A stretch of 64,000 nucleotides of DNA from positions 1 through 64,000 of the forward strand of contig WBOU01000017.1 of the NCBI GenBank assembly GCA_009268125.1, written 5' to 3'. A program made the translations under genes and the position numbers. The stretch comes from Chloroflexia bacterium SDU3-3. GTDB lineage: Bacteria; Chloroflexota; Chloroflexia; Chloroflexales; Roseiflexaceae. The first letter of the stretch is position 1; the number at the start of each line of letters is the position of its first letter. Of this stretch, positions 1 to 64,000 are shown piece after piece. Under the pieces are notes generated by a model. It saw nothing but the letters and a program-made list of their open reading frames with translations. It searched no databases and was not told the origin of the DNA.

Positions 1-281
1 CTTCGCCTAAGCGCTACGGCCAGCGGTTGGTCGTAGTGCTGTGTGGTCGTCGCCCACATCGGTAGACTTTCTTGTGACCGATTTCCTTAACGTCACTTTC
101 TGTTCCAATGTTGGTGGGACCCCGTCATGACATCCTCACCGGGTTTTCCGCCCTTGCCCCATGATGCAGACACCAAACGAAAACTTTCAGGAACCTCCGA
201 TGGAGCCTGCAAGCATATGGTAGTAGTGAAGGTGTGGTAAAAATGAGGGTCAAAAGGAGACAAGAGCGGGACAGGGTACTG
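1..281. other. Left edge without a recognisable gene
   Basis: I see no open frame that looks coding. The stretch is less GC-rich than its surroundings. It lies downstream of the leftward NACHT gene and may hold its terminator, but I found no convincing hairpin. Confidence 0.4.
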
Positions 282-2432
282 CTACAGCAGCTCCTCTAGC
301 CCCTCGTCGCTCAGGTCGCGGAAGTACTCCAGCAGCATGCGGTGGGTGAACACCCAGCCCCCGCCTACCCGCCGCAGCAGCGAGCGGCGCGCCGCCGCGT
401 CGAGCATCGCGGCGATGTCCCACGGCATCGCGCCGCTCTGGACGAGGAGGAGTCGCAGGGTGTAGTGCTGGATGACGGCAGCGCCGCCGTAGAGCAGCCC
501 ACCAATGAGTCCAAAAACCAACCCACCGAACAGCACACCACCCAATTCACCAACGAGCCTACCGACCAGCCAGCCAAACAAACCACCGAATACCCCGAGA
601 CCCAACCCGCCGAACAGCATATTGCGCGATGAATGGTGAATACCTTCATTGGGAGCGCTGCGGGTATCTGAAACCATATATTTTAGCCCACGCATCAACC
701 CACTGACCAACCCGCCGATGAGCCCAAAGAACACACCGCCCACCACACCGCCCACCACCCATCCCCCTACCCAGCTAAGGAACCCAAGGATCAATACCTC
801 GCGCCAAGAGGTACGAAATGACCGCCAAGACCAATACAAAGAGTCTATCGGTTGCGTGGTATCAGCACCCGCCCCATTGGGCAGAATCTCTCGAATTACA
901 CGGCGGATGTCTTCAACGGGAGCCATACGGATAGCTGAAAGACTAGAGTACAACATGCCGACCAGCACACCGAAGAGCACACCACCGAGTCCATCGACAA
1001 GTCCGCCACATATCCCGAGAAACAAAAGAGGACGCCATACGGTACGAAGTGGGGACCACGACCAATACACATACGCTATCGGTTGCGTAGTGGTCGCACC
1101 AATCCGGAAAACCATTTCGCCATAGACCCCAAAGAACCAGCCGAAGCAGAGCACACCAGCGATCCCAGCGAGGAGCCCGTCCATCAAGCTACCGAATTGC
1201 ATACCAACAAGCCCAATAACGAACCCACTAAACCAGCCAGGACTCCACTGCACCAGCCACCGCTTCCAGCGCCTATCCCCCCAATGTGGCTGCATCAACT
1301 CCATCAGATACAGGGTCAGGCTACTCACATCCAGCTGCCGCGCCAGCCAGCGCAGCCCGTTCAGGATGCGACGTCGAGAATAACAAGCATCCTCGCCTCT
1401 TCCTGGCGGCTCCGTCGCGAACATACGGCGCACAAAGGCTGCGAAGATCGCCTGCTTTCGCACCTCGGGTGTGGTGGCTGTGCGCAGATCATCCGCAGGC
1501 GTATCCGCAAATGCCAGGGCGATGATGCTGAGCAGCAGCGGGGTTTTGAGCAGATCGTAGAGAGAGGGGTCATCCCGCAGCACCCCTCGCACCCCATCCA
1601 GAGGCCGCCCACCCCCAGCGAGATAGACGTCAATCTCAGCGTGGGTCAGCACCTGCACGGTGATGGCCGTCGTGCCCTGAAGCGCGGGCAGCGTGCGGTA
1701 CTCCTCGCTGCGGCAGCACACCACCATCGGCGTGGCCCACGCGTCTGCGTGGTTCGCTCGGTAGGCGTTGATCGCCGCGACACACGCGGCCCGTCGCTCG
1801 CCATCCACCTCATCCAGGCCATCCAGCAGCGGAAGGATCTTCCCGCCTTCGACCCAGGGCACGCCAATCTTTTTCGGCACGTGGTACGTGCGGTGGAGCT
1901 GCTCAACCATCCAGTCATGAACTGCGGGCTTCTCCTTGCCCCAGGTCGAGAGGGTGAAGACCACCGGGAGCGGGTGGGCGGCATCCACCTCGGCGCGGTC
2001 AAGAAGCTGCTCGGCCAGCTCCAGCAGGAGCGTGGTCTTGCCCCCGCCCGGCTCGCCCAGGATGAGCAGCAGGTTTTGGTGCTGGTATTGGTCGTACACC
2101 TCGGTGATCTTCGTGTCCTGCGGCAGCAACACGGGCGGAAGCTCTGGCGCTTGCAGCTCCACGTTGTAGGGCCGTGCGGTGCCCTTCGCGAGCCGCAGCG
2201 CAAGCCTGGCCTCGTTCCACAGCGATGTGTGGAGCACATCACCAACCTGCTGCCGCGCCTGCTTCAGCATCTTGATGCGGTTGGGGTCGGGCGGGGGCAT
2301 GGGCGGCGCAGGCCGCTCCGGCGCGTTCATCGTGACATGCTGGGCATTAATGACCTGCTGCACCTGCCAGTTTGGCTGCTCATAGTGTGGTGCGGGGCCG
2401 TTCGGCTTACTCGGGTCGGGCGGGGTCGCCAT
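282..2432 (-). CDS. NACHT-type STAND ATPase with a multi-pass membrane region
   Basis: A 716-residue NLR-like signalling ATPase. Residues 20-37 form a short N/Q-rich segment (NWQVQQVINAQHVTMN) before a Pro-rich linker. Walker A GEPGGGKTT is at about 126-134 and Walker B PLLDGLDEV at about 201-209, followed by a VVCCRSEEY strand typical of NACHT domains. Residues of about 400-660 are dominated by Gly-rich hydrophobic stretches, probably seven or more membrane segments in two similar halves, each introduced by a TQPI..YWSW phrase. The C-terminus returns to a soluble NACHT-like tail (VGGGWVFTHRMLLEYFRDL). NACHT proteins sense a trigger, oligomerise on ATP binding and activate an effector; a membrane-embedded half suggests the output is at the membrane. 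That is inference. It is the last leftward gene of the 0.3-8.8 kb cluster. Confidence 0.85.
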   Translation of the reverse strand: MATPPDPSKPNGPAPHYEQPNWQVQQVINAQHVTMNAPERPAPPMPPPDPNRIKMLKQARQQVGDVLHTSLWNEARLALRLAKGTARPYNVELQAPELPPVLLPQDTKITEVYDQYQHQNLLLILGEPGGGKTTLLLELAEQLLDRAEVDAAHPLPVVFTLSTWGKEKPAVHDWMVEQLHRTYHVPKKIGVPWVEGGKILPLLDGLDEVDGERRAACVAAINAYRANHADAWATPMVVCCRSEEYRTLPALQGTTAITVQVLTHAEIDVYLAGGGRPLDGVRGVLRDDPSLYDLLKTPLLLSIIALAFADTPADDLRTATTPEVRKQAIFAAFVRRMFATEPPGRGEDACYSRRRILNGLRWLARQLDVSSLTLYLMELMQPHWGDRRWKRWLVQWSPGWFSGFVIGLVGMQFGSLMDGLLAGIAGVLCFGWFFGVYGEMVFRIGATTTQPIAYVYWSWSPLRTVWRPLLFLGICGGLVDGLGGVLFGVLVGMLYSSLSAIRMAPVEDIRRVIREILPNGAGADTTQPIDSLYWSWRSFRTSWREVLILGFLSWVGGWVVGGVVGGVFFGLIGGLVSGLMRGLKYMVSDTRSAPNEGIHHSSRNMLFGGLGLGVFGGLFGWLVGRLVGELGGVLFGGLVFGLIGGLLYGGAAVIQHYTLRLLLVQSGAMPWDIAAMLDAAARRSLLRRVGGGWVFTHRMLLEYFRDLSDEGLEELL

Positions 2433-2452
2433 AGGCGCTCATCTGCCGCACG

Positions 2453-2481
2453 TTGCCGCAGGGGGTGCCCCATGCTACAAT
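2453..2481 (+). promoter_or_regulatory. Candidate sigma-70 promoter for the 2609-3613 gene
   Basis: TTGCCG at 2453-2458 and TACAAT at 2476-2481 with 17 bp between them, preceded by TG one base upstream (extended -10). The transcript would have a leader of about 120 nt, in which a bulged stem can form between CCCGCTC near 2510 and GAGCGGG near 2533. Confidence 0.5.
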
Positions 2482-2608
2482 GCGGCCACAACACAAGAAC
2501 ATCGCAATGCCCGCTCCTCGGCTGTCCCGGCGAGAGCGGGCGTTGTGTTGGGGCGAGTATAGCATGCCTCATCCGCCCACCGCCATCCCCTGCTGTAATG
2601 AGGACTCC

Positions 2609-3613
2609 ATGTCGACCATCACCTACCCCGAGGCCGCCCAGCTCGCCGCCCGCGCCGGAGCCGCCCAACTCGCCTCGGTCTTCGCCGCATCCCAGCCCGG
2701 CCAGCCGCTCCCGCCGGTTCCCACCGACGACCCGCGCCCCGCGCTCGACCGCCTGCGCCGCCAGATCGAGCAACGCACCCCGCAGCGTTACCGCTCCGAG
2801 GACAGCAAGACCTGGAGCTACGGCCAGGACGATGACCATCGCGTGCGCGGCTTCGCCCACCTCGCCCACGCCCTCGTCGCCGGGGTTCGCAACCTCATCA
2901 GCCCCGTGCCCGCCTGCCATGTCGCGCTGGCCACCCGCACCGACTGGGACTGGCTGCGCCAGATGGGCGGGAAGGTGCTCCAGCTCTCTGAGAGCATCCA
3001 CCACTACCGGCACCTGCCCGACGCCGACCTGCTGCTGCTGCACTACACCGAGCCGACCACCTTCGGCCAGGACCAGCCCGCCATCGCGGGCGCGTGCTTC
3101 TTCGGCGCGGGCGTGATCGGCACCATCGAGAGCCACCACCGGGGCGGCGGGCATCTCCTGCTCACCTGGATGCAGGCGCGCTTCCCCGCCCTGCTCGCGC
3201 ACGACGTGCTCACCCCCCAGGCCGCCGCGTTCTTCGCGCGCCACGGCTTCGCGGCGGTGCAGCTCCCCCTGCCTGAGGCGGTCCACGCCCGTCTGCTGCG
3301 CGAGCAGCGCGCCCAGCGCGAGGCCTTCTGCGCCATGCAAAAAGCCATGGGGCGGGAGGCGCTGGCCCCCGACATCTTGGACGACGACCACATCCACCGC
3401 CGCATGCTGGTCTGGCCCGCCGACCGCGCCGCCGATCCCCAGGCCCGCGCCGACGAGCTGCGCGCCCTGGCGCTGCCGTGGTGGGTGGCCACGCGCGCGG
3501 AGCGGCAGTCCCTGGGCGACCAGGAGGCCGCCGACCGCAACACCATCGCCTTCGTCGCCCGCACCGCCGGGGTGGATATCACCCCACACCTCCACCGGCT
3601 GCGGCGGGGGTAG
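2609..3613 (+). CDS. Conserved protein of unknown function, possibly GNAT-like
   Basis: 334 residues from the ATG at 2609. An upstream in-frame ATG exists, but translation from there runs through the leader and has poor protein character. I do not recognise the family. Residues of about 100-220 (FFGAGVIGTIESHH, then LLLTWMQARFPALLA and AAAFFARHGFAAV) have the look of an acetyltransferase C-terminus, where FFxxxGF follows the acetyl-CoA helix, but the usual Q/RxxGxG/A loop is not evident. The rest is acidic and helical. It runs opposite to the NACHT gene and convergent to 3678-5027, so it may be an independent passenger in the cluster. Confidence 0.6.
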   Translation: MSTITYPEAAQLAARAGAAQLASVFAASQPGQPLPPVPTDDPRPALDRLRRQIEQRTPQRYRSEDSKTWSYGQDDDHRVRGFAHLAHALVAGVRNLISPVPACHVALATRTDWDWLRQMGGKVLQLSESIHHYRHLPDADLLLLHYTEPTTFGQDQPAIAGACFFGAGVIGTIESHHRGGGHLLLTWMQARFPALLAHDVLTPQAAAFFARHGFAAVQLPLPEAVHARLLREQRAQREAFCAMQKAMGREALAPDILDDDHIHRRMLVWPADRAADPQARADELRALALPWWVATRAERQSLGDQEAADRNTIAFVARTAGVDITPHLHRLRRG

Positions 3614-3677
3614 CAGATACACGTGCGGGGTGGCCTGCCTGCGCCACCCCACCCAATCACCTCGACGAAAGCTCCGC

Positions 3678-5027
3678 CTACCCCGCCCCCAGCGCGCACA
3701 CGGTCGCGCTGATCTGTGCCGCGTACACGCAAACCATGGGATTATGGTCCCCCAACAACATCGCCGCCCGCTCCAGATTGTCGGCGGTATAGGCGATGGT
3801 CGTGGGATTGGGGTGTGCACGCCCAACCTTGGCGATGAGGTCGGTCACCAGATCCGCAACCGCCTCGGTATCCTGACGCTGGGCGACGGGGAGAGCGGCC
3901 AGCGCTACGCCAAGCTGCACAACCAGGGTGATGAGCAGCGCCTTCTGGTCCGCGCTGCCATGCGGGATGCGCTGGATATCCGGCAGCAGGTGGGCCAGCA
4001 TGCCGCCGGACACAGTGCCACCGGGCATGGCAATCTGCTCATGGCCAATATACTCCGTGCCGCCCGCGTTGATCTTCCCCGCGTTCACCGCACCATTGAA
4101 CACGAAGGCTGACCCGCTGCCCTGCACGTGGGCGGAGTGCTGGTAGAGGTTGTTCCCGGCCTGGTTCACATCCCCCGTGACCTTCACCCCATCATTCTTG
4201 AACTGGGTGCTCGTCGCGGGGCGCTGCGCCGCGACGGGATCGCCCGCCACGCTCCCGCCTTGGTGGAGGTCGCCCCCGGCCTGGTTCAGGCTGCCACCGA
4301 TCTCCATGTCGGTGTTGTCGAACGTCGTCCCTGCCCCGCCCTGCCCCGCCGCCAGCCGCTCCAGTGCGACGCGCAGCGCGGCGATCTCCGCCTCCAGCGC
4401 GTCGAACGCGTCGCGCAGCGCGTCCAGCGCGGCGGGCTGCTGCCGCAGCGCGTCCAGCACCGCCGGGAGGTCGGCCAGCTGGGCGGTGAGCGCCGCGCTC
4501 TGGGCCGTCAGTCGCTCGATCAGCCAGCCGTGGTAGCGTGCCCAGGCCTGGGTATCGGCGGCCAGCTCGTCACGGAACGCCTCGGCCACCGCAGGCAGCA
4601 GCTCCCGCTGGAGTCGCTCCACCTGGCGCGGCTCATGGCCATGGAGCAGTTCCCCCAGCGCCGGGGCGAGCGCCTGCTGCGCGGTGAGCGGGGAGGCTGC
4701 GCGCAGGTCGGGCGCGGGGTCGAGAACGGCACCCGCGCAGTCCCGCACCAGGTCAAAGGCCCGCGTGTCCGCCGTGCGGCCATACTCTTTCAGGTAGTCG
4801 CGACGCAGTGTCTCCACCGCACGCCGGATGGCGCGCTCACCAGCGTGGGAGAGGGGCGTGCCGCGCTCGGTCAGCGTGCCCGCCTGGCCCCACAGCCCGG
4901 CCAGCCCTTCCGAGGTCAAGTTCACGCCGACCCCTCCGGCGATGGTGATCAGCACCGCGTTGCCGGTGAGCATGCTCGCGCCGACGAGCAGGAGGCCGAC
5001 AACGGTCTTCTGGGTTTCTGTGGGCAT
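3678..5027 (-). CDS. Putative membrane-active effector with internal amyloid-like motifs
   Basis: 449 residues, started by a good Shine-Dalgarno (AGGAGG, 7 nt before the ATG). Residues 8-36 are strongly hydrophobic and could insert in a membrane. Residues 55-230 are a helical bundle rich in Leu/Ala/Arg heptads (predicted coiled coil). Residues 235-325 carry three Gly/Asn/Gln-rich beta-prone segments: FDNTDMEIGGSLNQAGG (236-252), FKNDGVKVTGDVNQAGNN (276-293) and FVFNGAVNAGKINAGG (308-323). A helical domain of about 110 residues ends the protein. The first two segments share the pattern N-x(4-6)-G-x-(L/V)-N-Q-A-G. Bell/HeLo-like cell-death effectors of bacterial NLR systems combine a helical membrane-targeting N-terminus with such a motif; here the motif is internal. 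The function is inference; the architecture is read directly. It lies between two NLR-like genes. Confidence 0.6.
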   Translation of the reverse strand: MPTETQKTVVGLLLVGASMLTGNAVLITIAGGVGVNLTSEGLAGLWGQAGTLTERGTPLSHAGERAIRRAVETLRRDYLKEYGRTADTRAFDLVRDCAGAVLDPAPDLRAASPLTAQQALAPALGELLHGHEPRQVERLQRELLPAVAEAFRDELAADTQAWARYHGWLIERLTAQSAALTAQLADLPAVLDALRQQPAALDALRDAFDALEAEIAALRVALERLAAGQGGAGTTFDNTDMEIGGSLNQAGGDLHQGGSVAGDPVAAQRPATSTQFKNDGVKVTGDVNQAGNNLYQHSAHVQGSGSAFVFNGAVNAGKINAGGTEYIGHEQIAMPGGTVSGGMLAHLLPDIQRIPHGSADQKALLITLVVQLGVALAALPVAQRQDTEAVADLVTDLIAKVGRAHPNPTTIAYTADNLERAAMLLGDHNPMVCVYAAQISATVCALGAG

Positions 5028-5052
5028 CAGCTTCCTCCTGGTATCGCTATGC

Positions 5053-5247
5053 TTATGCAGTCCGAAGTCGGTTCAATGCCGCGAGGCGCTCACTGAGCTG
5101 CGCTGTGAGTGCGCTGTTCCCCGCGTCTTCTACCTCGGTGATGGCCTGGGCCACGAGGTCAAGGAAGGGTTGCTGCTCTTCATCCGGTACCTGCTGCCAG
5201 AAGGCACTCAGCTCCTCGATAGGAGACCCAGCGAGGAATGTATCCAT
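5053..5247 (-). CDS. Small stand-alone domain related to the N-terminus of the upstream NB-ARC protein
   Basis: 64 residues. Its start overlaps the upstream stop codon (TGATG), so translation is coupled. FWQQVPDEEQQPFLDLVAQA aligns with IWQRVPLAQEDAVLDAVAQR near residue 27 of the NB-ARC/TPR protein encoded just upstream, and the following residues (AGNSALTAQLSERLAAL against AGDERGAARAQIWLAEL) also match. A free copy of a large partner's N-terminal domain is what an adaptor or decoy would look like. No enzymatic motif is visible. Confidence 0.65.
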   Translation of the reverse strand: MDTFLAGSPIEELSAFWQQVPDEEQQPFLDLVAQAITEVEDAGNSALTAQLSERLAALNRLRTA

Positions 5248-8200
5248 CAGCGATAGGGCGGGTTAGTGTAAGGTTCCAGCCAATCTGGAAAAGGGCCAAG
5301 ATGGAATTTTCCCCAGTAGAGTAGGAAGTCACTACCATACTTATAAAATAACTCACGCACTTGATCTGCGGCCTGCTGTTGGAAGGGGGTATGCTGAAGT
5401 GCTGTAAAGGTGGTAAACGCAGCCCACGCGGCAGCCAGGGATGCTTGGCGACAATATTGCTGATCTTCGTTTGGTAGATCAGCTATTTGATCCAGAAGGC
5501 CTGCAAGATTCCCTTGCACCATCGCAAAATCGAGCGGTGCCGTATCGGGGCGAAAGAAGCGAAGAGCTTCCTCATAGGCAGCAAGTGCCTCACGAAGGCG
5601 TGTGGATTGGTCTTCCCCATCTTGGGTGGCCAGATCACGGAGTACCGTTCCACGATTGTTTTGGGTTGTTGCAAAATCGAGCGGTGCCGTATCGGGGCGA
5701 AGGAAGCGAAGAGCTTCCTCATAGGCAGCAAGTGCCTCACGAAGGCGTGTGGATTGGTCTTCTCCTGGGTGACTTGCAAGGTCACAAAGTGTTGTACCCC
5801 GGTTAGTTTGTGCCCTAGCAAAGGCAAGAGGATCGGTATCGGGGTGAAAGAAGCGAAGAGCTTCCTCATAGGCAGCAAGTGCCTCACAAAGGCGTGTGGA
5901 TTGGTCTTCCCCATCTTGGGTGGCCAGATCACGGAGTACCGTTCCACGATTGTTTTGGGTTGCGGCATAGGCATGGGGATCGGTATCAGAGCGGCGGAAG
6001 CGGAGAGCTTCCTCATAAGCGGTAAGTGCCTCACGAAGGCGTGTGGATCGGTCTTCCCCATCTTGGCTGGCCAGATCGCGGAGTACAGCCCCACGATTAT
6101 CTTGGGTTATAGCGAAATCGAGCGGTGTAATATCGGGGCGAAAGAAGTAAAGCGTTCCATCATAGGCGCTGAGGGCCTCAAGAAGACGTACAGCACGATT
6201 TTCTCCAGGCAGACTAGCTAAGTGGCGAAGCACAATACCACGATTGTTTTGGGTCGTTGCATAGGTATAGGGATCAGTATCGGGGCGGCGAAAGTGTAGC
6301 GCATCATCAAACGCAGTCAGAGCCTCATGCAGGCATGTAGAACGATTTTCTCCAACTCGGCCAGCCAGATCACAGAATACAGTCCCACGATTGTTTTGCA
6401 CCATAGCAAAAGCGAGCGGTGTTGTATCAGCGTGAAAAAAGTGAAGAGCTTGGTCATACGCCTTAAGGGCCTCATGCAGGCGTGTGGAAGGGTCTTCTTC
6501 TGGAAGATTGGCCAATTTGCGGAACAAACTAGCCCGATTACTTTGCGTCATGGCAAAATCAAGAGGAGTTGTATCAGAACGACGAAAATGCAACGCCTCC
6601 TCATAGGAGGCGAGCGCCTCATAGAGGCGTGCAGCGCAATCTTCCCCTGGCAGATTTGCAATCATACTAAGAACTACAGCTCGATTGTTTTGGGTAGTAG
6701 CAAAATCAAGAGGGTTTGTATCGGGAGAAAAGAAGAGAAGAGTCTCATCATAGGCTGCGAGTGCTCGATACAGAAACCCAGCCCGATCATCATCAAAAGA
6801 TTTGGCACTTTGGCAAAGTGCGTTTCCCCATATGCCTAGTGCCCATACCGCGTCCGCAGCCGTTCCACGCTGCTGCACCGCTTCCCGCGCCTGGAGACTC
6901 CATGTAAGTCCTTCACGCGCAAACCCGAAAGCCGCTTGGAGGGTAGCCACATTATTGATGAGCCGCTGCGCCCGTACGAGATCGTTCTCTATGGCCCACG
7001 CGACCGCGTGGCGCACCTGCGGGTAGTCGGGCAGCATCGTATGATAGTGCTGGGCAACATCCGCCTGCTGCATCGCCGCGTCGTAGATCGCCGCATGCTG
7101 GGCATTCGCAGCCTCCGCAGCCCCGGCACGCCGCAGGAGGGCCAGCGCATAGCCCCGCAGCAGGCTGTGCTGCTGCCAGCGGTCGCGCTGCTCCGTCCGG
7201 CTGAGCAACGCCGCATTGACCAAGGTGTTCATCTGACGGCGGGCGGTTCGTTCATCACACTGCCAGAGCTGGGCGATATGCGCAGTCGCCCACGAGGCAT
7301 CCTCCGCCATCGTGCCCAGCAGGCGGAACCGCTCCTGCGCTATGGCATCCATGCGCTCATAGCTGTAGGCGAGCACCCGCTCCACATGCTGCTCGCGGTC
7401 CCCATTGGGAATCTGAAGGTCGTCGAACCCCTGTCCGGTGCGCAGGGCGGCAACCACCTGCGCCGCCGTCTGCTGCCAGTCCTGCGGGCGGTCGCCATCC
7501 AGCCGCAGGACGCCCAGGGCGACATCCAGCGCCAGCGGATGGTAGCCCACCCCCTGCGCCAGCGAGTCGCACCACCCCTGGTGGTCGGCGGGGATGACGT
7601 GCCCGAAGAGGCGCAGGGCGATCAGCGCCTGCGCCTCTTCGGGGGTGAGGATGCCCAGCACGTGTTCCCCACCGCCGAGGCCCACCGTCACCGTCTCCAG
7701 GCGCGTGGTCAGGATCAGATGCGTCCCATCGGGCAACGCCTCGCGCAGCGGGCGGATCACATCGAGCGACCACACATCATCCAGGATGACCAGCAAGCGG
7801 CGATCCCGGAACAGCGTCCGCACCGCGCCCGGATCAAACTGGACGTTGTTATCCAGCGAGGGCGGCAACAACAGCGCCACCTGCGCCCACTGGTTCAGGA
7901 TGCGCTGCACCTGATCGACGCTGATCTGCGGCCCGATCTCCTGCCAAATCACGCCATCGGGGTACTGCGCATCCAGCTCGTGGGCAAGCTGGCGGGCGAG
8001 CGTGGTCTTGCCGATCCCAGGCATGCCCTGGACGGCAGCGGCAGTCGGCCCGCTGATGGCAACCTGCTCACAAGCTGCAAGGAGTTGCGCGACCTGCTGG
8101 AGGTCGTGCGTGCGCTGGATCGGCCTGCGGAGCAAGGCGGGCGGGGTCGGGCGCTGCCAGCGGCGCTCGACGCCAATGCTGTTGATAACCACCGCGCTGC

Positions 8201-8753
8201 CAGCCCCCTCGGCATGGGCCGAATAGAGATAGATGTCCTGGCCTGCCTGGATGATGGTGGCTGGTTGGGCAGGGACAGTAGTGGGCGGCAGCGCAGAAGC
8301 CGGAGGTGCGATGGGTGCAACGCCGCGCAGCGTGCGCAGCAGGACTGCGCGTGCGGTCAGATGTGCGAGTTTCTCCTCGGGAGCATCGGCCACGAGCCGG
8401 TCGAGCTGCGCCTGGGCCTCATAGGGCTGGAGTACGACCTGGCGCGCGGCAAAGACCTGGCGGGCCGCCTCGTCTGCCGCTTGGAGGAAGGCCTCGATAG
8501 CCGCCACGTAGGGCGGCTGCTCATCACGTGCACGCTGGGATCGCCGCAGCTCGGCAAGCCAGATCTGCGCCCGCGCTGCGCCACGCTCGTCGCCCGCCTG
8601 CGCAAGCACCGCCGCCCGCTGCGCCACCGCGTCCAGCACCGCGTCCTCCTGGGCGAGGGGGACCCTTTGCCAGATCTGGGACACCTGTGTGACATCTGTC
8701 GCCACCACCACCGCCGCCGCCCAGTCGTCGATCTGCTGTGGAATATCGTCCAT
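5247..8753 (-). CDS. NB-ARC STAND ATPase with C-terminal TPR array
   Basis: 1168 residues from the ATG at 8753; an in-frame ATG nine codons upstream is less likely. Residues 1-140 are helical, and the part shared with the 64-aa neighbour lies at about 24-70. Residues 166-193 form a beta-prone linker (IIQAGQDIYLYSAHAEGAGS). The NB-ARC domain follows: Walker A GMPGIGKTT at 243-251, Walker B LLVILDDVW at 320-328, then LILTTR. From about residue 560 to 1110 there are tandem repeats of about 46 residues of the form REALAAYEEALRFFRPDT, a TPR variant. The repeats are very alike, so the array has probably expanded and been homogenised recently. NB-ARC/TPR proteins are sensors that assemble on ligand recognition by the repeats. 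The effector is presumably a neighbour. Confidence 0.85.
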   Translation of the reverse strand: MDDIPQQIDDWAAAVVVATDVTQVSQIWQRVPLAQEDAVLDAVAQRAAVLAQAGDERGAARAQIWLAELRRSQRARDEQPPYVAAIEAFLQAADEAARQVFAARQVVLQPYEAQAQLDRLVADAPEEKLAHLTARAVLLRTLRGVAPIAPPASALPPTTVPAQPATIIQAGQDIYLYSAHAEGAGSAVVINSIGVERRWQRPTPPALLRRPIQRTHDLQQVAQLLAACEQVAISGPTAAAVQGMPGIGKTTLARQLAHELDAQYPDGVIWQEIGPQISVDQVQRILNQWAQVALLLPPSLDNNVQFDPGAVRTLFRDRRLLVILDDVWSLDVIRPLREALPDGTHLILTTRLETVTVGLGGGEHVLGILTPEEAQALIALRLFGHVIPADHQGWCDSLAQGVGYHPLALDVALGVLRLDGDRPQDWQQTAAQVVAALRTGQGFDDLQIPNGDREQHVERVLAYSYERMDAIAQERFRLLGTMAEDASWATAHIAQLWQCDERTARRQMNTLVNAALLSRTEQRDRWQQHSLLRGYALALLRRAGAAEAANAQHAAIYDAAMQQADVAQHYHTMLPDYPQVRHAVAWAIENDLVRAQRLINNVATLQAAFGFAREGLTWSLQAREAVQQRGTAADAVWALGIWGNALCQSAKSFDDDRAGFLYRALAAYDETLLFFSPDTNPLDFATTQNNRAVVLSMIANLPGEDCAARLYEALASYEEALHFRRSDTTPLDFAMTQSNRASLFRKLANLPEEDPSTRLHEALKAYDQALHFFHADTTPLAFAMVQNNRGTVFCDLAGRVGENRSTCLHEALTAFDDALHFRRPDTDPYTYATTQNNRGIVLRHLASLPGENRAVRLLEALSAYDGTLYFFRPDITPLDFAITQDNRGAVLRDLASQDGEDRSTRLREALTAYEEALRFRRSDTDPHAYAATQNNRGTVLRDLATQDGEDQSTRLCEALAAYEEALRFFHPDTDPLAFARAQTNRGTTLCDLASHPGEDQSTRLREALAAYEEALRFLRPDTAPLDFATTQNNRGTVLRDLATQDGEDQSTRLREALAAYEEALRFFRPDTAPLDFAMVQGNLAGLLDQIADLPNEDQQYCRQASLAAAWAAFTTFTALQHTPFQQQAADQVRELFYKYGSDFLLYWGKFHLGPFPDWLEPYTNPPYR

Positions 8754-8815
8754 CGGATGGGGTGTCCTCTCACACTGCACGAGGATGCCAACCAGGGAAG
8801 AGCTATCGTGTTGGA

Positions 8816-8831
8816 TACAACGAGTATAGCA
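8816..8831 (-). promoter_or_regulatory. Extended -10 promoter element of the NB-ARC/TPR gene
   Basis: On the minus strand the sequence TGCTATACTCGTT gives an extended -10 (TATACT, the complement of 8823-8828) about 70 nt before the start codon. The same TGCTATACTCG string stands before the NB-ARC gene at 48864 and about 125 nt before the NACHT gene at 2432. No good -35 is seen. Confidence 0.5.
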
Positions 8832-8904
8832 CGGGGATTTCCCGATGGCCCAACAAACGACGCACCCTGACGCTGCCTCAGGGCACCGTCAGGGCAGGGC
8901 ATCC

Positions 8905-8948
8905 CCCAAAAAACACAAACGCGGGGTGGCTCGCCTGAGCCACCCCGC
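8905..8948 (-). terminator. Intrinsic terminator of the leftward 9.1-19.6 kb gene run
   Basis: A perfect 11-bp stem (8921-8931 with 8938-8948, loop of 6). Read on the minus strand it is followed by a T-rich tract (complement of the A-rich stretch 8908-8920). It lies about 160 nt past the last gene of the run. Confidence 0.75.
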
Positions 8949-9110
8949 GCCGCCCGCCCACCTCACTCCGCGCTCGCCAGCTCCAGCGCGGCCACCACCA
9001 CACACGTCTCACTCAAACAGACACCGGCCCAGCACCGCGCCCACCCGCCGCGCCAGCACCGTACCCGCCCGCCCGTGCGTCTCGCCCCCACCAACGGCGC
9101 GCCCTTCCTC

Positions 9111-9530
9111 CTACCACAGATACAGCGCCAGTGGGGCGTCCGCGTAGGTCGCGCGGAAGAAGCCCCACAGCGCCGCCGCATCCCACTGCCCCGCCGTGTC
9201 CAGCCGCGCGAAGGCCTCGCTCTGCGCCGCCGTCAGGGGCCGCCCATCCAGCACGAACCCCGCCGCGTCCGGGGCCAGCGCCAGCGGCGTCACCCCCAGG
9301 CACACCACCGTGCCCAGCCGCGCGCACGTCGGCTGCCGCTGATCGACGAACAGGTGCAGCACCTCGCCCGCGCGTGCCCGCCCCGCCCGCCGCACCGTGC
9401 TCCGCTTGGGCAGCAGCTCGTTCCCCGCATCCGCCCGCAGCTGCGCCGCCAGCGCCAGGTCGCCCGCCGCCAGCGCCGCCCCGTAGCGCACCTGCGCCGC
9501 CCACTCCCGCCGGAAGCTCACTGCGGGCAT
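9111..9530 (-). CDS. Hypothetical protein of the mobile-element operon
   Basis: 139 residues, starting at the ATG at 9530, which lies inside the end of the upstream gene (13-nt overlap). Open reading further upstream in this frame belongs to the shadow of that gene. No known motif. The N-terminus is Arg/Ala-rich; the second half (LHLFVDQRQ, VVCLGVTPLALAPDAAGFVLDG) suggests a small beta-rich domain, and the C-terminus is hydrophobic and aromatic. It is the last gene before the terminator at 8905-8948. Confidence 0.6.
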   Translation of the reverse strand: MPAVSFRREWAAQVRYGAALAAGDLALAAQLRADAGNELLPKRSTVRRAGRARAGEVLHLFVDQRQPTCARLGTVVCLGVTPLALAPDAAGFVLDGRPLTAAQSEAFARLDTAGQWDAAALWGFFRATYADAPLALYLW

Positions 9531-10336
9531 GGCGCGTCCTCCCCGGCCCCCGCCGCCCGCTCCTCCCCTGCCGCGATCTGCACCGAGGTCGCCACCGACC
9601 ACGCGATGGTCGCCTCCATCAGCCCCTCGACCCGCGCCACCACCGGGCGCGTCGCCCAGTGCGCCAGAATATAGTCCCGCGTCACCGGCTGCGGGATCGC
9701 CGCCACCACCGGCGTGATCTCCTTCGTCGCCTCCCCGCTCCCCCGCGTCACGTCCCGCCCCGGCCCCAGCGGGATGCTGCACGCGTAGAACGGCGGCTGC
9801 ATCTCGGGCTTCCCCTGCTGCCTGCGAAACGCGTCCACCGCGTCCAGCACCGCGTACTGCTGCATCAGCGCGGCGATGATGTCCCCGGTCAGCGTGCCCT
9901 TGGCCGTCACCAGCAGCGGCTCGGTGTAGCCCACCGCCGCCAGCGCGCCCACCACCACCCGGAAGCGGATCTGCGACTGCTGCCGCCCGCCGCGCAGGGT
10001 CCTCCAGGCGAATGCGATCCCGTAGCGGTCGCCGGTCGTCTGCATCTCGCTGATGGTCTGCACCCCGTCGGCAATCACGTACAGATCTGCCGTCTCCAGC
10101 GCCCAGTGCCGCACCACCTGGCCGCTGCCGTGCTTGATCTGCACCTGCGGCACCTTCGCCTCGTGCATGGCCTCGTCGAGCGCCCGCGCGCGCCCCACCT
10201 CGCTCAGCCAGCCCGCGTAGAGCGCGCGCTGGGCCGTGGGCAGGCCCGACGACCACTGGAGCACCGGGTCGAGCGCCTGGGGCTGCGGGCGGCGCGCCGG
10301 GCCGCGCGTGAAGCGGATCTCATCAGTAGTTGTCAT
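9518..10336 (-). CDS. Hypothetical protein, mobile-element operon
   Basis: 272 residues with convincing protein character (IKHGSGQVVRHWALETADLY, then RYGIAFAWRTLRGGRQQSQI). I cannot assign a family. The stretch AMLQ-like IAALMQQYAVLDAVDAFRRQ is helical, and SIPLGPGRDVTRGSGE may be a substrate- or nucleic-acid-binding loop. A longer overlapping frame on the same strand has low-complexity composition and is rejected. The 13-nt overlap with the downstream gene indicates co-translation. Confidence 0.7.
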   Translation of the reverse strand: MTTTDEIRFTRGPARRPQPQALDPVLQWSSGLPTAQRALYAGWLSEVGRARALDEAMHEAKVPQVQIKHGSGQVVRHWALETADLYVIADGVQTISEMQTTGDRYGIAFAWRTLRGGRQQSQIRFRVVVGALAAVGYTEPLLVTAKGTLTGDIIAALMQQYAVLDAVDAFRRQQGKPEMQPPFYACSIPLGPGRDVTRGSGEATKEITPVVAAIPQPVTRDYILAHWATRPVVARVEGLMEATIAWSVATSVQIAAGEERAAGAGEDAPCPQ

Positions 10337-10353
10337 CGTTGCACCTCATTATG

Positions 10354-10740
10354 TCAAAAAGAATCATCACCCGACCCATCCGGTGTGGTTCTCCCATCGA
10401 GAACCGCCGCCGCCGCTGCGCCCAGCGCCGCCAGCGTGGGCGCGGCCACCTGGCCCCACTGCGGGTGCGTCGCCCGCAGACCGTCCATGCCGATCACCAC
10501 CGCCCAACCGCGCAGCTGGACAAACGCCCGGTCCGCCGCCTCCGCCTCCGCCAGCAGCGCGGCCAGGTCGTCCCCAACGATCCGCTCGCCCACGACCTGG
10601 TGGATGAGCGCCAGCCGCCCGCTCCAGAGATCGGTCAGGAGCTGCCACCGCTGCCGCGCGGCGTCGCGGCCCTGCCAGACCAGGAAGCCCTCCGCCGCCG
10701 TGCCCGCCGCATCCCACGCCATGCCCTCACCGCCCGCCAT
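10354..10740 (-). CDS. Hypothetical protein, mobile-element operon
   Basis: 128 residues, acidic and alanine-rich. Trp residues are spaced through the first half (GFLVWQGRD, RWQLLTDLWSG, LRGWAVVIG). No domain recognised. It starts three bases after the stop of the upstream 120-aa gene, so the two are co-transcribed and probably coupled. Confidence 0.6.
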   Translation of the reverse strand: MAGGEGMAWDAAGTAAEGFLVWQGRDAARQRWQLLTDLWSGRLALIHQVVGERIVGDDLAALLAEAEAADRAFVQLRGWAVVIGMDGLRATHPQWGQVAAPTLAALGAAAAAVLDGRTTPDGSGDDSF

Positions 10741-10743
10741 CCC

Positions 10744-11106
10744 TCACCCTCCCTCCGCAACATCCGCCGCACCGCCCTGCCAGAGCGCGGCGGTGGCCAC
10801 CCAGGTGTAGCCGATCAGGTTCCACCGCACCCCATCCTCCACCCGCGCAACCTGGGCCGTGGGCGCGGCGGGGTAGCGCTGCGCCCCGATGGGGACCAGG
10901 CAGTCCCGCCGGAAGGTGATCTCCTCGGTCGCGCCGACGGGCTTGTCCGCCCGCCCGAGCGTGAGTACAATCTGGTAGCACCCCGCGCCCAGATCGCGCG
11001 CTGTCACCGCCAGCGCCGCCCCGCCCCGCAGACCGAGACGGCGCGTCTCCCCCGTCGCGGCGGACCGCGCGCACAGGTGGCGGAACCGCGCCGTGATCGC
11101 GCTCAT
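10744..11106 (-). CDS. Hypothetical protein, mobile-element operon
   Basis: 120 residues from the ATG at 11106, which overlaps the stop of the AAA+ ATPase gene by four bases (ATGA). The sequence is beta-rich (GCYQIVLTLGRADKPVG, ITFRRDCLVPIGAQRY, VRWNLIGYTWVATAALW). No family recognised. Its coupling to the ATPase suggests it may be a partner or substrate of that enzyme. Confidence 0.6.
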   Translation of the reverse strand: MSAITARFRHLCARSAATGETRRLGLRGGAALAVTARDLGAGCYQIVLTLGRADKPVGATEEITFRRDCLVPIGAQRYPAAPTAQVARVEDGVRWNLIGYTWVATAALWQGGAADVAEGG

Positions 11107-11930
11107 GCGCGCACCTCCCGCGCGGCCAGCGCCGCCCAGCCCGCCGCCGCCACAATCAGGCGGTCGCGCACCTCGTCCGCCTCGTAGCCCAGCGCGAACA
11201 GCGTCGCCGCCTCCTGCACCGCCATCAGCGGCAGCCCTGCGGTCATCGCCGCCAGGTCGAGCTGGGCGTCGCGCCCCAGCACCCCCGCCCCCACCGCGCC
11301 GCTGAGCGCCTGGGCCTCCGGCGGCTGGAGCGTCACCACCAGCCCGATCCGGCTGGGCCGGTCCAGCAGCCGTGCGGGCACCCGCGTGAGGTTGGTCGCC
11401 GTCCCCAGCACGATCAGGTCGTCCGGGCTGGTCAGGCCGTCCAGGAGCTGGAGCAGCTCGTTCCCGCCCGCCCAGGCCAAACCCTCGAAGTCCTCCCACA
11501 CCACCGCCACCATGCGACCGGGGTCGTGCTGACGGATAGCCGGGATCACCCCGCGCTCCAGGTGGTCGGGGTTGGGGTCGAGGATGACCACCGCCCCGCC
11601 TGCCACCAGCTGCACTATCAGCTGCGCGAGCAGCGTGGTCTTGCCGCTCCCCGGCGCGCCCGCGATCAGCACGCCGCGCCGCCGAGGCAGCCCCGCCGCC
11701 CGCAGCCGCTGCCCCACCCGCTCGTCGAGCAGGGCGGTGAGCTCCTGGCCCACGATCCGCCGCGCGGGCGTCTCCACCAGCGTGGGCGGCAGCGCGGCCA
11801 GCGCCACCGGCGTGAACGTGACCCTCGCCCCGACCGTCGCCCGGTACACCCCGGCGGGCAGCGCCGCCAGCGCGTGCGGCGTCAGCGCCGCGCTCGTCGT
11901 ATACGTCCCCTCGTGATCTTGGTAGAACAT
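11103..11930 (-). CDS. AAA+ family ATPase
   Basis: 275 residues. After about 75 residues of beta-rich N-terminus comes an AAA+ module: Walker A GAPGSGKTT at about 91-99, Walker B-like VAVVWEDFE at about 139-147 (Glu-Asp instead of the usual Asp-Glu), sensor 1 GTATN at about 176-180, and a sensor 2 region RPSRIGLV. The arrangement is that of the FtsH/proteasomal-ATPase branch (RPxR after sensor 1). There is no protease or helicase domain, so it probably remodels a protein or loads DNA-bound complexes. It sits mid-operon between ASCH-like genes and hypothetical genes. Confidence 0.8.
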   Translation of the reverse strand: MFYQDHEGTYTTSAALTPHALAALPAGVYRATVGARVTFTPVALAALPPTLVETPARRIVGQELTALLDERVGQRLRAAGLPRRRGVLIAGAPGSGKTTLLAQLIVQLVAGGAVVILDPNPDHLERGVIPAIRQHDPGRMVAVVWEDFEGLAWAGGNELLQLLDGLTSPDDLIVLGTATNLTRVPARLLDRPSRIGLVVTLQPPEAQALSGAVGAGVLGRDAQLDLAAMTAGLPLMAVQEAATLFALGYEADEVRDRLIVAAAGWAALAAREVRA

Positions 11931-11942
11931 CGTGGTCTCCTT

Positions 11943-12230
11943 CTACAGCTCCTGGCCCGCCGCCCGCAGCAGCGTGACCTCCAGCGGCCACCACCAGCCG
12001 ACCCGCCCCCAGCGGGGCCGCTGGGCCACCACTCGCACGGTGAGGCCCGTCGGCTGTCCGTCGCGCCCGTCCCCCTGCGCCCAGGGCGCGCGCGCCACCT
12101 GCACCACCGTGCACCATGGCCCCGCCCCCGCCCCCGCGCCCTGCCGCCGCCGGAGCGTGATCCGCCCCCAGCGGCGCAGCTGCCGTACCTCGTGCGCGCT
12201 CAGCGCGATCGTCCCCGTCACCTCGCCCAT
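11943..12230 (-). CDS. Short ASCH-like protein
   Basis: 95 residues, taking the ATG at 12230; the upstream 18 in-frame residues look like shadow sequence. IALSAHEVRQLRRWGRITLR resembles the helix-plus-strand opening of phage ASCH-domain proteins, where the usual form is ...VRAILEGRKTQTRR. It resembles the next gene upstream (SFYLRAEEVRAIQAARRLTV) and may be a shortened duplicate. ASCH domains bind RNA or modified nucleotides. Confidence 0.5.
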   Translation of the reverse strand: MGEVTGTIALSAHEVRQLRRWGRITLRRRQGAGAGAGPWCTVVQVARAPWAQGDGRDGQPTGLTVRVVAQRPRWGRVGWWWPLEVTLLRAAGQEL

Positions 12231-12315
12231 GCCGCCCACCGCCCGACCACCAGCGCGCTGGGCGTCAGCGCCGCGCGCATCCAACCGCTCCCCGCGTCAT
12301 CCTGGGAGACCATCG

Positions 12316-12738
12316 CTACCCCTCCTGCGGTCTGGCGGCCACCGCATGGCCATGGCCGCGACCGGAATACCACCGAACCCGCCGCACCTGCACCGCCCAC
12401 ACGTACCGCCCGCCCGCCTGCGCCACCGACACCGCCACCACCATCACATGCAGCCGCGCCAGCGCCTGCGGCATCTCCCGCGCGTCCCGCCAGGCCACCT
12501 CGCCCGGCTCGCCGTCGGCGCGGTAGGTCACCTGGGTCACCCCACCCGCCGCCCGCACGCAGGCCCAGTCCTCGCGCACCCAGCAGCGCTCGCCCAACCG
12601 AAACGGGCTGGACGCGATCAGCTGCTGGAGATCCTGCGCCAGCGGCGGATCGGCCATGGGCCGCTCGACCGTCAGCCGCCGCGCCGCCTGGATGGCCCGC
12701 ACCTCCTCCGCCCGCAAGTAGAAGCTCCGCATCACCAT
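12316..12738 (-). CDS. ASCH-domain-like phage/plasmid protein
   Basis: 140 residues from 12738; a second ATG two codons later overlaps the upstream stop (TGATG) and may be the true start. FYLRAEEVRAIQAARRLTVE, FRLGERCWVREDWACV, VTYRADGE and the later MPQALARLHVMVVAV follow the order of motifs in phage ASCH-like proteins (opening helix, ...GdrLWVRE.w..., YRADG, mP.wa.Ri.l.v..v). Such genes are common passengers in phage and plasmid early regions. Confidence 0.65.
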   Translation of the reverse strand: MVMRSFYLRAEEVRAIQAARRLTVERPMADPPLAQDLQQLIASSPFRLGERCWVREDWACVRAAGGVTQVTYRADGEPGEVAWRDAREMPQALARLHVMVVAVSVAQAGGRYVWAVQVRRVRWYSGRGHGHAVAARPQEG

Positions 12739-13334
12739 TCCCCCTCCCGCGCCGCCCAGGCCCGCTCGGCCTCGGCCTGCGCCACAAAGCGCCAGCTCGT
12801 CCGGCGCGGCACCCGCACCGCCAGATGGCTGCCGTAGATCACCAGCCGCGTCGCGCCCACCTGGTGCGCTGCCGCCCGCGCCGTGGCCAGCCGCCCCGCC
12901 GTCACCACCTCCACCCCCAGCGGTCCGTAGCAGAGCGCTACCGCCCACCGGCCCCGTCGCCCGATGAGCGGCGCGGGCAACGCCGACCGCCGCGCCTGGG
13001 CGTGGGCGCAGGCGGCCTGGCAGCTGCGCTCGTAGAAGTCCAGCACCACCGCCAGCACCCCGGCGTACCAGCGCGCCGCGTCCTGCTCGCTGAGCCCCGC
13101 GCCGCGCACCACATCGGCGGGCGGCAGCGCCGTGAGCACCCAGGGCGGCAGCCGCTGCTCCGCCACCCGCACGCTCCCGTAGGCCTCCACCGCGTAGCGC
13201 GCCAGCCCCTCGGCCAGCGCCGCCGAGGAGAACAGCGCCTGCGTGCTACCCGCCAGGGGCCGGATGAGGCCCGGCCCCAGCGGGTCGTAGATCCCCCAGC
13301 CGCGCGGGGTCTCCAAGATCGCATCGTCTTCCAT
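12732..13334 (-). CDS. Hypothetical protein, mobile-element operon
   Basis: 200 residues, well-formed start region (MEDDAILETPRGWGIYDPLG). The middle is helical with a conserved-looking QAACAHAQARR stretch; the end (ATRLVIYGSHLAVRVPRRTS) is a beta hairpin followed by an Ala/Glu-rich helix. No family recognised. Coupled by a TGATG overlap to the ASCH-like gene downstream. Confidence 0.65.
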   Translation of the reverse strand: MEDDAILETPRGWGIYDPLGPGLIRPLAGSTQALFSSAALAEGLARYAVEAYGSVRVAEQRLPPWVLTALPPADVVRGAGLSEQDAARWYAGVLAVVLDFYERSCQAACAHAQARRSALPAPLIGRRGRWAVALCYGPLGVEVVTAGRLATARAAAHQVGATRLVIYGSHLAVRVPRRTSWRFVAQAEAERAWAAREGEW

Positions 13335-13384
13335 AGCTACTCTCTGTTATGTCACGCAGGACGCCGCACGGCACGCCGGGGGGA

Positions 13385-13404
13385 GGGGGGAACGCGTTCC
13401 CCCC
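13385..13404. repeat. Perfect palindrome between two operon genes
   Basis: A 20-bp perfect inverted repeat (six G, AACGCGTT, six C). It can fold as a tight hairpin in either transcript. No T-run follows, so it could be an mRNA stabiliser, an attenuator or a protein-binding site. Confidence 0.55.
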
Positions 13405-13412
13405 CTGCTACC

Positions 13413-13673
13413 CTAGTCCTGCTCAGCATGCTCATCCCACCGCGGCGCGCCGCCCGCCGCCGCAGCGGCGCGGCAGTCGGCGGCCAGCGCGGTCGCCAGC
13501 GCGCCCAGCCGGGCGAGATCCGCGATACTCAGCTGCGCCACCAGATACTCCTGGGCCGCGCCCATACAGATCGCCACCGTGCCCGCCGAGCAGGCGATCA
13601 GGTCCATCGCCTCGCCGCTGCCCAGGTGGAAGCGGCGCGTGATCGGCCAGCGTATCTCACTTCCCTCTGCCAT
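13413..13673 (-). CDS. Small protein of a three-member family (WPI-R family) in this window
   Basis: 86 residues. Shares the layout WPI.R...L..G....L.A...G...I........QLS...L..L...A..LA.D with the products of 18989-19297 and 36027-36317 (here RWPITRRFHLGSGEAMDLIA, then AQLSIADLARLGALATALAA). The compact size suggests a beta hairpin followed by a helix. Function unknown. First gene downstream of the repeat-bearing non-coding region. Confidence 0.65.
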   Translation of the reverse strand: MAEGSEIRWPITRRFHLGSGEAMDLIACSAGTVAICMGAAQEYLVAQLSIADLARLGALATALAADCRAAAAAGGAPRWDEHAEQD

Positions 13674-13863
13674 CGCTCGTCTCCTCGCTCTGCCCGCCCG
13701 CGCCCTGCGCTGGCGGATGTCTGCGCGCAGTCACACGCCGCATGCCCGATACCCCTCGGCCCCAGCACGCTTGCGGGGCCATGTGAACCCTGTTGACCCG
13801 AGCGCCCGTGTGACCCTGCGAACCCCGTCCCACTGGGCGCGCCTCCGCCGCTCGGGAGGGAGA

Positions 13864-14157
13864 CCATGGGAAGCCTTTCCTACGGTCCTTGCCTCTGCCG
13901 CCCGCCCACGTGATCGATCTGCCACCTGTGCGCCCTTCCATGGGAAGCCCTTCCTCCACCGCCCTCCCGCGTGATCCACGCCCGACTATGGGAAGCCCTT
14001 CCCACACTCCACCACCACCACCTGCACGGGAGGCCGAAGGAACCCGCCCCTCACCCGTGCGACCATGGGAAACCCTTCCCATAGTCCGCACCGCCATCCC
14101 CGTGCGGGAGGCCGGAGGAACCCGCCCCCGCCAGGGCTCCCCATGGGGAGCCCATCC
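13864..14157. repeat. Iteron-like repeats in a 490-bp gene-free region
   Basis: Five copies of CCATGGGAAGCCCTTCC or close variants at 13864-13880, 13938-13954, 13987-14003, 14063-14080 and 14141-14157, about 50-78 bp apart. Each can form a small hairpin (GGGAA-GCCC-TTCCC). A second repeated string, (G/C)GGGAGGCCG(A/G)AGGAACCCGCC, occurs near 14026 and 14105. No ORF here looks coding. Candidates are an origin, a partition site or an operator array of the element. Confidence 0.65.
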
Positions 14158-14163
14158 AACCGC

Positions 14164-14490
14164 TCACCCCGCATCCGCCTCCAGCGCCGCGAGCTGCCGC
14201 GCCCGCCCCGCCAGCTCGTCCGCCGCCAGCGCGAGGGCGTCTGCCGCCGTCGCCAGCGCCGCCGCGCCCGTCGCCCCGTCCAGCGCCGCCTGCGCCGCCG
14301 TGACCGCCTGCTCGGCCTCAGCCACCGCCGCCTGCGCCGCTACCCAGGCCCGCAGCGCCGCCGTCGCCGCCACCACCGCCGCGTCCTCCGAGGCCAAGAG
14401 CAGCGCCCGCAGCGCGGGCCACGCCGCCCGCTCCAGCTGCCCCGTGCGCTCGGCCTGGAGCAGCGCCCGCCCCACCGTGGTTCTGTCCAT
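14164..14490 (-). CDS. Ala-rich coiled-coil protein coupled to the helicase loader
   Basis: 108 residues from the ATG at 14490, which overlaps the stop of the DnaC-like gene (TGATG). Almost entirely Ala/Leu/Glu/Gln with heptad spacing (AWVAAQAAVAEAEQAVTAAQ), so a long coiled coil is expected. No catalytic motif. Position directly behind the loader suggests a replication accessory role, but this is inference. Confidence 0.6.
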   Translation of the reverse strand: MDRTTVGRALLQAERTGQLERAAWPALRALLLASEDAAVVAATAALRAWVAAQAAVAEAEQAVTAAQAALDGATGAAALATAADALALAADELAGRARQLAALEADAG

Positions 14491-15347
14491 CACCAGCCTC
14501 CCCCCTCCAGCGTCGTGTAGTCCGCCAGCGGCATCCACACCACCCGCGTCTTCGCCCGGGCCAGCCGCGACCGCAGCCGCGCGGGCAGATCCTCCGGGGC
14601 CAGGTTCGCCGTGATGATCAGCGGGCGGCCCAGCCGCTCGTTGAACAGCCGGAAGATCTTCTCCTCCATCCAGCCGCTCAGCTGCGCCGCCCCCAGGTCG
14701 TCCACCACCAGCACCTCGGTCGCCAGCACCGTGCGCAGCAGGTCCTCCCCCGACGCCGCCCGCACCGCGTCCATCAGGCCCGGCACGCTGCGGTACAGCA
14801 CCGTCCGCCCCGCCTCCAGCGCCACGTGCGCCAGCGCCGCCGCCAGATGGCTCTTGCCCGCCCCGCAGGTGCCGTGCAGGTACACCCAGCCCCGCCAGTC
14901 CGCCGCGTAGGCCGCGCAGACTGCGTGGGCCTGACGCAGCAGGTGCCGCTGCGCCGCCACATCGACCGTCTCGCCCCGCCAGGTCACCGGGGCCAGCGGG
15001 CGCTCCAGGTCGAAGGTCGCAAACGTGCAGTCGGCCTTCTCCGCCAGCTCGTCGCCGAGCTGCCGCTTGGCCCGCGCGTGCCGCGCCGCCCGCACCCCCG
15101 CGTCGGCCTGCCCGCAGTCGCAGCGCTGGAGCTGCCCGAAGCGCGGGTCTCCCACCGGGACGCGCAGCACGTACCAGCCGGTGTCCTCACACGCCCCGCA
15201 CCGCCAGCTCGGCGCGGATGCGCTCAAGGGTGCGCCGCTCGCGCTCCCCGAGCGGCCAGGTGCTGGGGTCGCCCGTCCGCCCACCGCTGGCGGCAGGTCC
15301 GCCTCCGTGATCCCTCCCAGCCTCACGCGCTCGTTCTGCTGCCTCAC
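14490..15347 (-). CDS. DnaC/IstB-type helicase loader ATPase
   Basis: 285 residues. A Cys cluster (CGACEDTGW...CDCGQ) near 50-79 forms a probable zinc ribbon, as in DnaC/DnaI-like loaders. Walker A is GTCGAGKSH at about 160-168 and Walker B LVVDDLGA at about 214-221; the tail has RPLIITANL (sensor 1) and RLRSRLARAKT (sensor 2/arginine region). Such proteins load the replicative helicase at an origin. The ATG at 15347 gives a 160-nt overlap with the end of the replisome-organiser gene. A later non-ATG start may be used, because the first 45 residues are Pro/Ala-rich and poorly structured. Confidence 0.8.
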   Translation of the reverse strand: MRQQNERVRLGGITEADLPPAVGGRATPAPGRSGSASGAPLSASAPSWRCGACEDTGWYVLRVPVGDPRFGQLQRCDCGQADAGVRAARHARAKRQLGDELAEKADCTFATFDLERPLAPVTWRGETVDVAAQRHLLRQAHAVCAAYAADWRGWVYLHGTCGAGKSHLAAALAHVALEAGRTVLYRSVPGLMDAVRAASGEDLLRTVLATEVLVVDDLGAAQLSGWMEEKIFRLFNERLGRPLIITANLAPEDLPARLRSRLARAKTRVVWMPLADYTTLEGGGW

Positions 15348-17007
15348 GTCGCTCCTCCTTGCTGAACAGATGCAGAATCTTGGTCGTGCTGTGCGGGTTG
15401 TAGCGCTGGTCGCGCCACTCGCGCACCACCCGCGTCCAGAGGCCGAGGTGGCGATCCGCCACCCCCGCCGTGATCTCGTCCTCCTGCGCCGCGCTCAGGC
15501 GCGCCTGCGGGAAGACCGCGTAGAACTGCGCCACCGCCGCGCTCCGCTGCCGCTCCGGCGGGGCCGCGCCCGCCTCGTCGCGCGGGGCGGCCTGGGCGGC
15601 TACCGCTGGGCGTGTGCTGAGCGCGCCCTGGGCTGGCGTGCTCAGGCCGCTGGGTGGCTGTTCTGCCGAGGCGGCCTGGGCGGCTGCCGCTGGCCGTGCC
15701 TGCGTGCTGATCGCACCCTGGGCGATGAGGCCGCTGGGCAGATGATCCGCCGGGGCGGCCTGGGCAACTGCCGCTGGCGATGCCCTATGCGCGCTGGGCG
15801 GGGCGGCGTGGGCGTCCTGTGGCCCCGTCGCCTCGACCGCTGGCTGTATCCGCTCGTTGGGCGCAGCCTGGGCGGCATGGGGGCCAGCCGGGCGCGCGTC
15901 GTTGTTCTGCCCAGCCGCGCCCCACGGCGGGCGGGATGCCCAGGGCCGCGCCGCAGCCGGGCGGGGTGTGGGGTTGCCCGCGCGGGGCAGATCGGCGGTC
16001 ACGGGCATCTCTTCGTTATGTCCACCTGACATGAGCGGCGGGCGGGATGCCCAGGGCCGCGCCGCATCAGGACGGCCTACGGGTGCAGATATATCGGCAT
16101 CGTCAGGGCGGGGAGCGGGTTCTTGTGCTTGACCAAGCGGCGTTTGAACGGTGATGCGTTCTTCTTCGTGCATGTTTTCCGCCCAAGATGCACGAAATGA
16201 GCGTGGGAAGCGATTTTTCGTGCCAAAACGCGGCGCGGGGCGAAGGGGAGCGGATGGATCGGCGGCTGGGGGGTGGTGATCATCATGCCCATCCCCACAC
16301 GGGTGGGGGGCGGGGGGTGGTGTTCGCGCATGCGCGGCATGATCATGTCCCCCTCCCTCCGTATGATCTGGTTCTCTGACGGTTCTCTGACGGTTGTCCT
16401 GCGCAAAAAACACCGTTTCAGCGCATGGGGGTGCCGCAGATGCGGCCTCGCCCGCATCCCCAGATGTCCCCCTTTCCGTCCCCACATGTCCCCCTTTTGG
16501 CGCTCGGATGTCCGGGTTTCTCCCATCCGCCCCGCCCGAAACCCTGACCTCCACGCCAGGGTTTTGCCCGTGCCTCGGTGCGGAAACCCGGACACTGGGG
16601 ACAGGGTTTCGCGGGCCGTGCGCAGCCAAAACCCTGTCCTCCAGGTCAGGGTTTTCCAGCAGCGCCGAGGGCGCGCCCGGCCCCTGCGTCAGGTCGGCTC
16701 CCCCCTCGGCCAGCCGTCGCCGCAGCTGGTGCTGCGCGGCGTGGTCCAGGCCCGCCAGCACGGCGTAGAGCGTGGGCCGCGCCCGCCCGCCGCCCACCGC
16801 CCGCGCGATCAGCCCCTGCCCCTCCAGCGCCCGCAGCAGGCGGCGGCAGTGCCGCTCCTCCTCCCCGATCCGCTGGGCCAGCGCCGCCAGCCCTGGCCAG
16901 CACACCCCGGCCCCGTTGGCGTAGTCGGCCAGCGCCAGCAGCAGCAGCTTCTGGCTGCCCCGCACTGTCGGGGCAGCCCACACCCGCATCATGACTGCCA
17001 GACTCAT
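15187..17007 (-). CDS. Replisome-organiser-like protein with N-terminal winged helix
   Basis: 606 residues from 17007. Residues 1-90 are a winged helix (RGSQKLLLLALADYANGAG, then EEERHCRRLLRALEGQGLIA). A long low-complexity middle (about 140-490) contains 15-residue repeats beginning NP (NPVPSVRVS, NPGVEVRVS, NPDIRAP) and Ala/Gln/Pro-rich stretches. Residues of about 495-570 (AAVAQFYAVFPQARLSAAQ...KILHLF) resemble the C-terminal domain of DnaD-like primosome proteins. With the adjacent helicase loader this is the classic organiser-plus-loader pair of phages and plasmids. The DNA coding the middle carries iteron-like repeats (separate entry), as in lambda O. Confidence 0.75.
   Translation of the reverse strand: MSLAVMMRVWAAPTVRGSQKLLLLALADYANGAGVCWPGLAALAQRIGEEERHCRRLLRALEGQGLIARAVGGGRARPTLYAVLAGLDHAAQHQLRRRLAEGGADLTQGPGAPSALLENPDLEDRVLAAHGPRNPVPSVRVSAPRHGQNPGVEVRVSGGADGRNPDIRAPKGGHVGTERGTSGDAGEAASAAPPCAETVFFAQDNRQRTVREPDHTEGGGHDHAAHARTPPPAPHPCGDGHDDHHPPAADPSAPLRPAPRFGTKNRFPRSFRASWAENMHEEERITVQTPLGQAQEPAPRPDDADISAPVGRPDAARPWASRPPLMSGGHNEEMPVTADLPRAGNPTPRPAAARPWASRPPWGAAGQNNDARPAGPHAAQAAPNERIQPAVEATGPQDAHAAPPSAHRASPAAVAQAAPADHLPSGLIAQGAISTQARPAAAAQAASAEQPPSGLSTPAQGALSTRPAVAAQAAPRDEAGAAPPERQRSAAVAQFYAVFPQARLSAAQEDEITAGVADRHLGLWTRVVREWRDQRYNPHSTTKILHLFSKEERREAAERAREAGRDHGGGPAASGGRTGDPSTWPLGERERRTLERIRAELAVRGV
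16462..16656. repeat. Iteron-like repeats inside the replisome-organiser gene, candidate origin
   Basis: Three units begin at 16462, 16484 and 16506, exactly 22 bp apart (AGATGTCCCCCTTTCC, ACATGTCCCCCTTTTG, GGATGTCCGGGTTTCT). They are followed by three 45-bp units at about 16537, 16582 and 16627, each carrying an inverted repeat AAACCC(T/G)G...CAGGGTTT. The 22-bp period is not a multiple of three, so it cannot come from a protein repeat. Phage replication origins commonly lie inside the initiator gene, with iterons of about this spacing. Confidence 0.65.
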
Positions 17008-17041
17008 CGCTCGTTCCTTTCTCCGCATGGGTGCGGGAGCT

Positions 17042-17500
17042 TTAACCCTCGGTCCACCAAATCACCAAAGCCCCGCTCGTCGCGCTCGTGGCGGGCGGCG
17101 GCTCCTCCGCCGCATCCGCCGCCGTCGGCGTCTCCTCCAGCGGCGCGGCCACCTCCGGCAGGGGAGCCTGTGTGGGCGCGGCCACCTCTGGCAGGGGAGC
17201 CTGGGCGGGCGCGGCGTCCCCGCGCCAGTCGAGCCAGTCGGCGTGCATCCGCCCGCTCACCCCGGCCCGCCCGCGTATCCGCACGTCCACCACGATGCCC
17301 CGCTCCTGCATCGCCGCCCACCAGCGCCGCGCCGTCATCACGCTCACCCCGCAGGCCTCGGCCACCGTGTGCAGGTTCAGCGCGAGCTGCCCATCCCGCC
17401 CTACGCGGTCGTAGCAGTAGCCCAGGAGCGCCAGACCCGCACCCAGCTCCCGCGCCCTGACGATGGCCCCGGCGGGGATCGGCGGCGGTCGTCTGCTCAT
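17042..17500 (-). CDS. Winged-helix DNA-binding protein (tandem array member 4)
   Basis: 152 residues. The N-terminal half is a winged helix (LALLGYCYDRVGRDGQLALN, then CGVSVMTARRWWAAMQERGI) followed by a basic wing and HADWLDWRG. The tail is acidic and disordered and contains a perfect protein duplication (APLPEVAAPTQAPLPEVAAP) mirrored in the DNA near 17160-17210. It overlaps the preceding gene by ATGA. Probably regulatory or origin-binding. Confidence 0.65.
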   Translation of the reverse strand: MSRRPPPIPAGAIVRARELGAGLALLGYCYDRVGRDGQLALNLHTVAEACGVSVMTARRWWAAMQERGIVVDVRIRGRAGVSGRMHADWLDWRGDAAPAQAPLPEVAAPTQAPLPEVAAPLEETPTAADAAEEPPPATSATSGALVIWWTEG

Positions 17501-17802
17501 CGCGCCCTCCCCGTGTCGAGGCGGGCGCGCACGGCCTGTACCTCATCCGCCGTCAGCCCGACCAGCACCGCGCACACCTCTGGCTCCGGCCCCGCCGCCA
17601 GCAGCCCCCGCCGCGTAAGATCGCGCCGCAGCCACCAGGCGTACCAGCGCGGCACCCCGACCTGCGCCGCCAGCATCGCCAGCGGCAGCACTGTCACCCC
17701 CTGCGCGTCCGCCGCGCCCGCGAGCGCCAGGAGCGCCCGCAGCCGTGCCCCCGTAACCGGCGCGTGCCGCAGCACCCGCGCCACATGGGCCTGTCGGATC
17801 AT
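17497..17802 (-). CDS. Winged-helix protein (tandem array member 3)
   Basis: 101 residues. VARVLRHAPVTGARLRALLA, LAAQVGVPRWYAWWLRRDL and CAVLVGLTADEVQAVRARLD line up with array member 2 and with the N-terminus of the replisome organiser (VWxAPTxGSxKLxLLAL...YAVLxGL...RxRLA). Clearly a paralogue. ATGA overlaps at both ends place it in one translational unit. Confidence 0.65.
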   Translation of the reverse strand: MIRQAHVARVLRHAPVTGARLRALLALAGAADAQGVTVLPLAMLAAQVGVPRWYAWWLRRDLTRRGLLAAGPEPEVCAVLVGLTADEVQAVRARLDTGRAR

Positions 17803-18131
17803 GGCCGCCCTCCCGCGCCCGCCGGGGTCGCCGCCGCCAGCCGCGCGCGCACATCCTGCGCCGCCTCCACCGTCAGCCCGACCAGCACCGCGTAGCGCGT
17901 CGCCGCGCCCGCCGCCCCCGCCTGCTGCGCGATCAGCCCCATGGCCCGCAGCTCGCGCAGCAGCCGCCGACAGCGCCGCTCATCCTCGCCCACCCACGCG
18001 GCCAGCTGCCGCATGCTCACCGCACACACCCCGTCCGGCCCGCTCGCCATCGCTAGCGCTAAGAGCACCAGCTTCTTGCTCCCGCGCGTCGGCGCGTGCC
18101 GCCAGACTCGCGCCACCATCGTCTCGCTCAT
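17799..18131 (-). CDS. Winged-helix protein (tandem array member 2)
   Basis: 110 residues from the ATG at 18131 (ATGA overlap with the upstream gene). VWRHAPTRGSKKLVLLALAM and EDERRCRRLLRELRAMGLIA are very close to the first 90 residues of the 606-aa replisome organiser, so this is a free-standing copy of its DNA-binding domain. A stand-alone copy could compete for, or cooperate at, the same sites. Confidence 0.7.
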   Translation of the reverse strand: MSETMVARVWRHAPTRGSKKLVLLALAMASGPDGVCAVSMRQLAAWVGEDERRCRRLLRELRAMGLIAQQAGAAGAATRYAVLVGLTVEAAQDVRARLAAATPAGAGGRP

Positions 18132-18721
18132 CCTGGCCTCCTTCCCGCCCACGCGGGCGTCTCCATCGCCACCGTCTCCGGCTCCACCCACCACGGCGGC
18201 AGCAGCCGCGCGGTGAGAGTGCCGCGCCGACTGGGCAGCGCCGCCCGCAGCACGCGCGCGTCCTGGAGCTGGAGCCACCACTGCCGCACCGACCACACCC
18301 CCACCCCCGCCGCCTCGGCCACCGCCCCCAGCTCGATCCGGCCCCAGCCGTCCGGCCCCGCCACCTCCGTGAACGCCGCCAGCAGCACCGCCGCCCGCCC
18401 GAACCGCGCCGCGCGGGCCAGCGCCAGGGGCGGCGGCGCGGGGCAGGCCTCGGGCCGCTCGCCCCGCCACGCGGGCGCGATCTGCCCGCGCACCCCCTGG
18501 GAGCCGCACCGCCGGACCTGCCCGATGATGCCCAGGGCCTGGAGCCGCTGCCAGCCCATCGAGACCGTGTGCGGGTTGACGCCCAGCACGGCGGCCACCC
18601 GGCCCTCGTGCACCCGCACCTCGCCCGCCGCGTCCGCCGCCTCGTAGCACCAGGCCAGGAGTGCCACGTTCGCCCGCTGCCGCGCCGCTGGCAGCAGCCG
18701 CCCCAGCGGGATCGTGCCCAT
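18128..18721 (-). CDS. Protein with two winged-helix domains (tandem array member 1)
   Basis: 197 residues from the ATG at 18721, overlapping the upstream stop (TGATG). First HTH: LLAWCYEAADAAGEVRVHEG with VLGVNPHTVSMGWQRLQALG. Second HTH: LLAAFTEVAGPDGWGRIELG with AGVGVWSVRQWWLQLQDARV. The two halves are related, suggesting internal duplication. A damaged relative is found at 34545-35060. Confidence 0.7.
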   Translation of the reverse strand: MGTIPLGRLLPAARQRANVALLAWCYEAADAAGEVRVHEGRVAAVLGVNPHTVSMGWQRLQALGIIGQVRRCGSQGVRGQIAPAWRGERPEACPAPPPLALARAARFGRAAVLLAAFTEVAGPDGWGRIELGAVAEAAGVGVWSVRQWWLQLQDARVLRAALPSRRGTLTARLLPPWWVEPETVAMETPAWAGRRPG

Positions 18722-19002
18722 CAGCGCCGCCTCCGCCCGCGCGGCGGGGCGGGCGGGCGGCAGTCGGCCAGCGACACGCCGTAGACCGCCGGGGCCAGCT
18801 GGGCCAGCGCGCTGGGCGAGGCCTGCCCCCGCGCGACCTCGCGGGCGAGCAGCCGCCGCACCCGCGCCAGCTGGGCCGTGCGCAACGCGGGCGGCTGGGC
18901 CAGGAAGTCCCGCCGCAGCAGCGCCACCGCCAAGCGCGGCGCGGCCTCCACCACCCACTGCGCGCTCACCGGGCTGTGCTCATCCAGGTCACTGTGCCTC
19001 AT
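18721..19002 (-). CDS. Conserved 93-aa element protein, copy A
   Basis: 93 residues, helical and Arg/Ala/Leu-rich (PRLAVALLRRDFLAQPPALR) with a basic tail ending GRRRR. Almost identical to the product of 35060-35341. No domain recognised. A 14-nt overlap with the upstream gene and a TGATG junction downstream show strict coupling. Confidence 0.7.
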   Translation of the reverse strand: MRHSDLDEHSPVSAQWVVEAAPRLAVALLRRDFLAQPPALRTAQLARVRRLLAREVARGQASPSALAQLAPAVYGVSLADCRPPAPPRGRRRR

Positions 19003-19297
19003 GGCTTTCCTCCTCTCCCGTGCGCCCGCCCAGCTCCTGGGCGAGGGCGCGCGACCACACCCGCGCCTGCGCGTCGGTGGCCAGATCCTCGGCCAGCCCG
19101 CACAGGATGGCGCTCCAGGATGCCAACTCAGCCACGCTCAGCTGGCAGACAAACTGGGTGCCCAGCGGCCCCGCGCTGATCGCGATGGGTCCCAGTTCGC
19201 TGGCCCGTGCCTCGACAATCTGCCCGCAGGCAAGCCGCAGCCGACGGGTGATCGGCCAGGCCAGGGCGGACATCTGCGTCTCTCGCTCGATGTGCAT
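18989..19297 (-). CDS. Small protein of the WPI-R family
   Basis: 102 residues from the ATG at 19297, preceded by GAGGAG. AWPITRRLRLACGQIVEARA, GPIAISAGPLGTQFVCQLSV and the following A-x-L-x-x-W/L-A-x-x-L-A-x-D helix match the products of 13413-13673 and 36027-36317. Unknown function. Confidence 0.7.
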   Translation of the reverse strand: MHIERETQMSALAWPITRRLRLACGQIVEARASELGPIAISAGPLGTQFVCQLSVAELASWSAILCGLAEDLATDAQARVWSRALAQELGGRTGEEESHEAQ

Positions 19298-19432
19298 CTC
19301 GGCTCCTCGCTCGCGCAGGCCCGCAGGCGTGCGCGCTCGGCCCCCGCCCACAGCGGGCGGGGGCGCAGATGGCATAGGGGCGGCGTGGGGAAGAGGCAGG
19401 GGAGGGAGGCCGCCGACACGACGCGGCGGGCC

Positions 19433-19648
19433 CTAGGCGGCCCGCCGCAACTGGTCAAAGGCGATCTCATCGCGGGCGGTCTCGGCCTCCAGGAGGCGGT
19501 CGAAGCTGCCGACATAGCAGCCCTGGAACTCCAGGGCGTAGCCCGCATCTCGGCAGTAGGTGATGCGGTAGTCCTCGCCCGTCGCGACGAGGTGGATGCG
19601 CGGGGCGCGCGGCTGGCGGCGGGCGGGACGGGTGCGGGTGGTGGGCAT
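19433..19648 (-). CDS. 71-aa conserved element protein, copy A
   Basis: 71 residues with a good ribosome-binding site (AGAGGAG). After a basic, Pro-rich leader comes EDYRITYCRDAGYALEFQGC, a likely beta hairpin, and a helix RLLEAETARDEIAFDQLRRA. The product of 36903-37118 is nearly identical. It is the first gene of the leftward run, next to the regulatory genes. Confidence 0.7.
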   Translation of the reverse strand: MPTTRTRPARRQPRAPRIHLVATGEDYRITYCRDAGYALEFQGCYVGSFDRLLEAETARDEIAFDQLRRAA

Positions 19649-19680
19649 GGGTGGACTCCTCTCTAGCTAAGTAACCTTTT

Positions 19681-19869
19681 CTAAGCTCTTGAATCCGGTA
19701 CATCTGTACTTTTTTTAGTACATTCGGGCATTAAAAAAGCACGTATGGCAACAGTAACCAGTGCCGAACGGCTTGTTTTAAATCCCGTCGTGGCACGAAC
19801 TTCTTGGACTCTCTTGTCAAGCTCCTTTAGTAGATCCTTGTCAATATACGTAATCAGTTGTGGCATCAT
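19681..19869 (-). CDS. Ribbon-helix-helix (CopG/Arc-like) regulator
   Basis: 62 residues. PQLITYIDKDLLKELDKRVQ (strand plus helix A) and FKTSRSALVTVAIRAFL (turn plus helix B) are the hallmarks of a ribbon-helix-helix DNA-binding protein. AT-rich compared with the genes to its left. Divergent from an XRE gene, with an operator-like inverted repeat over its own promoter (19888-19907), so it is probably autoregulated. No toxin partner is adjacent. Confidence 0.75.
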   Translation of the reverse strand: MMPQLITYIDKDLLKELDKRVQEVRATTGFKTSRSALVTVAIRAFLMPECTKKSTDVPDSRA

Positions 19870-19887
19870 GTACCTCCCATAAAACGA

Positions 19888-19960
19888 TTGTACTTAATTC
19901 AGTACAAAGAGTATAAACGAACACAATATACTTGTCAAGAGTTTGATGATATACTATCAA
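19888..19960. promoter_or_regulatory. Divergent promoter/operator region between RHH and XRE genes
   Basis: On the minus strand TTGACA (19938-19933) and TATACT (19915-19910) are 17 bp apart, a near-consensus promoter for the RHH gene. Just downstream is TTGTACTTAATTCAGTACAA (19888-19907), with 7-bp arms. AGTACA-type half sites recur near 19700-19725. A second imperfect palindrome (TTGAT...ATCAA, 19943-19960) faces the XRE gene. Confidence 0.65.
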
Positions 19961-19988
19961 CGAGTTTGATGGACTTCTGGAGGTACAA

Positions 19989-20369
19989 GTGTCCGAACTG
20001 GCAAATCGCTTGCGCAAGATACAAGAACAGGGTATGAGCCTCCGTGACCTTGAAGAAAAGTCGCGTATCGATGGCACTATTATGGCAAGTAAAAGTGCTA
20101 TTCGTGAGGTGATCAATGACCCATCTCGCAAACCACGTATCACTACGCTGCTCGGCATTGCCAAGGCGCTTGACCTCCCGCTTTGGCAAGTCATTGCCAT
20201 GGCAGGATATGATCTTGGCCTTCCTGAAGAAAGTCAAACATGGACTGAGCTTCAGGCGCTCGCACAACGAGATAACGATGCACGCCTTCTTCTTGATCTT
20301 CTCTTAAAGGCATCCGAAGAAGACCGAAAAGCTGTTTTGAACTATCTTCGGGTTCGGTCTCCAGCATAG
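19989..20369 (+). CDS. XRE-family helix-turn-helix regulator
   Basis: 126 residues with a GTG start behind GGAGG. The first 75 residues are an XRE/Cro-type HTH (LANRLRKIQEQGMSLRDLEE, then ITTLLGIAKALDLPLWQVIA); the tail is helical and acidic (LLLDLLLKASEEDRKAVLNY). Divergent from the RHH gene, forming a phage-like switch. The same frame, past the TAG stop, continues into a second HTH fragment (next entry). Confidence 0.75.
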   Translation: MSELANRLRKIQEQGMSLRDLEEKSRIDGTIMASKSAIREVINDPSRKPRITTLLGIAKALDLPLWQVIAMAGYDLGLPEESQTWTELQALAQRDNDARLLLDLLLKASEEDRKAVLNYLRVRSPA

Positions 20370-20588
20370 TCATTAGACCCCAATAATATAGTAGCTGCTG
20401 GCATCTATATCCGGACACTGAGTGAAGCTCAGAAGTTGAGTCGAGCTGAAGTTGCGCACCGATCGGGAACACACGAATCCCAGATTGTTCGCATTGAAGC
20501 TGGGGAACAAGACTCCCATGACCGAATCAGACACACTACGCCTATATCTCATCACTCTGCGATCACGGCAAAACATCAGTCAAGATAA
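20370..20588 (+). pseudogene. HTH fragment in frame behind the XRE stop codon
   Basis: Continuing the 19989 frame past TAG gives a second HTH-like stretch: AAGIYIRTLSEAQKLSRAEV, then GTHESQIVRIEAG, with TAA at 20586-20588. There is no good start codon of its own. It is cut at about 20518 by the start of the duplicated XRE gene, which is read in another frame. It looks like the N-terminus of a former regulator replaced by recombination, or the second half of a two-HTH protein split by a nonsense codon. Confidence 0.5.
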
Positions 20589-20943
20589 AGTGGCTGATAC
20601 TATAGGTATGGCTCGCCGTACCTATAAAGCCTGGGAGCTTGGAGAAACCAAGGACATCAAAGTTCCGTGGGCAGTACGTGCGATTAAGTTTCTTGGGGGT
20701 TCGCTCGAACATCTTGGAATACTTGATACTGTTTCTGAGGAAGAGGGAGAGAAACTTGCCCTTGATTGGCTTGCACTCCCTCCCGATCAACGAAATCCCC
20801 TGCCTGAGCAAAACCACCATGATTCGGCAAAACTCACCCATGTGATTGAGCGGCTTCGAGCGGATGCTCAACATGACCCTTCAGTCCTTGATATGGTCAT
20901 CGCCTATCTTGATGGCCGACGAAGTTCACGACCTACACCCTGA
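20518..20943 (+). CDS. XRE-family regulator, duplicated gene copy A
   Basis: 141 residues starting at ATG. HTH: LRLYLITLRSRQNISQDKVA, then GMARRTYKAWELGETKDIKV; a C-terminal helical region ends DLDMVIAYLDG-like (VLDMVIAYLDGRRSSRPTP). The second copy at 37527-37952 differs at only a few residues. It stands upstream of, and in the same direction as, the ABC-3C operon about 190 nt away, and is a plausible controller of that operon. Confidence 0.8.
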   Translation: MTESDTLRLYLITLRSRQNISQDKVADTIGMARRTYKAWELGETKDIKVPWAVRAIKFLGGSLEHLGILDTVSEEEGEKLALDWLALPPDQRNPLPEQNHHDSAKLTHVIERLRADAQHDPSVLDMVIAYLDGRRSSRPTP

Positions 20944-20955
20944 CAATGAATACAC
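20519..20955 (+). repeat. Direct repeat, copy A (XRE gene)
   Basis: About 437 bp almost identical to 37528-37964, ending in both places with CAATGAATACAC just after the XRE stop codon. The sequences outside diverge at once. The two copies are in direct orientation and bracket 16.5 kb containing the defence island and element copy B. Confidence 0.8.
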
Positions 20956-21136
20956 GACACATTTCAAGGGGGTAAAATGACACTGATAGAGCAGAGGGAA
21001 GTCTAAGACATCGATCAACTCCTTAAGGATTATGGAATGATTCATAGCATGCGGCTAAATTCGCAAGAAGTTTGCTATATTTAGGTACCCAGTTAATACC
21101 AGAGATTTAACAATTTAATCTATAACAAGAGTAACT

Positions 21137-22333
21137 ATGACTACACCATTCTCAGCAGGCCCACAAGCCGTAGGATATCTACATCAAGTGAGGTATGCAC
21201 TATATTTACTACTTATAGAAAGTGAAGAAGCGGGAATAATTATAGAAGGTTTGGATGATATCGAAATCCAGACATCTCCTGGCCATATTAATCTAGCACA
21301 GCTTAAACACCATATAAAGAATAATGCAAACCTTACAGACACAAGTACTGATTTATGGAAGACTCTCAGAATATGGTCAGAACAACTATCAACACACCAG
21401 TGGAATCCTGCATTCACCAAACTAAACCTTATAACCACAGCTAAAGCACCAGAGAACTCCGCATCTTGGAATTTAAAATCACATGACAAACGAAATATAG
21501 ACAAAGCACATGAATTATTAACCAGGGCCATTAATAATTCAAATTCAAAAGATCCAACATTACGCGACTGCTTCAACGCTTTTAACAAACTGAAAAAAGC
21601 AGATCAATTAAATATGCTCAAATCAATAACAATATTAGACGATTCATCTAATATTTTAGATTTAGAGAAAAACATTAAGCAAAGAATACGCTTTGCTGCA
21701 CCCCCATCAGACTTAAAATGTGATCGACTATATAATGAATTAGAAGGTTGGTGGTTCTCGCAGGCAGTTCACCATCTAACATCAGGCTCAAAAAACCCTA
21801 TAACATTAACATCTTTAAGAAATAAACTCTGGTCAATTACAGATCAATTTACATCGGATAATTTACCAATTGAATTTGCAGAAAGATCCCCTGAGGTTAT
21901 AGACCCAGAAAAAGATGACCGTATGTTCGTAAAACAATTGCGTTACATTGATTCTAGAACCGAACGAATAAATCAAGCCATTCTTGATTATTATCGGGCT
22001 TTTGAGCAGCGCAGTAAATGGGTACATGATCAACTTCTAATCGACGATGAACTCATAACTTATGAAAGAAAGCTTATTGACGTCTGGGAAAACTATAGAA
22101 TAACAATTTTAGAAAACGAACCATCTAGTGGTTTGGACTCAGAAGAACATTGCCGTGAAATCGGTCGAAATATTCTAAAGTTATTATTTCAAGAATCTAA
22201 TATTCGAATTAAACCTAGTGTCGATGAACAATTCATTTTTAGAGGAAGCTACCATATATTAGCAGATAAACGAAAACCACAAGTGTTTTGGCATCCAAAA
22301 TTCCTAGAGAGATTAGAGGAGTTATTAACATGA
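21137..22333 (+). CDS. ABC-3C system effector: nuclease domain fused to ABC-3C C-terminal domain
   Basis: 398 residues, AT-rich. N-terminal residues 8-60 (AGPQAVGYLHQVRYALYLLL, EGLDDIEIQ, LAQLKHH) fit a Cap4/Mrr-like PD-(D/E)xK nuclease: Asp/Glu at 40-43 and QLK at 55-57. The remaining 300 residues resemble the ABC-3C 'CTD' that tethers effectors to the ABC ATPase, ending FRGSYHILADKRKPQVFWHP. In these systems the ATPase senses invasion and licenses the effector; here the output would be DNA cleavage. The stop overlaps the next start (ATGA). Confidence 0.75.
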   Translation: MTTPFSAGPQAVGYLHQVRYALYLLLIESEEAGIIIEGLDDIEIQTSPGHINLAQLKHHIKNNANLTDTSTDLWKTLRIWSEQLSTHQWNPAFTKLNLITTAKAPENSASWNLKSHDKRNIDKAHELLTRAINNSNSKDPTLRDCFNAFNKLKKADQLNMLKSITILDDSSNILDLEKNIKQRIRFAAPPSDLKCDRLYNELEGWWFSQAVHHLTSGSKNPITLTSLRNKLWSITDQFTSDNLPIEFAERSPEVIDPEKDDRMFVKQLRYIDSRTERINQAILDYYRAFEQRSKWVHDQLLIDDELITYERKLIDVWENYRITILENEPSSGLDSEEHCREIGRNILKLLFQESNIRIKPSVDEQFIFRGSYHILADKRKPQVFWHPKFLERLEELLT

Positions 22334-22830
22334 CTTATACCCCTTGGGAAAGTAGACCTACGGAAATCGCCAACTTGATCAACCCAGGATTCTGTTCACT
22401 CCTATTATGCAGTGCAGTTTCTGGATATCAAATATCAACTGGTTACGGAGCACCATACGCATTAATGTATCTTATACTTCCTATTGTGCTTTATCCTCCT
22501 GCACGTAGAAATCTCCCAAAAAATACGAAAACACTTTTACCTATGTGGATACAAAATCATAGTGACCTACAATACCATATAACAAGTAGAGTACCTGTAA
22601 TGTTTGAATACACCCGCGAATCTTTAACATTCGGTTTGCAACATGGTGTAATACAAATACAAGATGATGGTCTATTATATACAAATAATAAGGTAATCTC
22701 AGATAAAACTATAATAACAGAAAATCAAGAGACAAATGAGTGCTTGCTATCTTCATCTCTATTAGGACGCTGGTTTGGTAAAGTTAATAATCCTTCATTT
22801 ATATTAACACTATGGGGTTTACAACCATGA
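22330..22830 (+). CDS. ABC-3C middle component
   Basis: 166 residues. The order of features matches the ABC-3C middle component: ESRPTEIANLINPGFCSLLL, YALMYLILPIVLYPPARRNL (conserved 'LilPivLh' segment), and near the end LLGRWFGKVNNPSFILTLWG. The middle component is thought to bridge the ATPase and the effector. ATGA overlaps on both sides place it inside a three-gene operon. Confidence 0.8.
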   Translation: MTYTPWESRPTEIANLINPGFCSLLLCSAVSGYQISTGYGAPYALMYLILPIVLYPPARRNLPKNTKTLLPMWIQNHSDLQYHITSRVPVMFEYTRESLTFGLQHGVIQIQDDGLLYTNNKVISDKTIITENQETNECLLSSSLLGRWFGKVNNPSFILTLWGLQP

Positions 22831-24779
22831 CAATGCAAATTAAAACTATTGCTATTTATGGTACAAATAAAGAAATACGTACCATAAAATTTAATATTGG
22901 CGCAGTAAACATAATTACAGGGCAATCTCGCACGGGCAAGTCCGCATTAATAGATATTGTCGACTATTGTCTTGGACGCTCATCTTTTAATGTATTTGAA
23001 GGAGTAAATCGTAAGACTATCGCATGGTATGCTGTTGTATTTCAGATAAATGAAGGTCAAATCCTGTTAGCAAAGCCCTCTCCGACTGGCGCTGCAAAAA
23101 GTCAAAGCAGCGTATATATGCAAGAAGGTGTCAATATTGTACTTCCTAATATAAATGAACTTAAAGCAAACACTAATGATGAAGCCGTAAAATCGCATAT
23201 ATCGCGAATTCTTGGCATTTCCGAAAATAAAACAGAACCGAACGAAAATCGAACAACTTCAGCATTTGAAGCAACTCTTGACCATGCTAAGTATTACCTT
23301 TTCCAAGAACAAGGACTAATTACGAACCGAAAGCTTTTATTCTATCGACAGAATGAAGTAATGATAAGCCAGCATATCAAAGATACAATGCCTTATTTCC
23401 TTGGTGCAGTTCAGGAAGAACGCATTCTATTGGTACAACAGCTAAGAGATGCTCGCAAGAAACTCTCTCTTGCCCAACGTCGGTTTAATGAGGCTTCATC
23501 AATAATAAGTAAGCGATTCACCCAAGCTCAAACTCTATTAATGGAAGCTCAAGCAGTAGGTATTATAGATAATGTAGAAAACATAAATCAGTCCCAGGAT
23601 TTATTTACTAAATTGCGTATTGCGGATTCTTGGACTCCTCAAACAATCATTGTTGAAAAAGATAACGCACTCATCGAAGCCCAAGCTAAACTTCGACAAG
23701 CAGAAAATGCGTTTTCTATTAAACAGCGTGAAATACGGGAAATCGAAAACTATATTTATCATGCACAAGGCTACCATAATGAGGCTAATCAACAAGCTTT
23801 AAGACTTCAATCTATTGGACTACTCCACGAAAATAAGGATATTGATATTACAATCTGTCCGATCTGTAGTTCACAATTAAATAACCCACCACCTTCTATT
23901 TCTGCAATGAATGATGCACTCAATCAACTTCAGAAAAATCTCAACAGTGTAAGTCGCGAAGAACCAAGACTTCAGCAACATCTTGCAAAACTTCGTAGTG
24001 AGCTAGAAGAGCGCCGTGTAGATATACAAGAGAATCGTTCCATAGTTAATACTCTTGTTAATCAATTTGATCTTTCTCGGCAAATACAAGATATAAATAT
24101 TCGCGCAGCTATTGTTAAAGGCCGCATTAATCACTATTTAGAAAATATATCGATGACTGATGACGAATCGGCGCTAAGACAATCTCTAGATGATGCTACT
24201 CGACGAGTCGAAGAGCTTGAATTACAACTTAACTTAGACGAAGTGCAAGACCTAAAAGAATCTATCCTTCGCCTCATATCAACCCAGATGACTCAATGGG
24301 CAGAGGATCTTCACCTAGAGCATGCTGGAAATCCATATCGTTTTGATGATAAACATCTTACAGTAATTGCAGACACACCTGAAAGACCCATAGTAATGGA
24401 ACGTATGGGCAGTGCTGAAAATTGGCTTGGGTGTCATCTGATAGCATTACTTGCGTTACATCAGCACTTTATACGTCGTAACCGCCCGGTTCCAAATTTC
24501 ATTTTCCTTGATCAACCATCTCAAGTTTATTTTCCTTCCAGAGAATCATACAATGCTCTTGATGGAGAAACTAACAATCTGGAGGGATCCGGAGCAGATG
24601 TCTTTGCAGTACGAAGAATGTTTAAGTTCTTATTCGATTTAACAAAATCACTAACTCCCAGTCTTCAAATCATCATTACTGAACATGCTAATCTACCTGA
24701 TGAAGAATTCCAAAGAGCACTCATAGAAGAACCTTGGCACGGAGGGAAAGCCCTTATCCCAGCATCTTGGTTAGATTGA
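22827..24779 (+). CDS. ABC-3C ATPase (DUF3732-like, SMC/Rad50-type)
   Basis: 650 residues from the ATG at 22827. Walker A is TGQSRTGKSALI at about 31-42. A long coiled coil runs through the middle with a CPIC zinc-hook-like motif near 345. The C-terminal lobe has NFIFLDQPSQVYFP (Walker B, with Gln where a catalytic Glu normally sits, as is usual in DUF3732) and IIITEHANL (H-loop). SMC-like ABC ATPases of this type are the sensors of ABC-3C systems. The whole operon is clearly AT-rich against the GC-rich neighbourhood, a sign of transfer. Confidence 0.85.
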   Translation: MTMQIKTIAIYGTNKEIRTIKFNIGAVNIITGQSRTGKSALIDIVDYCLGRSSFNVFEGVNRKTIAWYAVVFQINEGQILLAKPSPTGAAKSQSSVYMQEGVNIVLPNINELKANTNDEAVKSHISRILGISENKTEPNENRTTSAFEATLDHAKYYLFQEQGLITNRKLLFYRQNEVMISQHIKDTMPYFLGAVQEERILLVQQLRDARKKLSLAQRRFNEASSIISKRFTQAQTLLMEAQAVGIIDNVENINQSQDLFTKLRIADSWTPQTIIVEKDNALIEAQAKLRQAENAFSIKQREIREIENYIYHAQGYHNEANQQALRLQSIGLLHENKDIDITICPICSSQLNNPPPSISAMNDALNQLQKNLNSVSREEPRLQQHLAKLRSELEERRVDIQENRSIVNTLVNQFDLSRQIQDINIRAAIVKGRINHYLENISMTDDESALRQSLDDATRRVEELELQLNLDEVQDLKESILRLISTQMTQWAEDLHLEHAGNPYRFDDKHLTVIADTPERPIVMERMGSAENWLGCHLIALLALHQHFIRRNRPVPNFIFLDQPSQVYFPSRESYNALDGETNNLEGSGADVFAVRRMFKFLFDLTKSLTPSLQIIITEHANLPDEEFQRALIEEPWHGGKALIPASWLD

Positions 24780-24939
24780 CAGCATCAAAATACGTCCCAT
24801 GCGATCCCGCGCCCATCAGCCCATCGTAGACATGCTGCGGCACGTGGAAATATTGGTAGCACGCCCCGCTATGGAAGCAGATCTCCAGAGTCTGGGTCGT
24901 AGGATCGTAGCCGACCGACGCGAGATTCGACGATGACAC
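24754..24939 (-). CDS. KTSC-domain protein
   Basis: 61 residues, GTG start. SSSNLASVGYDPTTQTLEIC, GACYQYFHVPQHVYDGLM and SHGTYF follow the KTSC pattern (S.i..vGYD...l.i.F..G..Y.Y..VP..vy..l..A.S.G.yf). KTSC proteins are small, sometimes linked to nucleic-acid enzymes; function not settled. Overlaps the 3' end of the ABC ATPase gene on the opposite strand by 26 nt. Confidence 0.75.
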   Translation of the reverse strand: MSSSNLASVGYDPTTQTLEICFHSGACYQYFHVPQHVYDGLMGAGSHGTYFDAVNLTKMLG

Positions 24940-25008
24940 CGTAATATCGACATCTCACCCATCTCGCCCACCACACTCTGCACCACGCTACCCCATCGCC
25001 CGCAGGCG

Positions 25009-25176
25009 GAAACTGAAGACTGGAGCGAGAGCGTGGCGGTCGACCTGCGGGGCCGCGCCTTTGAGCTGCTGGCCGACGCCGACGACGGCTCCTTCTAGGT
25101 GATGCTGCCCCAGGCGGGCGCGGCGGATCTGGACTACCGCCACTGGGGCAGCCTGCGCGTCAACACGCGCCCGTGA
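25009..25176 (+). pseudogene. Decayed copy of the 84-aa gene at 43021-43275
   Basis: Reads SESVAVDLRGRAFELLADAD, then DGSF followed by a TAG in frame, then VMLPQAGAADLDYR. The intact copy has ERVAVDLRGRAFALLADADD and FQVLLLLPQAGAAELDYRL. The N-terminus is missing. The flank at 25177-25270 also matches the sequence after the intact gene. Confidence 0.8.
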
Positions 25177-25564
25177 TCTGCGGGATGTCTCGTAGGCTGG
25201 CACCACCGAGATCGCCGCACTGCCTGGACGCTCCCCATAAACACGCCCTTATGTCGTGCTGTCTGTAACGCACCGCTCATGGCACAGATCCTTGTCCCAC
25301 AACTTCCCCATGTTCCCTCAGTCATCCCCGCCTCGATGCTTCATACGGATAATAACGCTATCTTCTTGGGTCGCTCTCCTTAAAGGTGATGGCACTACAT
25401 ATTCATGCGGGAGGTGGCGCAAAGCAAGCATTTGCGTTGCCGCATTGCGATTTGCGCCCAGCAGGCCGGTTGGGCTGGTGCGATGCGCGCATATGCGCCC
25501 TGGCAAATGGGTAGAGTGGAATAGACCCTTACACAGATGCTGATCGGGGAGGGAGGTGATAGAC
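25177..25564. other. Non-coding: repeat flank, then nothing recognised
   Basis: The first about 100 bp match the flanks at 43282-43400 and 48468-48580 (including TTATGTCGTGCT). The rest holds no convincing coding frame or RNA; a GGGAGGGAGG ribosome-binding site for the next gene ends it. Confidence 0.5.
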
Positions 25565-25744
25565 ATGGCACCGCCTGGCGAGAAGCCGCAGCGGCCCGGC
25601 GAGTATGGCGAACGCGGCCCGCGCGGCGGGCAGGTTCCCAACCCACGGACGGTGACGATTGAGCCTGAGGATAACCCGCTTCCGCCGACCCAGAAGCCTG
25701 GGCGGACATGGGAGCGTGAGGGGCCGCCGGACAAGAAGAAGTAG
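25565..25744 (+). CDS. YjzC-like small protein
   Basis: 59 residues behind GGGAGGGAGGTG. PGEKPQRPGEYGERGPRGGQ and LPPTQKPGRTWER follow the pattern of Bacillus YjzC-like proteins (PGEkap.sG.Y.eiG..G........lk.gd.fPpt...r.W). Hydrophilic, no cysteine. Function of the family unknown. A strong terminator follows. Confidence 0.7.
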   Translation: MAPPGEKPQRPGEYGERGPRGGQVPNPRTVTIEPEDNPLPPTQKPGRTWEREGPPDKKK

Positions 25745-25760
25745 CACATTGACGTTGGCG

Positions 25761-25788
25761 AAGGCGGGGTAGGCAACTACCCCGCCTT
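25761..25788 (+). terminator. Intrinsic terminator after the YjzC-like gene
   Basis: A perfect 12-bp stem (25761-25772 with 25777-25788) with a GCAA tetraloop, followed by a short T-rich stretch. Confidence 0.8.
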
Positions 25789-25941
25789 TGCTGTGCCTTG
25801 GCTTTTTTGCGTTTGCGAGCGGGTGAGGGAAATTGGGTGAAAAATGGGGCAAAAAAGGTGGGATAGACGGGGGACTTTATGGGTTATAGAAGTGAACCCG
25901 GAAATGGAACCGTTGTTTGAGCAGAAAAGGATGTCCCCCGT

Positions 25942-26103
25942 ATGAAGTGGCTCCCACTGTTGGATGCGCTCATTGTGCTGGCGGTTATTGGGCTGGGCTG
26001 TGTGGCGATGAGGCTGCACCCCGACCAAGCGGAGAGGATTTTACTCATCACCGCGCAGGTATGTGCCGCGTACTTTTGGTTTCGGCGGGGTAGGAAGAAG
26101 TAG
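25942..26103 (+). CDS. Small two-helix membrane protein
   Basis: 53 residues: MKWLPLLDALIVLAVIGLGC forms one membrane helix, ILLITAQVCAAYFWF a second, then a basic end GRKK. AAAGGA lies about 10 nt before the ATG. No family recognised. A strong hairpin directly follows the stop. Confidence 0.5.
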   Translation: MKWLPLLDALIVLAVIGLGCVAMRLHPDQAERILLITAQVCAAYFWFRRGRKK

Positions 26104-26108
26104 CGGCA

Positions 26109-26143
26109 AGGCCCGCCCTGGGAGCATATCCCAGGGCGGGCCT
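26109..26143. terminator. Bidirectional terminator between the small membrane gene and hsdR
   Basis: A 14-bp perfect stem (26109-26122 with 26130-26143, 7-nt loop). It lies between convergent genes and could serve both. No long T-run is present on either side. Confidence 0.6.
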
Positions 26144-26178
26144 GCATGTGCGGCGCGGGCGCTGCCCGAGTCCCGGCC

Positions 26179-29100
26179 CTACGGCGCGCTCAGCACGTCG
26201 CTGAGCAGCTCGGCCTGCTGGAGCACGGTCTGGGTGGCGACCTCCTGCTGATCGGGGGGGTAGCCGTGCTTGCGGAGGATGCGCTTGACGAGCACGCGCA
26301 TGCGGGCCTGGACGGACTCGCGGACGGTCCAGTCGATGGTGATGTTGCGGCGGATGGCCTCGACGAGGTCGCGGGCGATGGATTTGAGGATGTCGTCGCC
26401 GAGCACCTGCACGGCGCTGTCGCTGACCCCGAGGGCCTCGTAGAAGGCCAGTTCCTCGGGGGTGAGGCCGCTCTGCTCGCCGCGCCGCTCGGCGTCCTTG
26501 ATATGCCTGGCCAGCTCGATGAGCTGCTCGATGACCTGGGCGGTCTCGATGGCGCGGTTCTGGTAGGCGCGCACGGAGGCTTCGAGCTTTTCGGAGAAGG
26601 CGCGCGACTGCACCAGGCTGGTGCGCTGGCGGGTTTTGATCTCGTCGTCGAGGAGCTTGCGCAGCAGCTCGACGGCGAGATTTTTGTGGGGCAGGCCGCG
26701 CACCTCGGCGAGGAAGTCCTCGGAGAGGATGGAGATGTCGGGGTTGGGCAGGCCTGCGGCCTGGAAGATGTTGATGACCTCGCCTGGGGCGATGGCCTGG
26801 GCGACGATCTGGCGGACGGCGTGGTCGAGCTGGTCGTCGCGGATGGCACGCCCGCTGGCGGTGGTCTTGGTGACGGCGGCGCGGATGGTCTGGAAGAAGG
26901 CCACATCCTCGCGGATGCGCAGGGCCTGCTCGTGGGGGGTGGCAAGGGCAAAGGCTTTGGAGAGCGCGGCGACGGCCTGGCTGAGGCGGGCGGGGCCGTC
27001 CTCTCGCTCGAAGATGTGCTCTTGGGCGGCGGGCAGCAGGCTGAGGCGCTCGCTGGGGGTGCCGCTGGACCATGCGGACCAGTCGAAGCCGTGGAAGAGG
27101 TCGCAGCAGATCTCGTACTTCTCGCGCATGGCGGCGACGGCCTCTTCTTGCAGATGGGTGGTCTGGCCCTGGCCGCCGCTGAGGGTGTAGTCGGCGAGGG
27201 CGAGCTTGAGCTGGTCGGCGAGGCCAAGGTAGTCGACGACGAGGCCGCCGGGCTTGTCGCGGAACACGCGGTTGACGCGGGCGATGGCCTGCATGAGGCT
27301 GTGGCCGTGCATGGGCTTGTCGACGTACATGGTGTGGAGCGAGGGGGCATCGAAGCCGGTGAGCCACATGTCGCGGACGATGACAAGCTGGAAGCGGTCG
27401 GCGGGGTCGCGGAAGCGCTGGGCCAGCGACTCGCGGCGGGCTTTGGTGCGGATGTGGGTCTGCCAGTCGGCGGGGTCGGCGGCGGAGCCGGTCATGATGA
27501 TCTTGAGCGCGCCCTGGTCGTCGTCGTCGCTGTGCCAGTCGGGGCGCAGGGCGATGAGCTGCTGGTAGAGGTCGACGCAGATGCGGCGGCTCATGCAGAC
27601 GATCATAGCTTTGCCCTGCATGACCTGCTGGCGCTGCTCGAAGTGCTCGACGAGGTCGGCGGCGATCAGGGCGAGGCGCTTCTCGGTGCCGACGATAGCC
27701 TCAAGGGCCGACCACTTGCTCTTGAGGGCCTCTTTGCGCTCGATCTCCTCGCCCTCGGTGAGCTCGTCGAAGGCGGTGTCGACCTTGGGCTTCTCTGGCT
27801 CGGGCAGCTCTAGGCGGGCGACGCGGTTCTCGTAGTAGATCGGGACGGTGGCACCGTCGGCGACGGCGCGCTGGATGTCGTAGATGTCGATGTAGTCGCC
27901 GAAGACGCTGCGGGTGTTGCGGTCGGTCAGCTCGATGGGCGTGCCGGTGAAGCCGAGGAAGGAGGCGTTGGGCAGGGCGTCGCGGACGCGCTGGGCGAAG
28001 CCGTAGGTGATCTCGCCGGTCTCGGGGTTGAGCTTGCCCTCGAAGCCGTACTGGCTGCGGTGGGCCTCGTCGGCGATCACGACGATATTGCGGCGCTGGG
28101 AGAGCGCGGCGTCGGCTGCGCCCTCGGGCGGCAGGAACTTCTGGATGGTGGTGAAGACCACGCCGCCTGCGGCGACGCCGAGGAGCTGGCGCAGGTGGGC
28201 GCGATCTGCGGCCTGGGTGGGGGTCTGGCGCAGCAGGTCGTGGCAGCGGGCGAACACGCCGAAGAGCTGGTCGTCAAGGTCGATGCGGTCGGTCAGCACG
28301 ATGATGGTGGGGTTCTGCATGGCCGGGTGGATGACGAGCCGTCCGGCGTAGAAGACCATGGTGAGGCTCTTCCCTGAACCCTGGGTGTGCCAGACGACGC
28401 CCGCGCGGCGGCTGCCCTCGACGCTGGTGGCGGCGATGGTGGACTCGACGGCCTTGTTGACGGCGTGGTACTGGTGGTAGGCGGCCAGCTTCTTCTCGAT
28501 GTTGCCGCCGCCGTGGTCCTCAAAGACGATGAAGGAGCGGATGAGGTCGAGTAGGCGCGATGGCTCAAGGATGCCCTTGGTGAGCACCTGGAGCTGGGGC
28601 ATGCTGGCCGGGGCCAGGTCCTCGCCGTCGACGGTGCGCCAGGGCAGGAAGCGCTCGCGGTCGGCGGTGAGCGAGCCGATGCGGGCCTCGGTGCCGTCGG
28701 AGATGACGAGGGCGGCGTTGTAGGCGAAGAGCGAGGGCAGCTCGCGCTTGTAGGTCTGGAGCTGGCCGAAGGCCTGCCAGATGGTGGCCTTGGCGTCGGC
28801 GGCGTTCTTCAGCTCGATCACGATGAGCGGCAGGCCGTTGACGTAGAGGATGATGTCGGGGCGGCGGGTCTGGCGGTTCTCGTGGATGGAGAGCTGGTTG
28901 ATGGCCAGCCAGCTATTTTGCAGTGGGCTATCGAAGTCGAGCAGGCGGGCGCTGTCGCTGGCGATGGTGCCATCGGGGCGGCGGTACTCGACGGGGACAC
29001 CCTCGATGAGCATGCGGTGGAAGGCGCGGTTGCTCTGGAGCAGCGCGGGCGCGGCGGGCTGGGCGCAGCGGCGGTAGGCCTCATCCAGCGCCTCGGCGGG

Positions 29101-29295
29101 GAGCTGGGGGTTGAGGCGCTGCAAGGCGCTGCGCAGGCGCTCGGGGAGCACGACCTGCTCGTAGCTGGCGCGCTCGGCCTGCGGCTCGCCAGGGGCGATC
29201 TGGGGGCCGGAGAGCACGGTGTAGCCAACGCTCTCTAGCCAGGCGAGGGCGGCTCGTTCGACCATTGACTCGGTGAAATGTGAGCTTGGTTCCAT
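26179..29295 (-). CDS. hsdR: Type I restriction enzyme R subunit (HsdR)
   Basis: 1038 residues from the ATG at 29295, with GAGG seven nt upstream. The N-terminal nuclease has [20 protein letters not shown] (D...ELK, PD-(D/E)xK) then QTYK. The SF2 translocase follows: [11 protein letters not shown] (Walker A), [13 protein letters not shown] (DEAH), [10 protein letters not shown] (motif III region), and [13 protein letters not shown] (motif VI). HsdR forms R2M2S with HsdM and HsdS, pumps DNA and cuts at a distance from unmethylated sites. Length and motif order are normal. It closes a four-gene leftward operon. Confidence 0.95.
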
Positions 29296-29319
29296 AACGA
29301 CCTCATAGCTGGCTAGCAA

Positions 29320-30042
29320 TTATTCGGCATCTTCTTTAAACGCGCCAGATTCATACTCTGCCAATAAATCACTATAAGCATTGATATCAGTATAGAATAG
29401 CACTTCGCTGGCTTTATAAGGGTCAAGATTGAGAATTTTAATGCCCTCATCATGCTGATCATCTATAAATTGATTGAATTCTGGTTTGTCAGTATATGAT
29501 TTGCGAGGGGTTCTAGCTAATGGTCCAGCATAGTTTCTATGAACACGAAAAAGAAAATGAACTATAGCGTCTGCTGATCTCGCAACAAATTGTGCTTGGA
29601 TAGTGTCTGTAATACCTTGGTCATAAGCATCTTTACCATGAGATGCAAAACCACCTGCATTGCGAATTTCTGCCAAACTAAGAATGATAGTCGCAAATGA
29701 TTGTGTTGTCTTTCTTAAGTTCTCTGCTATTTTAGGGTCTACTTCTGTTTCATCAGGTAAAAATTGAAGTTTTTTGGTAGTTTCCTTGAATAGCTGAGGC
29801 ATGGTCCAATTTTTATCGATGGGATGGCCTCTATCAATAAGAATCGTACGACAAGTGGTTTCAACTAATGCCTTGGCAATATCAAAGGCAAGTTCAGGAT
29901 TCTTCTCAACAGCCTCCTCTAAAGCAACTACTTGGCGTTCGATCATGATAGCGCCTGCCGAAAGGGTAAGTATCTCTCGGCACCCACTTAATCGGAATTT
30001 ATTGTCAGGCAGCGCGGTGTTATCGGAGGTTGTTTCACTCAT
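29320..30042 (-). CDS. Abi_C-domain abortive-infection-like protein inside the R-M operon
   Basis: 240 residues. The C-terminal half (SFATIILSLAEIRNAGGFAS, HGKDAYDQ, RSADAIVHFLFRVH) matches the Abi_C pattern, in which an 'lRN..g..HG' stretch is followed by an A..A..l..fl helix. The N-terminal half (DIAKALVETTCRTILIDRGH) is helical. It starts with an ATGA overlap on hsdS and ends about 25 nt before hsdR, so it is made with the R-M enzyme. A back-up suicide arm or a modulator of the complex is plausible. AT-rich compared with hsdM and hsdR. Confidence 0.7.
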   Translation of the reverse strand: MSETTSDNTALPDNKFRLSGCREILTLSAGAIMIERQVVALEEAVEKNPELAFDIAKALVETTCRTILIDRGHPIDKNWTMPQLFKETTKKLQFLPDETEVDPKIAENLRKTTQSFATIILSLAEIRNAGGFASHGKDAYDQGITDTIQAQFVARSADAIVHFLFRVHRNYAGPLARTPRKSYTDKPEFNQFIDDQHDEGIKILNLDPYKASEVLFYTDINAYSDLLAEYESGAFKEDAE

Positions 30043-31316
30043 AGCAAAGGCTCCACATCGCGGACGCGCAGCTCGCCGGAGAGCAGGCGGGGCAGCAGCG
30101 TGTCGCGGAGTTCGGCGAGGGTGCGGGATTGCAGCTTAAGGTTTGTGATTTGATCAATCAATGGGGCTACAGTTCTATCTGCCAAATCCATCATCTGCGG
30201 TGTTGGGACAATAACTTTTGCCTGGGTGAGGTGATGCCGCTGGATATGGCCCATGGTTGTAGCTTTATCTGCCGCGATAGCTTGAAACCCTGGCAGATGG
30301 TAACGTGTCCAAAGGTAGTAAAACCACTTCGGATATATGTTTGATGTCACTTTGAACAAATGCTGGTTTAGCGCACCCTGACCACCACACCATAGTACAA
30401 CCTCTAGGCTCCCAGACCAAGAAAACAGGATATCGCCATCTTCAATAATATAGGCTTCGGGAATAGAAGGGCTGGCTTTATCGCTATCCTCGGTGCTTCC
30501 TTTGCGCATTTGTGCGATCTTGATAACCGGAAGGAACTCTTCATCTGTAGGAGGAAACTTTTGTAGCGCCAGCCCATTTAAGTAGGTGGCAATCTGATCA
30601 AGGTTTTTGACATCCCACCCCTGCGGCACCATGCGCCCGTCGACCTCCTCGAAGGCGGCGGGGAAGAGCGCGGCGGTAGCGGCGTCGAGGCCGACGGGGG
30701 CTTGGCCAGCGGCCTTGGTGCGGACGGGGTCGAAGTCGACGAACCAGGACTGGAAGATGGCGCGGGCGGTCTCCTCCAGGGTGGCGTTCATCTTGCGGTT
30801 TAGCTCGATCTTGTCGTCGAGCGAGCCGAGGACGCGGGCGATGGCGCGCTGCTCGGGGAGAGGGGGGAGAGAGACCTCGATCGACTTAAGGACATCTGTA
30901 TGAATTCGCCCAGTACCATGCGAGGCAGAATCAACCATCTTTAATAAAGTTGGTTTGTGCGCAAGAAACCAATAGGCAAGAAAATTGCTGTTGATGTTCT
31001 GATTTGGAATAATGGCTTTTACATCTTGATTGAAAGCCATATCTTGTTTGATTATGCAAATAGGTAAATCATTGTGCAATGTCATGCCTCGCACAAGCAA
31101 CAAAATCGATTCTGCCGGGGCTATTCTTGAACCATTTTGGACCCCTTCTTCAGTTAGGTGGTCTTCGGTATCGTGCAGGTAAAAACTCTTCATGTCCTTA
31201 GCACTAACCCAAGGAATATTACCTTCCCAAAATGTAGGATTAGCTTTGGATGGTGTCCCGCCCGAATACCACATGGAGCAATCTCCTAAGGTTGTACGTG
31301 TCCACTCACTCCCCAT
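30039..31316 (-). CDS. hsdS: Type I R-M specificity subunit (HsdS)
   Basis: 425 residues with two target-recognition domains. TRD1 starts [20 protein letters not shown]...PWVSAKDMK; the central conserved helix region has [20 protein letters not shown] and [16 protein letters not shown]2 starts near [17 protein letters not shown]; the end is [19 protein letters not shown]. The DNA coding the TRDs is visibly AT-rich while the two conserved helical regions are GC-rich like hsdM, as expected after TRD exchange. It overlaps the end of hsdM by 11 nt. Confidence 0.95.
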
Positions 31317-32949
31317 AGCCCACCCCCCGCAGACTCTCGCGGATCACCTGCTCCAGGCGCGCGCTCTCGGCGAACTGCTGGCTGAGCGTGGCGGTGAGGC
31401 GCTGCATCTTCTCCTCGAACGGCTCGCCCTCCTCCTCGGCCTCGGCGACGCCCACGTAGCGGCCAGGGGTGAGGACGTAGCCATGGGCGGCGATCTGCTC
31501 GGTGGTGGCCGAGGCGCAGAAGCCTGCCACATCGGCATACGCGCCCGCGCCCGGGTCGCCGCGCCAGGCGTGGTAGGCACCGGCGATCTGGGCGATGTCG
31601 TCCTCGGACAGCTCGCGGTGGACGCGGTCGACTAGGGAGCCGAGCTGGCGGGCGTCGATGAAGAGGGTGTGGCCTCGGCGGTCGCGGAAGCGGCCAGCGC
31701 CGCTCTTGTCGCGGGCGAGGAACCAGAGGCAGACGGGGATCTGGGTAGAGTAGAAGAGCTGGCCGGGGAGGGCGACCATGCAGTCGACGAGGTCGGCCTC
31801 GATGATGCTGCGGCGGATCTCGCCCTCGCCGGAGGTATTGGTGGACATGCTGCCGTTGGCCAGGACGAAGCCAGCCATGCCCGAGGGGGCGAGGTGGTGG
31901 ATGAAGTGCTGGACCCAGGCGAAGTTGGCGTTGCCGACGGGGGGCGCGCCGTACTTCCAGCGCACATCCTGGCGCAGGCGGTCGCCGCCCCAGTCGCTGT
32001 TGTTGAAGGGCGGGTTGGCCATCACATAGTCGGCGCGGAGATCCTTGTGCATGTCGCGGTGGAAGCTGTCGGCCTGCTCGGTGCCGAGGTTGCCGTCGAT
32101 GCCTCGGATGGCGAGGTTCATCCGGGCGAGCTTCCAGGTGGTGGGGTTGGACTCCTGGCCGTAGATGCTGATGTCGCCGATGCGCCCGCCGTGGGCCTCG
32201 ATGAACTTCTCGGACTGGACGAACATGCCGCCGGAGCCGCAGCAGGGGTCGAAGATGCGGCCCTTGTAGGGGGCGAGCAGCTCGACGAGGACGCGCACGA
32301 CGCTCTGGGGGGTGTAGAACTCGCCGCCGCGCTTGCCCTCGGCGCTGGCGAACTTGGAGAGGAAGTACTCGTAGACGCGGCCCAGGATGTCCTTGGAGCG
32401 GTTGGCGCGGTCGCCCAGGCCGATGGTGCCGATCAGGTCGATTAGCTCGCCGAGGCGCTGCTTGTCGAGGGCGGGGCGGGCGTAGTCCTTGGGGAGCACG
32501 CCCTTGAGGGCGGGGTTGTCGCTCTCGATTTTGACCATGGCGGTGTCGATGAGCCTGCCGATCTCGGGGGCCTTGGCGCTGCCCTGAAGGGTGGCCCAGC
32601 GGGCCTCGGGGGGCACCCAGAAGATGCCGTCGGCGCGGTACTCGTCGGGGTCCTCGGGGTCGGCCCCCTGATCCTGCTCGGCGAGGAGGGCCTGGTACTT
32701 CTCGTCGAAGGCGTCGGAGATGTACTTGAGGAAGATGAGGCCGAGGACGACGTGCTTGTACTCGGCGGCGTCCATATTGTTGCGGAGCTTGTCGGCGGCG
32801 GCCCAGAGGGTGTCCTCGAAGCCGAGGCTGGCGGCGCTGGCGGGCTTCTGGGCTGCGCGGGCTGGCGGCTGGGTCATGGGCTGCTCCAGTGGCAGAGGCG
32901 TCTGCTGTAGGGCCTGGGCGTCGGGCGCGATGCGGCGGACTTTTGGCAT
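31306..32949 (-). CDS. hsdM: Type I R-M adenine methyltransferase (HsdM)
   Basis: 547 residues. [20 protein letters not shown] is the usual N-terminal HsdM opening; motif [11 protein letters not shown] is at about 233-242, the catalytic NPPF at 312-315, and ATGS-like LANGSMSTN follows. It makes N6-methyladenine with HsdS. First gene of the operon; the 25 residues before MTQPPAR are Pro/Gln-rich and the true start could be there. Confidence 0.95.
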
Positions 32950-33108
32950 GGTTGCTGTATTTCTAAGCCGCGCGCTTGGCGCTGCGGTCTGTCTAGTGTT
33001 GCTTGGGAGCGCGGGATGGCCGCGCGGGTGGGGCTATGATACACCCAACTATGCTTTGCGGTCAAAAGGAAGCAATTAACCACGAAGGGGCGAGGTGGCG
33101 AGGGGTGA

Positions 33109-33129
33109 GGGCGGGCACGAGACCCGCCC
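33109..33129. repeat. Short GC-rich palindrome (REP-like)
   Basis: GGGCGGG-CACGAGA-CCCGCCC, 7-bp arms. Strings of this form, with the following CTACG, are scattered in intergenic regions of Chloroflexi. The surrounding 32950-33189 otherwise holds no gene. Confidence 0.5.
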
Positions 33130-33189
33130 CTACGGCGTGGGGTGGTGGTGGGAGCGCGCAATGGTTCGCTGTGGTCGAGATGATGGGTA

Positions 33190-34263
33190 CTAGCTGGATG
33201 GCTTGTCGCGCAACTGCTTGCCGCGTCTGATGAGGTCGTCCTCAATGGCTAACTGTTCGATAGCGCGTTTTTCCAGCAGTTTGTTCATCTGCTCAATTTC
33301 CGCTTGAGAGAGAAGCGTTTCCGTGCGGAGATTCTGCGTCTTTTTTTTAATGCTGTGCGCAATCCACACGTCTATAGGCGATTGATCAACATCTTTTTCT
33401 GCTATATTTTGATCTGAGGCGATAGCAATATATGGAGTCTGTTGAATACCCTGCCGGTCAAAATACACCTCTAACGCGCTTGCGTCGTCCTTCATGTTTA
33501 GTAGCTCTATCTGTTTATCAATGTTTTTCCAGCCTCTTTTTGTTTCTACGTACCAATGCTCTTTCTCAAACCGAATAGCACCACGCGCTGTAATCATTTG
33601 TATGACCCATACACCATAGGGGGCAACAAGTACCAGGTCGAACGCGCGAGAGGCCTGCGGTATGTATAGGCTTTGGTAGATTGTCCACTGATCGTCAAGG
33701 ACTTCACGAAGCCGCTCGACAATATGTGCTTGGGTTTTACGCCTTCGGCGGATCTCTAACCACGGCCTTAGTTTCCAAAAAACATAAAAGCTGCCGAAGG
33801 TGAGGCATATAAAAGGGGTGAATAAAGCAGTCCATATATCTTTATAATGTATATCAAATGCGAAAAAGACAAAATCTTTTATTGTAAGAAGAATAGCAAC
33901 AAGAGTAGCTGTTAGAATAGCAGCTATCTCTGCTTGATCTCTTTCATCCCGCTCGGTAAGCCAGTTGCTACAAACAACAAGGCGAGAGACATTGGGCTGA
34001 GCGAGATATGTTTTGTCAGCTAGTGTTTCTTCTGGTGTAGCAATATCGGCTGGATCATCGTCTACAAAAACACCGTAGGAACGCAGCTCCATTTTAATCT
34101 GAGCAATTTCTGAGCGTATATCTTGAATGCTTAGAATGACGTGTGAAGGCGTATGTATGCCCATCTGGGCTTTTTGCTCAAGCTCTATGTAAAGACGACG
34201 GCGGAAGATATCTAGCCGCTTCTTCCGGTGCTTACTATTCTCGTGTTCAGAAAGATCACTCAT
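33190..34263 (-). CDS. Membrane-anchored NERD-domain protein
   Basis: 357 residues from the ATG at 34263. Residues 24-73 (IELEQKAQMGI..., IRSEIAQIKMELRSYG, VFVDDDPAD) match the N-terminal module of the three giant NACHT proteins at 44-61 kb. Two membrane helices lie at about 115-170 (AAILTATLVAILLTIKDFVF, LFTPFICLTFGSFYVFWKL). Residues of about 190-270 are NERD-like (FDLVLVAPYGVWVIQMITA, then WYVETKRGWK); in NERD the region 'vDhvvvgpgGvfvie.K' carries catalytic Asp and Glu/Lys. Here Q-M replaces the usual E-x-K, so nuclease activity is uncertain. Medium-AT base composition. Likely an effector at the membrane. Confidence 0.65.
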   Translation of the reverse strand: MSDLSEHENSKHRKKRLDIFRRRLYIELEQKAQMGIHTPSHVILSIQDIRSEIAQIKMELRSYGVFVDDDPADIATPEETLADKTYLAQPNVSRLVVCSNWLTERDERDQAEIAAILTATLVAILLTIKDFVFFAFDIHYKDIWTALFTPFICLTFGSFYVFWKLRPWLEIRRRRKTQAHIVERLREVLDDQWTIYQSLYIPQASRAFDLVLVAPYGVWVIQMITARGAIRFEKEHWYVETKRGWKNIDKQIELLNMKDDASALEVYFDRQGIQQTPYIAIASDQNIAEKDVDQSPIDVWIAHSIKKKTQNLRTETLLSQAEIEQMNKLLEKRAIEQLAIEDDLIRRGKQLRDKPSS

Positions 34264-34447
34264 AGCTCTTTTCACCCTCCAACTCATGCTCCAGTTCCTT
34301 GGTAAGGCGGTTCTCGTCGCCCGCCAAGGCCTAGAGGTTGATGGCGGTGGTGGCGACGCTGCGGTGCCCGAGGCGGCGCTGGATCTCGGTGAGGGTCGCG
34401 CCCTTGGCGTCCATGGCCCACTGTCGAATAACAGTCCCTGTTACCAT
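34256..34447 (-). pseudogene. C-terminal remnant of a tyrosine recombinase
   Basis: ATG at 34447 opens VIRQWAMDAKGATLTEIQRR, then LGHRSVATTAINL and a TAG (34331-34333), then in frame ALAGDENRLTKELEHELEGE to a stop at 34256. LGHxSxxTTxxY is the end of phage-type integrases; the nucleophilic Tyr position reads Asn and is followed by a stop, so the protein is dead twice over. Its 5' part is gone. It lies exactly where element copy B begins. Confidence 0.75.
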
Positions 34448-34452
34448 CTCCC

Positions 34453-34587
34453 CTAAGAACCGTGCGTAAAAGCGTTCTTGAATAAGAACGCTTTTACACT
34501 CTTTTTTGCTGGCTTGATCAGGTGAAAGTCGCCTCCTGCCTGATTCAGTCTACCACCAATCTCCATGTCGGTGTTAGCGAAGGGCGT
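34453..34587 (-). pseudogene. Fragment bearing the amyloid-like motif of the 3678-5027 protein
   Basis: In one minus-strand frame the DNA reads PFANTDMEIGGRLNQAGGDF, matching FDNTDMEIGGSLNQAGGDL at residues 236-254 of the 449-aa protein. It then runs into unrelated sequence. The fragment overlaps the 3' end of the winged-helix gene copy B and must be left from a deleted relative of the 3678-5027 gene. Confidence 0.7.
34466..34497 (+). terminator. Perfect hairpin with T-run
   Basis: A 14-bp perfect stem (GTAAAAGCGTTCTT with AAGAACGCTTTTAC) around GAAT, followed on the plus strand by a six-T run near 34501. Good intrinsic terminator, although no plus-strand gene ends here. It may come from the mobile element or mark its junction. 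Confidence 0.65.
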
Positions 34588-35060
34588 CCCCGCACCTCTA
34601 CCGTGCCCCGCCGCCAGCCCATCGAGACCAGGTGCGGGTTGACGCCCAACACGGCGGACACCCAGCCCTTGTGCACCCACACCTCACCCGCCGCGTCCGC
34701 CACCTCGGTGAACGCCGCCAGCAGCACCGCCGCCCGCCCGAACCGCGCCGCGCGGGCCAGCGCCAGGGGCGGCGGCGCGGGGCAGGCCTCGGGCCGCTCG
34801 CCCCGCCACGCGGGCGCGATCTGCCCGCGCACCCCCCAGGGGCCGCAGCGCCGGACCTGCCCGATGATGCCCAGGGCCTGGAGCCGCCGCCAGCCCATCG
34901 AGACCGTGCGCGGGTTGACGCCTAGCACGGCGGCCACCCGGCCCTCATGCACTCGCACCTCGCCCGCCGCGTCCGCCGCCTCGTAGCACCAGGCGAGGAG
35001 CGCCACGTTCGCCCGCTGCCGCGCCGCTGGCAGCAGCCGCCCCAGCGGGATCGTGCCCAT
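34545..35060 (-). CDS. Truncated two-winged-helix protein, copy B
   Basis: 171 residues. The first 120 are nearly identical to the product of 18128-18721. The second HTH differs: ADAAGEVWVHKGWVSAVLGV replaces the copy-A second HTH and is a variant of the protein's own first HTH, so this half was overwritten by internal gene conversion or duplication. The end runs into foreign sequence (RPSLTPTWRLVVD). TGATG overlap with the next gene upstream is kept. May still be made, but is best seen as a damaged copy. Confidence 0.6.
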   Translation of the reverse strand: MGTIPLGRLLPAARQRANVALLAWCYEAADAAGEVRVHEGRVAAVLGVNPRTVSMGWRRLQALGIIGQVRRCGPWGVRGQIAPAWRGERPEACPAPPPLALARAARFGRAAVLLAAFTEVADAAGEVWVHKGWVSAVLGVNPHLVSMGWRRGTVEVRGRPSLTPTWRLVVD

Positions 35061-35341
35061 CAGCGCCGCCTCCGCGCGCGCGGCGGGGCGGGCGGGCGGC
35101 AGTCGGCCAGTGACACGCCGTAGACCGCCGGGGCCAGCTGGGCCAGCGCGCTGGGCGAGGTCTGCCCCCGTGCGGCCTCGCGGGCGAGCAGCCGCCGCAC
35201 CCGCGCCAGCTGGGCCGTGCGCAGCGCGGGCGGCTGGGCCAAAAAGTCCCGCCGCAGCAGCGCCACCGCCAGGCGCGGCGCGGCCTCCACCACCCACTGC
35301 GCGCTCACCGGGCTGTGCTCGTCCAGGTCACAATGCCTCAT
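35060..35341 (-). CDS. Conserved 93-aa element protein, copy B
   Basis: 93 residues, about five differences from the 18721-19002 product (PRLAVALLRRDFLAQPPALR is unchanged). Frame is intact and the TGATG junction downstream is preserved, so purifying selection or recent duplication is likely. Confidence 0.7.
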   Translation of the reverse strand: MRHCDLDEHSPVSAQWVVEAAPRLAVALLRRDFLAQPPALRTAQLARVRRLLAREAARGQTSPSALAQLAPAVYGVSLADCRPPAPPRARRRR

Positions 35342-35388
35342 GGCTCTCCTCCTCCGCGCCGCTGCGCTCAGGGGCGCGGGATTGCCGC

Positions 35389-35628
35389 TCACTCCTCGGG
35401 TGTGTCCGTCTGGTCATCGATCCCAACCTTCGCCTCCACCATGAGGCGCTCGATCTCGGCGACATAGGTCAGCGCGTCGGCCAGCTCCATCTCGGCTAGG
35501 TATTTGTTGGTATGCATGTCGGCGCGCGCCTTGCGGATAAATCGCCGGATGTGCCCGGCGGCCTCAAGGGTTTGGCGTCGGGCGGCCTCCGCGTTCTTCG
35601 GCCACCGCTTCTGTATCCGGCTGCCCAT
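35389..35628 (-). CDS. Small helical hypothetical protein
   Basis: 79 residues, charged and helical (AARRQTLEAAGHIRRFIRKA, then LAEMELADALTYVAEIERLM). Overlaps the end of the membrane-protein gene upstream by 65 nt. No family recognised. Confidence 0.5.
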   Translation of the reverse strand: MGSRIQKRWPKNAEAARRQTLEAAGHIRRFIRKARADMHTNKYLAEMELADALTYVAEIERLMVEAKVGIDDQTDTPEE

Positions 35629-35944
35629 GTTCTTCTCCGAGATAGCGAATAATGTCGGCCAGCCGTCGGCGCAGCTGCCACAGCTGCCAGCCGATGATCG
35701 GCAGCCCGCTGGCCAGAAACGCCCCGGCGTAGCGCCCCACCACCCACCACGCCAGCGCCTTCCCGCTCAGCGGGGGCAGCCCGCCGACCACCAGGCGCAG
35801 CGCCACCCCCGCGAGCGTGAAGCCCACGCCCACCACCACGGTGAGCCAGGTGAAGTCGGGGTCGTAGAGCCGCTGGATGCGCTGGAGCAGCGCGGCGTAG
35901 GCGCTGGCGAGCAGGGCCAGGGCGAGGTACAGCAGGAGGTCCAT
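35564..35944 (-). CDS. Small membrane protein
   Basis: 126 residues from the ATG at 35944. Three hydrophobic helices (LLLYLALALLASAYAALL, WLTVVVGVGFTLAGVALRL, AGAFLASGLPIIGWQLW) and a charged tail. Looks like a phage/plasmid holin-sized protein, but nothing specific identifies it. Lies in the unique part of element copy B. Confidence 0.6.
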   Translation of the reverse strand: MDLLLYLALALLASAYAALLQRIQRLYDPDFTWLTVVVGVGFTLAGVALRLVVGGLPPLSGKALAWWVVGRYAGAFLASGLPIIGWQLWQLRRRLADIIRYLGEEHGQPDTEAVAEERGGRPTPNP

Positions 35945-36026
35945 CCACGCTCTCCTTATGCTTCGCTTATGCTGGTATCGGCGGGCGGCGCGGCACGCTA
36001 CACTCGGAGGATGCCGCGCCCGCCCG

Positions 36027-36317
36027 CTAGGAACGTCCGTTCGCACGCAGCTCCTCGCTCCAGCGGCGGGCCGCCCGGTCGGCCTCCAGGTCGTCGGCGA
36101 GGCTGAGCGCGCGCTCGCCGAGCTGGCGGAGCTGGTCAGGGCTGAGCTGGCCAGCGAACTGCCCCCGGATGAAGACCCCGATGGGCCCCAGGTTCGAGGC
36201 GATCAGCTCCAGCAGCTGGCCGTCCATCAGCGGGACGGCGCGGCAGATCGGCCACATCAGCGCGGGCGGCGCGTCTGCCGCGCGGGCAGGCTCGCGCAGA
36301 TCAGGTGTCTGGCGCAT
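36027..36317 (-). CDS. WPI-R family small protein, third member
   Basis: 96 residues. MWPICRAVPLMDGQLLELIA, SNLGPIGVFIRGQFAGQLSP and LRQLGERALSLADDLEADRA align with the products of 13413-13673 and 18989-19297. Its place relative to the 93-aa gene differs from that in copy A, so the element has been rearranged. Confidence 0.65.
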   Translation of the reverse strand: MRQTPDLREPARAADAPPALMWPICRAVPLMDGQLLELIASNLGPIGVFIRGQFAGQLSPDQLRQLGERALSLADDLEADRAARRWSEELRANGRS

Positions 36318-36344
36318 AGGTGTTCTCCTTCCCCGCGTCGCGGG

Positions 36345-36803
36345 CTAGTGGGCGTCGTCCGCGTCGTCGTGCGCTTCCGCGCCCGCATCCCGCGCCGCGC
36401 TGATCGGGGCGAGCAGGCGATCGATGGTGCGCTCCAGATCCTCATCGCGCTGCGGGCCGAAGGTGGAGGACTGGGGCAGGGGGAGGGTCGCGTCGCTGAC
36501 CCCGAGCGCGAGCAGGATCTCGCGCTGCGCGAGGTCGTGCGCGACGATCTGGGTGTGGACCGCGTGGGCCGCGCGCAGGCGAGTGGTGAGCTGGCGCAGC
36601 GCATGGTGGGCCTCGTCGACGCGCTCCTGGAGGGCGCGCAGGTGGTCGGCGTCGGCGTGCTGGCCCTCGACGAAGGCGCGGGCCTCAGCCAGGGCCTGCT
36701 CAGGCGTCATGCCCGCGTCCAGCGCGACGGTGGCGTGCAGCTTCTCGTTCTCATAGTTGCCCAGGTTGAAGGTCTTGCCGTAGGAGACGGAGGTGATGGT
36801 CAT
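36345..36803 (-). CDS. Hypothetical protein of phage/plasmid type
   Basis: 152 residues from the ATG at 36803. It opens with ITSVSYGKTFNLGNYENEKL, a form common in short phage and plasmid proteins of unknown function, followed by EQALAEARAFVEGQHAD and a long helix (HLRALQERVDEAHHALRQL), ending in an Asp/His tail. May bind single-stranded DNA or a replication partner; that is a guess from context. Confidence 0.6.
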   Translation of the reverse strand: MTITSVSYGKTFNLGNYENEKLHATVALDAGMTPEQALAEARAFVEGQHADADHLRALQERVDEAHHALRQLTTRLRAAHAVHTQIVAHDLAQREILLALGVSDATLPLPQSSTFGPQRDEDLERTIDRLLAPISAARDAGAEAHDDADDAH

Positions 36804-36902
36804 GGCGATGGTCCTTTCGCTCGATAGGGGTGCTGCTTCCGATGGGCGGGGCGGCGGGGTGCGCTGCACGGGTGGGTGGCCGCCGATCCGACGCGGCGGG
36901 CA

Positions 36903-37118
36903 CTAGGCGGCCCGCCGCAGCTGGTCAAAGGCGATCTCGTCGCGGGCGGTCTCGGCCTCCAGCAGGCGGTCGAAGCTGCCGACGTAGCAGCCCTGAAACT
37001 CCAGGGCGTAGCCCGCATCTCGGCAGTAGGTGATGCGGTAGTCCTCGCCCGCCGCGACCTCGTGGATGCGCGGGGTGCGCGGCGGGCGGCGGGCGGGGTG
37101 GGTGCGGGTGGTGGGCAT
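36903..37118 (-). CDS. 71-aa conserved element protein, copy B
   Basis: 71 residues, about six differences from the 19433-19648 product; the core EDYRITYCRDAGYALEFQGC is identical. Behind its start lies a 20-bp perfect palindrome that is absent from copy A. Confidence 0.7.
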   Translation of the reverse strand: MPTTRTHPARRPPRTPRIHEVAAGEDYRITYCRDAGYALEFQGCYVGSFDRLLEAETARDEIAFDQLRRAA

Positions 37119-37137
37119 GGTGGGTTCCCCTCTACTA

Positions 37138-37184
37138 ACTAATGCAACTTCCTGCACCATATTAGTGCAGGAAGTTGCATTAGT
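37138..37184. promoter_or_regulatory. Perfect 20-bp inverted repeat before the 71-aa gene copy B
   Basis: ACTAATGCAACTTCCTGCAC, a 7-bp spacer, then the exact reverse complement. It lies in the 78-bp gap between the 71-aa and 66-aa genes, so it would sit in the leader or promoter of the 71-aa gene. Candidates: operator of the 66-aa HTH protein, an attenuator, or a recombination site. Confidence 0.65.
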
Positions 37185-37196
37185 CAAGAGGAAGAT

Positions 37197-37397
37197 CTAT
37201 TCAGTGGGTGGGCGAATATCCTTTGTCAAGGCCTCATCTAGCGCGGCTATCCTCTTGATCTTGACTACATGAGGTAAGGCGCGCCCACTGAGATACATTG
37301 CAATTGCTCGTTTAGAGCAACCTAATAGCTTGGCTCTTTCTTCATTTGTCGGAGCGAGTTCTCTCAACGCATTTACAAAATGAAGGTACTTGCCCAT
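37197..37397 (-). CDS. Small HTH regulator
   Basis: 66 residues. NALRELAPTNEERAKLLGCS, then KRAIAMYLSGRALPHVVKIK: a compact HTH reminiscent of XRE/CI-type proteins. It takes the place held in copy A by the RHH and 126-aa XRE genes, so the two element copies have different switch genes. AT-rich. Confidence 0.65.
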   Translation of the reverse strand: MGKYLHFVNALRELAPTNEERAKLLGCSKRAIAMYLSGRALPHVVKIKRIAALDEALTKDIRPPTE

Positions 37398-37409
37398 ACC
37401 GCCTCCAAA

Positions 37410-37487
37410 AGTGCAATTTATAGCATCATTTTAACGCATTTAATTGCACTACTCAAACAGGAAAACGCACTATGCGAGAAATTGCAC
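37410..37487. promoter_or_regulatory. Operator-like half sites between divergent HTH genes
   Basis: AGTGCAATT at 37410-37418 and its exact reverse complement AATTGCACT at 37442-37450, with a further AATTGCAC at 37480-37487. They lie between the starts of the 66-aa and 141-aa HTH genes and probably bind one of them. Confidence 0.6.
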
Positions 37488-37526
37488 GCGTGGTACATTT
37501 AGGCAAAGGTTGGGGGAGAAAATACT

Positions 37527-37952
37527 GTGGCCGAATCAGACGCACTACGCCTATATCTCATCACTCTGCGATCACGGCAAAACATCAGCCAAGATAAAGT
37601 GGCCGATACTATAGGTATGGCCCGCCGTACCTATAAAGCCTGGGAGCTTGGAGAAACCAAGGACATCAAAGTTCCGTGGGCAGTACGTGCAATTAAGTTT
37701 CTTGGGGGTTCGCTCGAACATCTTGGGATACTTGATACTGTTTCTGAGGAAGAGGGAGAGAAACTTGCCCTTGATTGGCTTGCACTCCCTCCCGATCAAC
37801 GAAATCCCCTGCCTGAGCAGAACCATCATGATTCAGTAAAACTTACCCATGTGATTGAGCGACTTCGAGCGGATGCTCAACATGACCCTTCAGTCCTTGA
37901 TATGGTCATCGCCTATCTTGATGGTCGACGCAGTTCGCGGCCTACACCCTGA
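37527..37952 (+). CDS. XRE-family regulator, duplicated gene copy B
   Basis: 141 residues with a GTG start (copy A uses ATG). Nearly identical to 20518-20943. Stands about 140 nt upstream of, and in line with, the AT-rich pair 38090-39039, as copy A stands upstream of ABC-3C. Confidence 0.8.
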   Translation: MAESDALRLYLITLRSRQNISQDKVADTIGMARRTYKAWELGETKDIKVPWAVRAIKFLGGSLEHLGILDTVSEEEGEKLALDWLALPPDQRNPLPEQNHHDSVKLTHVIERLRADAQHDPSVLDMVIAYLDGRRSSRPTP

Positions 37953-37964
37953 CAATGAATACAC
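37528..37964 (+). repeat. Direct repeat, copy B (XRE gene)
   Basis: Second copy of the 437-bp repeat at 20519-20955, again ending CAATGAATACAC. Confidence 0.8.
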
Positions 37965-38089
37965 AATCTCAACAATAAGTCAAAAACGCCTTCCCGGAAA
38001 TAGAATAATGCTATGGAAGTCTACAAATCAAAATATAGAACCATACTATTGTGGTTTTCTGATTCTCGTAGCTATTTGAGGGTTCACCC

Positions 38090-38638
38090 ATGAAACATAG
38101 TTTTGGTAGCTTTTTATGGATAGGGGTAACCAAAGCTAACTCATTCATTGGGGGGTTCATATCTATTTTCATAAGTATTCTTGTTGCTTACATATCAAGC
38201 AATATTTGGTATGGAATCATTCTATCTATTATCTTCTTCCTTTCTGTACTAGTTTATGTATTTTCATACACTTCATATGAAATATATAAGGCGTACGAGA
38301 AAGAATTTATATTAGCCAAAAAGATGTCACTTCCTAGAATAATCAGAGCGCAGCGCCCTCCACCTTCCATGTTACAGGCTAGCGCTTTATGCTTAACTGA
38401 ATCTTCAGACCTATTCTCATATGGTATTGGCGTTTCCTTTTATAACATTGATGAAGATGGATTTGAGAAACTAATTGGTCTTGGTAAAGTTGAGAATGTT
38501 CAGGAGGACAAAAGACTCCAAATCACAATACTTCATATTATAGAAGGCCACGAGAATATTATTGAGAGACTTTTGCAAAACGAAAGTAGAGTTTTGGAAA
38601 ACACAAGAGTCAAACCAAACGCGCCTTTAGATATATAA
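38090..38638 (+). CDS. Membrane protein of an AT-rich two-gene cassette
   Basis: 182 residues. Two membrane helices near the N-terminus (FIGGFISIFISILVAYIS, YGIILSIIFFLSVLVYVFS) are followed by a soluble domain with ASALCLTESSDLFSYGIGVS and FEKLIGLGKVENVQEDKRLQ, beta-rich and possibly ligand-binding. I do not recognise the family. Strongly AT-rich, and preceded by the duplicated XRE gene. With the next gene it forms a two-gene unit of unknown function that I suspect is a defence cassette. Confidence 0.65.
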   Translation: MKHSFGSFLWIGVTKANSFIGGFISIFISILVAYISSNIWYGIILSIIFFLSVLVYVFSYTSYEIYKAYEKEFILAKKMSLPRIIRAQRPPPSMLQASALCLTESSDLFSYGIGVSFYNIDEDGFEKLIGLGKVENVQEDKRLQITILHIIEGHENIIERLLQNESRVLENTRVKPNAPLDI

Positions 38639-38667
38639 TAAACTATTTTATATAAAGGAGAAAACCT

Positions 38668-39039
38668 ATGAGTGAATTAATTCCTCATATATTTCCAGCA
38701 CTCATTGCAGAAGTTATAGACAGATACACTGTCGTTATTAATCGAGGTTCAAAACACAAAATACAGCTTGGTCAAAAATTTATTATATATACTTTGACAG
38801 ATAAAGAAATTCTCGATCCGATCACTCGTGAATCTCTTGGCAAGCTTGAGGTACCTAAAGGAACGGGAAAGGTGATACATGTTCAAGAAAGATTAGCTAC
38901 GATTAAGTCTGATAGAACGACAACAATAAAAAAACCAAGAACTCCACTAGAATGGCAAAGGAATCAAGAACCAGAAGAGCAAACCATTTTTTCACCTTTT
39001 GATGAACCAATAGTCGGAGATAGGGCAAAACCAATATAA
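38668..39039 (+). CDS. Soluble partner of the two-gene cassette, FlgT-C/OB-like fold
   Basis: 123 residues behind AAGGAG. AEVIDRYTVVINRGSKHKIQ, LGQKFIIYTLTDKEILDP and KLEVPKGTGKVIHVQERLAT show alternating strands with the 'iNrG..hGv..Gd.f.vy' phrase of small beta-barrel domains (FlgT C-terminal-like). The last 35 residues are disordered and acidic. Only 29 nt behind the membrane gene. Confidence 0.65.
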   Translation: MSELIPHIFPALIAEVIDRYTVVINRGSKHKIQLGQKFIIYTLTDKEILDPITRESLGKLEVPKGTGKVIHVQERLATIKSDRTTTIKKPRTPLEWQRNQEPEEQTIFSPFDEPIVGDRAKPI

Positions 39040-39320
39040 ATATACTCATCGAATATCACGAATATAATATCATTTACAAACTATGTTATAAGCGCTTGGA
39101 GTAACCACATCCTCGTAAAAATTTATAGGTTTGGCACACCGCATCGCCCGTATTGCCCACGTGACATTGCCCGCATCATTCGCGGGGCGATGGGCGCGAT
39201 GCGCTGCCTGCCGTGCCCACTCCAGCGCCCAACCTCACCTGTCACCCTGGGCATACGCCGCCCTCCATGACGTTGGCCCTGCCGCACCTTTGGCGCTTGA
39301 AGGGGCACCGCCCTTCATAT

Positions 39321-39488
39321 GGTGTCACTTTTGCAGTGCTTTCCAATGCCTTTTTGGCAAAAATGCCTGTTCGGCTGCATTGGAACTTCATTCCAATGCG
39401 TTCGAATTTCGCTAAGGTCGGGCAAGACCCGGCACGCTGGTTTGTACGATTCGTCGCATTCCGATGCCCCGCCCACGAAAGTGACACC
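39321..39488. mobile_element. Possible miniature inverted-repeat element
   Basis: GGTGTCACTTT at 39321-39331 and its exact reverse complement at 39478-39488 flank 146 bp of lower-GC, non-coding DNA. Eleven-base ends are short and I could not confirm a target-site duplication. Confidence 0.3.
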
Positions 39489-39510
39489 TGTTGAGGGCAC
39501 ACCGCCCCCT

Positions 39511-39563
39511 CCCCCAACTCGTGCGCTCCGTGCGCCGGAATCCCAGCCAGCCCAACGTGCGGC
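39511..39563 (+). repeat. Direct repeat flanking the BsuBI-type R-M cassette, left copy
   Basis: About 53 bp (CGTGCGCCGGAATCCCAGCC and on to CCCAACGTGCGGCC) recur at 42944-42996 with a handful of differences. Confidence 0.65.
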
Positions 39564-39679
39564 CCTGGGCTGGGGCAAGAGCGTGGCATCACCCCATGAG
39601 CGCTCCGCTTTGTTCGCATCTCTGTGCTAAGATAGGAAGCACATACGGCACTGATGGTAGGGATTGGACAACGGACACC

Positions 39680-41191
39680 ATGCTTGAGACGACGTCTTTC
39701 ACCACACGGATTGATCAGCGGCGGCTTGCCGCAAGTAGCATCTTAGATCCAAAGCTGCGGGCCGAACGCGGGCAATTTCTCACGCCGGGGCCGATCGCGC
39801 GCTTTATGGCCTCCCTCTTCCAGCCTGCCACTGAGGCTATCCATCTTCTGGATGCCGGGGCAGGCGTCGGCTCGCTCACCGCTGCTGCCGTCGCCACCCT
39901 GTGCCAGCAGACGCCCGCTCCCCGCACCATCGCGGCGACCGCCTACGAGATCGACCACCAGCTCACCCCCTACCTGGAGGAGACGCTGGCCGATTGCGCC
40001 GCGCTCTGCGCCGAACGCCACGTTCGTTTCGCATCGTCGCTGCGCTCCACCGATTTCATTGCCCACGGTGCGCAGCAGCTCTTTATGCGCACCGCCGCAG
40101 AGGCCACCTTCACCCACGCGATTCTGAACCCGCCCTATCGGAAGATCACCACGCACTCCGCCGACCGACAGCACCTTCGGTCGATCGGCATCGAGACCAG
40201 CAACCTCTACGCGGGCTTTCTCGCACTCGCCATCAAGCTGCTGGCCCCAGGTGGCGAGCTGGTAGCGATTGTGCCCCGCAGTTTCTGCAACGGCCCCTAC
40301 TTCCGGCCCTTCCGGCAGCTGCTGCTCAAAGAGATGGCGCTCACCCACATCCATCTCTTTGAGAGTCGCACCGACGCCTTCCGAGACGATGGCATCCTTC
40401 AGGAAAACATTATCTTCCACGCGATCAAGCAGCAAACGGTGCCCACGGTGATCATCTCACGCTCTGCGGGCGCAGATCTCGCCCACAGTGAACGCCGTCT
40501 CGTCTCCGCGCATGAGATTGTGCACCCGAGCGACCCAGACCAGATGATCCACATCACCGCCGATTCTGACGCCCAGCTGCTGGTCCGGCAGATGCAGGAC
40601 CTCCCCTGCACCCTCGCGGATCTGGGCATCGATGCCTCAACCGGCCCCGTGGTCGATTTCCGCCTTGCCGACTTTCTGCGCGCGATGCCCGCATCTGATA
40701 GCGTGCCGCTTATCTATCCCCAACATTGCCGCGACTACCACGTTCACTGGCCGCTCCCTGGGGCAAAAAAGCCCAATGCCCTCGATGATCACCCACAAGT
40801 CCGCAAGTGGCTCTACCCGAATGGACACTATGTGGTAGTCCGGCGGCTCTCATCGAAAGAGGAACCACACCGCATTGTGGCCAGCCTCTATGATCCCGCC
40901 CGTATTCCCGGCGATTGGATCGGCTTTGAGAACCACCTGAATGTGTTCCATCAGGATCGACATGGGCTCGCACCAGACCTCGCGCTTGGGCTCACACGCT
41001 ATCTCAACACGACGCTAGTCGATATCTGCTTCCGCCAGTTCAGCGGCCACACCCAGGTCAACGTCAGCGACCTGGCCCGGCTGCGCTACCCGACCGCCGA
41101 GGCGCTCGCCCAGCTGGGCAGACGAGATGCACCGCAGATCATGCCGGATCAGCGCACCCTTGATACGTGGCTTGGAGAAATAGTGTCATGA
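39680..41191 (+). CDS. BsuBI/PstI-type adenine-N6 DNA methyltransferase
   Basis: 503 residues from the ATG at 39680. ERGQFLTPGPIARFMASLF precedes motif I LLDAGAGVGSLT at 56-67; the catalytic NPPY is at 150-153 (ILNPPYRKI). Length, order and linkage fit M.BsuBI/M.PstI, which methylate A in CTGCAG. The endonuclease gene follows with an ATGA overlap. Confidence 0.88.
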   Translation: MLETTSFTTRIDQRRLAASSILDPKLRAERGQFLTPGPIARFMASLFQPATEAIHLLDAGAGVGSLTAAAVATLCQQTPAPRTIAATAYEIDHQLTPYLEETLADCAALCAERHVRFASSLRSTDFIAHGAQQLFMRTAAEATFTHAILNPPYRKITTHSADRQHLRSIGIETSNLYAGFLALAIKLLAPGGELVAIVPRSFCNGPYFRPFRQLLLKEMALTHIHLFESRTDAFRDDGILQENIIFHAIKQQTVPTVIISRSAGADLAHSERRLVSAHEIVHPSDPDQMIHITADSDAQLLVRQMQDLPCTLADLGIDASTGPVVDFRLADFLRAMPASDSVPLIYPQHCRDYHVHWPLPGAKKPNALDDHPQVRKWLYPNGHYVVVRRLSSKEEPHRIVASLYDPARIPGDWIGFENHLNVFHQDRHGLAPDLALGLTRYLNTTLVDICFRQFSGHTQVNVSDLARLRYPTAEALAQLGRRDAPQIMPDQRTLDTWLGEIVS

Positions 41192-42207
41192 CCGATTCCA
41201 CCATCACCGACATCGACATCAGCGGCAACCATGGGAAGAAACTCGCCGAAGCACAACACATCCTTGAATCACTCGGCTTTCCCGCAGGACAGCGCAATGT
41301 CCGATCAGCACTCACGCTCCTGGCGCTCCTCGATATGCAGCCCAACCACGATTGGGCCGCAGCCAGCAACCCACCGATGGGGATAACGCCAATCCTTCAG
41401 TGGGCGGAAAAACACTACGCGGTGCGCTATGCCCCCAACACGCGCGAGACGATCCGCAAAGACACCATGCACCACTTTGTCGAGGCGGCGCTGGCCATCG
41501 CCAACCCGGATCAGCCCAACCGCCCAACCAACAGCCCAAAGTGGCACTACCGCATCGAACCAGCCGCATTAGCGCTTATTCGCACCTTTGGCACCAACGC
41601 GTGGCCGTCGCAGCTCGCCCGCTACCTCACCGAGCGGGTCGGACTCCAAACGCGCTATGCCGACATCCGGAACATGGCCCGTATCCCCGTCCAGATTCCA
41701 GGCGGAAAAGAAATCACCCTGAGCCCTGGCAACCATAGCGCCCTGATCAAAGCGATCATTGATGAGTTCGCACCACGTTTTCTTCCTGGCAGCCACCTCA
41801 TCTATGTGGGCGATACCGGAGACAAGTGGGGATTCTTTGATGAGCAGCGACTTCACGACCTCGGGGTGGTTATCGACGCCCATGGCAAAATGCCCGATGT
41901 CATTTTCTACTACGAGGCAAAACACTGGCTTGTCCTGGTCGAGTCGCTCACCAGCCGAGGCCCCGTGGATGGCAAGCGGCACGACGAACTTGCCCGCCTA
42001 TTCGGGAAAAGCACCGCAGGTATTGTCTATGTGACCGCGTTCCCAACCCGTAAAGGCCTCGCCCGCTACGTCACCCAGATCTCTTGGGCGACCGAAGTGT
42101 GGGTTGCGGAAGCAGCCGATCACCTCATCCATTTCGATGGCGAGCGCTTCCTCGGCCCCTATCCGACCACCCCAAAAAAAGATACGAACGGCGAGCCATC
42201 GGCATAA
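41188..42207 (+). CDS. BsuBI/PstI-type II restriction endonuclease
   Basis: 339 residues from the ATG at 41188, which overlaps the methyltransferase stop. The C-terminal catalytic domain has GDTGDKWGFFDEQRLHDLGV, then MPDVIFYYEAKHWLVLVESL and TSRGPVDGKRHDEL, the signature of BsuBI/PstI endonucleases (Asp...Glu...Glu metal site). The N-terminal half is a helical DNA-binding domain. Expected target CTGCAG, if specificity is as in the family. Confidence 0.88.
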   Translation: MTDSTITDIDISGNHGKKLAEAQHILESLGFPAGQRNVRSALTLLALLDMQPNHDWAAASNPPMGITPILQWAEKHYAVRYAPNTRETIRKDTMHHFVEAALAIANPDQPNRPTNSPKWHYRIEPAALALIRTFGTNAWPSQLARYLTERVGLQTRYADIRNMARIPVQIPGGKEITLSPGNHSALIKAIIDEFAPRFLPGSHLIYVGDTGDKWGFFDEQRLHDLGVVIDAHGKMPDVIFYYEAKHWLVLVESLTSRGPVDGKRHDELARLFGKSTAGIVYVTAFPTRKGLARYVTQISWATEVWVAEAADHLIHFDGERFLGPYPTTPKKDTNGEPSA

Positions 42208-42218
42208 GATCAACAAAC

Positions 42219-42249
42219 GACGGCCCGAGGTGTTCCACCTTGGGCCGTC
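42219..42249 (+). terminator. Terminator hairpin after the BsuBI-type endonuclease gene
   Basis: Stem of 14 bp with one G-T pair (42219-42232 with 42236-42249), 3-nt loop, 12 nt after the stop codon. A similar hairpin recurs at 42828-42858. Confidence 0.65.
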
Positions 42250-42489
42250 ATCTGTGCCACCCTCCCCCATCCATCCCAAGAGAGGAGATCTGCGCATCAC
42301 CCTCGCCCATCACGGCTCATCCTCAATAGCCAAAAGCACCCGCGCATGTACCGCAACCCCAGCGCGATCACCGCCGCGCTGGCACGCACCACGATGCGGT
42401 CGGCGCGGCCTCGGGCGCGTTCGCCACCTCCCTCCCGGTCGTAATCGCCCACCAGCACACCGACCGCGCCGACCGCATCGGCCACGCTC

Positions 42490-42810
42490 ACGCTGCCGAC
42501 CGCCAGATGCAACAACTGCCGCTAGGACCTCAACCCCGGCGCAGCCCCCAACTACCCTGTGCGGATCACCACCATCGACCAGGGCCGAGAGAGCAGAACG
42601 TGAGTGCCAACACGGTCGCACTCGATAGCTGGCCTATGGGCAGTAGCACCGGCAACTAGGAGCACGTCCCCATCGGTGGCACGCTCGCGTCAGAGGCGAC
42701 GCAGACCTTCCCACACAGCGGGGAATTCATCTGAAACAACGACCTGCCAGACGACGGCGCGCTGTACACCGGCGCGGGCCAGCTGGTGAGCTCCTGGGTC
42801 GATGGGTAAC
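42490..42810 (+). pseudogene. Remains of two coupled small genes
   Basis: One frame reads ATLTLPTARCNNCR, stop, DLNPGAAPNYPVRITTIDQG, ending TGA at 42600-42602. The next opens at once with GTG: SANTVALDSWPMGSSTGN, TAG, EHVPIGGTLASEATQTFPHS, GEFI, TGA, NNDLPDDGALYTGAGQLVSS. Two in-frame stops in otherwise protein-like sequence show decay. Family not recognised. Confidence 0.55.
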
Positions 42811-42827
42811 ATGGGGGGAGCAACACA

Positions 42828-42858
42828 ACGGCCCAGTATCACCACGATATTGGGCCGT
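42828..42858. terminator. Second hairpin, likely terminator of the decayed genes
   Basis: 13-bp stem (ACGGCCCAGTATC with GATATTGGGCCGT, one G-T pair) and a 5-nt loop, about 17 nt after the last frame of the pseudogene pair. Confidence 0.6.
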
Positions 42859-42943
42859 CGCCTTGCCACACCACGAAGCCAGCGCATGCCGCTCAGATTC
42901 CTTGGGTGAGCAGTCCCCCTTGGGAGCGCCCGCTATTCCCCCG

Positions 42944-42996
42944 CCCCCCACTCGTGCTCTACGTGCGCCGGAATCGCAGCCTGCCCAACGTGCGGC
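42944..42996 (+). repeat. Direct repeat flanking the BsuBI-type R-M cassette, right copy
   Basis: Matches 39511-39563. The pair encloses about 3.4 kb: the R-M genes and the decayed small genes. Confidence 0.65.
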
Positions 42997-43020
42997 CTCT
43001 GAAAACCCCGAGGAACAGCC

Positions 43021-43275
43021 ATGTCGCCCATCTCGCCTGCCACGCTCCGCGCCCTTGGCGATGCCAGCGCGCTCCGCGCCCTGCTCGCCGCGCTCGGCTT
43101 CCGCCCCGTCGCCCACACCATCCTCACGGCGGAGACCCTGGGCTGGGGCGAGCGCGTGGCGGTCGACCTGCGGGGCCGCGCCTTCGCGCTGCTGGCCGAC
43201 GCCGACGACGGCTCCTTCCAGGTGCTGCTGCTGCTGCCCCAGGCGGGCGCGGCGGAGCTGGACTATCGCCTCTGA
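43021..43275 (+). CDS. 84-aa hypothetical protein, the intact member of three copies
   Basis: 84 residues. LRALGDASALRALLAALGFR, then WGERVAVDLRGRAFALLADA and FQVLLLLPQAGAAELDYRL. Small alpha/beta protein of unknown function. Broken relatives lie at 25009-25176 and 48340-48462, each followed by the same flank, so this is a repeated unit spread through the region. Confidence 0.6.
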   Translation: MSPISPATLRALGDASALRALLAALGFRPVAHTILTAETLGWGERVAVDLRGRAFALLADADDGSFQVLLLLPQAGAAELDYRL

Positions 43276-43589
43276 CCACCCTGCATCGCAACCTGCGCCC
43301 TGATGCTGCCAGATCTCCCGCAGGCTGGCCCCAGCGCAATCACCGCGCTGGCTGGCCGCTCCCCAGCAAAACTACTCTTATGTCGTGCTCATCATGACCC
43401 GCAGTGTGTACCCCGCCCACGGCGAACCCATGCTCAGCCCCGCTCCTCGGCCTGAGCAGCATCGCGCCGTCGGTGCACTGACAACGCTCGGTGATACGGC
43501 GACGGGGCCGGGGGCGTGGTAGGCTTATCGCACACAAGAATCTGTCAGGTATCGGCGGCACTCCAACGCGGCCACGCCCAAAAGGACAC
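43276..43589. other. Repeated intergenic flank
   Basis: 43282-43400 matches 25167-25270 and 48468-48580; 43480-43590 matches the leader of the companion gene at 56640-56740 and 48665-48740 (ATCGCA.ACAAG.ATCTGTCAGGT form). No coding frame of its own. Confidence 0.55.
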
Positions 43590-43873
43590 CTCCATGCTCC
43601 GCCCGCTGCGACTACCCCGCCCGTCGCGCCGACGTTCACCTGGCGGCCCTCGATCATCAACAAGCGCACCGGCCTCGCGGTGACCGCAGCGCTGTTCGTC
43701 GATGGCAAGCCGTGCGGGGGAGAGACCTGCCAGGTGCCCTCCGACGCGCAAATGCACCGCATCCAGGTGCGGGCCATCGGCTATGAGGACTGGGAGCTGG
43801 CGCGCGCCTCACGCCCAGCCGCGTGCGCAGCGGGCCGGTGCGGCTGCGGGCGACGGGTGTGCGCGGGGCATAG
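43590..43873 (+). pseudogene. Decayed companion gene of giant NACHT protein 1
   Basis: Reads TFTWRPSIINKRTGLAVTAA, LFVDGKPCGGETCQVPSDAQ and GYEDWEL in one frame, then RLTPSRVRSGPVRLRATGVR in another, ending TAG at 43871-43873. The ATG after the ribosome-binding site is out of frame with the body. At least two frameshifts against the intact copy at 56744-57055. Confidence 0.75.
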
Positions 43874-43877
43874 CGGC

Positions 43878-46800
43878 CTACGGCCAGCACGCGGCCACAT
43901 CCCGCACTGCGCGGACGATCTCAGCCCGCTCCTCGGGCGTGGTGAGCGCGGCGACCCAGGGCATGAGCGCGGCGAGGTCGCTGAACAGATCGCGGCGGCC
44001 TCGGGCGGTAAGGGTGTGGAGGAGGGGAAGGAGGGTGGCGCGGGGGAAGTGGTGGGATGCGCATTGAGGAGCCAAACATGCGAATATTTCGGCCCGCCCC
44101 CCCGCGCCCCCGATGCCCCGTGCCGCCGCCAGCGCCTCGCACACCAAACCCTCCGGCAGGTGCGGCGCAAAACCCGCCAGCGCCCGCGCCCGCCACCTCT
44201 CGTCCCCGATCCCTCGTGCCACCGCCAGCGCCTCGCACACCAAATCCTCCGGCAGGTGCGGCGCAAGACCCGCCAGCGCTTCCGCCCGATCCCCCTCATC
44301 CCCGATCCCCAGTACCAACACCAGCGCCTCGCGCACCAAACTCTCCGGCAGGTGCGGCGCAAGACCCGCCAGCGCCCGCGCCCGCCACCACTCATCCCCG
44401 ATCTCCCGTGCCACCGCCAGCGCGGCGCGCACCAAACCCTCCGGCAGGTGCGGCGCGATCATCTCCAAGATACGCACCCGCCACCACTCATCCCCGATCT
44501 CCCGTGCCACCGCCAGCACGGCGCGCACCAAACCCTCCGACAGGTGCGGCGCGATCATCTCCAAGATACGCGCCCGCGCCCGCTCATCCCCGATCCCCCG
44601 TGCCACCGCCAGCGCCTCGCGCACCAAACCCTTCGGCAGGTGCGGCGCGATCATCTCCAAGATACGCACCCGCCACCACTCATCCCCGATGCCCCGTGCC
44701 ACCGCCAGCGCGGCGCGCACCAAACTCTCCGACAGGTGCGGCGCAAGACCCGCCAGCGCCCGCGCCCGCTCATCCCCAATCCCCCACGCCTCACCCCACA
44801 CCGCACCCTGCTCCCACTTCGGCAGGTGCGGCGCAAGACCCGCCAGCACTATCGCCCGCGATCCCGCATCCCCAATCCCACGTCCCAACGCCAGCGCCTC
44901 ACCCCACACCGCACCCTGCTCCCCCTCCGGCAGGTGCGGCGCGATTTTCCCCAGCGCAGAAGCCCGCCCCCCCTCGTCCCCGATCCTCCGTGCCAACGCC
45001 AACGCCTCGCCCCACACCGCACCCTGCTCCCCCTCCGGCAGGTGCGACGCAAGACCCGCCAGCACTATCGCCCGATCCCTCTCATCCCCGATCCTCCGTG
45101 CCAACGCCAGCGCCTCGCCCCACACCGCACCCTGCTCCCCCTCCGGCAGGTGCGGCGCGATCATCTCCAACATACGCGCCCGCTCATCCCCGATCCCCCG
45201 TACCGCTGCCAGCGCCTCGCCCCACACCGCACCCTGCTCCCCCTCCGGCAGGTGCGGCGCGATATCCACTAACGCACTCGCCCGATCCCTCTCCTTCCCG
45301 ATCCCTCGTGCCAACGCCAGCGCCTCGCCCCACACCGCACCCTGTTCCCCCTCCGGCAGGTGCGACGCAAGACCCGCCAGCGCAAAAGCCCGCGCCCGCT
45401 CATCCCCGATCCCCCGTACCGCTGCCAGCGCCTCGCCCACCAAACCCTCCGGCAGGTGCGGCGCGATCCCCACTAACGCACTCGCCCGATCCCCCTCGGA
45501 CCCGATCCCCCCTGCCGCCGCCAGCGCCTCGCCCACCAAACCCTCCGGCAGGTGTGGCGCAAGCCCTGCCAGCACCCTCGCCCGATCCCCCTCGGACCCG
45601 CCCCCCCCTGCCGCCGCCAGCGCCTCGCCCCACACCGCACCCTGCTCCCCCTCCGGCAGGTGCGGCGCAAGACCCGCCAGCGCAAAAGCCCGATCCCACT
45701 CATCCCCGATCGCCCGTGCCGCCGCCAGCGCCTCGCACCACACTGCACCCTGCTCCCCCTCCGGCAGGTGCGGCGCAAGGCCCGCCAGCGCACTCGCCCG
45801 ATCCCACTCGGACCCGATCCCCTGTGCCATCGCTAATGCCTCGCACCACACCGCACCCTGCTCCCCCTCCGGCAGATGCGGCGCAAGGCCCGCCAGCGCA
45901 CTCGCCCGATCCCGCTCATCCCCGATCGCCCGCGCCGCCGCCAGCGCCTCATCCCACACTGCACCCTGCTCCCCCTCCGGCAGGTGCGGCGCAAGGCCCG
46001 CCAGCGCACTCGCCCGATCCCGCTCATCCCCGATCGCCCGCGCCGCCGCCAGCGCCTCGCCCACCAATCTCTCCGGCAGATGCGGTGCAAGACCCGCCAG
46101 CGCCCGCGCCCGCACCCACTCGTCCCCAATCCCTCGTGCCGCTGCCAACAGTGGCACCATATCCATCACCGCACCACTCTCTGCCAGCGCCTGAATGGCA
46201 TCAGCTTGCCGCTGTTCACCTGGCATCTGGCGAATGTGCTCAATCACCGCAGGAATACTCCACTTCCCCTCCGGCGTCCCAACGGTCACCAGGCCCACAA
46301 GCAATTTCGGAGAGAGGTTCCCACTCAAGCTGCGGATGCTTGCCGCAATCAGCGCACACCGAATCGCCAGCACGAGATCCTGCTGCTGTTCGGCATGCCC
46401 CCACAGCCGATCAAGGTCGGTCAGATAGCCTGCGTAGCTCCCCTCTGCGGCGTAGCGCGCGGCTGACCAAGGCTGGACCGTGCGCGTCTGCACCGCTACG
46501 ACCTCGGTCAGCACCATGCGCGCCTTGTCCCACGCCCCCGCCGCCACCAGATGGGCCACCCAGAACTGGCGCAGGTAGGTTGGGATCGGCTGGGCCTGGG
46601 GATCACGGCAGTATGCCGCGTAGCCGCGCTCGCCATAGGCTACAAAGCGTGCTTGGAAGTTCTCGCGTTCACGCCGCGAGAGCACCCGCTCGCCAAACAG
46701 CTCGCGCAGACGCGGGTGGCTGAAAACATACCCCGCCGCCACACTCCCATCCCCGATGAGCACCCGCGCGACCACTCCAGCGGTCTGCTTCAGCCCCGCG

Positions 46801-48164
46801 CCGTGCGGAAAAACCTCGGGCGCGAGTTCCATCACATCCTCGCTCGTGAGCGGCCCGAGCGCCACTGCGCACAGCCCCAGCAGGGTGCGGATGCCCGCGT
46901 GCTGCGCGCTCTTCGCCTCCAGATCCGCAAGCCACTCCTGCACGAATGCTTCTAGGCCCGGCGTCATCGCGGTCAGCTTTTTTGGCTGGAGGTCGCCGTC
47001 CCGCAGTGCCTCGATCAGCATGCGGATGGTCAGCGGGTCGCCCTGACTGATGCGCCCGATCTCCTTAATGAAGTCCACATCCGTCGCCAGGTCGTCGAGC
47101 GGGTTCCCCATGCGCACCAGAATATCCTGTACCGCCGCATCGTCTAGACCTGTCAGCGGCACCCGCCACACCAGATCCTTCCGCCAGTCCAGATCCCGCA
47201 GCCAGTCATTGAGGGTTTTGTGCGCGACCTGCCGCGCGGCGCAGACCACCCGCAGCCGCGCGGGCGGCGTGCGCGGGAACAGTCCGGCTCTCAGCTCCCA
47301 GCCCACCGCCTCATCCAGGCCATCGAGCACAAGGAGCACATGCTGCCCCTCCAGCGGCGGGCGGCGCAGGTAGTCCGCGCTGATGGCCCGCAGGTCCTCC
47401 GGGGTCTGGCGGTAGCCGTCGAATGCTGCCTGCTCGCCGTAGATGGTCGCCAGCGCGAGCGCGAGGGTCCGAAACACCACATCGGCGGCGGCGGTCTGGT
47501 AGCGGATGCTGATCGGCACGAAGATCACCTGCCACCCGCCGCGCGCGTGCACCTGGATGGCCCACTGGATGAGCAGCGCGGTCTTCCCGCGCCCCGTGGG
47601 GGCCAGCAGCAGCGCGTAGGGCGTGGCCGCGTGGAGGAAGGCATCGAGCTGGGCCAGCTCCGCCGCGCGCCCACCGAAGATCTCGGTGTAGATCTCCAGC
47701 ATGGAGCGTACCTGCGGGCGGGAGCTGAAGGGGAAGGGCTGGACGAGGGCCTCAATCGGCGTGGTCGGCGCAGGGCTGGGGGGATATACGGGAGCGGAAG
47801 CAGGTGGGGGCGGGGTAGCGTAGGTGATATTCACGGAGCCAGTCGTGTTGATCACATTTCCATCCACCTGCCAGCTCGGCTGATTGAATGGTGCAGCGGA
47901 CCCATGCGCAGGGGCCGCAGCGTCTGGCAGGGGCGGCACAGCGGGGGCGAGGTCATCCGGGTGGTCATCAACGATCTCCCCCCAGCCGCGCAGCACCGCC
48001 TTGATCCGCGCGATCTCCGCACGAGCGTGGTCGCGGGTTGCGATCTGCCCTGGTAGCGCATACACATCACTCTGCTGCGCGATCTGCCGTAGCATCGCTG
48101 CCAACGTCGCCCGGTGGTCCGCCAGCAGTCGCCGCTGTCCCTGGATATCCTCAACTCGCCCCAT
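43878..48164 (-). CDS. Giant NACHT STAND ATPase with 20 HEAT-like repeats, paralogue 1
   Basis: 1428 residues, start chosen at MGR... (48164), the start common to all three paralogues, behind AGGTGG. Residues 1-71 form the N-terminal module shared with the NERD protein (RAEIARIKAVLRGWGEIVDD). Residues 93-113 hold a beta-prone motif (FNQPSWQVDGNVINTTGSVN). The NTPase has Walker A LAPTGRGKT (187-195) and Walker B VLLVLDGLDEA (277-287). From about residue 690 there are 20 two-helix repeats of 36 (LPEGEQGAVWGEALALAR) or 32 residues (LPEGLVGEALAAAR), then a conserved cap ending VRDVAACWP. The repeats are the most uniform of the three paralogues, DNA included, so the array is probably still expanding. 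Likely an NLR-type sensor; the ligand is unknown. Confidence 0.85.
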   Translation of the reverse strand: MGRVEDIQGQRRLLADHRATLAAMLRQIAQQSDVYALPGQIATRDHARAEIARIKAVLRGWGEIVDDHPDDLAPAVPPLPDAAAPAHGSAAPFNQPSWQVDGNVINTTGSVNITYATPPPPASAPVYPPSPAPTTPIEALVQPFPFSSRPQVRSMLEIYTEIFGGRAAELAQLDAFLHAATPYALLLAPTGRGKTALLIQWAIQVHARGGWQVIFVPISIRYQTAAADVVFRTLALALATIYGEQAAFDGYRQTPEDLRAISADYLRRPPLEGQHVLLVLDGLDEAVGWELRAGLFPRTPPARLRVVCAARQVAHKTLNDWLRDLDWRKDLVWRVPLTGLDDAAVQDILVRMGNPLDDLATDVDFIKEIGRISQGDPLTIRMLIEALRDGDLQPKKLTAMTPGLEAFVQEWLADLEAKSAQHAGIRTLLGLCAVALGPLTSEDVMELAPEVFPHGAGLKQTAGVVARVLIGDGSVAAGYVFSHPRLRELFGERVLSRRERENFQARFVAYGERGYAAYCRDPQAQPIPTYLRQFWVAHLVAAGAWDKARMVLTEVVAVQTRTVQPWSAARYAAEGSYAGYLTDLDRLWGHAEQQQDLVLAIRCALIAASIRSLSGNLSPKLLVGLVTVGTPEGKWSIPAVIEHIRQMPGEQRQADAIQALAESGAVMDMVPLLAAARGIGDEWVRARALAGLAPHLPERLVGEALAAARAIGDERDRASALAGLAPHLPEGEQGAVWDEALAAARAIGDERDRASALAGLAPHLPEGEQGAVWCEALAMAQGIGSEWDRASALAGLAPHLPEGEQGAVWCEALAAARAIGDEWDRAFALAGLAPHLPEGEQGAVWGEALAAAGGGGSEGDRARVLAGLAPHLPEGLVGEALAAAGGIGSEGDRASALVGIAPHLPEGLVGEALAAVRGIGDERARAFALAGLASHLPEGEQGAVWGEALALARGIGKERDRASALVDIAPHLPEGEQGAVWGEALAAVRGIGDERARMLEMIAPHLPEGEQGAVWGEALALARRIGDERDRAIVLAGLASHLPEGEQGAVWGEALALARRIGDEGGRASALGKIAPHLPEGEQGAVWGEALALGRGIGDAGSRAIVLAGLAPHLPKWEQGAVWGEAWGIGDERARALAGLAPHLSESLVRAALAVARGIGDEWWRVRILEMIAPHLPKGLVREALAVARGIGDERARARILEMIAPHLSEGLVRAVLAVAREIGDEWWRVRILEMIAPHLPEGLVRAALAVAREIGDEWWRARALAGLAPHLPESLVREALVLVLGIGDEGDRAEALAGLAPHLPEDLVCEALAVARGIGDERWRARALAGFAPHLPEGLVCEALAAARGIGGAGGRAEIFACLAPQCASHHFPRATLLPLLHTLTARGRRDLFSDLAALMPWVAALTTPEERAEIVRAVRDVAACWP

Positions 48165-48252
48165 CGCCCACCTCGCTCCACAAGATGCTTCCCCAGGCCC
48201 GCGCATCGCCGTTGGGCGCGGCGCATGTCACCGCACAACGACCCATATGCGT

Positions 48253-48282
48253 ATCATAGATCAGCGGGACGGAGTTTGGGAA
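48253..48282 (-). promoter_or_regulatory. Conserved promoter of giant NACHT gene 1
   Basis: On the minus strand TTCCCA (48282-48277), 18 bp, then TATGAT (48258-48253). The same arrangement with 18-bp spacing precedes paralogues 2 and 3, inside otherwise diverged leaders. Confidence 0.6.
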
Positions 48283-48339
48283 GATGGGAACCCGCGAGCA
48301 ATCGCACGCCCACCGACGTTCACCTAGTACACCAGGGCC

Positions 48340-48462
48340 TCGACGAGCGCGTGGCGGTCGACCTACGAAGCGGCGCACGCACTGCTGGCCGACGGCGGCG
48401 TCTTCCTGGTGCGACCACTGCTACCCCAGGCGGGCGCAGCGGAACTGGACTGCCGCCACTAA
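48340..48462 (+). pseudogene. Decayed copy of the 84-aa gene
   Basis: DNA matches the core of 43021-43275 (GCGTGGCGGTCGACCT at about 48349, CCCCAGGCGGGCGCAGCGGA at about 48424, ending TAA), but small deletions put the pieces in different frames. Confidence 0.7.
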
Positions 48463-48770
48463 CAACCCTGTGCCCTGATGCTGCCAGATCTCTTTCTCAC
48501 AGGCTGCCTCTGTCGTGATCGCCGCACTGGCTGGGCATCCTCGGCAAACCCACCGTTATGTCGTGCCGCCTGTAGTGTGCGTTGTTCGCCTCGCTGGAGG
48601 CCGCACCCACGGCGACCCGATACTCGACCCTGATATCCCCGATGTGGACATCTTCGCGCCATCGGTGGTGTGGCGGCGGTGCTGGGGCGTGGTCAACTCA
48701 TTGCGTTCAAGGACACGTCAGACGCATCCCAACCGGAGACTCATCGGCGCAACCGACTACCGCCACCCAC
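48463..48770. other. Repeated intergenic flank before the NB-ARC gene
   Basis: 48468-48580 repeats 43282-43400, and 48665-48740 repeats the companion-gene leader of 43480-43590 and 56640-56740. Here the companion gene itself is missing and an unrelated NB-ARC gene follows. Confidence 0.55.
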
Positions 48771-48799
48771 TTCTTTGCGCGAAGCACGCATGCTATACT
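48771..48799 (+). promoter_or_regulatory. Promoter of the NB-ARC/TPR gene at 48864
   Basis: TTCTTT at 48771-48776, 17 bp, extended -10 TGCTATACT ending at 48799. The string TGCTATACTCGTT is the same as that before the NB-ARC gene starting at 8753. Confidence 0.6.
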
Positions 48800-48863
48800 C
48801 GTTTATGAACGCAGAACATAAGCTCCCAACGACCCGCACCCATCTGAACGGAAAGACCGCACC

Positions 48864-51254
48864 ATGGGCGACACCACCTTCCATGGCGATATCACCGCCG
48901 CCTTCCTCAACGTAGGCGGCACCGTCTCGATCGGCAGCCTCATCATCGCCGACCCCGAAGCCAGCCAGCACGTCCTGGACGCAGCCACCGCCCGCCTCGC
49001 GCAGCTGCCCACCGCCGAGGATGTGCCGATCCCCGACCCCACACCGCTGCCGACCCCACACCGCATGCGGCTACCACCCAGCACGACGTTTGTCGGGCGC
49101 GATACGGAGCTGCGCCAGCTCGCCATCGCGCTCACGACGGGCACGACCGCCGTCGTGAGCGCGATCACGGGCATTGGTGGCATGGGCAAAACCCAGCTCG
49201 CGAGCGAGTTCGCCCACCGCTACGGTACCTTCTTCCTGGGCGGGGTGTTCTGGCTCAGCCTCGCGGATGCAGGCGGCGTTGAGGCCGAGATCGCCGCCTG
49301 TGGAGGGTCCATGCAGCTTCCCGCCTGGGAGGCGCTCACCTTTGCCGACCAGGTGCAGCGCGTCCGCCAGATCTGGGAGGAGCCCCTCCCCCGCCTGCTC
49401 ATCTTCGACAACTGCGAGGACCTGGCCCTGCTCGACCGCTACCGCCCCGCCACCGGCGGCTGCCGCGTGCTCGTCACCAGCCGCCGCGATGACTGGGGCA
49501 CCGCGCGCCACCTGCCCACCCTCGCGCTCGCCACCCTGCCGCGCGCCCAGAGCATCGCCCTGCTCCGCCAGTTCCGACCGGATCTGGCGGAGGATGACCC
49601 CACCCTCGACGCCCTGGCCCCAGAGCTGGGTGACCTCCCGCTCGCCCTCCACGTGGCGGGGAGCTTCCTCCAGCGCTACCCTCGCCAGTCCCTTCCCGAC
49701 TACCTCGCCCAGCTCCGCGCCGCGCCGCTGGATTTCCTCGCCCAACGTCTGGAGCGGCTGACCGACGCGCCAACCCGGCACGACCTCGACGTGGCCCGCA
49801 CCTTCCACGTGAGCTACGACCGGTTGGATACCAGCGATCCCATCGACCACCTTGCGCGCACGCTCCTCGCCCGCGCGGCATGCTTCGCGCCCGGCGAGCC
49901 GATCCCAACCGAGGTCCTCATCCAAACCCTGCCGGACGACACCGACCTACGGGATGCGGAGGATGGACTGCGGCGACTGGGCGAATTGGGACTGCTGGAA
50001 GAGGGGGAAAACGCATGGCGGCTCCACCGGCTGCTAACCACCTTTGTGCGGGTGACGGTGGGGGAGATGGATGTGGCACAGGAAGACGTGGAGAAAACGC
50101 TCATCGCGGTCGTGGAAAAGGGCAATGCTGAGGGCTTCCCGGCGAGGCTGTTTCCGATCCAGACGCATCTACACCACGTGGTCAGAGGGACACGAACGAA
50201 TACGCGTGCGGCACAGCTATTGAATGCCGTTGGTATCTATCTTCACACTATCGCAGACTATTCGGTAGCCCAGTCCTTCATCGAATCCGGCCTCACCATC
50301 CGTGAGGCCGCCCTCGGCCCCGATCATCCTGATACCGCTCAAAGCCTCAACAACCTTGCGGCACCTCTCCAAAGCCAGGGTCGTTTTGATGCCGCCTACC
50401 CTCTCCACCTGCGTGCCCTCGCCATTCGCGAGGCAACCCTCGGCCCTGACCACCCCCTAACCGCCCAAAGCCTCAACAACCTTGCAGAACTCTTCCAGAG
50501 CCAGGGCCGCTTTGATGAGGCACACCCTCTCCACCTGCGCGCCCTCGCCATTCGCGAGGCTGCCCTCGGCCCCGACCATCCTCTAACTGCTACCAGCTTC
50601 AACAACATTGCTGCACTTCTCCGAAGCCAGAGCCGCTTTGATGAGGCACACCCTCTCCACCTGCGCGCCCTCGCCATTCGCGAGGCTGCCCTCGGCCCCG
50701 ACCACCCTCTAACTGCTACCAGCCTCAACAACATTGCCGTACTTCTCCAGAGCCAGGGCCGCTTTGATGAGGCACACCCTCTCCACCTGCGCGCCCTCGC
50801 CATCTATCAAACCGCCTTCGGATTCGATCACCCCCTAACCGCCCAAAGCCTCGACAACCTCGCGATCCTCTATGCCATCCAACAACAGTTCGATGATGCC
50901 ATCAAACTCATGCAGCAAGCGCTAGATATCCGCACACATATACTTGGACCCGATCATCCCCACACCATCTCCTCACGACAAAACCTTGCAGTGATAACTG
51001 ATGCCGCACAGCAAAACAACACCCCAGCAAGCCGCGAGGAACACATCGCGCAGATCGCCGCACAGGCGCACACTGCCGTGGCACAGACACGTGCCCAAGG
51101 CACCGCAGCGGAGCGGGCAACGCTCCAAGGGCAGCTAGAGCAGCAGGCCCAGTGGGCCGCAGACGGCGAGGAAGGCGGCTCGCCCTACCTCGCGCTCGCC
51201 GCCCACCTGCGCGCGCTCGCCAAACAGCTCGACGAGGAACCGCCCACCCCCTAG
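48864..51254 (+). CDS. NB-ARC STAND ATPase with kinesin-light-chain-type TPR repeats
   Basis: 796 residues. Residues 4-27 are a beta-prone Gly/Thr motif (TTFHGDITAAFLNVGGTVSI) placed right at the N-terminus. FVGRDTELRQLA at 76-87 opens the NB-ARC; Walker A GIGGMGKTQLA is at 103-113, Walker B RLLIFDNCED at 177-186, then VLVTSRRDDWG. The winged helix/ARC2 region runs to about 420. From about 490 to 700 five 42-residue TPRs of the form FDEAHPLHLRALAIREAALG, LGPDHPLTAQSLNNLA are nearly identical, again suggesting recent expansion. A 70-residue coiled tail follows. It has no effector domain, so it probably recruits one through the N-terminal motif. Confidence 0.85.
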   Translation: MGDTTFHGDITAAFLNVGGTVSIGSLIIADPEASQHVLDAATARLAQLPTAEDVPIPDPTPLPTPHRMRLPPSTTFVGRDTELRQLAIALTTGTTAVVSAITGIGGMGKTQLASEFAHRYGTFFLGGVFWLSLADAGGVEAEIAACGGSMQLPAWEALTFADQVQRVRQIWEEPLPRLLIFDNCEDLALLDRYRPATGGCRVLVTSRRDDWGTARHLPTLALATLPRAQSIALLRQFRPDLAEDDPTLDALAPELGDLPLALHVAGSFLQRYPRQSLPDYLAQLRAAPLDFLAQRLERLTDAPTRHDLDVARTFHVSYDRLDTSDPIDHLARTLLARAACFAPGEPIPTEVLIQTLPDDTDLRDAEDGLRRLGELGLLEEGENAWRLHRLLTTFVRVTVGEMDVAQEDVEKTLIAVVEKGNAEGFPARLFPIQTHLHHVVRGTRTNTRAAQLLNAVGIYLHTIADYSVAQSFIESGLTIREAALGPDHPDTAQSLNNLAAPLQSQGRFDAAYPLHLRALAIREATLGPDHPLTAQSLNNLAELFQSQGRFDEAHPLHLRALAIREAALGPDHPLTATSFNNIAALLRSQSRFDEAHPLHLRALAIREAALGPDHPLTATSLNNIAVLLQSQGRFDEAHPLHLRALAIYQTAFGFDHPLTAQSLDNLAILYAIQQQFDDAIKLMQQALDIRTHILGPDHPHTISSRQNLAVITDAAQQNNTPASREEHIAQIAAQAHTAVAQTRAQGTAAERATLQGQLEQQAQWAADGEEGGSPYLALAAHLRALAKQLDEEPPTP

Positions 51255-51270
51255 CCCCCAACACACACAA

Positions 51271-51302
51271 ACGCGCCGCTGGTCCTGCGACCAGCGGCGC
51301 GT
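51271..51302 (+). terminator. Hairpin after the NB-ARC/TPR gene
   Basis: Perfect 14-bp stem ACGCGCCGCTGGTC/GACCAGCGGCGCGT around CTGC, 17 nt past the stop. No T-run, so efficiency is uncertain. Confidence 0.65.
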
Positions 51303-51619
51303 CACGCCACCCCCATCACCCGCCTAGCGCGACCGCCATCGCCACCGCGAGCTGCGCCCACATCAGCACCGCATCCTCCTCCCACGCCCCACCGGCGTCA
51401 TCGGCGGCGCGCTCCCCCTCGCGGGCTTGGCCTGGTCCACCACCAGCTTCGGCGCGCTGTTCCCCTTCGTCAGCAGCACCAGCGCCGGGTCGGGCGCGAA
51501 GGTATCCGTCGGCTCGGCCAGCGGCAGCGTCGCGCCCGCATCCTCGCCATCACCCCATCGCTCGCCATCTCCTCCCACTCGCCGCCGCCCACCCCGCCGA
51601 TCCGCCCGCTGCGACCACC
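51303..51619. other. Degenerate coding remnant
   Basis: On the minus strand pieces such as ATLPLAEPTDTFAPDPALVL and SAPKLVVDQAKPARG, then MWAQLAVAMAVALGG in another frame, look like the end of a small membrane protein broken by frameshifts. Family not recognised. Confidence 0.35.
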
Positions 51620-51872
51620 CCGCCCGCCGTGCCGACATTCACCTGGCGGCCCTCGGTCATCGACGAACGCACCGGCCTCGCGGTGACGGCGGAGCTGTTC
51701 GGGGAGAGACATGCCAGGTGCCATCCGACGCCCAGGAGCACCGCCTCCAGGTGCGCGCCGTCGGCTATCAGGACTGGGAGCTGGGGATTCGCGCGCAGCT
51801 CAAGGCAGGCCGCGTGCGCAGCGGGCCGGTGCGGCTGCGCGCGACGGGCGTGCGCGGGGTGGAGCAGCCTAC
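51620..51872 (+). pseudogene. Decayed companion gene of giant NACHT protein 2
   Basis: VPTFTWRPSVIDERTGLAVT is followed by a deletion that removes the VDG.PC part and shifts the frame. The remainder (QVPSDAQEHRLQVRAVGYQD, WELGIRAQLKAGRVRSGPVR) is readable in a second frame. The stop codon of the intact gene (TAG) reads GAG here. Confidence 0.75.
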
Positions 51873-54800
51873 GGCCAGCACGCAGACACCTCTCTCATTG
51901 CGCAAACAATCTCCACCCGCTCCTCGGGAGTGGTGAGCGCGACAATCCAGGGCATCAATGCGGCGAGATCGCTGAGGAGATCGGGGCGGCCTCGGGCGGC
52001 GAGGGGGCGAAGGAGCGGGTGGAGGATAGCGCGGGGGAAGTGGTAGGAAACGCATTGTAGTGCCAAACATGCTAATAGTTTAACCCGCGCCCCCTTAATG
52101 CTAATCCGCCGTGCCACCGCCAGTACGTCGCTCACCAAACCCTCCGACAGGCATGGCGCAATCGCAGCCAGCACAGAAGCCCGTACCTCCTCATCCCCGA
52201 TTCCCCATGCCACCGCCAACTCCTCACCCCACACCGCCCTTTGCTCCCCTTCCGGTAGGTAGGACGCGATCACCACCAACGCCTTCGCCCGCTCCCCCGC
52301 ATCCCTGATACCCCGTGCTACCGCCAACACCTCGTCCACCTGGCGATCCGGTAGGTATGGCGCGATCGCCACCAACGCTTTCGCTCGCTCCCCCTCGGCC
52401 CCAATCCTCCGTGCCGCCGCCAGTGCCTCGCCCCACACCGCCCCTTGCTCTCCCTCCGGCAGGTACGACGCAAGTCCTACCAGTGCCTTCGCCCGCTCCC
52501 CCTCGGCCCCAATCCTCCGTGCCGCCGCCAGTGCCTCACCCCACACCGCCCTTTGCTCTCCCTCCGGCAGGTGCGGCGCAAGTCCTACCAGCGCAGAAAC
52601 CCTCGCTCCTTCGTTCCTAATCCCCCGTGCCACTATCAACGCCTCGCCCACTAAATCCTCTGGCAGATGCGGCGCAAATCCCGCCAAGGCTTCCGCCTGC
52701 GCCCACTCGTTCCTAATCCCCCGTGCCACTATCAACGCCTCGCCCACCAAATCATCCGGCAGGTGTGGCGCAAGTCCCGCCAAGGCTTCCGCGCGCACCC
52801 TCTCGTCCTCAATCGCCTGTGCCACCACCAGCGCCTCGCCCACCAAATCCTTCGGCAGGTGTGGCACAAGTCCCGTCAGTGCCCTTGCCTGTGCCCACTC
52901 GTCCTCCCCCCCGCGAGAAACTGCCAACGCCTCGCCCCACACCGCCCTTTGCTCTCCCTCCGGCAGGTGCGGCGCAATCCCTGCCAGCGCTTCCGCCCGC
53001 GCCCACTCAGACTCAATCCCCCGTGCCACCACCAACGCCTCACCCACCAAATCCTTCGGCAGGTGTGGTACGATCCCCGCCAGCGCTTCCGACTGTGCCC
53101 ACCCGTCTTCCCCTCCACGCCAAATCGCCAACACCTCACCCCACACCGACGCTTGCTCCCACTCTGGCAGATGCGGCGCAGTCCCTGCCAACACTTCTGC
53201 CCGCAACCACTCAGACTCAATCCCCCGTGCCACCACCAACGCCTCACCCCACACCGCTCCTTGCTCTCCTTCCGACAAGTGTGGCGCAATCTCTGCCATA
53301 GCCTGCGACCGCAACCCCTTGTCTCCGATGCCTCGCGCCGCTGCCAAGGCCTCACCCCACACCGCTCCTTGCTCTCCTTCCGACAAGTGTGGCGCAATCC
53401 CTGCCATAGCCTGCGACCGCAACCACTTATCCTCCTCCCTCCGCACAATCGCTAACGCCTCACTCCACACCGCTCCTTGCTCTCCCTCCGACAGGTGCAG
53501 CGCAAAACTCGCCAGTGCTTCCACTCGCGCCCTCTCGGTCCTGATCCTCCTTGCGACATCCAACGCCTCGCTCACCAACTCCTCCGGCAAGTGCGGCGCA
53601 ATCTCTGCCAGTGCCTTAGCCCGCAGCCACTCGGACCCAATCCTCCGTGCCGCCGCCAGCGCTTCACTCCACACCGCTCCTTGCTCTCCCTCTGGCAGAT
53701 ACGGTGCAAGTCCCGCCAAGGCTTCCGCACGCGCCCACTCGGCCCCCATCCCCCGTGCCGCCGCCAGCGCCACGCCCACCAGGCATTCCGGCAAGTGCGG
53801 CGCAAGTCCCGCCAGCACTTCTGCCCGCAACCACTCGTTTCCGATACTCCATGCGACATCCAACGCTTCGCTCATCAACATCTTAGGCAGGTGCGGCGCG
53901 ATCGCCACCAGCGCCTTAGCCCGATCCCCCTCACTCCCGCTCCCCCTCGCCATAGCCAGCACCTCACCCCACACCGTCCCTTGATCCCCTCCAAGCAGAT
54001 GCGGCGCAAGGCTCACCAGCGCAGAAATCCGCGCCCACTCGTCCCAAATCCCTCGCACCCTCCCCAGCGCTTCGCCCACCAAACCTTCCGGCAGGTGTGG
54101 CGCGATCGCCACCAGCACCTCAGCCCGATCCCGCTCGAACTCAATCCCCTGCGCGATGTTCAGCACTTCACCCACCAGACCCTCCGGCAGGTGTGGCGCG
54201 ATCGCCACCAGCACCTCAGCCCGACCCCGCTCGAACTCAATCCCCTGTGCGATGTTCAGCGCTTCGCCCACCAGACCCTCCGGCAGGTACGCCGCAAGAC
54301 CCACCAGCGCCCGAGCCCGAGCCCGCTCGTTTCCAATCCCCTGTGCAACGTTCAGCGCTTCGCCCACCAGATCCTCCGGCAGGTGCACCGCAAGCCCTGC
54401 CAACGCCTTAGCCCGAGCCCGCTCGTTTCCAATCCCCCGCACCATCGCTAATAGTGCAACCATGTCCATAGCCACACCATTTTCTGCCAGCGCCTGAATG
54501 GTTTCCGCTTGCATCTGTTCATCTGGCATCTGGCGAATGTGCTCAAGCGCGGCAGGAAAACTCCACTTCCCCTCGGACGTCCCGACCGTCACCAGTCCGA
54601 CGATGAGTTTGGATGAGAGATTGCCGCTCAAGCTGCGGATACTCGCTGCAATCAGCGCGCACCGAATCACCAACACCAGATCCTGCTGCTTTTCGGCATG
54701 CCCCCACAACCGATCAAGGTCCGTCAGGTACCCCGCATAGCTCCCCTCTGCCGCGTAGCGCGCTGCTGCCCAGGGCTGTACGGTGCGCATCTGCACCACT

Positions 54801-56473
54801 ACGGCCTTGGTCAGCACCATGCGCGCCTTGTCCCACGCCCCCGCCGCAACCAGATGGGCCACCCAAAACTGACGCAGGTAGGTTGAGATCGACTGGTCCT
54901 GCGGGTCACGGCAGTATGCCGCGTAGCACTGCTCCCCATAGGCCACAAAGCGGGCCTGAAGCTCCTCGCGCTCATGCTGGAGCAGCACCCGCTCGCCAAA
55001 CAGCTCGCGCAGGCGCGGGTGGCTGAAGACATAGCCTAATGCTTCCGTCCCATCCCCGATGAGCACGCGTGCGACCGCGCCAGCGGTCTGCTTCAGCCCC
55101 GCGCCGTGCGGGAACACCTCGGGCGCAAGCGCGGCAAGATCATCACTGGTCAGCGGCCCCAGCGCCACCGCGCACAGCCCCAGCAGCGTGCGAATGCCCG
55201 CGTGCTGCGCGCTCTTCGCCTCCAGATCCGCAAGCCACTCCTGCACGAACGCCTCTAGCCCTGGCGTCATCACGGTCAGCTTCTTTGGCTGGAGGTCGCC
55301 GTCCCTGAGCGCCTCAATCAGCATGCGGATGGTCAGCGGGTCGCCCGCGCTGATGCGCCCGATCTCCTTGATAAAATCGACATCGGTGGCAAGGTCATCG
55401 AGCGGATTCCCCATGCGCAGCAGAATATCCTGCACCGCCGCATCATCTAGACCCGCCAGCGGCACCCGCCACACCAGATCCTTCCGCCAGTCCAGATCCC
55501 GCAGCCAGTCGTTCAGGGTTTTGTGGGCAACCTGCCGCGCGGCGCAAACCACCCGCAGCCGCGCGGGCGGCGTGCGTGGGAACAGTCCAGCCCTTAATTC
55601 CCAACTCACCGCCTCATCCAGCCCATCGAGCACGAGCAGCACCTGCTGCCCCTCCGGCGGCGGGCGGCGCAGGTAGTCCGCACTGATGGCCCGCAGATCC
55701 TCGGGGGTCTGGCGGTAGCCCTCGAACTGCGCCTGCTCGCCATGGATGGTCGCCAGCGCGAGACCCAGGGTCCGAAACACCACGTCGGCGGCGGCGGTCT
55801 GGTAGCGGATGCTGATCGGCACGAAGATGACCTGCCACCCGCCGCGCACGTGTACCTGGATGGCCCACTGGATGAGCAGCGCGGTCTTCCCGCGCCCGGT
55901 GGGGGCCAGTAGCAGCGCGTAGGGCGTCTCCCCGTGGAGGAAGGCATCGAGCTGGGCCAGCTCCGCCGCGCGCCCGCCGAAGATCTCGGTGTAGGTCTCC
56001 AGCATCGAACGCACCTGGGGGCGGGAGCTGAAGGGGAAGGGCTGGACCAGCGCCTCAATCGGCGTGGTCGGCGCGGGGCTGGGGGGATATGTGGGAGCAG
56101 GTGAGGGCGGGGACGAGGGCAGGGCAGCAGGGGCCATATATACCGGGCCGGTTGTGTTGATCACATTTCCATCCACCTGCCAGCTCAGCTGATTGAATGG
56201 TGCAGCGGACCCATGCGCAAGGGCCGCAGCGTTCGGCAAAGGCGTCACAGCGGGAGCAACGTCATCTGGGTGGCCATCGACGATCTCCCCCCAGTCGCGC
56301 AACACGGCCTTGATCCGCGCGATCTCGGCGCGGGCGTGGTCTCGGGTAGATATCTGCCCCGGTAGCGCATACGCCTCGCCCTGCTGCGCGATCTGCCGCA
56401 GCACCGCTGCCAACGTCGCCCGGTGGTCTGCCAGCCGCCGCCGCTGCTCCTGGATACCCTCCGCTCGCCCCAT
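51869..56473 (-). CDS. Giant NACHT STAND ATPase with 23 HEAT-like repeats, paralogue 2
   Basis: 1534 residues, start at MGR... (56473). N-terminal module AEIARIKAVLRDWGEIVDG as in paralogue 1, motif FNQLSWQVDGNVINTTGPVY, then LAPTGRGKT and VLLVLDGLDEA. The NTPase and following 350 residues are close to paralogue 1, while the repeat region differs in number (23 by my count) and detail. The repeats are more diverged from each other (LPEDLVGEALNVAQGI, LPKDLVGEALVVARGI, LSEGEQGAVWGEALAAARGI). Cap ends MREVSACWP. The contrast between a conserved engine and variable repeats is what a diversifying recognition domain shows. Confidence 0.85.
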   Translation of the reverse strand: MGRAEGIQEQRRRLADHRATLAAVLRQIAQQGEAYALPGQISTRDHARAEIARIKAVLRDWGEIVDGHPDDVAPAVTPLPNAAALAHGSAAPFNQLSWQVDGNVINTTGPVYMAPAALPSSPPSPAPTYPPSPAPTTPIEALVQPFPFSSRPQVRSMLETYTEIFGGRAAELAQLDAFLHGETPYALLLAPTGRGKTALLIQWAIQVHVRGGWQVIFVPISIRYQTAAADVVFRTLGLALATIHGEQAQFEGYRQTPEDLRAISADYLRRPPPEGQQVLLVLDGLDEAVSWELRAGLFPRTPPARLRVVCAARQVAHKTLNDWLRDLDWRKDLVWRVPLAGLDDAAVQDILLRMGNPLDDLATDVDFIKEIGRISAGDPLTIRMLIEALRDGDLQPKKLTVMTPGLEAFVQEWLADLEAKSAQHAGIRTLLGLCAVALGPLTSDDLAALAPEVFPHGAGLKQTAGAVARVLIGDGTEALGYVFSHPRLRELFGERVLLQHEREELQARFVAYGEQCYAAYCRDPQDQSISTYLRQFWVAHLVAAGAWDKARMVLTKAVVVQMRTVQPWAAARYAAEGSYAGYLTDLDRLWGHAEKQQDLVLVIRCALIAASIRSLSGNLSSKLIVGLVTVGTSEGKWSFPAALEHIRQMPDEQMQAETIQALAENGVAMDMVALLAMVRGIGNERARAKALAGLAVHLPEDLVGEALNVAQGIGNERARARALVGLAAYLPEGLVGEALNIAQGIEFERGRAEVLVAIAPHLPEGLVGEVLNIAQGIEFERDRAEVLVAIAPHLPEGLVGEALGRVRGIWDEWARISALVSLAPHLLGGDQGTVWGEVLAMARGSGSEGDRAKALVAIAPHLPKMLMSEALDVAWSIGNEWLRAEVLAGLAPHLPECLVGVALAAARGMGAEWARAEALAGLAPYLPEGEQGAVWSEALAAARRIGSEWLRAKALAEIAPHLPEELVSEALDVARRIRTERARVEALASFALHLSEGEQGAVWSEALAIVRREEDKWLRSQAMAGIAPHLSEGEQGAVWGEALAAARGIGDKGLRSQAMAEIAPHLSEGEQGAVWGEALVVARGIESEWLRAEVLAGTAPHLPEWEQASVWGEVLAIWRGGEDGWAQSEALAGIVPHLPKDLVGEALVVARGIESEWARAEALAGIAPHLPEGEQRAVWGEALAVSRGGEDEWAQARALTGLVPHLPKDLVGEALVVAQAIEDERVRAEALAGLAPHLPDDLVGEALIVARGIRNEWAQAEALAGFAPHLPEDLVGEALIVARGIRNEGARVSALVGLAPHLPEGEQRAVWGEALAAARRIGAEGERAKALVGLASYLPEGEQGAVWGEALAAARRIGAEGERAKALVAIAPYLPDRQVDEVLAVARGIRDAGERAKALVVIASYLPEGEQRAVWGEELAVAWGIGDEEVRASVLAAIAPCLSEGLVSDVLAVARRISIKGARVKLLACLALQCVSYHFPRAILHPLLRPLAARGRPDLLSDLAALMPWIVALTTPEERVEIVCAMREVSACWP

Positions 56474-56544
56474 CATGTACCTCGCTCCCACTCAGTCACT
56501 TCCCCAGTCCCACGCATGCCATCCGCCATACCGCATCTGTGCCT

Positions 56545-56574
56545 ATCATAGCCCATGGAGATGTGGCTTGGAAA
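56545..56574 (-). promoter_or_regulatory. Conserved promoter of giant NACHT gene 2
   Basis: TTTCCA (56574-56569), 18 bp, TATGAT (56550-56545) on the minus strand. Confidence 0.6.
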
Positions 56575-56743
56575 GATGGGAACGCGCGAGAGATCGCTAC
56601 CCACCGGCCTTCCCCAACGTGTTCATCTTCGCACCATCAGTGGTACGGCGGTGGTGCCGAGGGCATGGTAGGCTCATCGCATACAAGGATCTGTCAGGTG
56701 TCGGCAGCGCTGGGTGCGCGGCCACGCCAGAAAGGATACCTCT

Positions 56744-57055
56744 ATGCGCCAGCTCCTCCCGCGCTTCACCCGCATCACCAAAACCGCCGCCCAGTCCGCC
56801 GCGCCGACATTTACCTGGCGGCCCAGCGTGACCGACGAGCGCACCGGCCTCGCCGTCGCGGCGACCCTGCTCGTCGATGATCGCCCCTGCACGGGCACCT
56901 CCTGCCAGGTGCCATCCGACGGCCAGCCGCACCTCCTGCAGGTGCGGGCGGCAGGCTATCAAGACTGGGAGCTAGGGATACGCGCACGGCTCGCGCCTGG
57001 GCGGGTGTTCAGCGGGCCGGTGCGACTGCGCGCGACGAAGAAACGCGGGGTGTAG
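56744..57055 (+). CDS. Companion protein of giant NACHT 3, small beta-sandwich
   Basis: 103 residues behind AAAGGATACC. FTWRPSVTDERTGLAVAATL, LLVDDRPCTGTSCQVPSDGQ, LLQVRAAGYQDWELGIRARL and GPVRLRA read like a carboxypeptidase-regulatory/PEGA-type beta sandwich (D..TG..V.A.v.vd......h...V.A.GY.dwe). No signal peptide. Convergent with the giant gene, four bases between stop codons. Decayed copies sit in the same place beside paralogues 1 and 2, so the association is old. It may be a regulator or decoy. Confidence 0.65.
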   Translation: MRQLLPRFTRITKTAAQSAAPTFTWRPSVTDERTGLAVAATLLVDDRPCTGTSCQVPSDGQPHLLQVRAAGYQDWELGIRARLAPGRVFSGPVRLRATKKRGV

Positions 57056-57059
57056 CGGC

Positions 57060-60000
57060 CTACGGCCAGCACGCGGCTACCTCGCGCACCGCGCGGACGA
57101 TCTCGCCCTGCTCCTCGGGCGTGGTGAGCACGGCGATCCACGGCATGAGCGCGGCGAGGTTGTTGAGGAGATCCGAGCGACCTCGTGTGGTGAGCACGCG
57201 CAGCAGCGGGGTGAAGGTCGCGCGGGGACGGCGCTGGGATGCATAGTACCCCGCGATATCCGGGAGCACCGGGCTGCGGTCCCACACCCCATCGGTCCCC
57301 TGCGCCGCCGCCAGCGCCTCGTCCCACACCGCAGCCTGCTCGCCTCCGGACAGGTGCGGCGCGACCCCCGCCAGCGCGTTCGCCCGCGACCACGCATTGC
57401 TGATCGCCCGCGCGGCTGCCAGGGCCTCGGCCCACACCGCAGCCTGCTCGCCCTCCGGCAGGTGCGGCGCGACCCCCGCCAGCGCACCCGCTCGGTATTT
57501 CCCACCCTCGATCGCCCGCGCCATGGCCAGCGCCTCGCCGACCAGCGCCATCGGCATGCGCGGCACAACCTGGTTCAGCGCCCACGCCCGCGCCTCCTCG
57601 TGCTCAATCGCGCGCACCACAGCGAGCGCCTCACCCCGCGCCATCGGCAGGTGCGGCGCGATATCCGCCAGCAGCCACGCCTGCTGTTCCTTATCGCCGA
57701 TCTCCGGCGCGACGGCCAGCATATCGGCCCACACCGCCGCCCGCTCGCCCTCCGGCAGATGCGGTGTGATGCTCGCCAGCGCCTGCGCCTGCGACCGCTC
57801 GCCCCTGATCGTGCGCGCCGCCGCCAGCGCCTCGGCCCACACCGCCGCCCGCTCGCCCTCCGGCAGGTGCGGCGCGACCCTGGCCAGCACCCGCGCCCGC
57901 GCCTCCTCGTCGTTGATCGCCCGCGCCGCCGCCAGCGCCTCGGCCCACGCCGGCTGCTGCTGTCCCTCGGGCAAGTGCGGCGCGATGCCCGTGAGCGTAA
58001 GCGCCCGCGCCTCGGCGTGGTTAATCTCGCGCGCTGCGGTCAGTGCCTCGGCCAGAAGTGCCTGGGGCAGGTGCGGCGCGACCGCCGCCAGCGCATCCGC
58101 CCGCGCACGCTCGCTTCCGATCCCCCGCACCATGGCCATCGCCTCGGGCACCAGCGCCTCGGGCAGGTGCCGTGTAATATCGTCCAGCGTATCCACCTGC
58201 AACCACTCGTTGCCGATCGTGCGCGCGACGGCCAGGGTCTCGGCCCACGCCGCCGCCTGCGCGCCCTCGGGGAGATGCAGCGCGGCTGCCGCCAGCGCCA
58301 CCGCCTGCGCCCGCTCGCCCCTGATCCTCCGCGCCACACCGAGCACCGCGCCCCACACGGCTGGCTGCTGCCCCAGGGGGAGGTGCGGCGCGATGTCCTG
58401 CAGCGTCTCCGCCCGATCTTCCTCGTCCTCGATCATGCGCGCGACGGCCAGGGCCTCGGCCCACACCGCCGCCCGCGCGCCCTCGGGCATGCGCGGCGCG
58501 ACCCTGACCAGGGCGTCGGCATGGGCCGATGGATCCCCGATCTCGCGCACTGCGCTCAGCGCCTCGGCCACCAGTACCTCGGGCAGGTGCGGCACTATCT
58601 GGGCTAGCGCCTCGGCCCGCGCCCACTCGTCCTCAATCTCGCGCACTGCGCTCAGCGCCTCGGCCACCAGTACCTCGGGCAGGTATGGCGCAATCTGGGC
58701 CAGCGCGTTCGCCCGCAACCACTCGCTGCCGATCTCGCGCACTGCGGTCAGCACCTCGGGCAGGTGCAGCTCGGGCAGGTGCGGCGCAACTTTTGGCAGC
58801 ACATCCGCCCGTACCACCTCCTCCTCGATCGCCAGCGCCATCGCCAGCGCCTCGACCACCAGCGCCTCGGGCAGGTGCGGCACGGCTGCCTCCAGCACAT
58901 CCGCCCGCTCACGTTCCTCCCGGATCTCCCGCGCTGCGGCCAGCGCCTCGGCCACGAGCGGCTCGGGCAGGTGCGGTGCAACCCCAGCCAGCACGTACGC
59001 CCGCGAGACCTCGTCCTCGACCACCAGCGCCATGGTCAGCATCTCGGCCACCAGCGCCTCGGGCAGGCGCGGCGCAATCTGGGCCAGCGTCCGTGCCCGC
59101 GCCCACTCGCTGCCGATCTCACGCGCCACAGCCAGCGCCGCGCGTGAGACCGCCGCCTGCTGTCCCACGGGCAGGTGCGGCGCGACCACCGCCAGCGCCT
59201 TCGCCCGCTCCTCCTTGGATGCGATCCCCTCGGCTGCCGCCAGCGCCTCGGCCCACACCGCCGCCTGCGCGCCCTCGGGCATGCGCGGCGCGACCCCGGC
59301 CAGCACCATCGCCCGCGCGTCCTCGCCCCCGATCTCCCGCGCCACGGCCAGCACCTCGGGCACCAGCGCGGCGGGCACGTGCGGCACGATCTCTCTCAGC
59401 GCCATCGCCCGCGCGCCATCGCCCCCGATCGCTCGGGCCACGGTCAGCACCTCGGGCACCAGCGCGGCGGGCACGTGCGGCGCGACCCCAGCCAGCGCCG
59501 TCGCCCGCGCGTCCTCGTTTCGCATCCCCCGCGCCACAGCCAGCAGCAGCCGCCGATCGAACGCCGCACCGCTCGCCGCCAATGCCTTCATGGCCTTCGC
59601 CTGCTGCTCCTCATCCGGCATCTGGCGCATGTGCTCCAGCGCTACCGGGACGCTCCACGTCCCCTCGGGCGTGCCGACCGTCACCAGCCCGACGAGGAGC
59701 GCGGGCGAGAGATTGCCGCTCAGGCTGCGGATGCTTGCCGCGATCAGCGCGCACCGGATCGCGAGGACGATGTCCTGCTGCTGCTCCGCATGCCCCCACA
59801 GCCGGTCGAGGTCGGTCAGGTAGCCCGCGTAGCTGCCCTCTGCTGCGGAGCGCGCCGCCGCCCAAGGCTGGGACGCATGCCCGTGCGCCGCCGCAGGCGC
59901 GGTCAGCACCGTGCGCACCTGCTCCCACATCCCTGCCGCAACCAAGTGAGCCACCCAAAACTGACGCACGTAGGCCGGGATCGGGTGGCCTTGAGGATGG

Positions 60001-61391
60001 TCGCAGGATGCGGCATAGCACCGCTCGCCGTAGGCCACGAAGCGCGCCAGCAGATCCGCGCGCTCGTGCGCCGAGAGTACGCGCTCGCCAAACAGCTCGC
60101 GCAGACGCGGGTGGCTGAGCACATACCCCGCCGCCTCGCTCCCGTCCCCGATGAGCACCCGCGCCACCGCCCCAGCGGTCTGGCGCAGCGCCGCGCCGTG
60201 CGCGAACAGCTCGGGCGCGAGCGCGGCGACATCGTCGCTCGTCAGCGGCCCGAGCGCCACCGCGCACAGCCCCAAGAGCATGCGGATGCCCTCCTGCTGC
60301 GCGCTCTTCGCCTCCAGTTCCGCAAGCCACTCCTGCACGAAGGCCTCTAGCCCTGGGGGCATCGCGGTGAGCGCGTTCGGCTGGATATCGCCGTCCCTGA
60401 GCGCCGCAATCAGCATGCGGATGGTCAGCGGGTCGCCCTGGCTGATGCGCCCGATCTCGGCGAGCATGTCCACATCGGCGGCGAGCACATCCAGCGGGCT
60501 GCCCATGCGCGCCAGGATATCCTGCACCCCCGCGCGGTCCAGCCCATCGAGCGACAGGCGCTGCGCCAGCTCGCTGCGCCAGCCCAGGTCCGAAAGCCAG
60601 CCCGATACCGTCGTGTGCGCGATCTGCCGCGCGGCGCAGACCACCCGCAGGCGCTCGGGCGGCGTGCGCGGGAACAGCCCGGGCTGCATGGCCCAGCCCA
60701 CCGCCTCATCCAGCCCATCGAGGATGAGCAGCACCTGCTGCCCCTCGGGCAGCGGGCGGCGCAGGTAGGCCGCGATCATCGCCCGCAGATCCTCGGGGGT
60801 CTGGCGGTAGCGGTCGAAGGCGGCCTGCTCGCCATGGATCGTAGCCAGTGCCAGCGCGAGGGTGCGAAACACTACGGTGGCGTCGGCGGTCTGGTAGCGG
60901 ATGCTGATCGGCAGGAAGATCACCTGCCACCCACCGCGCGCGGCGACCTGGATGGCCCACTGGATGAGCAGCGCGGTCTTGCCGCGCCCCGTGGGGGCCA
61001 GCAGGAGCGCGTAGGGGGTGCCCTCGCGGAGAAAGCTGTCGAGCTGGGCCAGCTCCGCCGCGCGCCCGCCGAAGATCTCGGTGTAGGTCTCCAGCATGGA
61101 GCGCACCTGCGGGCGGGCGCTGAACGGGAACGGCTGGATGAGCGCGTCGATCAGCGCGGGCGGCGCGGCGGGGACGAGGTCGCCCGGGTGGTCCTCGACA
61201 ACCTCCCCCCAGCCGCGCAGCACGGCCTTGCTCCGCGCGATGGCGGCGCAGGCCTCGTCGCGGGTGGCGACCTGGCCCGGAAGGGCATCGGCCTCACCTT
61301 GCTGCGCAATCTGCTTCAGCACCGCTGCCAGCACGGCGCGGCTGCGCCCCAGCTGCTCCCACTGTCCCTGGATATCCTCAGATCGCCCCAT
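57060..61391 (-). CDS. Giant NACHT STAND ATPase with 22 HEAT-like repeats, paralogue 3
   Basis: 1443 residues starting MGRSEDIQGQ behind a GAGGGAGG site. N-terminal module as in the others (IARSKAVLRGWGEVVEDHPG). It lacks the NQ/WQVDGNVINTTG motif: the module runs almost directly into LIDALIQPFPFSARPQVRSM. Walker A LAPTGRGKT and Walker B VLLILDGLDEA are present. Twenty-two repeats by my count (LPEALVAEALAAAREI, MPEGAQAAVWAEALAAAEGI), the most diverged set, so probably the oldest array. Cap VREVAACWP. The only paralogue with an intact companion gene. Confidence 0.85.
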   Translation of the reverse strand: MGRSEDIQGQWEQLGRSRAVLAAVLKQIAQQGEADALPGQVATRDEACAAIARSKAVLRGWGEVVEDHPGDLVPAAPPALIDALIQPFPFSARPQVRSMLETYTEIFGGRAAELAQLDSFLREGTPYALLLAPTGRGKTALLIQWAIQVAARGGWQVIFLPISIRYQTADATVVFRTLALALATIHGEQAAFDRYRQTPEDLRAMIAAYLRRPLPEGQQVLLILDGLDEAVGWAMQPGLFPRTPPERLRVVCAARQIAHTTVSGWLSDLGWRSELAQRLSLDGLDRAGVQDILARMGSPLDVLAADVDMLAEIGRISQGDPLTIRMLIAALRDGDIQPNALTAMPPGLEAFVQEWLAELEAKSAQQEGIRMLLGLCAVALGPLTSDDVAALAPELFAHGAALRQTAGAVARVLIGDGSEAAGYVLSHPRLRELFGERVLSAHERADLLARFVAYGERCYAASCDHPQGHPIPAYVRQFWVAHLVAAGMWEQVRTVLTAPAAAHGHASQPWAAARSAAEGSYAGYLTDLDRLWGHAEQQQDIVLAIRCALIAASIRSLSGNLSPALLVGLVTVGTPEGTWSVPVALEHMRQMPDEEQQAKAMKALAASGAAFDRRLLLAVARGMRNEDARATALAGVAPHVPAALVPEVLTVARAIGGDGARAMALREIVPHVPAALVPEVLAVAREIGGEDARAMVLAGVAPRMPEGAQAAVWAEALAAAEGIASKEERAKALAVVAPHLPVGQQAAVSRAALAVAREIGSEWARARTLAQIAPRLPEALVAEMLTMALVVEDEVSRAYVLAGVAPHLPEPLVAEALAAAREIREERERADVLEAAVPHLPEALVVEALAMALAIEEEVVRADVLPKVAPHLPELHLPEVLTAVREIGSEWLRANALAQIAPYLPEVLVAEALSAVREIEDEWARAEALAQIVPHLPEVLVAEALSAVREIGDPSAHADALVRVAPRMPEGARAAVWAEALAVARMIEDEEDRAETLQDIAPHLPLGQQPAVWGAVLGVARRIRGERAQAVALAAAALHLPEGAQAAAWAETLAVARTIGNEWLQVDTLDDITRHLPEALVPEAMAMVRGIGSERARADALAAVAPHLPQALLAEALTAAREINHAEARALTLTGIAPHLPEGQQQPAWAEALAAARAINDEEARARVLARVAPHLPEGERAAVWAEALAAARTIRGERSQAQALASITPHLPEGERAAVWADMLAVAPEIGDKEQQAWLLADIAPHLPMARGEALAVVRAIEHEEARAWALNQVVPRMPMALVGEALAMARAIEGGKYRAGALAGVAPHLPEGEQAAVWAEALAAARAISNAWSRANALAGVAPHLSGGEQAAVWDEALAAAQGTDGVWDRSPVLPDIAGYYASQRRPRATFTPLLRVLTTRGRSDLLNNLAALMPWIAVLTTPEEQGEIVRAVREVAACWP

Positions 61392-61702
61392 GGCCTCCCT
61401 CGCTCCTCAGTCGCTTCCCCATGCCCGCGCATCACCGTTGGGCGCGACGTATGCCCCCGCACGGCGACCCATATGCGTATCATAGCCTATGAATGTGTGG
61501 TTTGGAAAGATACGGCACGAGCTGCGGCTGCACTCTTCGAGGGCAGCCGCACCCACAACCCTCAGCAGGGGACAAACAGCATCGCACCGCTGCGTAGCGC
61601 AACCAGCGCTACTGCGGGGACCACCGAATCGATAGGCAAAACGGAGCCGACCGCTGGCCAGCTCCGCCCTCCACCCACCCCCATCGCATGCAGGGAGCCC
61701 GG
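61392..61702 (-). promoter_or_regulatory. Upstream region with conserved promoter of giant NACHT gene 3
   Basis: TTTCCA (61508-61503), 18 bp, TATGAT (61484-61479) on the minus strand. Beyond 61530 I see nothing coding. Confidence 0.55.
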
Positions 61703-62627
61703 CTAGCGCTGGAGCAACGGCAGGAACACCCGCTCCTCGGGGGCCACTGCGCCGCCGCAGGTCGCGCTCAGGCAGGCCAGACTCAGCACATAGCTGCCCA
61801 CCCCGCCATTCTGGCTCGCGGCCACCACCGTGTAGGTGTCATCATCCGGCAGCAGGCAGCGCCCAATCTCGGTGGTGGCGCTATAGCTTGCGGCGCTGGA
61901 GCAGAGCCGCGTCCCATCGCGGTCAAACAGCGAGATCTGCGGACGCGCCGCGCCGGAGACCACCCCCATGCGCAGCAGCACCGTGCTGCCGCCCGCCGCG
62001 CGGAGCGTCCACGTGCCCAGGCTCGCCGCGTGCCCCAGCGCGCCGCTCGCGGTGCGCCCGAAGTACAGCTCGCGCGCCTGCTCCGGGGCATTCAGCCGCT
62101 GGAACGACACCCCGAACGCGCCGGTGAGCACCTGGCTCCAGGGCGTCACCACCACCGTATAGGTGCCCGTGCGCGGGATCAGGCACGGCCCCGCCTGCGC
62201 GATCACCGCATAGGTGTAGTCCTCGCAGAGATTCACGCCATCGTCGCCAAAGACCCGCACCTGCGCCCGCATGCCCGACGGGGTCGCGCCCATGCGCACC
62301 AGGAGCGCGTCGCCCGCCGTCGCCGCCACCGCGTAGGTGCCCAGGCCGCCGGTCACGGTGAATGTGTCTGTGGCCACCACCCCCGGCAGAAGCGGCACGG
62401 CGCGCGGGCGCATTGACGCGCTACACCTCGACCTCGTAGCTTCCGGTCCGCACCTGGCTGAAGACCGAGAGCAGCAGCGTGTAGCTCCCCGTGCTCGGCA
62501 GCAGGCAGCTCTCCAGCTCCACCACCGCCCCGTCAGGGCCATAGAATGGGGACAAGACGCGGTAGCGGGGGCGGAAACACAGCGCGGCAGGCCAGCGCAT
62601 ACCATTCAGCATGCGCTGGCCTGTCAA
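61703..62627 (-). pseudogene. Remnant of a PPC-domain surface protein
   Basis: Repeated units of about 110 residues with CLIPRTGTYTVVVTPWSQVL, TGAFGVSFQRLNAPEQARE, and CLLPDDDTYTVVAASQNGGV, GSYVLSLACLS are pre-peptidase C-terminal (PPC)-type beta domains of exported proteins. The C-terminus VFLPLLQR is typical of Chloroflexi extracellular proteins. The upstream part (ELESCLLPSTGSYTLLLSVF, TGSYEVEV) ends in TAG at 62421-62423 and continues in another frame (RAVPLLPGVVATDTFTV). There is no signal peptide: the N-terminus is lost. Confidence 0.7.
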
Positions 62628-63187
62628 CCGCAGTTGGGAGCTGCCATCAGGGCCGCGCTATTGTAGCACATATATTCTACATCAACGCCCTATCTCGCTG
62701 GGTGCGATCTGCTCTTCCCCCGCGCTAGGACAACCAGCGCACCACCGCAACGAGATCCATGCCGAGCTGCGCTGCCGATGAGCGGGCACGGAGCAGCGGG
62801 CGCTGCGCCGCAGACGCCGCCGAGCCCACCGAGCCGCTCGACATCGGGGCATCCTGCCTCAGGTCGTGCGAGGCCCTGCCTCGAAGGACGTGGCAGACGG
62901 CAGCCACCGCTCCGCACACCGCGCCGCCTCCCGTCTCGCAGCTTTATGTCCTGTTAACCCATGCCATGGGCCAAAGAGGCGGACTGCGCCGCCCGGCTGC
63001 CCACATCGATCACCTTCTCCGCTCGACCCAACAGCGCACCGCTGTGCTCAACTGGTCTCAGCAGGGCCGCCGCTGCAACACACCCAGCGGCCACGCCCGC
63101 GCCCCATGGCCGCGCTACGCCATCGGGACAGGCGCATACCGATGCTGGGCCAAGCGCCGATCACACGGCGCGAGCCTGAGGCTGCGC
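62628..63187. other. Gene-free stretch
   Basis: I see no supported gene, RNA or repeat. A TGCTACAAT string on the minus strand near 62660-62668 could be a leftover promoter of the PPC gene. Confidence 0.4.
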
Positions 63188-64000
63188 TTACCGCCAGGCG
63201 ACGCTCGCTCCAGCGCGGCTCACCCTACGCGCCCAAAAGGGCTGGTCCGCATACCGCCTGACGCTCGCATAGGCCGCCGCCAGGTGCGCCTGGTAGCGCG
63301 CAGACACCGACCTCATCTCCGCCACATAGGCCTCGCGCGCCTGGGGCGCACCCGCGAACTGCGCCTCGATCGCGCGGGCGGCGCTCTCCGCAGAGGCCAG
63401 GGCGTGGAAGAGCCCTTGCGAGGAAAGCGGGTCGAAGGCAAGCAGCGCGTCGCCGATGGCGAACACCCCCGGCGCGCGCTGCGCCAACCCATCGAGATCG
63501 AGCGCCGCGCTCCCGGCAGGGCAGCAGCGCACCGGCGCGGCGGTGTCTGCACCCTCCCCCAGGGCAGCCGCGATCAGCGGCTGCCTGCGCGCCCGGGCAA
63601 CGAGCTGTGCGGCGGTGCCCAGATGGCGCAGATCCGGGTCATCGCGATCAAGGTGAAACGCCAGCACACGGTGCCGTGATGGCACGCGGACGGTATACCA
63701 CCACCCGCCCGCCTCGGCGCACAGGCGCGTGCAGCGGTCCTCGTCATCGGGGGCGGCCCGCAGGTGCGCATACAGACAGACCAGGCGCGTATCCCGCTGG
63801 CGCGCTAGGCCGAGCTGGCGCGCCAGCGCCGCGCCCCGCCCGCTGGCGTCGACCACGACGGGGGCGCGGTGCCGCTACCCGCCCGCCGCCAGCGAGATCT
63901 CCCAGCAACCGGCGTGGTGCGCGACCCCCACGCGACCGCAGCCCGCAACAAGCGCCGCGCCCGCGGCACCGGCAGCCGCGCGCAGGCTGGCATCGAAGCG
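63188..64000 (-). pseudogene. FAD-dependent oxidoreductase/halogenase-like gene with a nonsense codon, cut by the window edge
   Basis: From the edge: RFDASLRAAAGAAGAALVAG, then CWEISLAAGG, TAG (63875-63877), HRAPVVVDASGRGAALARQL in the same frame. Further on are GGWWYTVRVPSRHRVLAFHL and VFAIGDALLAFDPLSSQGLF, the FAD-binding GD(a)..FDPLSSQG motif of the tryptophan-halogenase/LodB-type flavoprotein group. The TAG splits the FAD domain. A GTG just after it could restart translation but would lack the dinucleotide fold. Confidence 0.75.

Follow-up and report, generated by a model that had tools for sequence, protein, structure and literature searches.

The analysed stretch of DNA, hereafter the window, comprises 64,000 nucleotides of contig WBOU01000017.1 of Chloroflexia bacterium SDU3-3. 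Between 20 and 42 kb it is a dense defence island, in which two sets of cargo genes, termed slot A and slot B, each follow a copy of the same XRE-family regulator gene. The following features were assigned (border segments carry no strand):

14490-17028, minus strand: DnaC/IstB-like ATPase and HTH_36 winged-helix protein; these gene types also lie left of the XRE-headed slot in related genomes
20388-20522, plus strand: truncated N-terminal remnant of another XRE gene, 51% identical to the slot XRE of related genomes
20518-20943, plus strand: duplicate XRE gene of slot A, start codon ATG
21137-24779, plus strand: slot A cargo, ABC-3C/Lamassu-type system with CTD7, MC3 and DUF3732 ATPase (Pfam, PADLOC)
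34697-35354: left backbone segment of slot B, 96% identical to 18358-19015
36848-37142: left backbone segment of slot B, 90% identical to 19377-19674
37527-37952, plus strand: XRE-family regulator, left border of cargo slot B, duplicate of 20518-20943 (HTH_3, 2.8e-5), start codon GTG
38090-38638, plus strand: membrane protein with two transmembrane (TM) helices, 182 aa (hydropathy, AlphaFold2 model; no Pfam family at E ≤ 1)
38668-39039, plus strand: soluble FlgT_C-like small beta-barrel protein, 123 aa, no signal peptide (model, profiles)
39648-42207, plus strand: remaining slot B cargo, BsuBI/PstI-type restriction-modification (R-M) system (Pfam, PADLOC)
43143-43389: right border segment of slot B, repeated at 25020-25260 (82%) and 48344-48566 (73%)

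The two XRE genes are 96.1% identical over 437 nt (20519-20955 and 37528-37964; blastn, E = 0) and are the only copies in the host genome (6.76 Mb). The start of the slot A copy was set at 20518; a longer ORF from 20452 overruns upstream. Homology begins at the start codon and ends 12 nt past the stop codon, and the next start codon follows the XRE stop after 193 nt in slot A and 137 nt in slot B. An earlier examination of the letters alone, the sequence-only reading, had pointed out that near-identical XRE genes precede unrelated AT-rich cargos and that the duplicated stretch ends right after the XRE stop. Both observations proved accurate, yet the duplication also continues farther out, with paired segments in the same order on the left flank and a paired border on the right. 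Because the flanks are paired on both sides, each cargo occupies a slot of a duplicated segment, with the XRE gene at its left edge. No further copies of the slot were detected in the host genome, where the border segments, trivial matches aside, are confined to the window. The truncated XRE remnant at 20388-20522 ends where the duplicate XRE gene (20518) begins; it looks as though an older slot gene had been the insertion site of cargo A.

Slot A encodes a C-terminal-domain protein (CTD7, 2e-38), a middle component (MC3, 3e-39) and an SMC-like ATPase (DUF3732, 3e-52) in one operon, which in PADLOC terms corresponds to Lamassu LmuA/C/B, and the ABC-3C cargo recognized earlier was thereby verified. 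ABC-3C has been placed within the Lamassu superfamily by a review (PMC10586767). It holds the XRE-headed slot equivalent to that of the pair 38090-39039, the proteins of the two are unrelated, and the pair is thus an alternative cargo and not a component of such a system. In slot B, the XRE gene is followed by the pair (38090-38638 and 38668-39039) and then by the BsuBI/PstI-type R-M genes, an Eco57I-like N6 methylase extending to 41191 and a BsuBI_PstI_RE domain from about 41167; the methylase start at 39648 is an approximate choice inside an ORF opening at 39491.

Several neighbouring features were recorded. The region between the slots (26179-34287) contains a type I R-M set (HsdR, HsdS, HsdM) and a NERD protein, with an Abi_C-domain gene between HsdR and HsdS. 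A perfect 20-nt inverted repeat (ACTAATGCAACTTCCTGCAC / GTGCAGGAAGTTGCATTAGT, 7-nt spacer), unique in the window, is located at 37138-37184 between two minus-strand genes and adjoins a 66-aa HTH protein (37197-37397); it is a candidate operator or terminator. The minus strand of 43878-61391 encodes three paralogues (1440-1540 aa) that combine an AAA/STAND-like ATPase with extended arrays of near-identical repeats, spaced at 96 and 108 nt. A TPR protein (48864-51254) and an NB-ARC protein (5247-8780) were found in the same window.

XRE-headed slots recur in related genomes. In G034, G110 and G043, which belong to another genus of the same order, an XRE gene about 30% identical to that of the window (P0001) forms the left edge of a swap site, the flanks of which are 92-96% identical on both sides. 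G110 is 93% identical to G034 throughout, and both carry a C5 methylase and a HATPase restriction enzyme (REase_II) as cargo. G110 and G043 share 92% identity up to about 320 nt past the XRE stop, and this identity resumes at the right-hand gene; the cargo in between is unrelated and consists in G043 of a PD-T4-6-like kinase and two further ORFs. Left of the XRE gene, a DnaC/IstB-like ATPase and an HTH_36 protein are present, as left of slot A. Conserved flanks with unrelated cargo right after the XRE gene were therefore found in the window as well as for G034/G110 versus G043, and other known cargos of these slots include defence systems, which supports the pair as defence cargo. At locus level, the C5 methylase is followed by the GHKL/HATPase restriction enzyme as swapped cargo behind the XRE gene (L113:3843-6717 and L112), and the PD-T4-6-like kinase by proteins of 404 and 155 aa, which have no Pfam or PADLOC match (L111:2042-4720). 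A survey of slots with distant XRE genes (L142-L154) returned, for the most part, short contigs or surroundings resembling phages; by eye, L143 is followed by a toxin-antitoxin-like pair and L152 by an Mrr-like fragment, and none of this was used as evidence.

The sequence-only reading had proposed that the pair is an undescribed defence cassette controlled by the XRE regulator. The second half of this proposal was not supported: relatives of the pair elsewhere occur without this XRE gene, and promoter-like sites downstream of the XRE gene are at chance level. Since the XRE gene heads swapped cargos, it belongs to the slot and does not travel with the pair; it is a slot-border regulator, not a dedicated partner. 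The first half was retained as probable, as the pair matches no catalogued defence system, is conserved and is often found in defence-linked contexts, as detailed below.

The GC content of the pair is 35%, compared with 64% for the window, and a ribosome-binding site (AAAGGAG) precedes the soluble barrel gene at 38668. In the membrane protein, a TM hairpin of N-in orientation spans about residues 18-59, its extracytoplasmic loop being about 6 residues long; a long cytosolic helix and a small beta-barrel (residues 81-181) follow. By hydropathy, two TM helices with a joining loop of 6-14 residues are present in all 22 of 22 homologues. In these 22 proteins, Lys/Arg residues number 45 ahead of the helices, 15 between them and 52 behind them; following the positive-inside rule, both ends are therefore placed in the cytosol. 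AlphaFold2 models built from homologue alignments reached a pLDDT of 90.2 for the TM protein and 89.5 for the soluble barrel. Thus, the two-helix membrane protein and the small beta-barrel-like partner described from the sequence were both confirmed.

The barrel of the TM protein superposes on the N-terminal barrel of V-ATPase B (Z 9.7, 73 residues, 1.9 Å), and the model of the soluble barrel on FlgT (Z 11.1) and on V/F-ATPase N-terminal barrels (Z about 10). Both superpose on the N-terminal crown barrels of F1/V1-ATPases at about 1.6-2.0 Å over 66-74 residues; the pair differs from these enzymes in having no ATPase domain, and the likeness is one of fold, sequence homology not being demonstrated. 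Based on the models, both proteins are confidently predicted to carry the same class of barrel, of the rotary-ATPase/FlgT type, although no sequence homology of one barrel to the other emerged when the profiles of the two families were compared (hhalign 5%). The partner in Haladaptatus has an apparent barrel-like segment after the TM hairpin, as judged by eye. A fold search in BFVD gave no useful match.

The profile of the soluble barrel matches TsaP (3.5e-9); the barrel shows resemblance to FlgT_C, TsaP and MreC domains. Half of the barrel members (14 of 28) match FlgT_C in Pfam, the window barrel with 21.2 bits, below the gathering cut-off of 27, whereas all 28 match PHROG 27728, which has no assigned function. 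In PADLOC 2.0.0, no match was obtained for the soluble barrel and only CARF8--CARF_TM (E = 0.064) for the TM protein. With a sub-threshold FlgT_C match for one protein, no Pfam family for the other and absence from PADLOC, the pair appears to be undescribed, as had been suspected. The literature search, which mostly did not extend to subscription literature and preprints, returned no paper describing the pair and none linking FlgT, PF16538 or PHROG 27728 to anti-phage function.

Relatives were searched in one genome per species for 84,980 species, which yielded about 20 full-length barrel relatives, and viral contigs added more; a seven-member alignment was too divergent for scans of the collection. 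The pair was found in archaea, cyanobacteria, proteobacteria, Firmicutes and Bacteroidetes as well as on small plasmids and in temperate phages. The barrel hosts are an uncultured archaeon, Laspinema, Microcystis, Rhodoferax, Veillonella, Clostridium, Lachnospiraceae, Eubacteriales, Micavibrio, SAR202, Sporosarcina, Bacteroidetes, Magnetococcales, Campylobacterales and Thiomargarita. Among plasmid-borne relatives, those of Psychrobacter and Megaera are about 40-50% identical, and those of Glutamicibacter and Haladaptatus are more diverged. The window barrel is about 50% identical to the cyanobacterial and Psychrobacter-plasmid barrels, and identity to the archaeal pair amounts to 41% for the TM protein and 50% for the barrel. 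Within Chloroflexota, the TM protein is clear in one of 400 genomes, that of the window itself, with one other weak match. As the pair is this rare in the phylum yet widespread elsewhere, it was most likely gained by horizontal transfer.

A 2-TM gene lies immediately upstream at nearly all full-length barrel loci, with an intergenic spacing of -17 to +29 nt at 19 of the 20 loci measured. A mirror-tree comparison across 22 loci gave r = 0.72, a value reached in none of 2000 permutations, and close pairs have a dN/dS of about 0.14-0.33. The two genes form a conserved unit and diverge in step under purifying selection. Variants were also seen: some Microcystis genomes have a tandem barrel duplicate behind a single 2-TM gene near chlH (L022:5892-7366), the Psychrobacter plasmid has a third small gene after the pair with one TM stretch and no family match (L007:5464-5940), and the Geitlerinema locus (L031) is a degraded copy without partner. 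Most of the loci L039-L077, except L040 and L072, are FlgT/CsgG-like lipoproteins as far as they were read, and not members of the family.

Many relatives adjoin defence genes or reside on mobile DNA. In Micavibrio, the pair is embedded in a type III R-M operon in the order Mod-2TM-barrel-Res, with overlaps of 4 nt (with Mod) and 11 nt, and a PDC-S06-type ATPase lies upstream. A DNA methylase follows the pair in SAR202, and a type ISP R-M gene precedes it in a Chloroflexota relative with a helical TM partner (L005). On the Glutamicibacter plasmid, a CAP12/Pycsar TIR effector is located directly upstream. The Haladaptatus megaplasmid has genes for an AAA protein and for a nuclease of the Mrr type downstream. 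Staphylococcus phage phi575 has the order cI-barrel-Abi-integrase (Abi as annotated), and in many Firmicutes prophages a barrel gene and a TM/coiled-coil partner are found between the repressor and the integrase. The neighbourhoods of 23 independent full-length loci were classified by reading: 9 loci lie in a phage or integrative element, 2 on a plasmid and 3 within two genes of an R-M system, one adjoins an IS1 transposase and one a candidate defence ATPase, and 7 have no such neighbour. The latter include the cyanobacterial loci by chlH and those of Rhodoferax, Thiomargarita and Veillonella by housekeeping genes. Mainly housekeeping contexts, along with no phage phenotype, had been named beforehand as the outcome that would refute a defence role; in part this was seen, about one third of the loci having no defence or mobile neighbour. 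A comparison of neighbours gave 149 matched PADLOC families among 87 neighbours of the pair versus 26 among 87 control neighbours (FlgT-like lipoprotein loci from the same scan). The comparison is crude, since methylases match many PADLOC models and the control loci are ordinary chromosomal genes.

Two TM helices with a cytosolic domain are also found in known effectors of conflict systems, namely SLATT, Csx23 and the 2-TM effectors of CBASS. The TM protein shares this architecture and the defence context, but it has no Pfam or PADLOC match to them, the Pfam SLATT model included, and its cytosolic domain is a barrel of the rotary-ATPase type; a relation to SLATT in fold may nevertheless exist. 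FlgT (C-terminal domain PF16538) and TsaP contain the same small beta-barrel, there as domains of larger exported proteins, whereas the barrel of the pair stands alone (about 110-150 aa), has no signal peptide and has a membrane partner. In the Vibrio motor, FlgT makes up a ring in the periplasm (PMC7693769); the window protein, a single domain of 123 aa without N-terminal hydrophobic stretch, does not have the multi-domain, signal-peptide-bearing form of that family. Closest in organization are RexABpp (PMC12894663) and Sbash gp30/gp31 (PMC6426596), in which a prophage encodes a soluble protein together with a membrane effector. Like RexAB of lambda, they are adjacent prophage genes, for which the roles of sensor and effector have been proposed. 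However, RexB and gp31 have four TM helices and RexA and gp30 a DUF4747 motif, while the pair combines a 2-TM protein with a cytosolic barrel (two helices in each of the 22 homologues) and a barrel partner matching essentially only FlgT_C; no sequence relation is detectable. Due to these differences in topology and domains, the pair stands outside that family.

Judged from its sequence and surroundings, the pair is probably an undescribed part of microbial immunity with a role in defence. By analogy, it is best read as RexAB-like in logic, not in sequence, i.e., as a membrane-acting cassette which would serve phage defence or superinfection exclusion. The more specific form of this reading, a mobile two-gene anti-phage cassette of the abortive-infection or superinfection-exclusion type at the inner face of the cytoplasmic membrane, has slightly less than an even chance of being correct. 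In such a cassette, the two barrels would bind each other and form a membrane-tethered oligomer, which is suggested because barrels of this kind pack into rings in rotary ATPases and FlgT. The soluble barrel would be a sensor or gatekeeper, sensing a signal or restraining its partner, and on infection the TM hairpins may permeabilise the membrane or block entry of phage DNA.

Superinfection exclusion proper is a rather unlikely alternative, but the strongest one. Here, a constitutive 2-TM protein would block DNA entry of related phages or plasmids, stabilised by the barrel and with no triggered killing. The position between repressor and integrase in many temperate phages, the usual place of such genes, and the occurrence on small plasmids fit this explanation, but a generic effector is more consistent than a receptor-specific block with the very broad host range, including archaea and Gram-positives, and with the insertion in a type III R-M operon. 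A toxin-antitoxin or addiction module, in which a 2-TM toxin is checked by the downstream barrel and which serves plasmid and prophage maintenance, is clearly improbable: the two small, close genes, the hydrophobic first product and the strong presence on mobile elements speak for it, but the barrel has no DNA-binding domain, the usual type II modules differ in gene order and sizes, and a restriction operon encloses one of the copies. As a toxin-antitoxin unit could also be a defence system, this explanation overlaps with the defence cassette. A housekeeping or envelope role as a cytosolic membrane scaffold, proposed by analogy to the FlgT, TsaP and MreC barrels which the soluble barrel resembles, would suit the copies beside chlH and other core genes and would reduce the proximity to defence genes to a reflection of mobile DNA, but it is equally improbable: the pair is sporadic (one of 400 genomes in the phylum), is carried by phages and plasmids and has no signal peptide, whereas FlgT acts in the periplasm.

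The defence cassette also has a bolder form, which we consider unlikely. In this form, the pair would constitute a new class of membrane immune effector common to bacteria, archaea, plasmids and phages: the barrel of the TM protein and the free barrel would alternate in a cytosolic ring resembling the crown of rotary ATPases and keep the TM hairpins shut, as a pore or gate, until the ring is remodelled by a phage signal. The rotary-ATPase-type barrel is a common small fold; therefore, the match alone does not imply a ring. Should the pair protect against phages, it would be an unnamed defence unit across bacteria, archaea and temperate phages, which defence catalogues miss because its proteins are small and have no domain models. 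Its rotary-ATPase-type barrels, paired on a membrane anchor of two helices, would then also make it an effector of unfamiliar design. The XRE-headed slot of Chloroflexota offers a practical route to further systems, since known defence genes make up, or form part of, three of the four cargo types seen so far, the fourth being the pair together with an R-M system.
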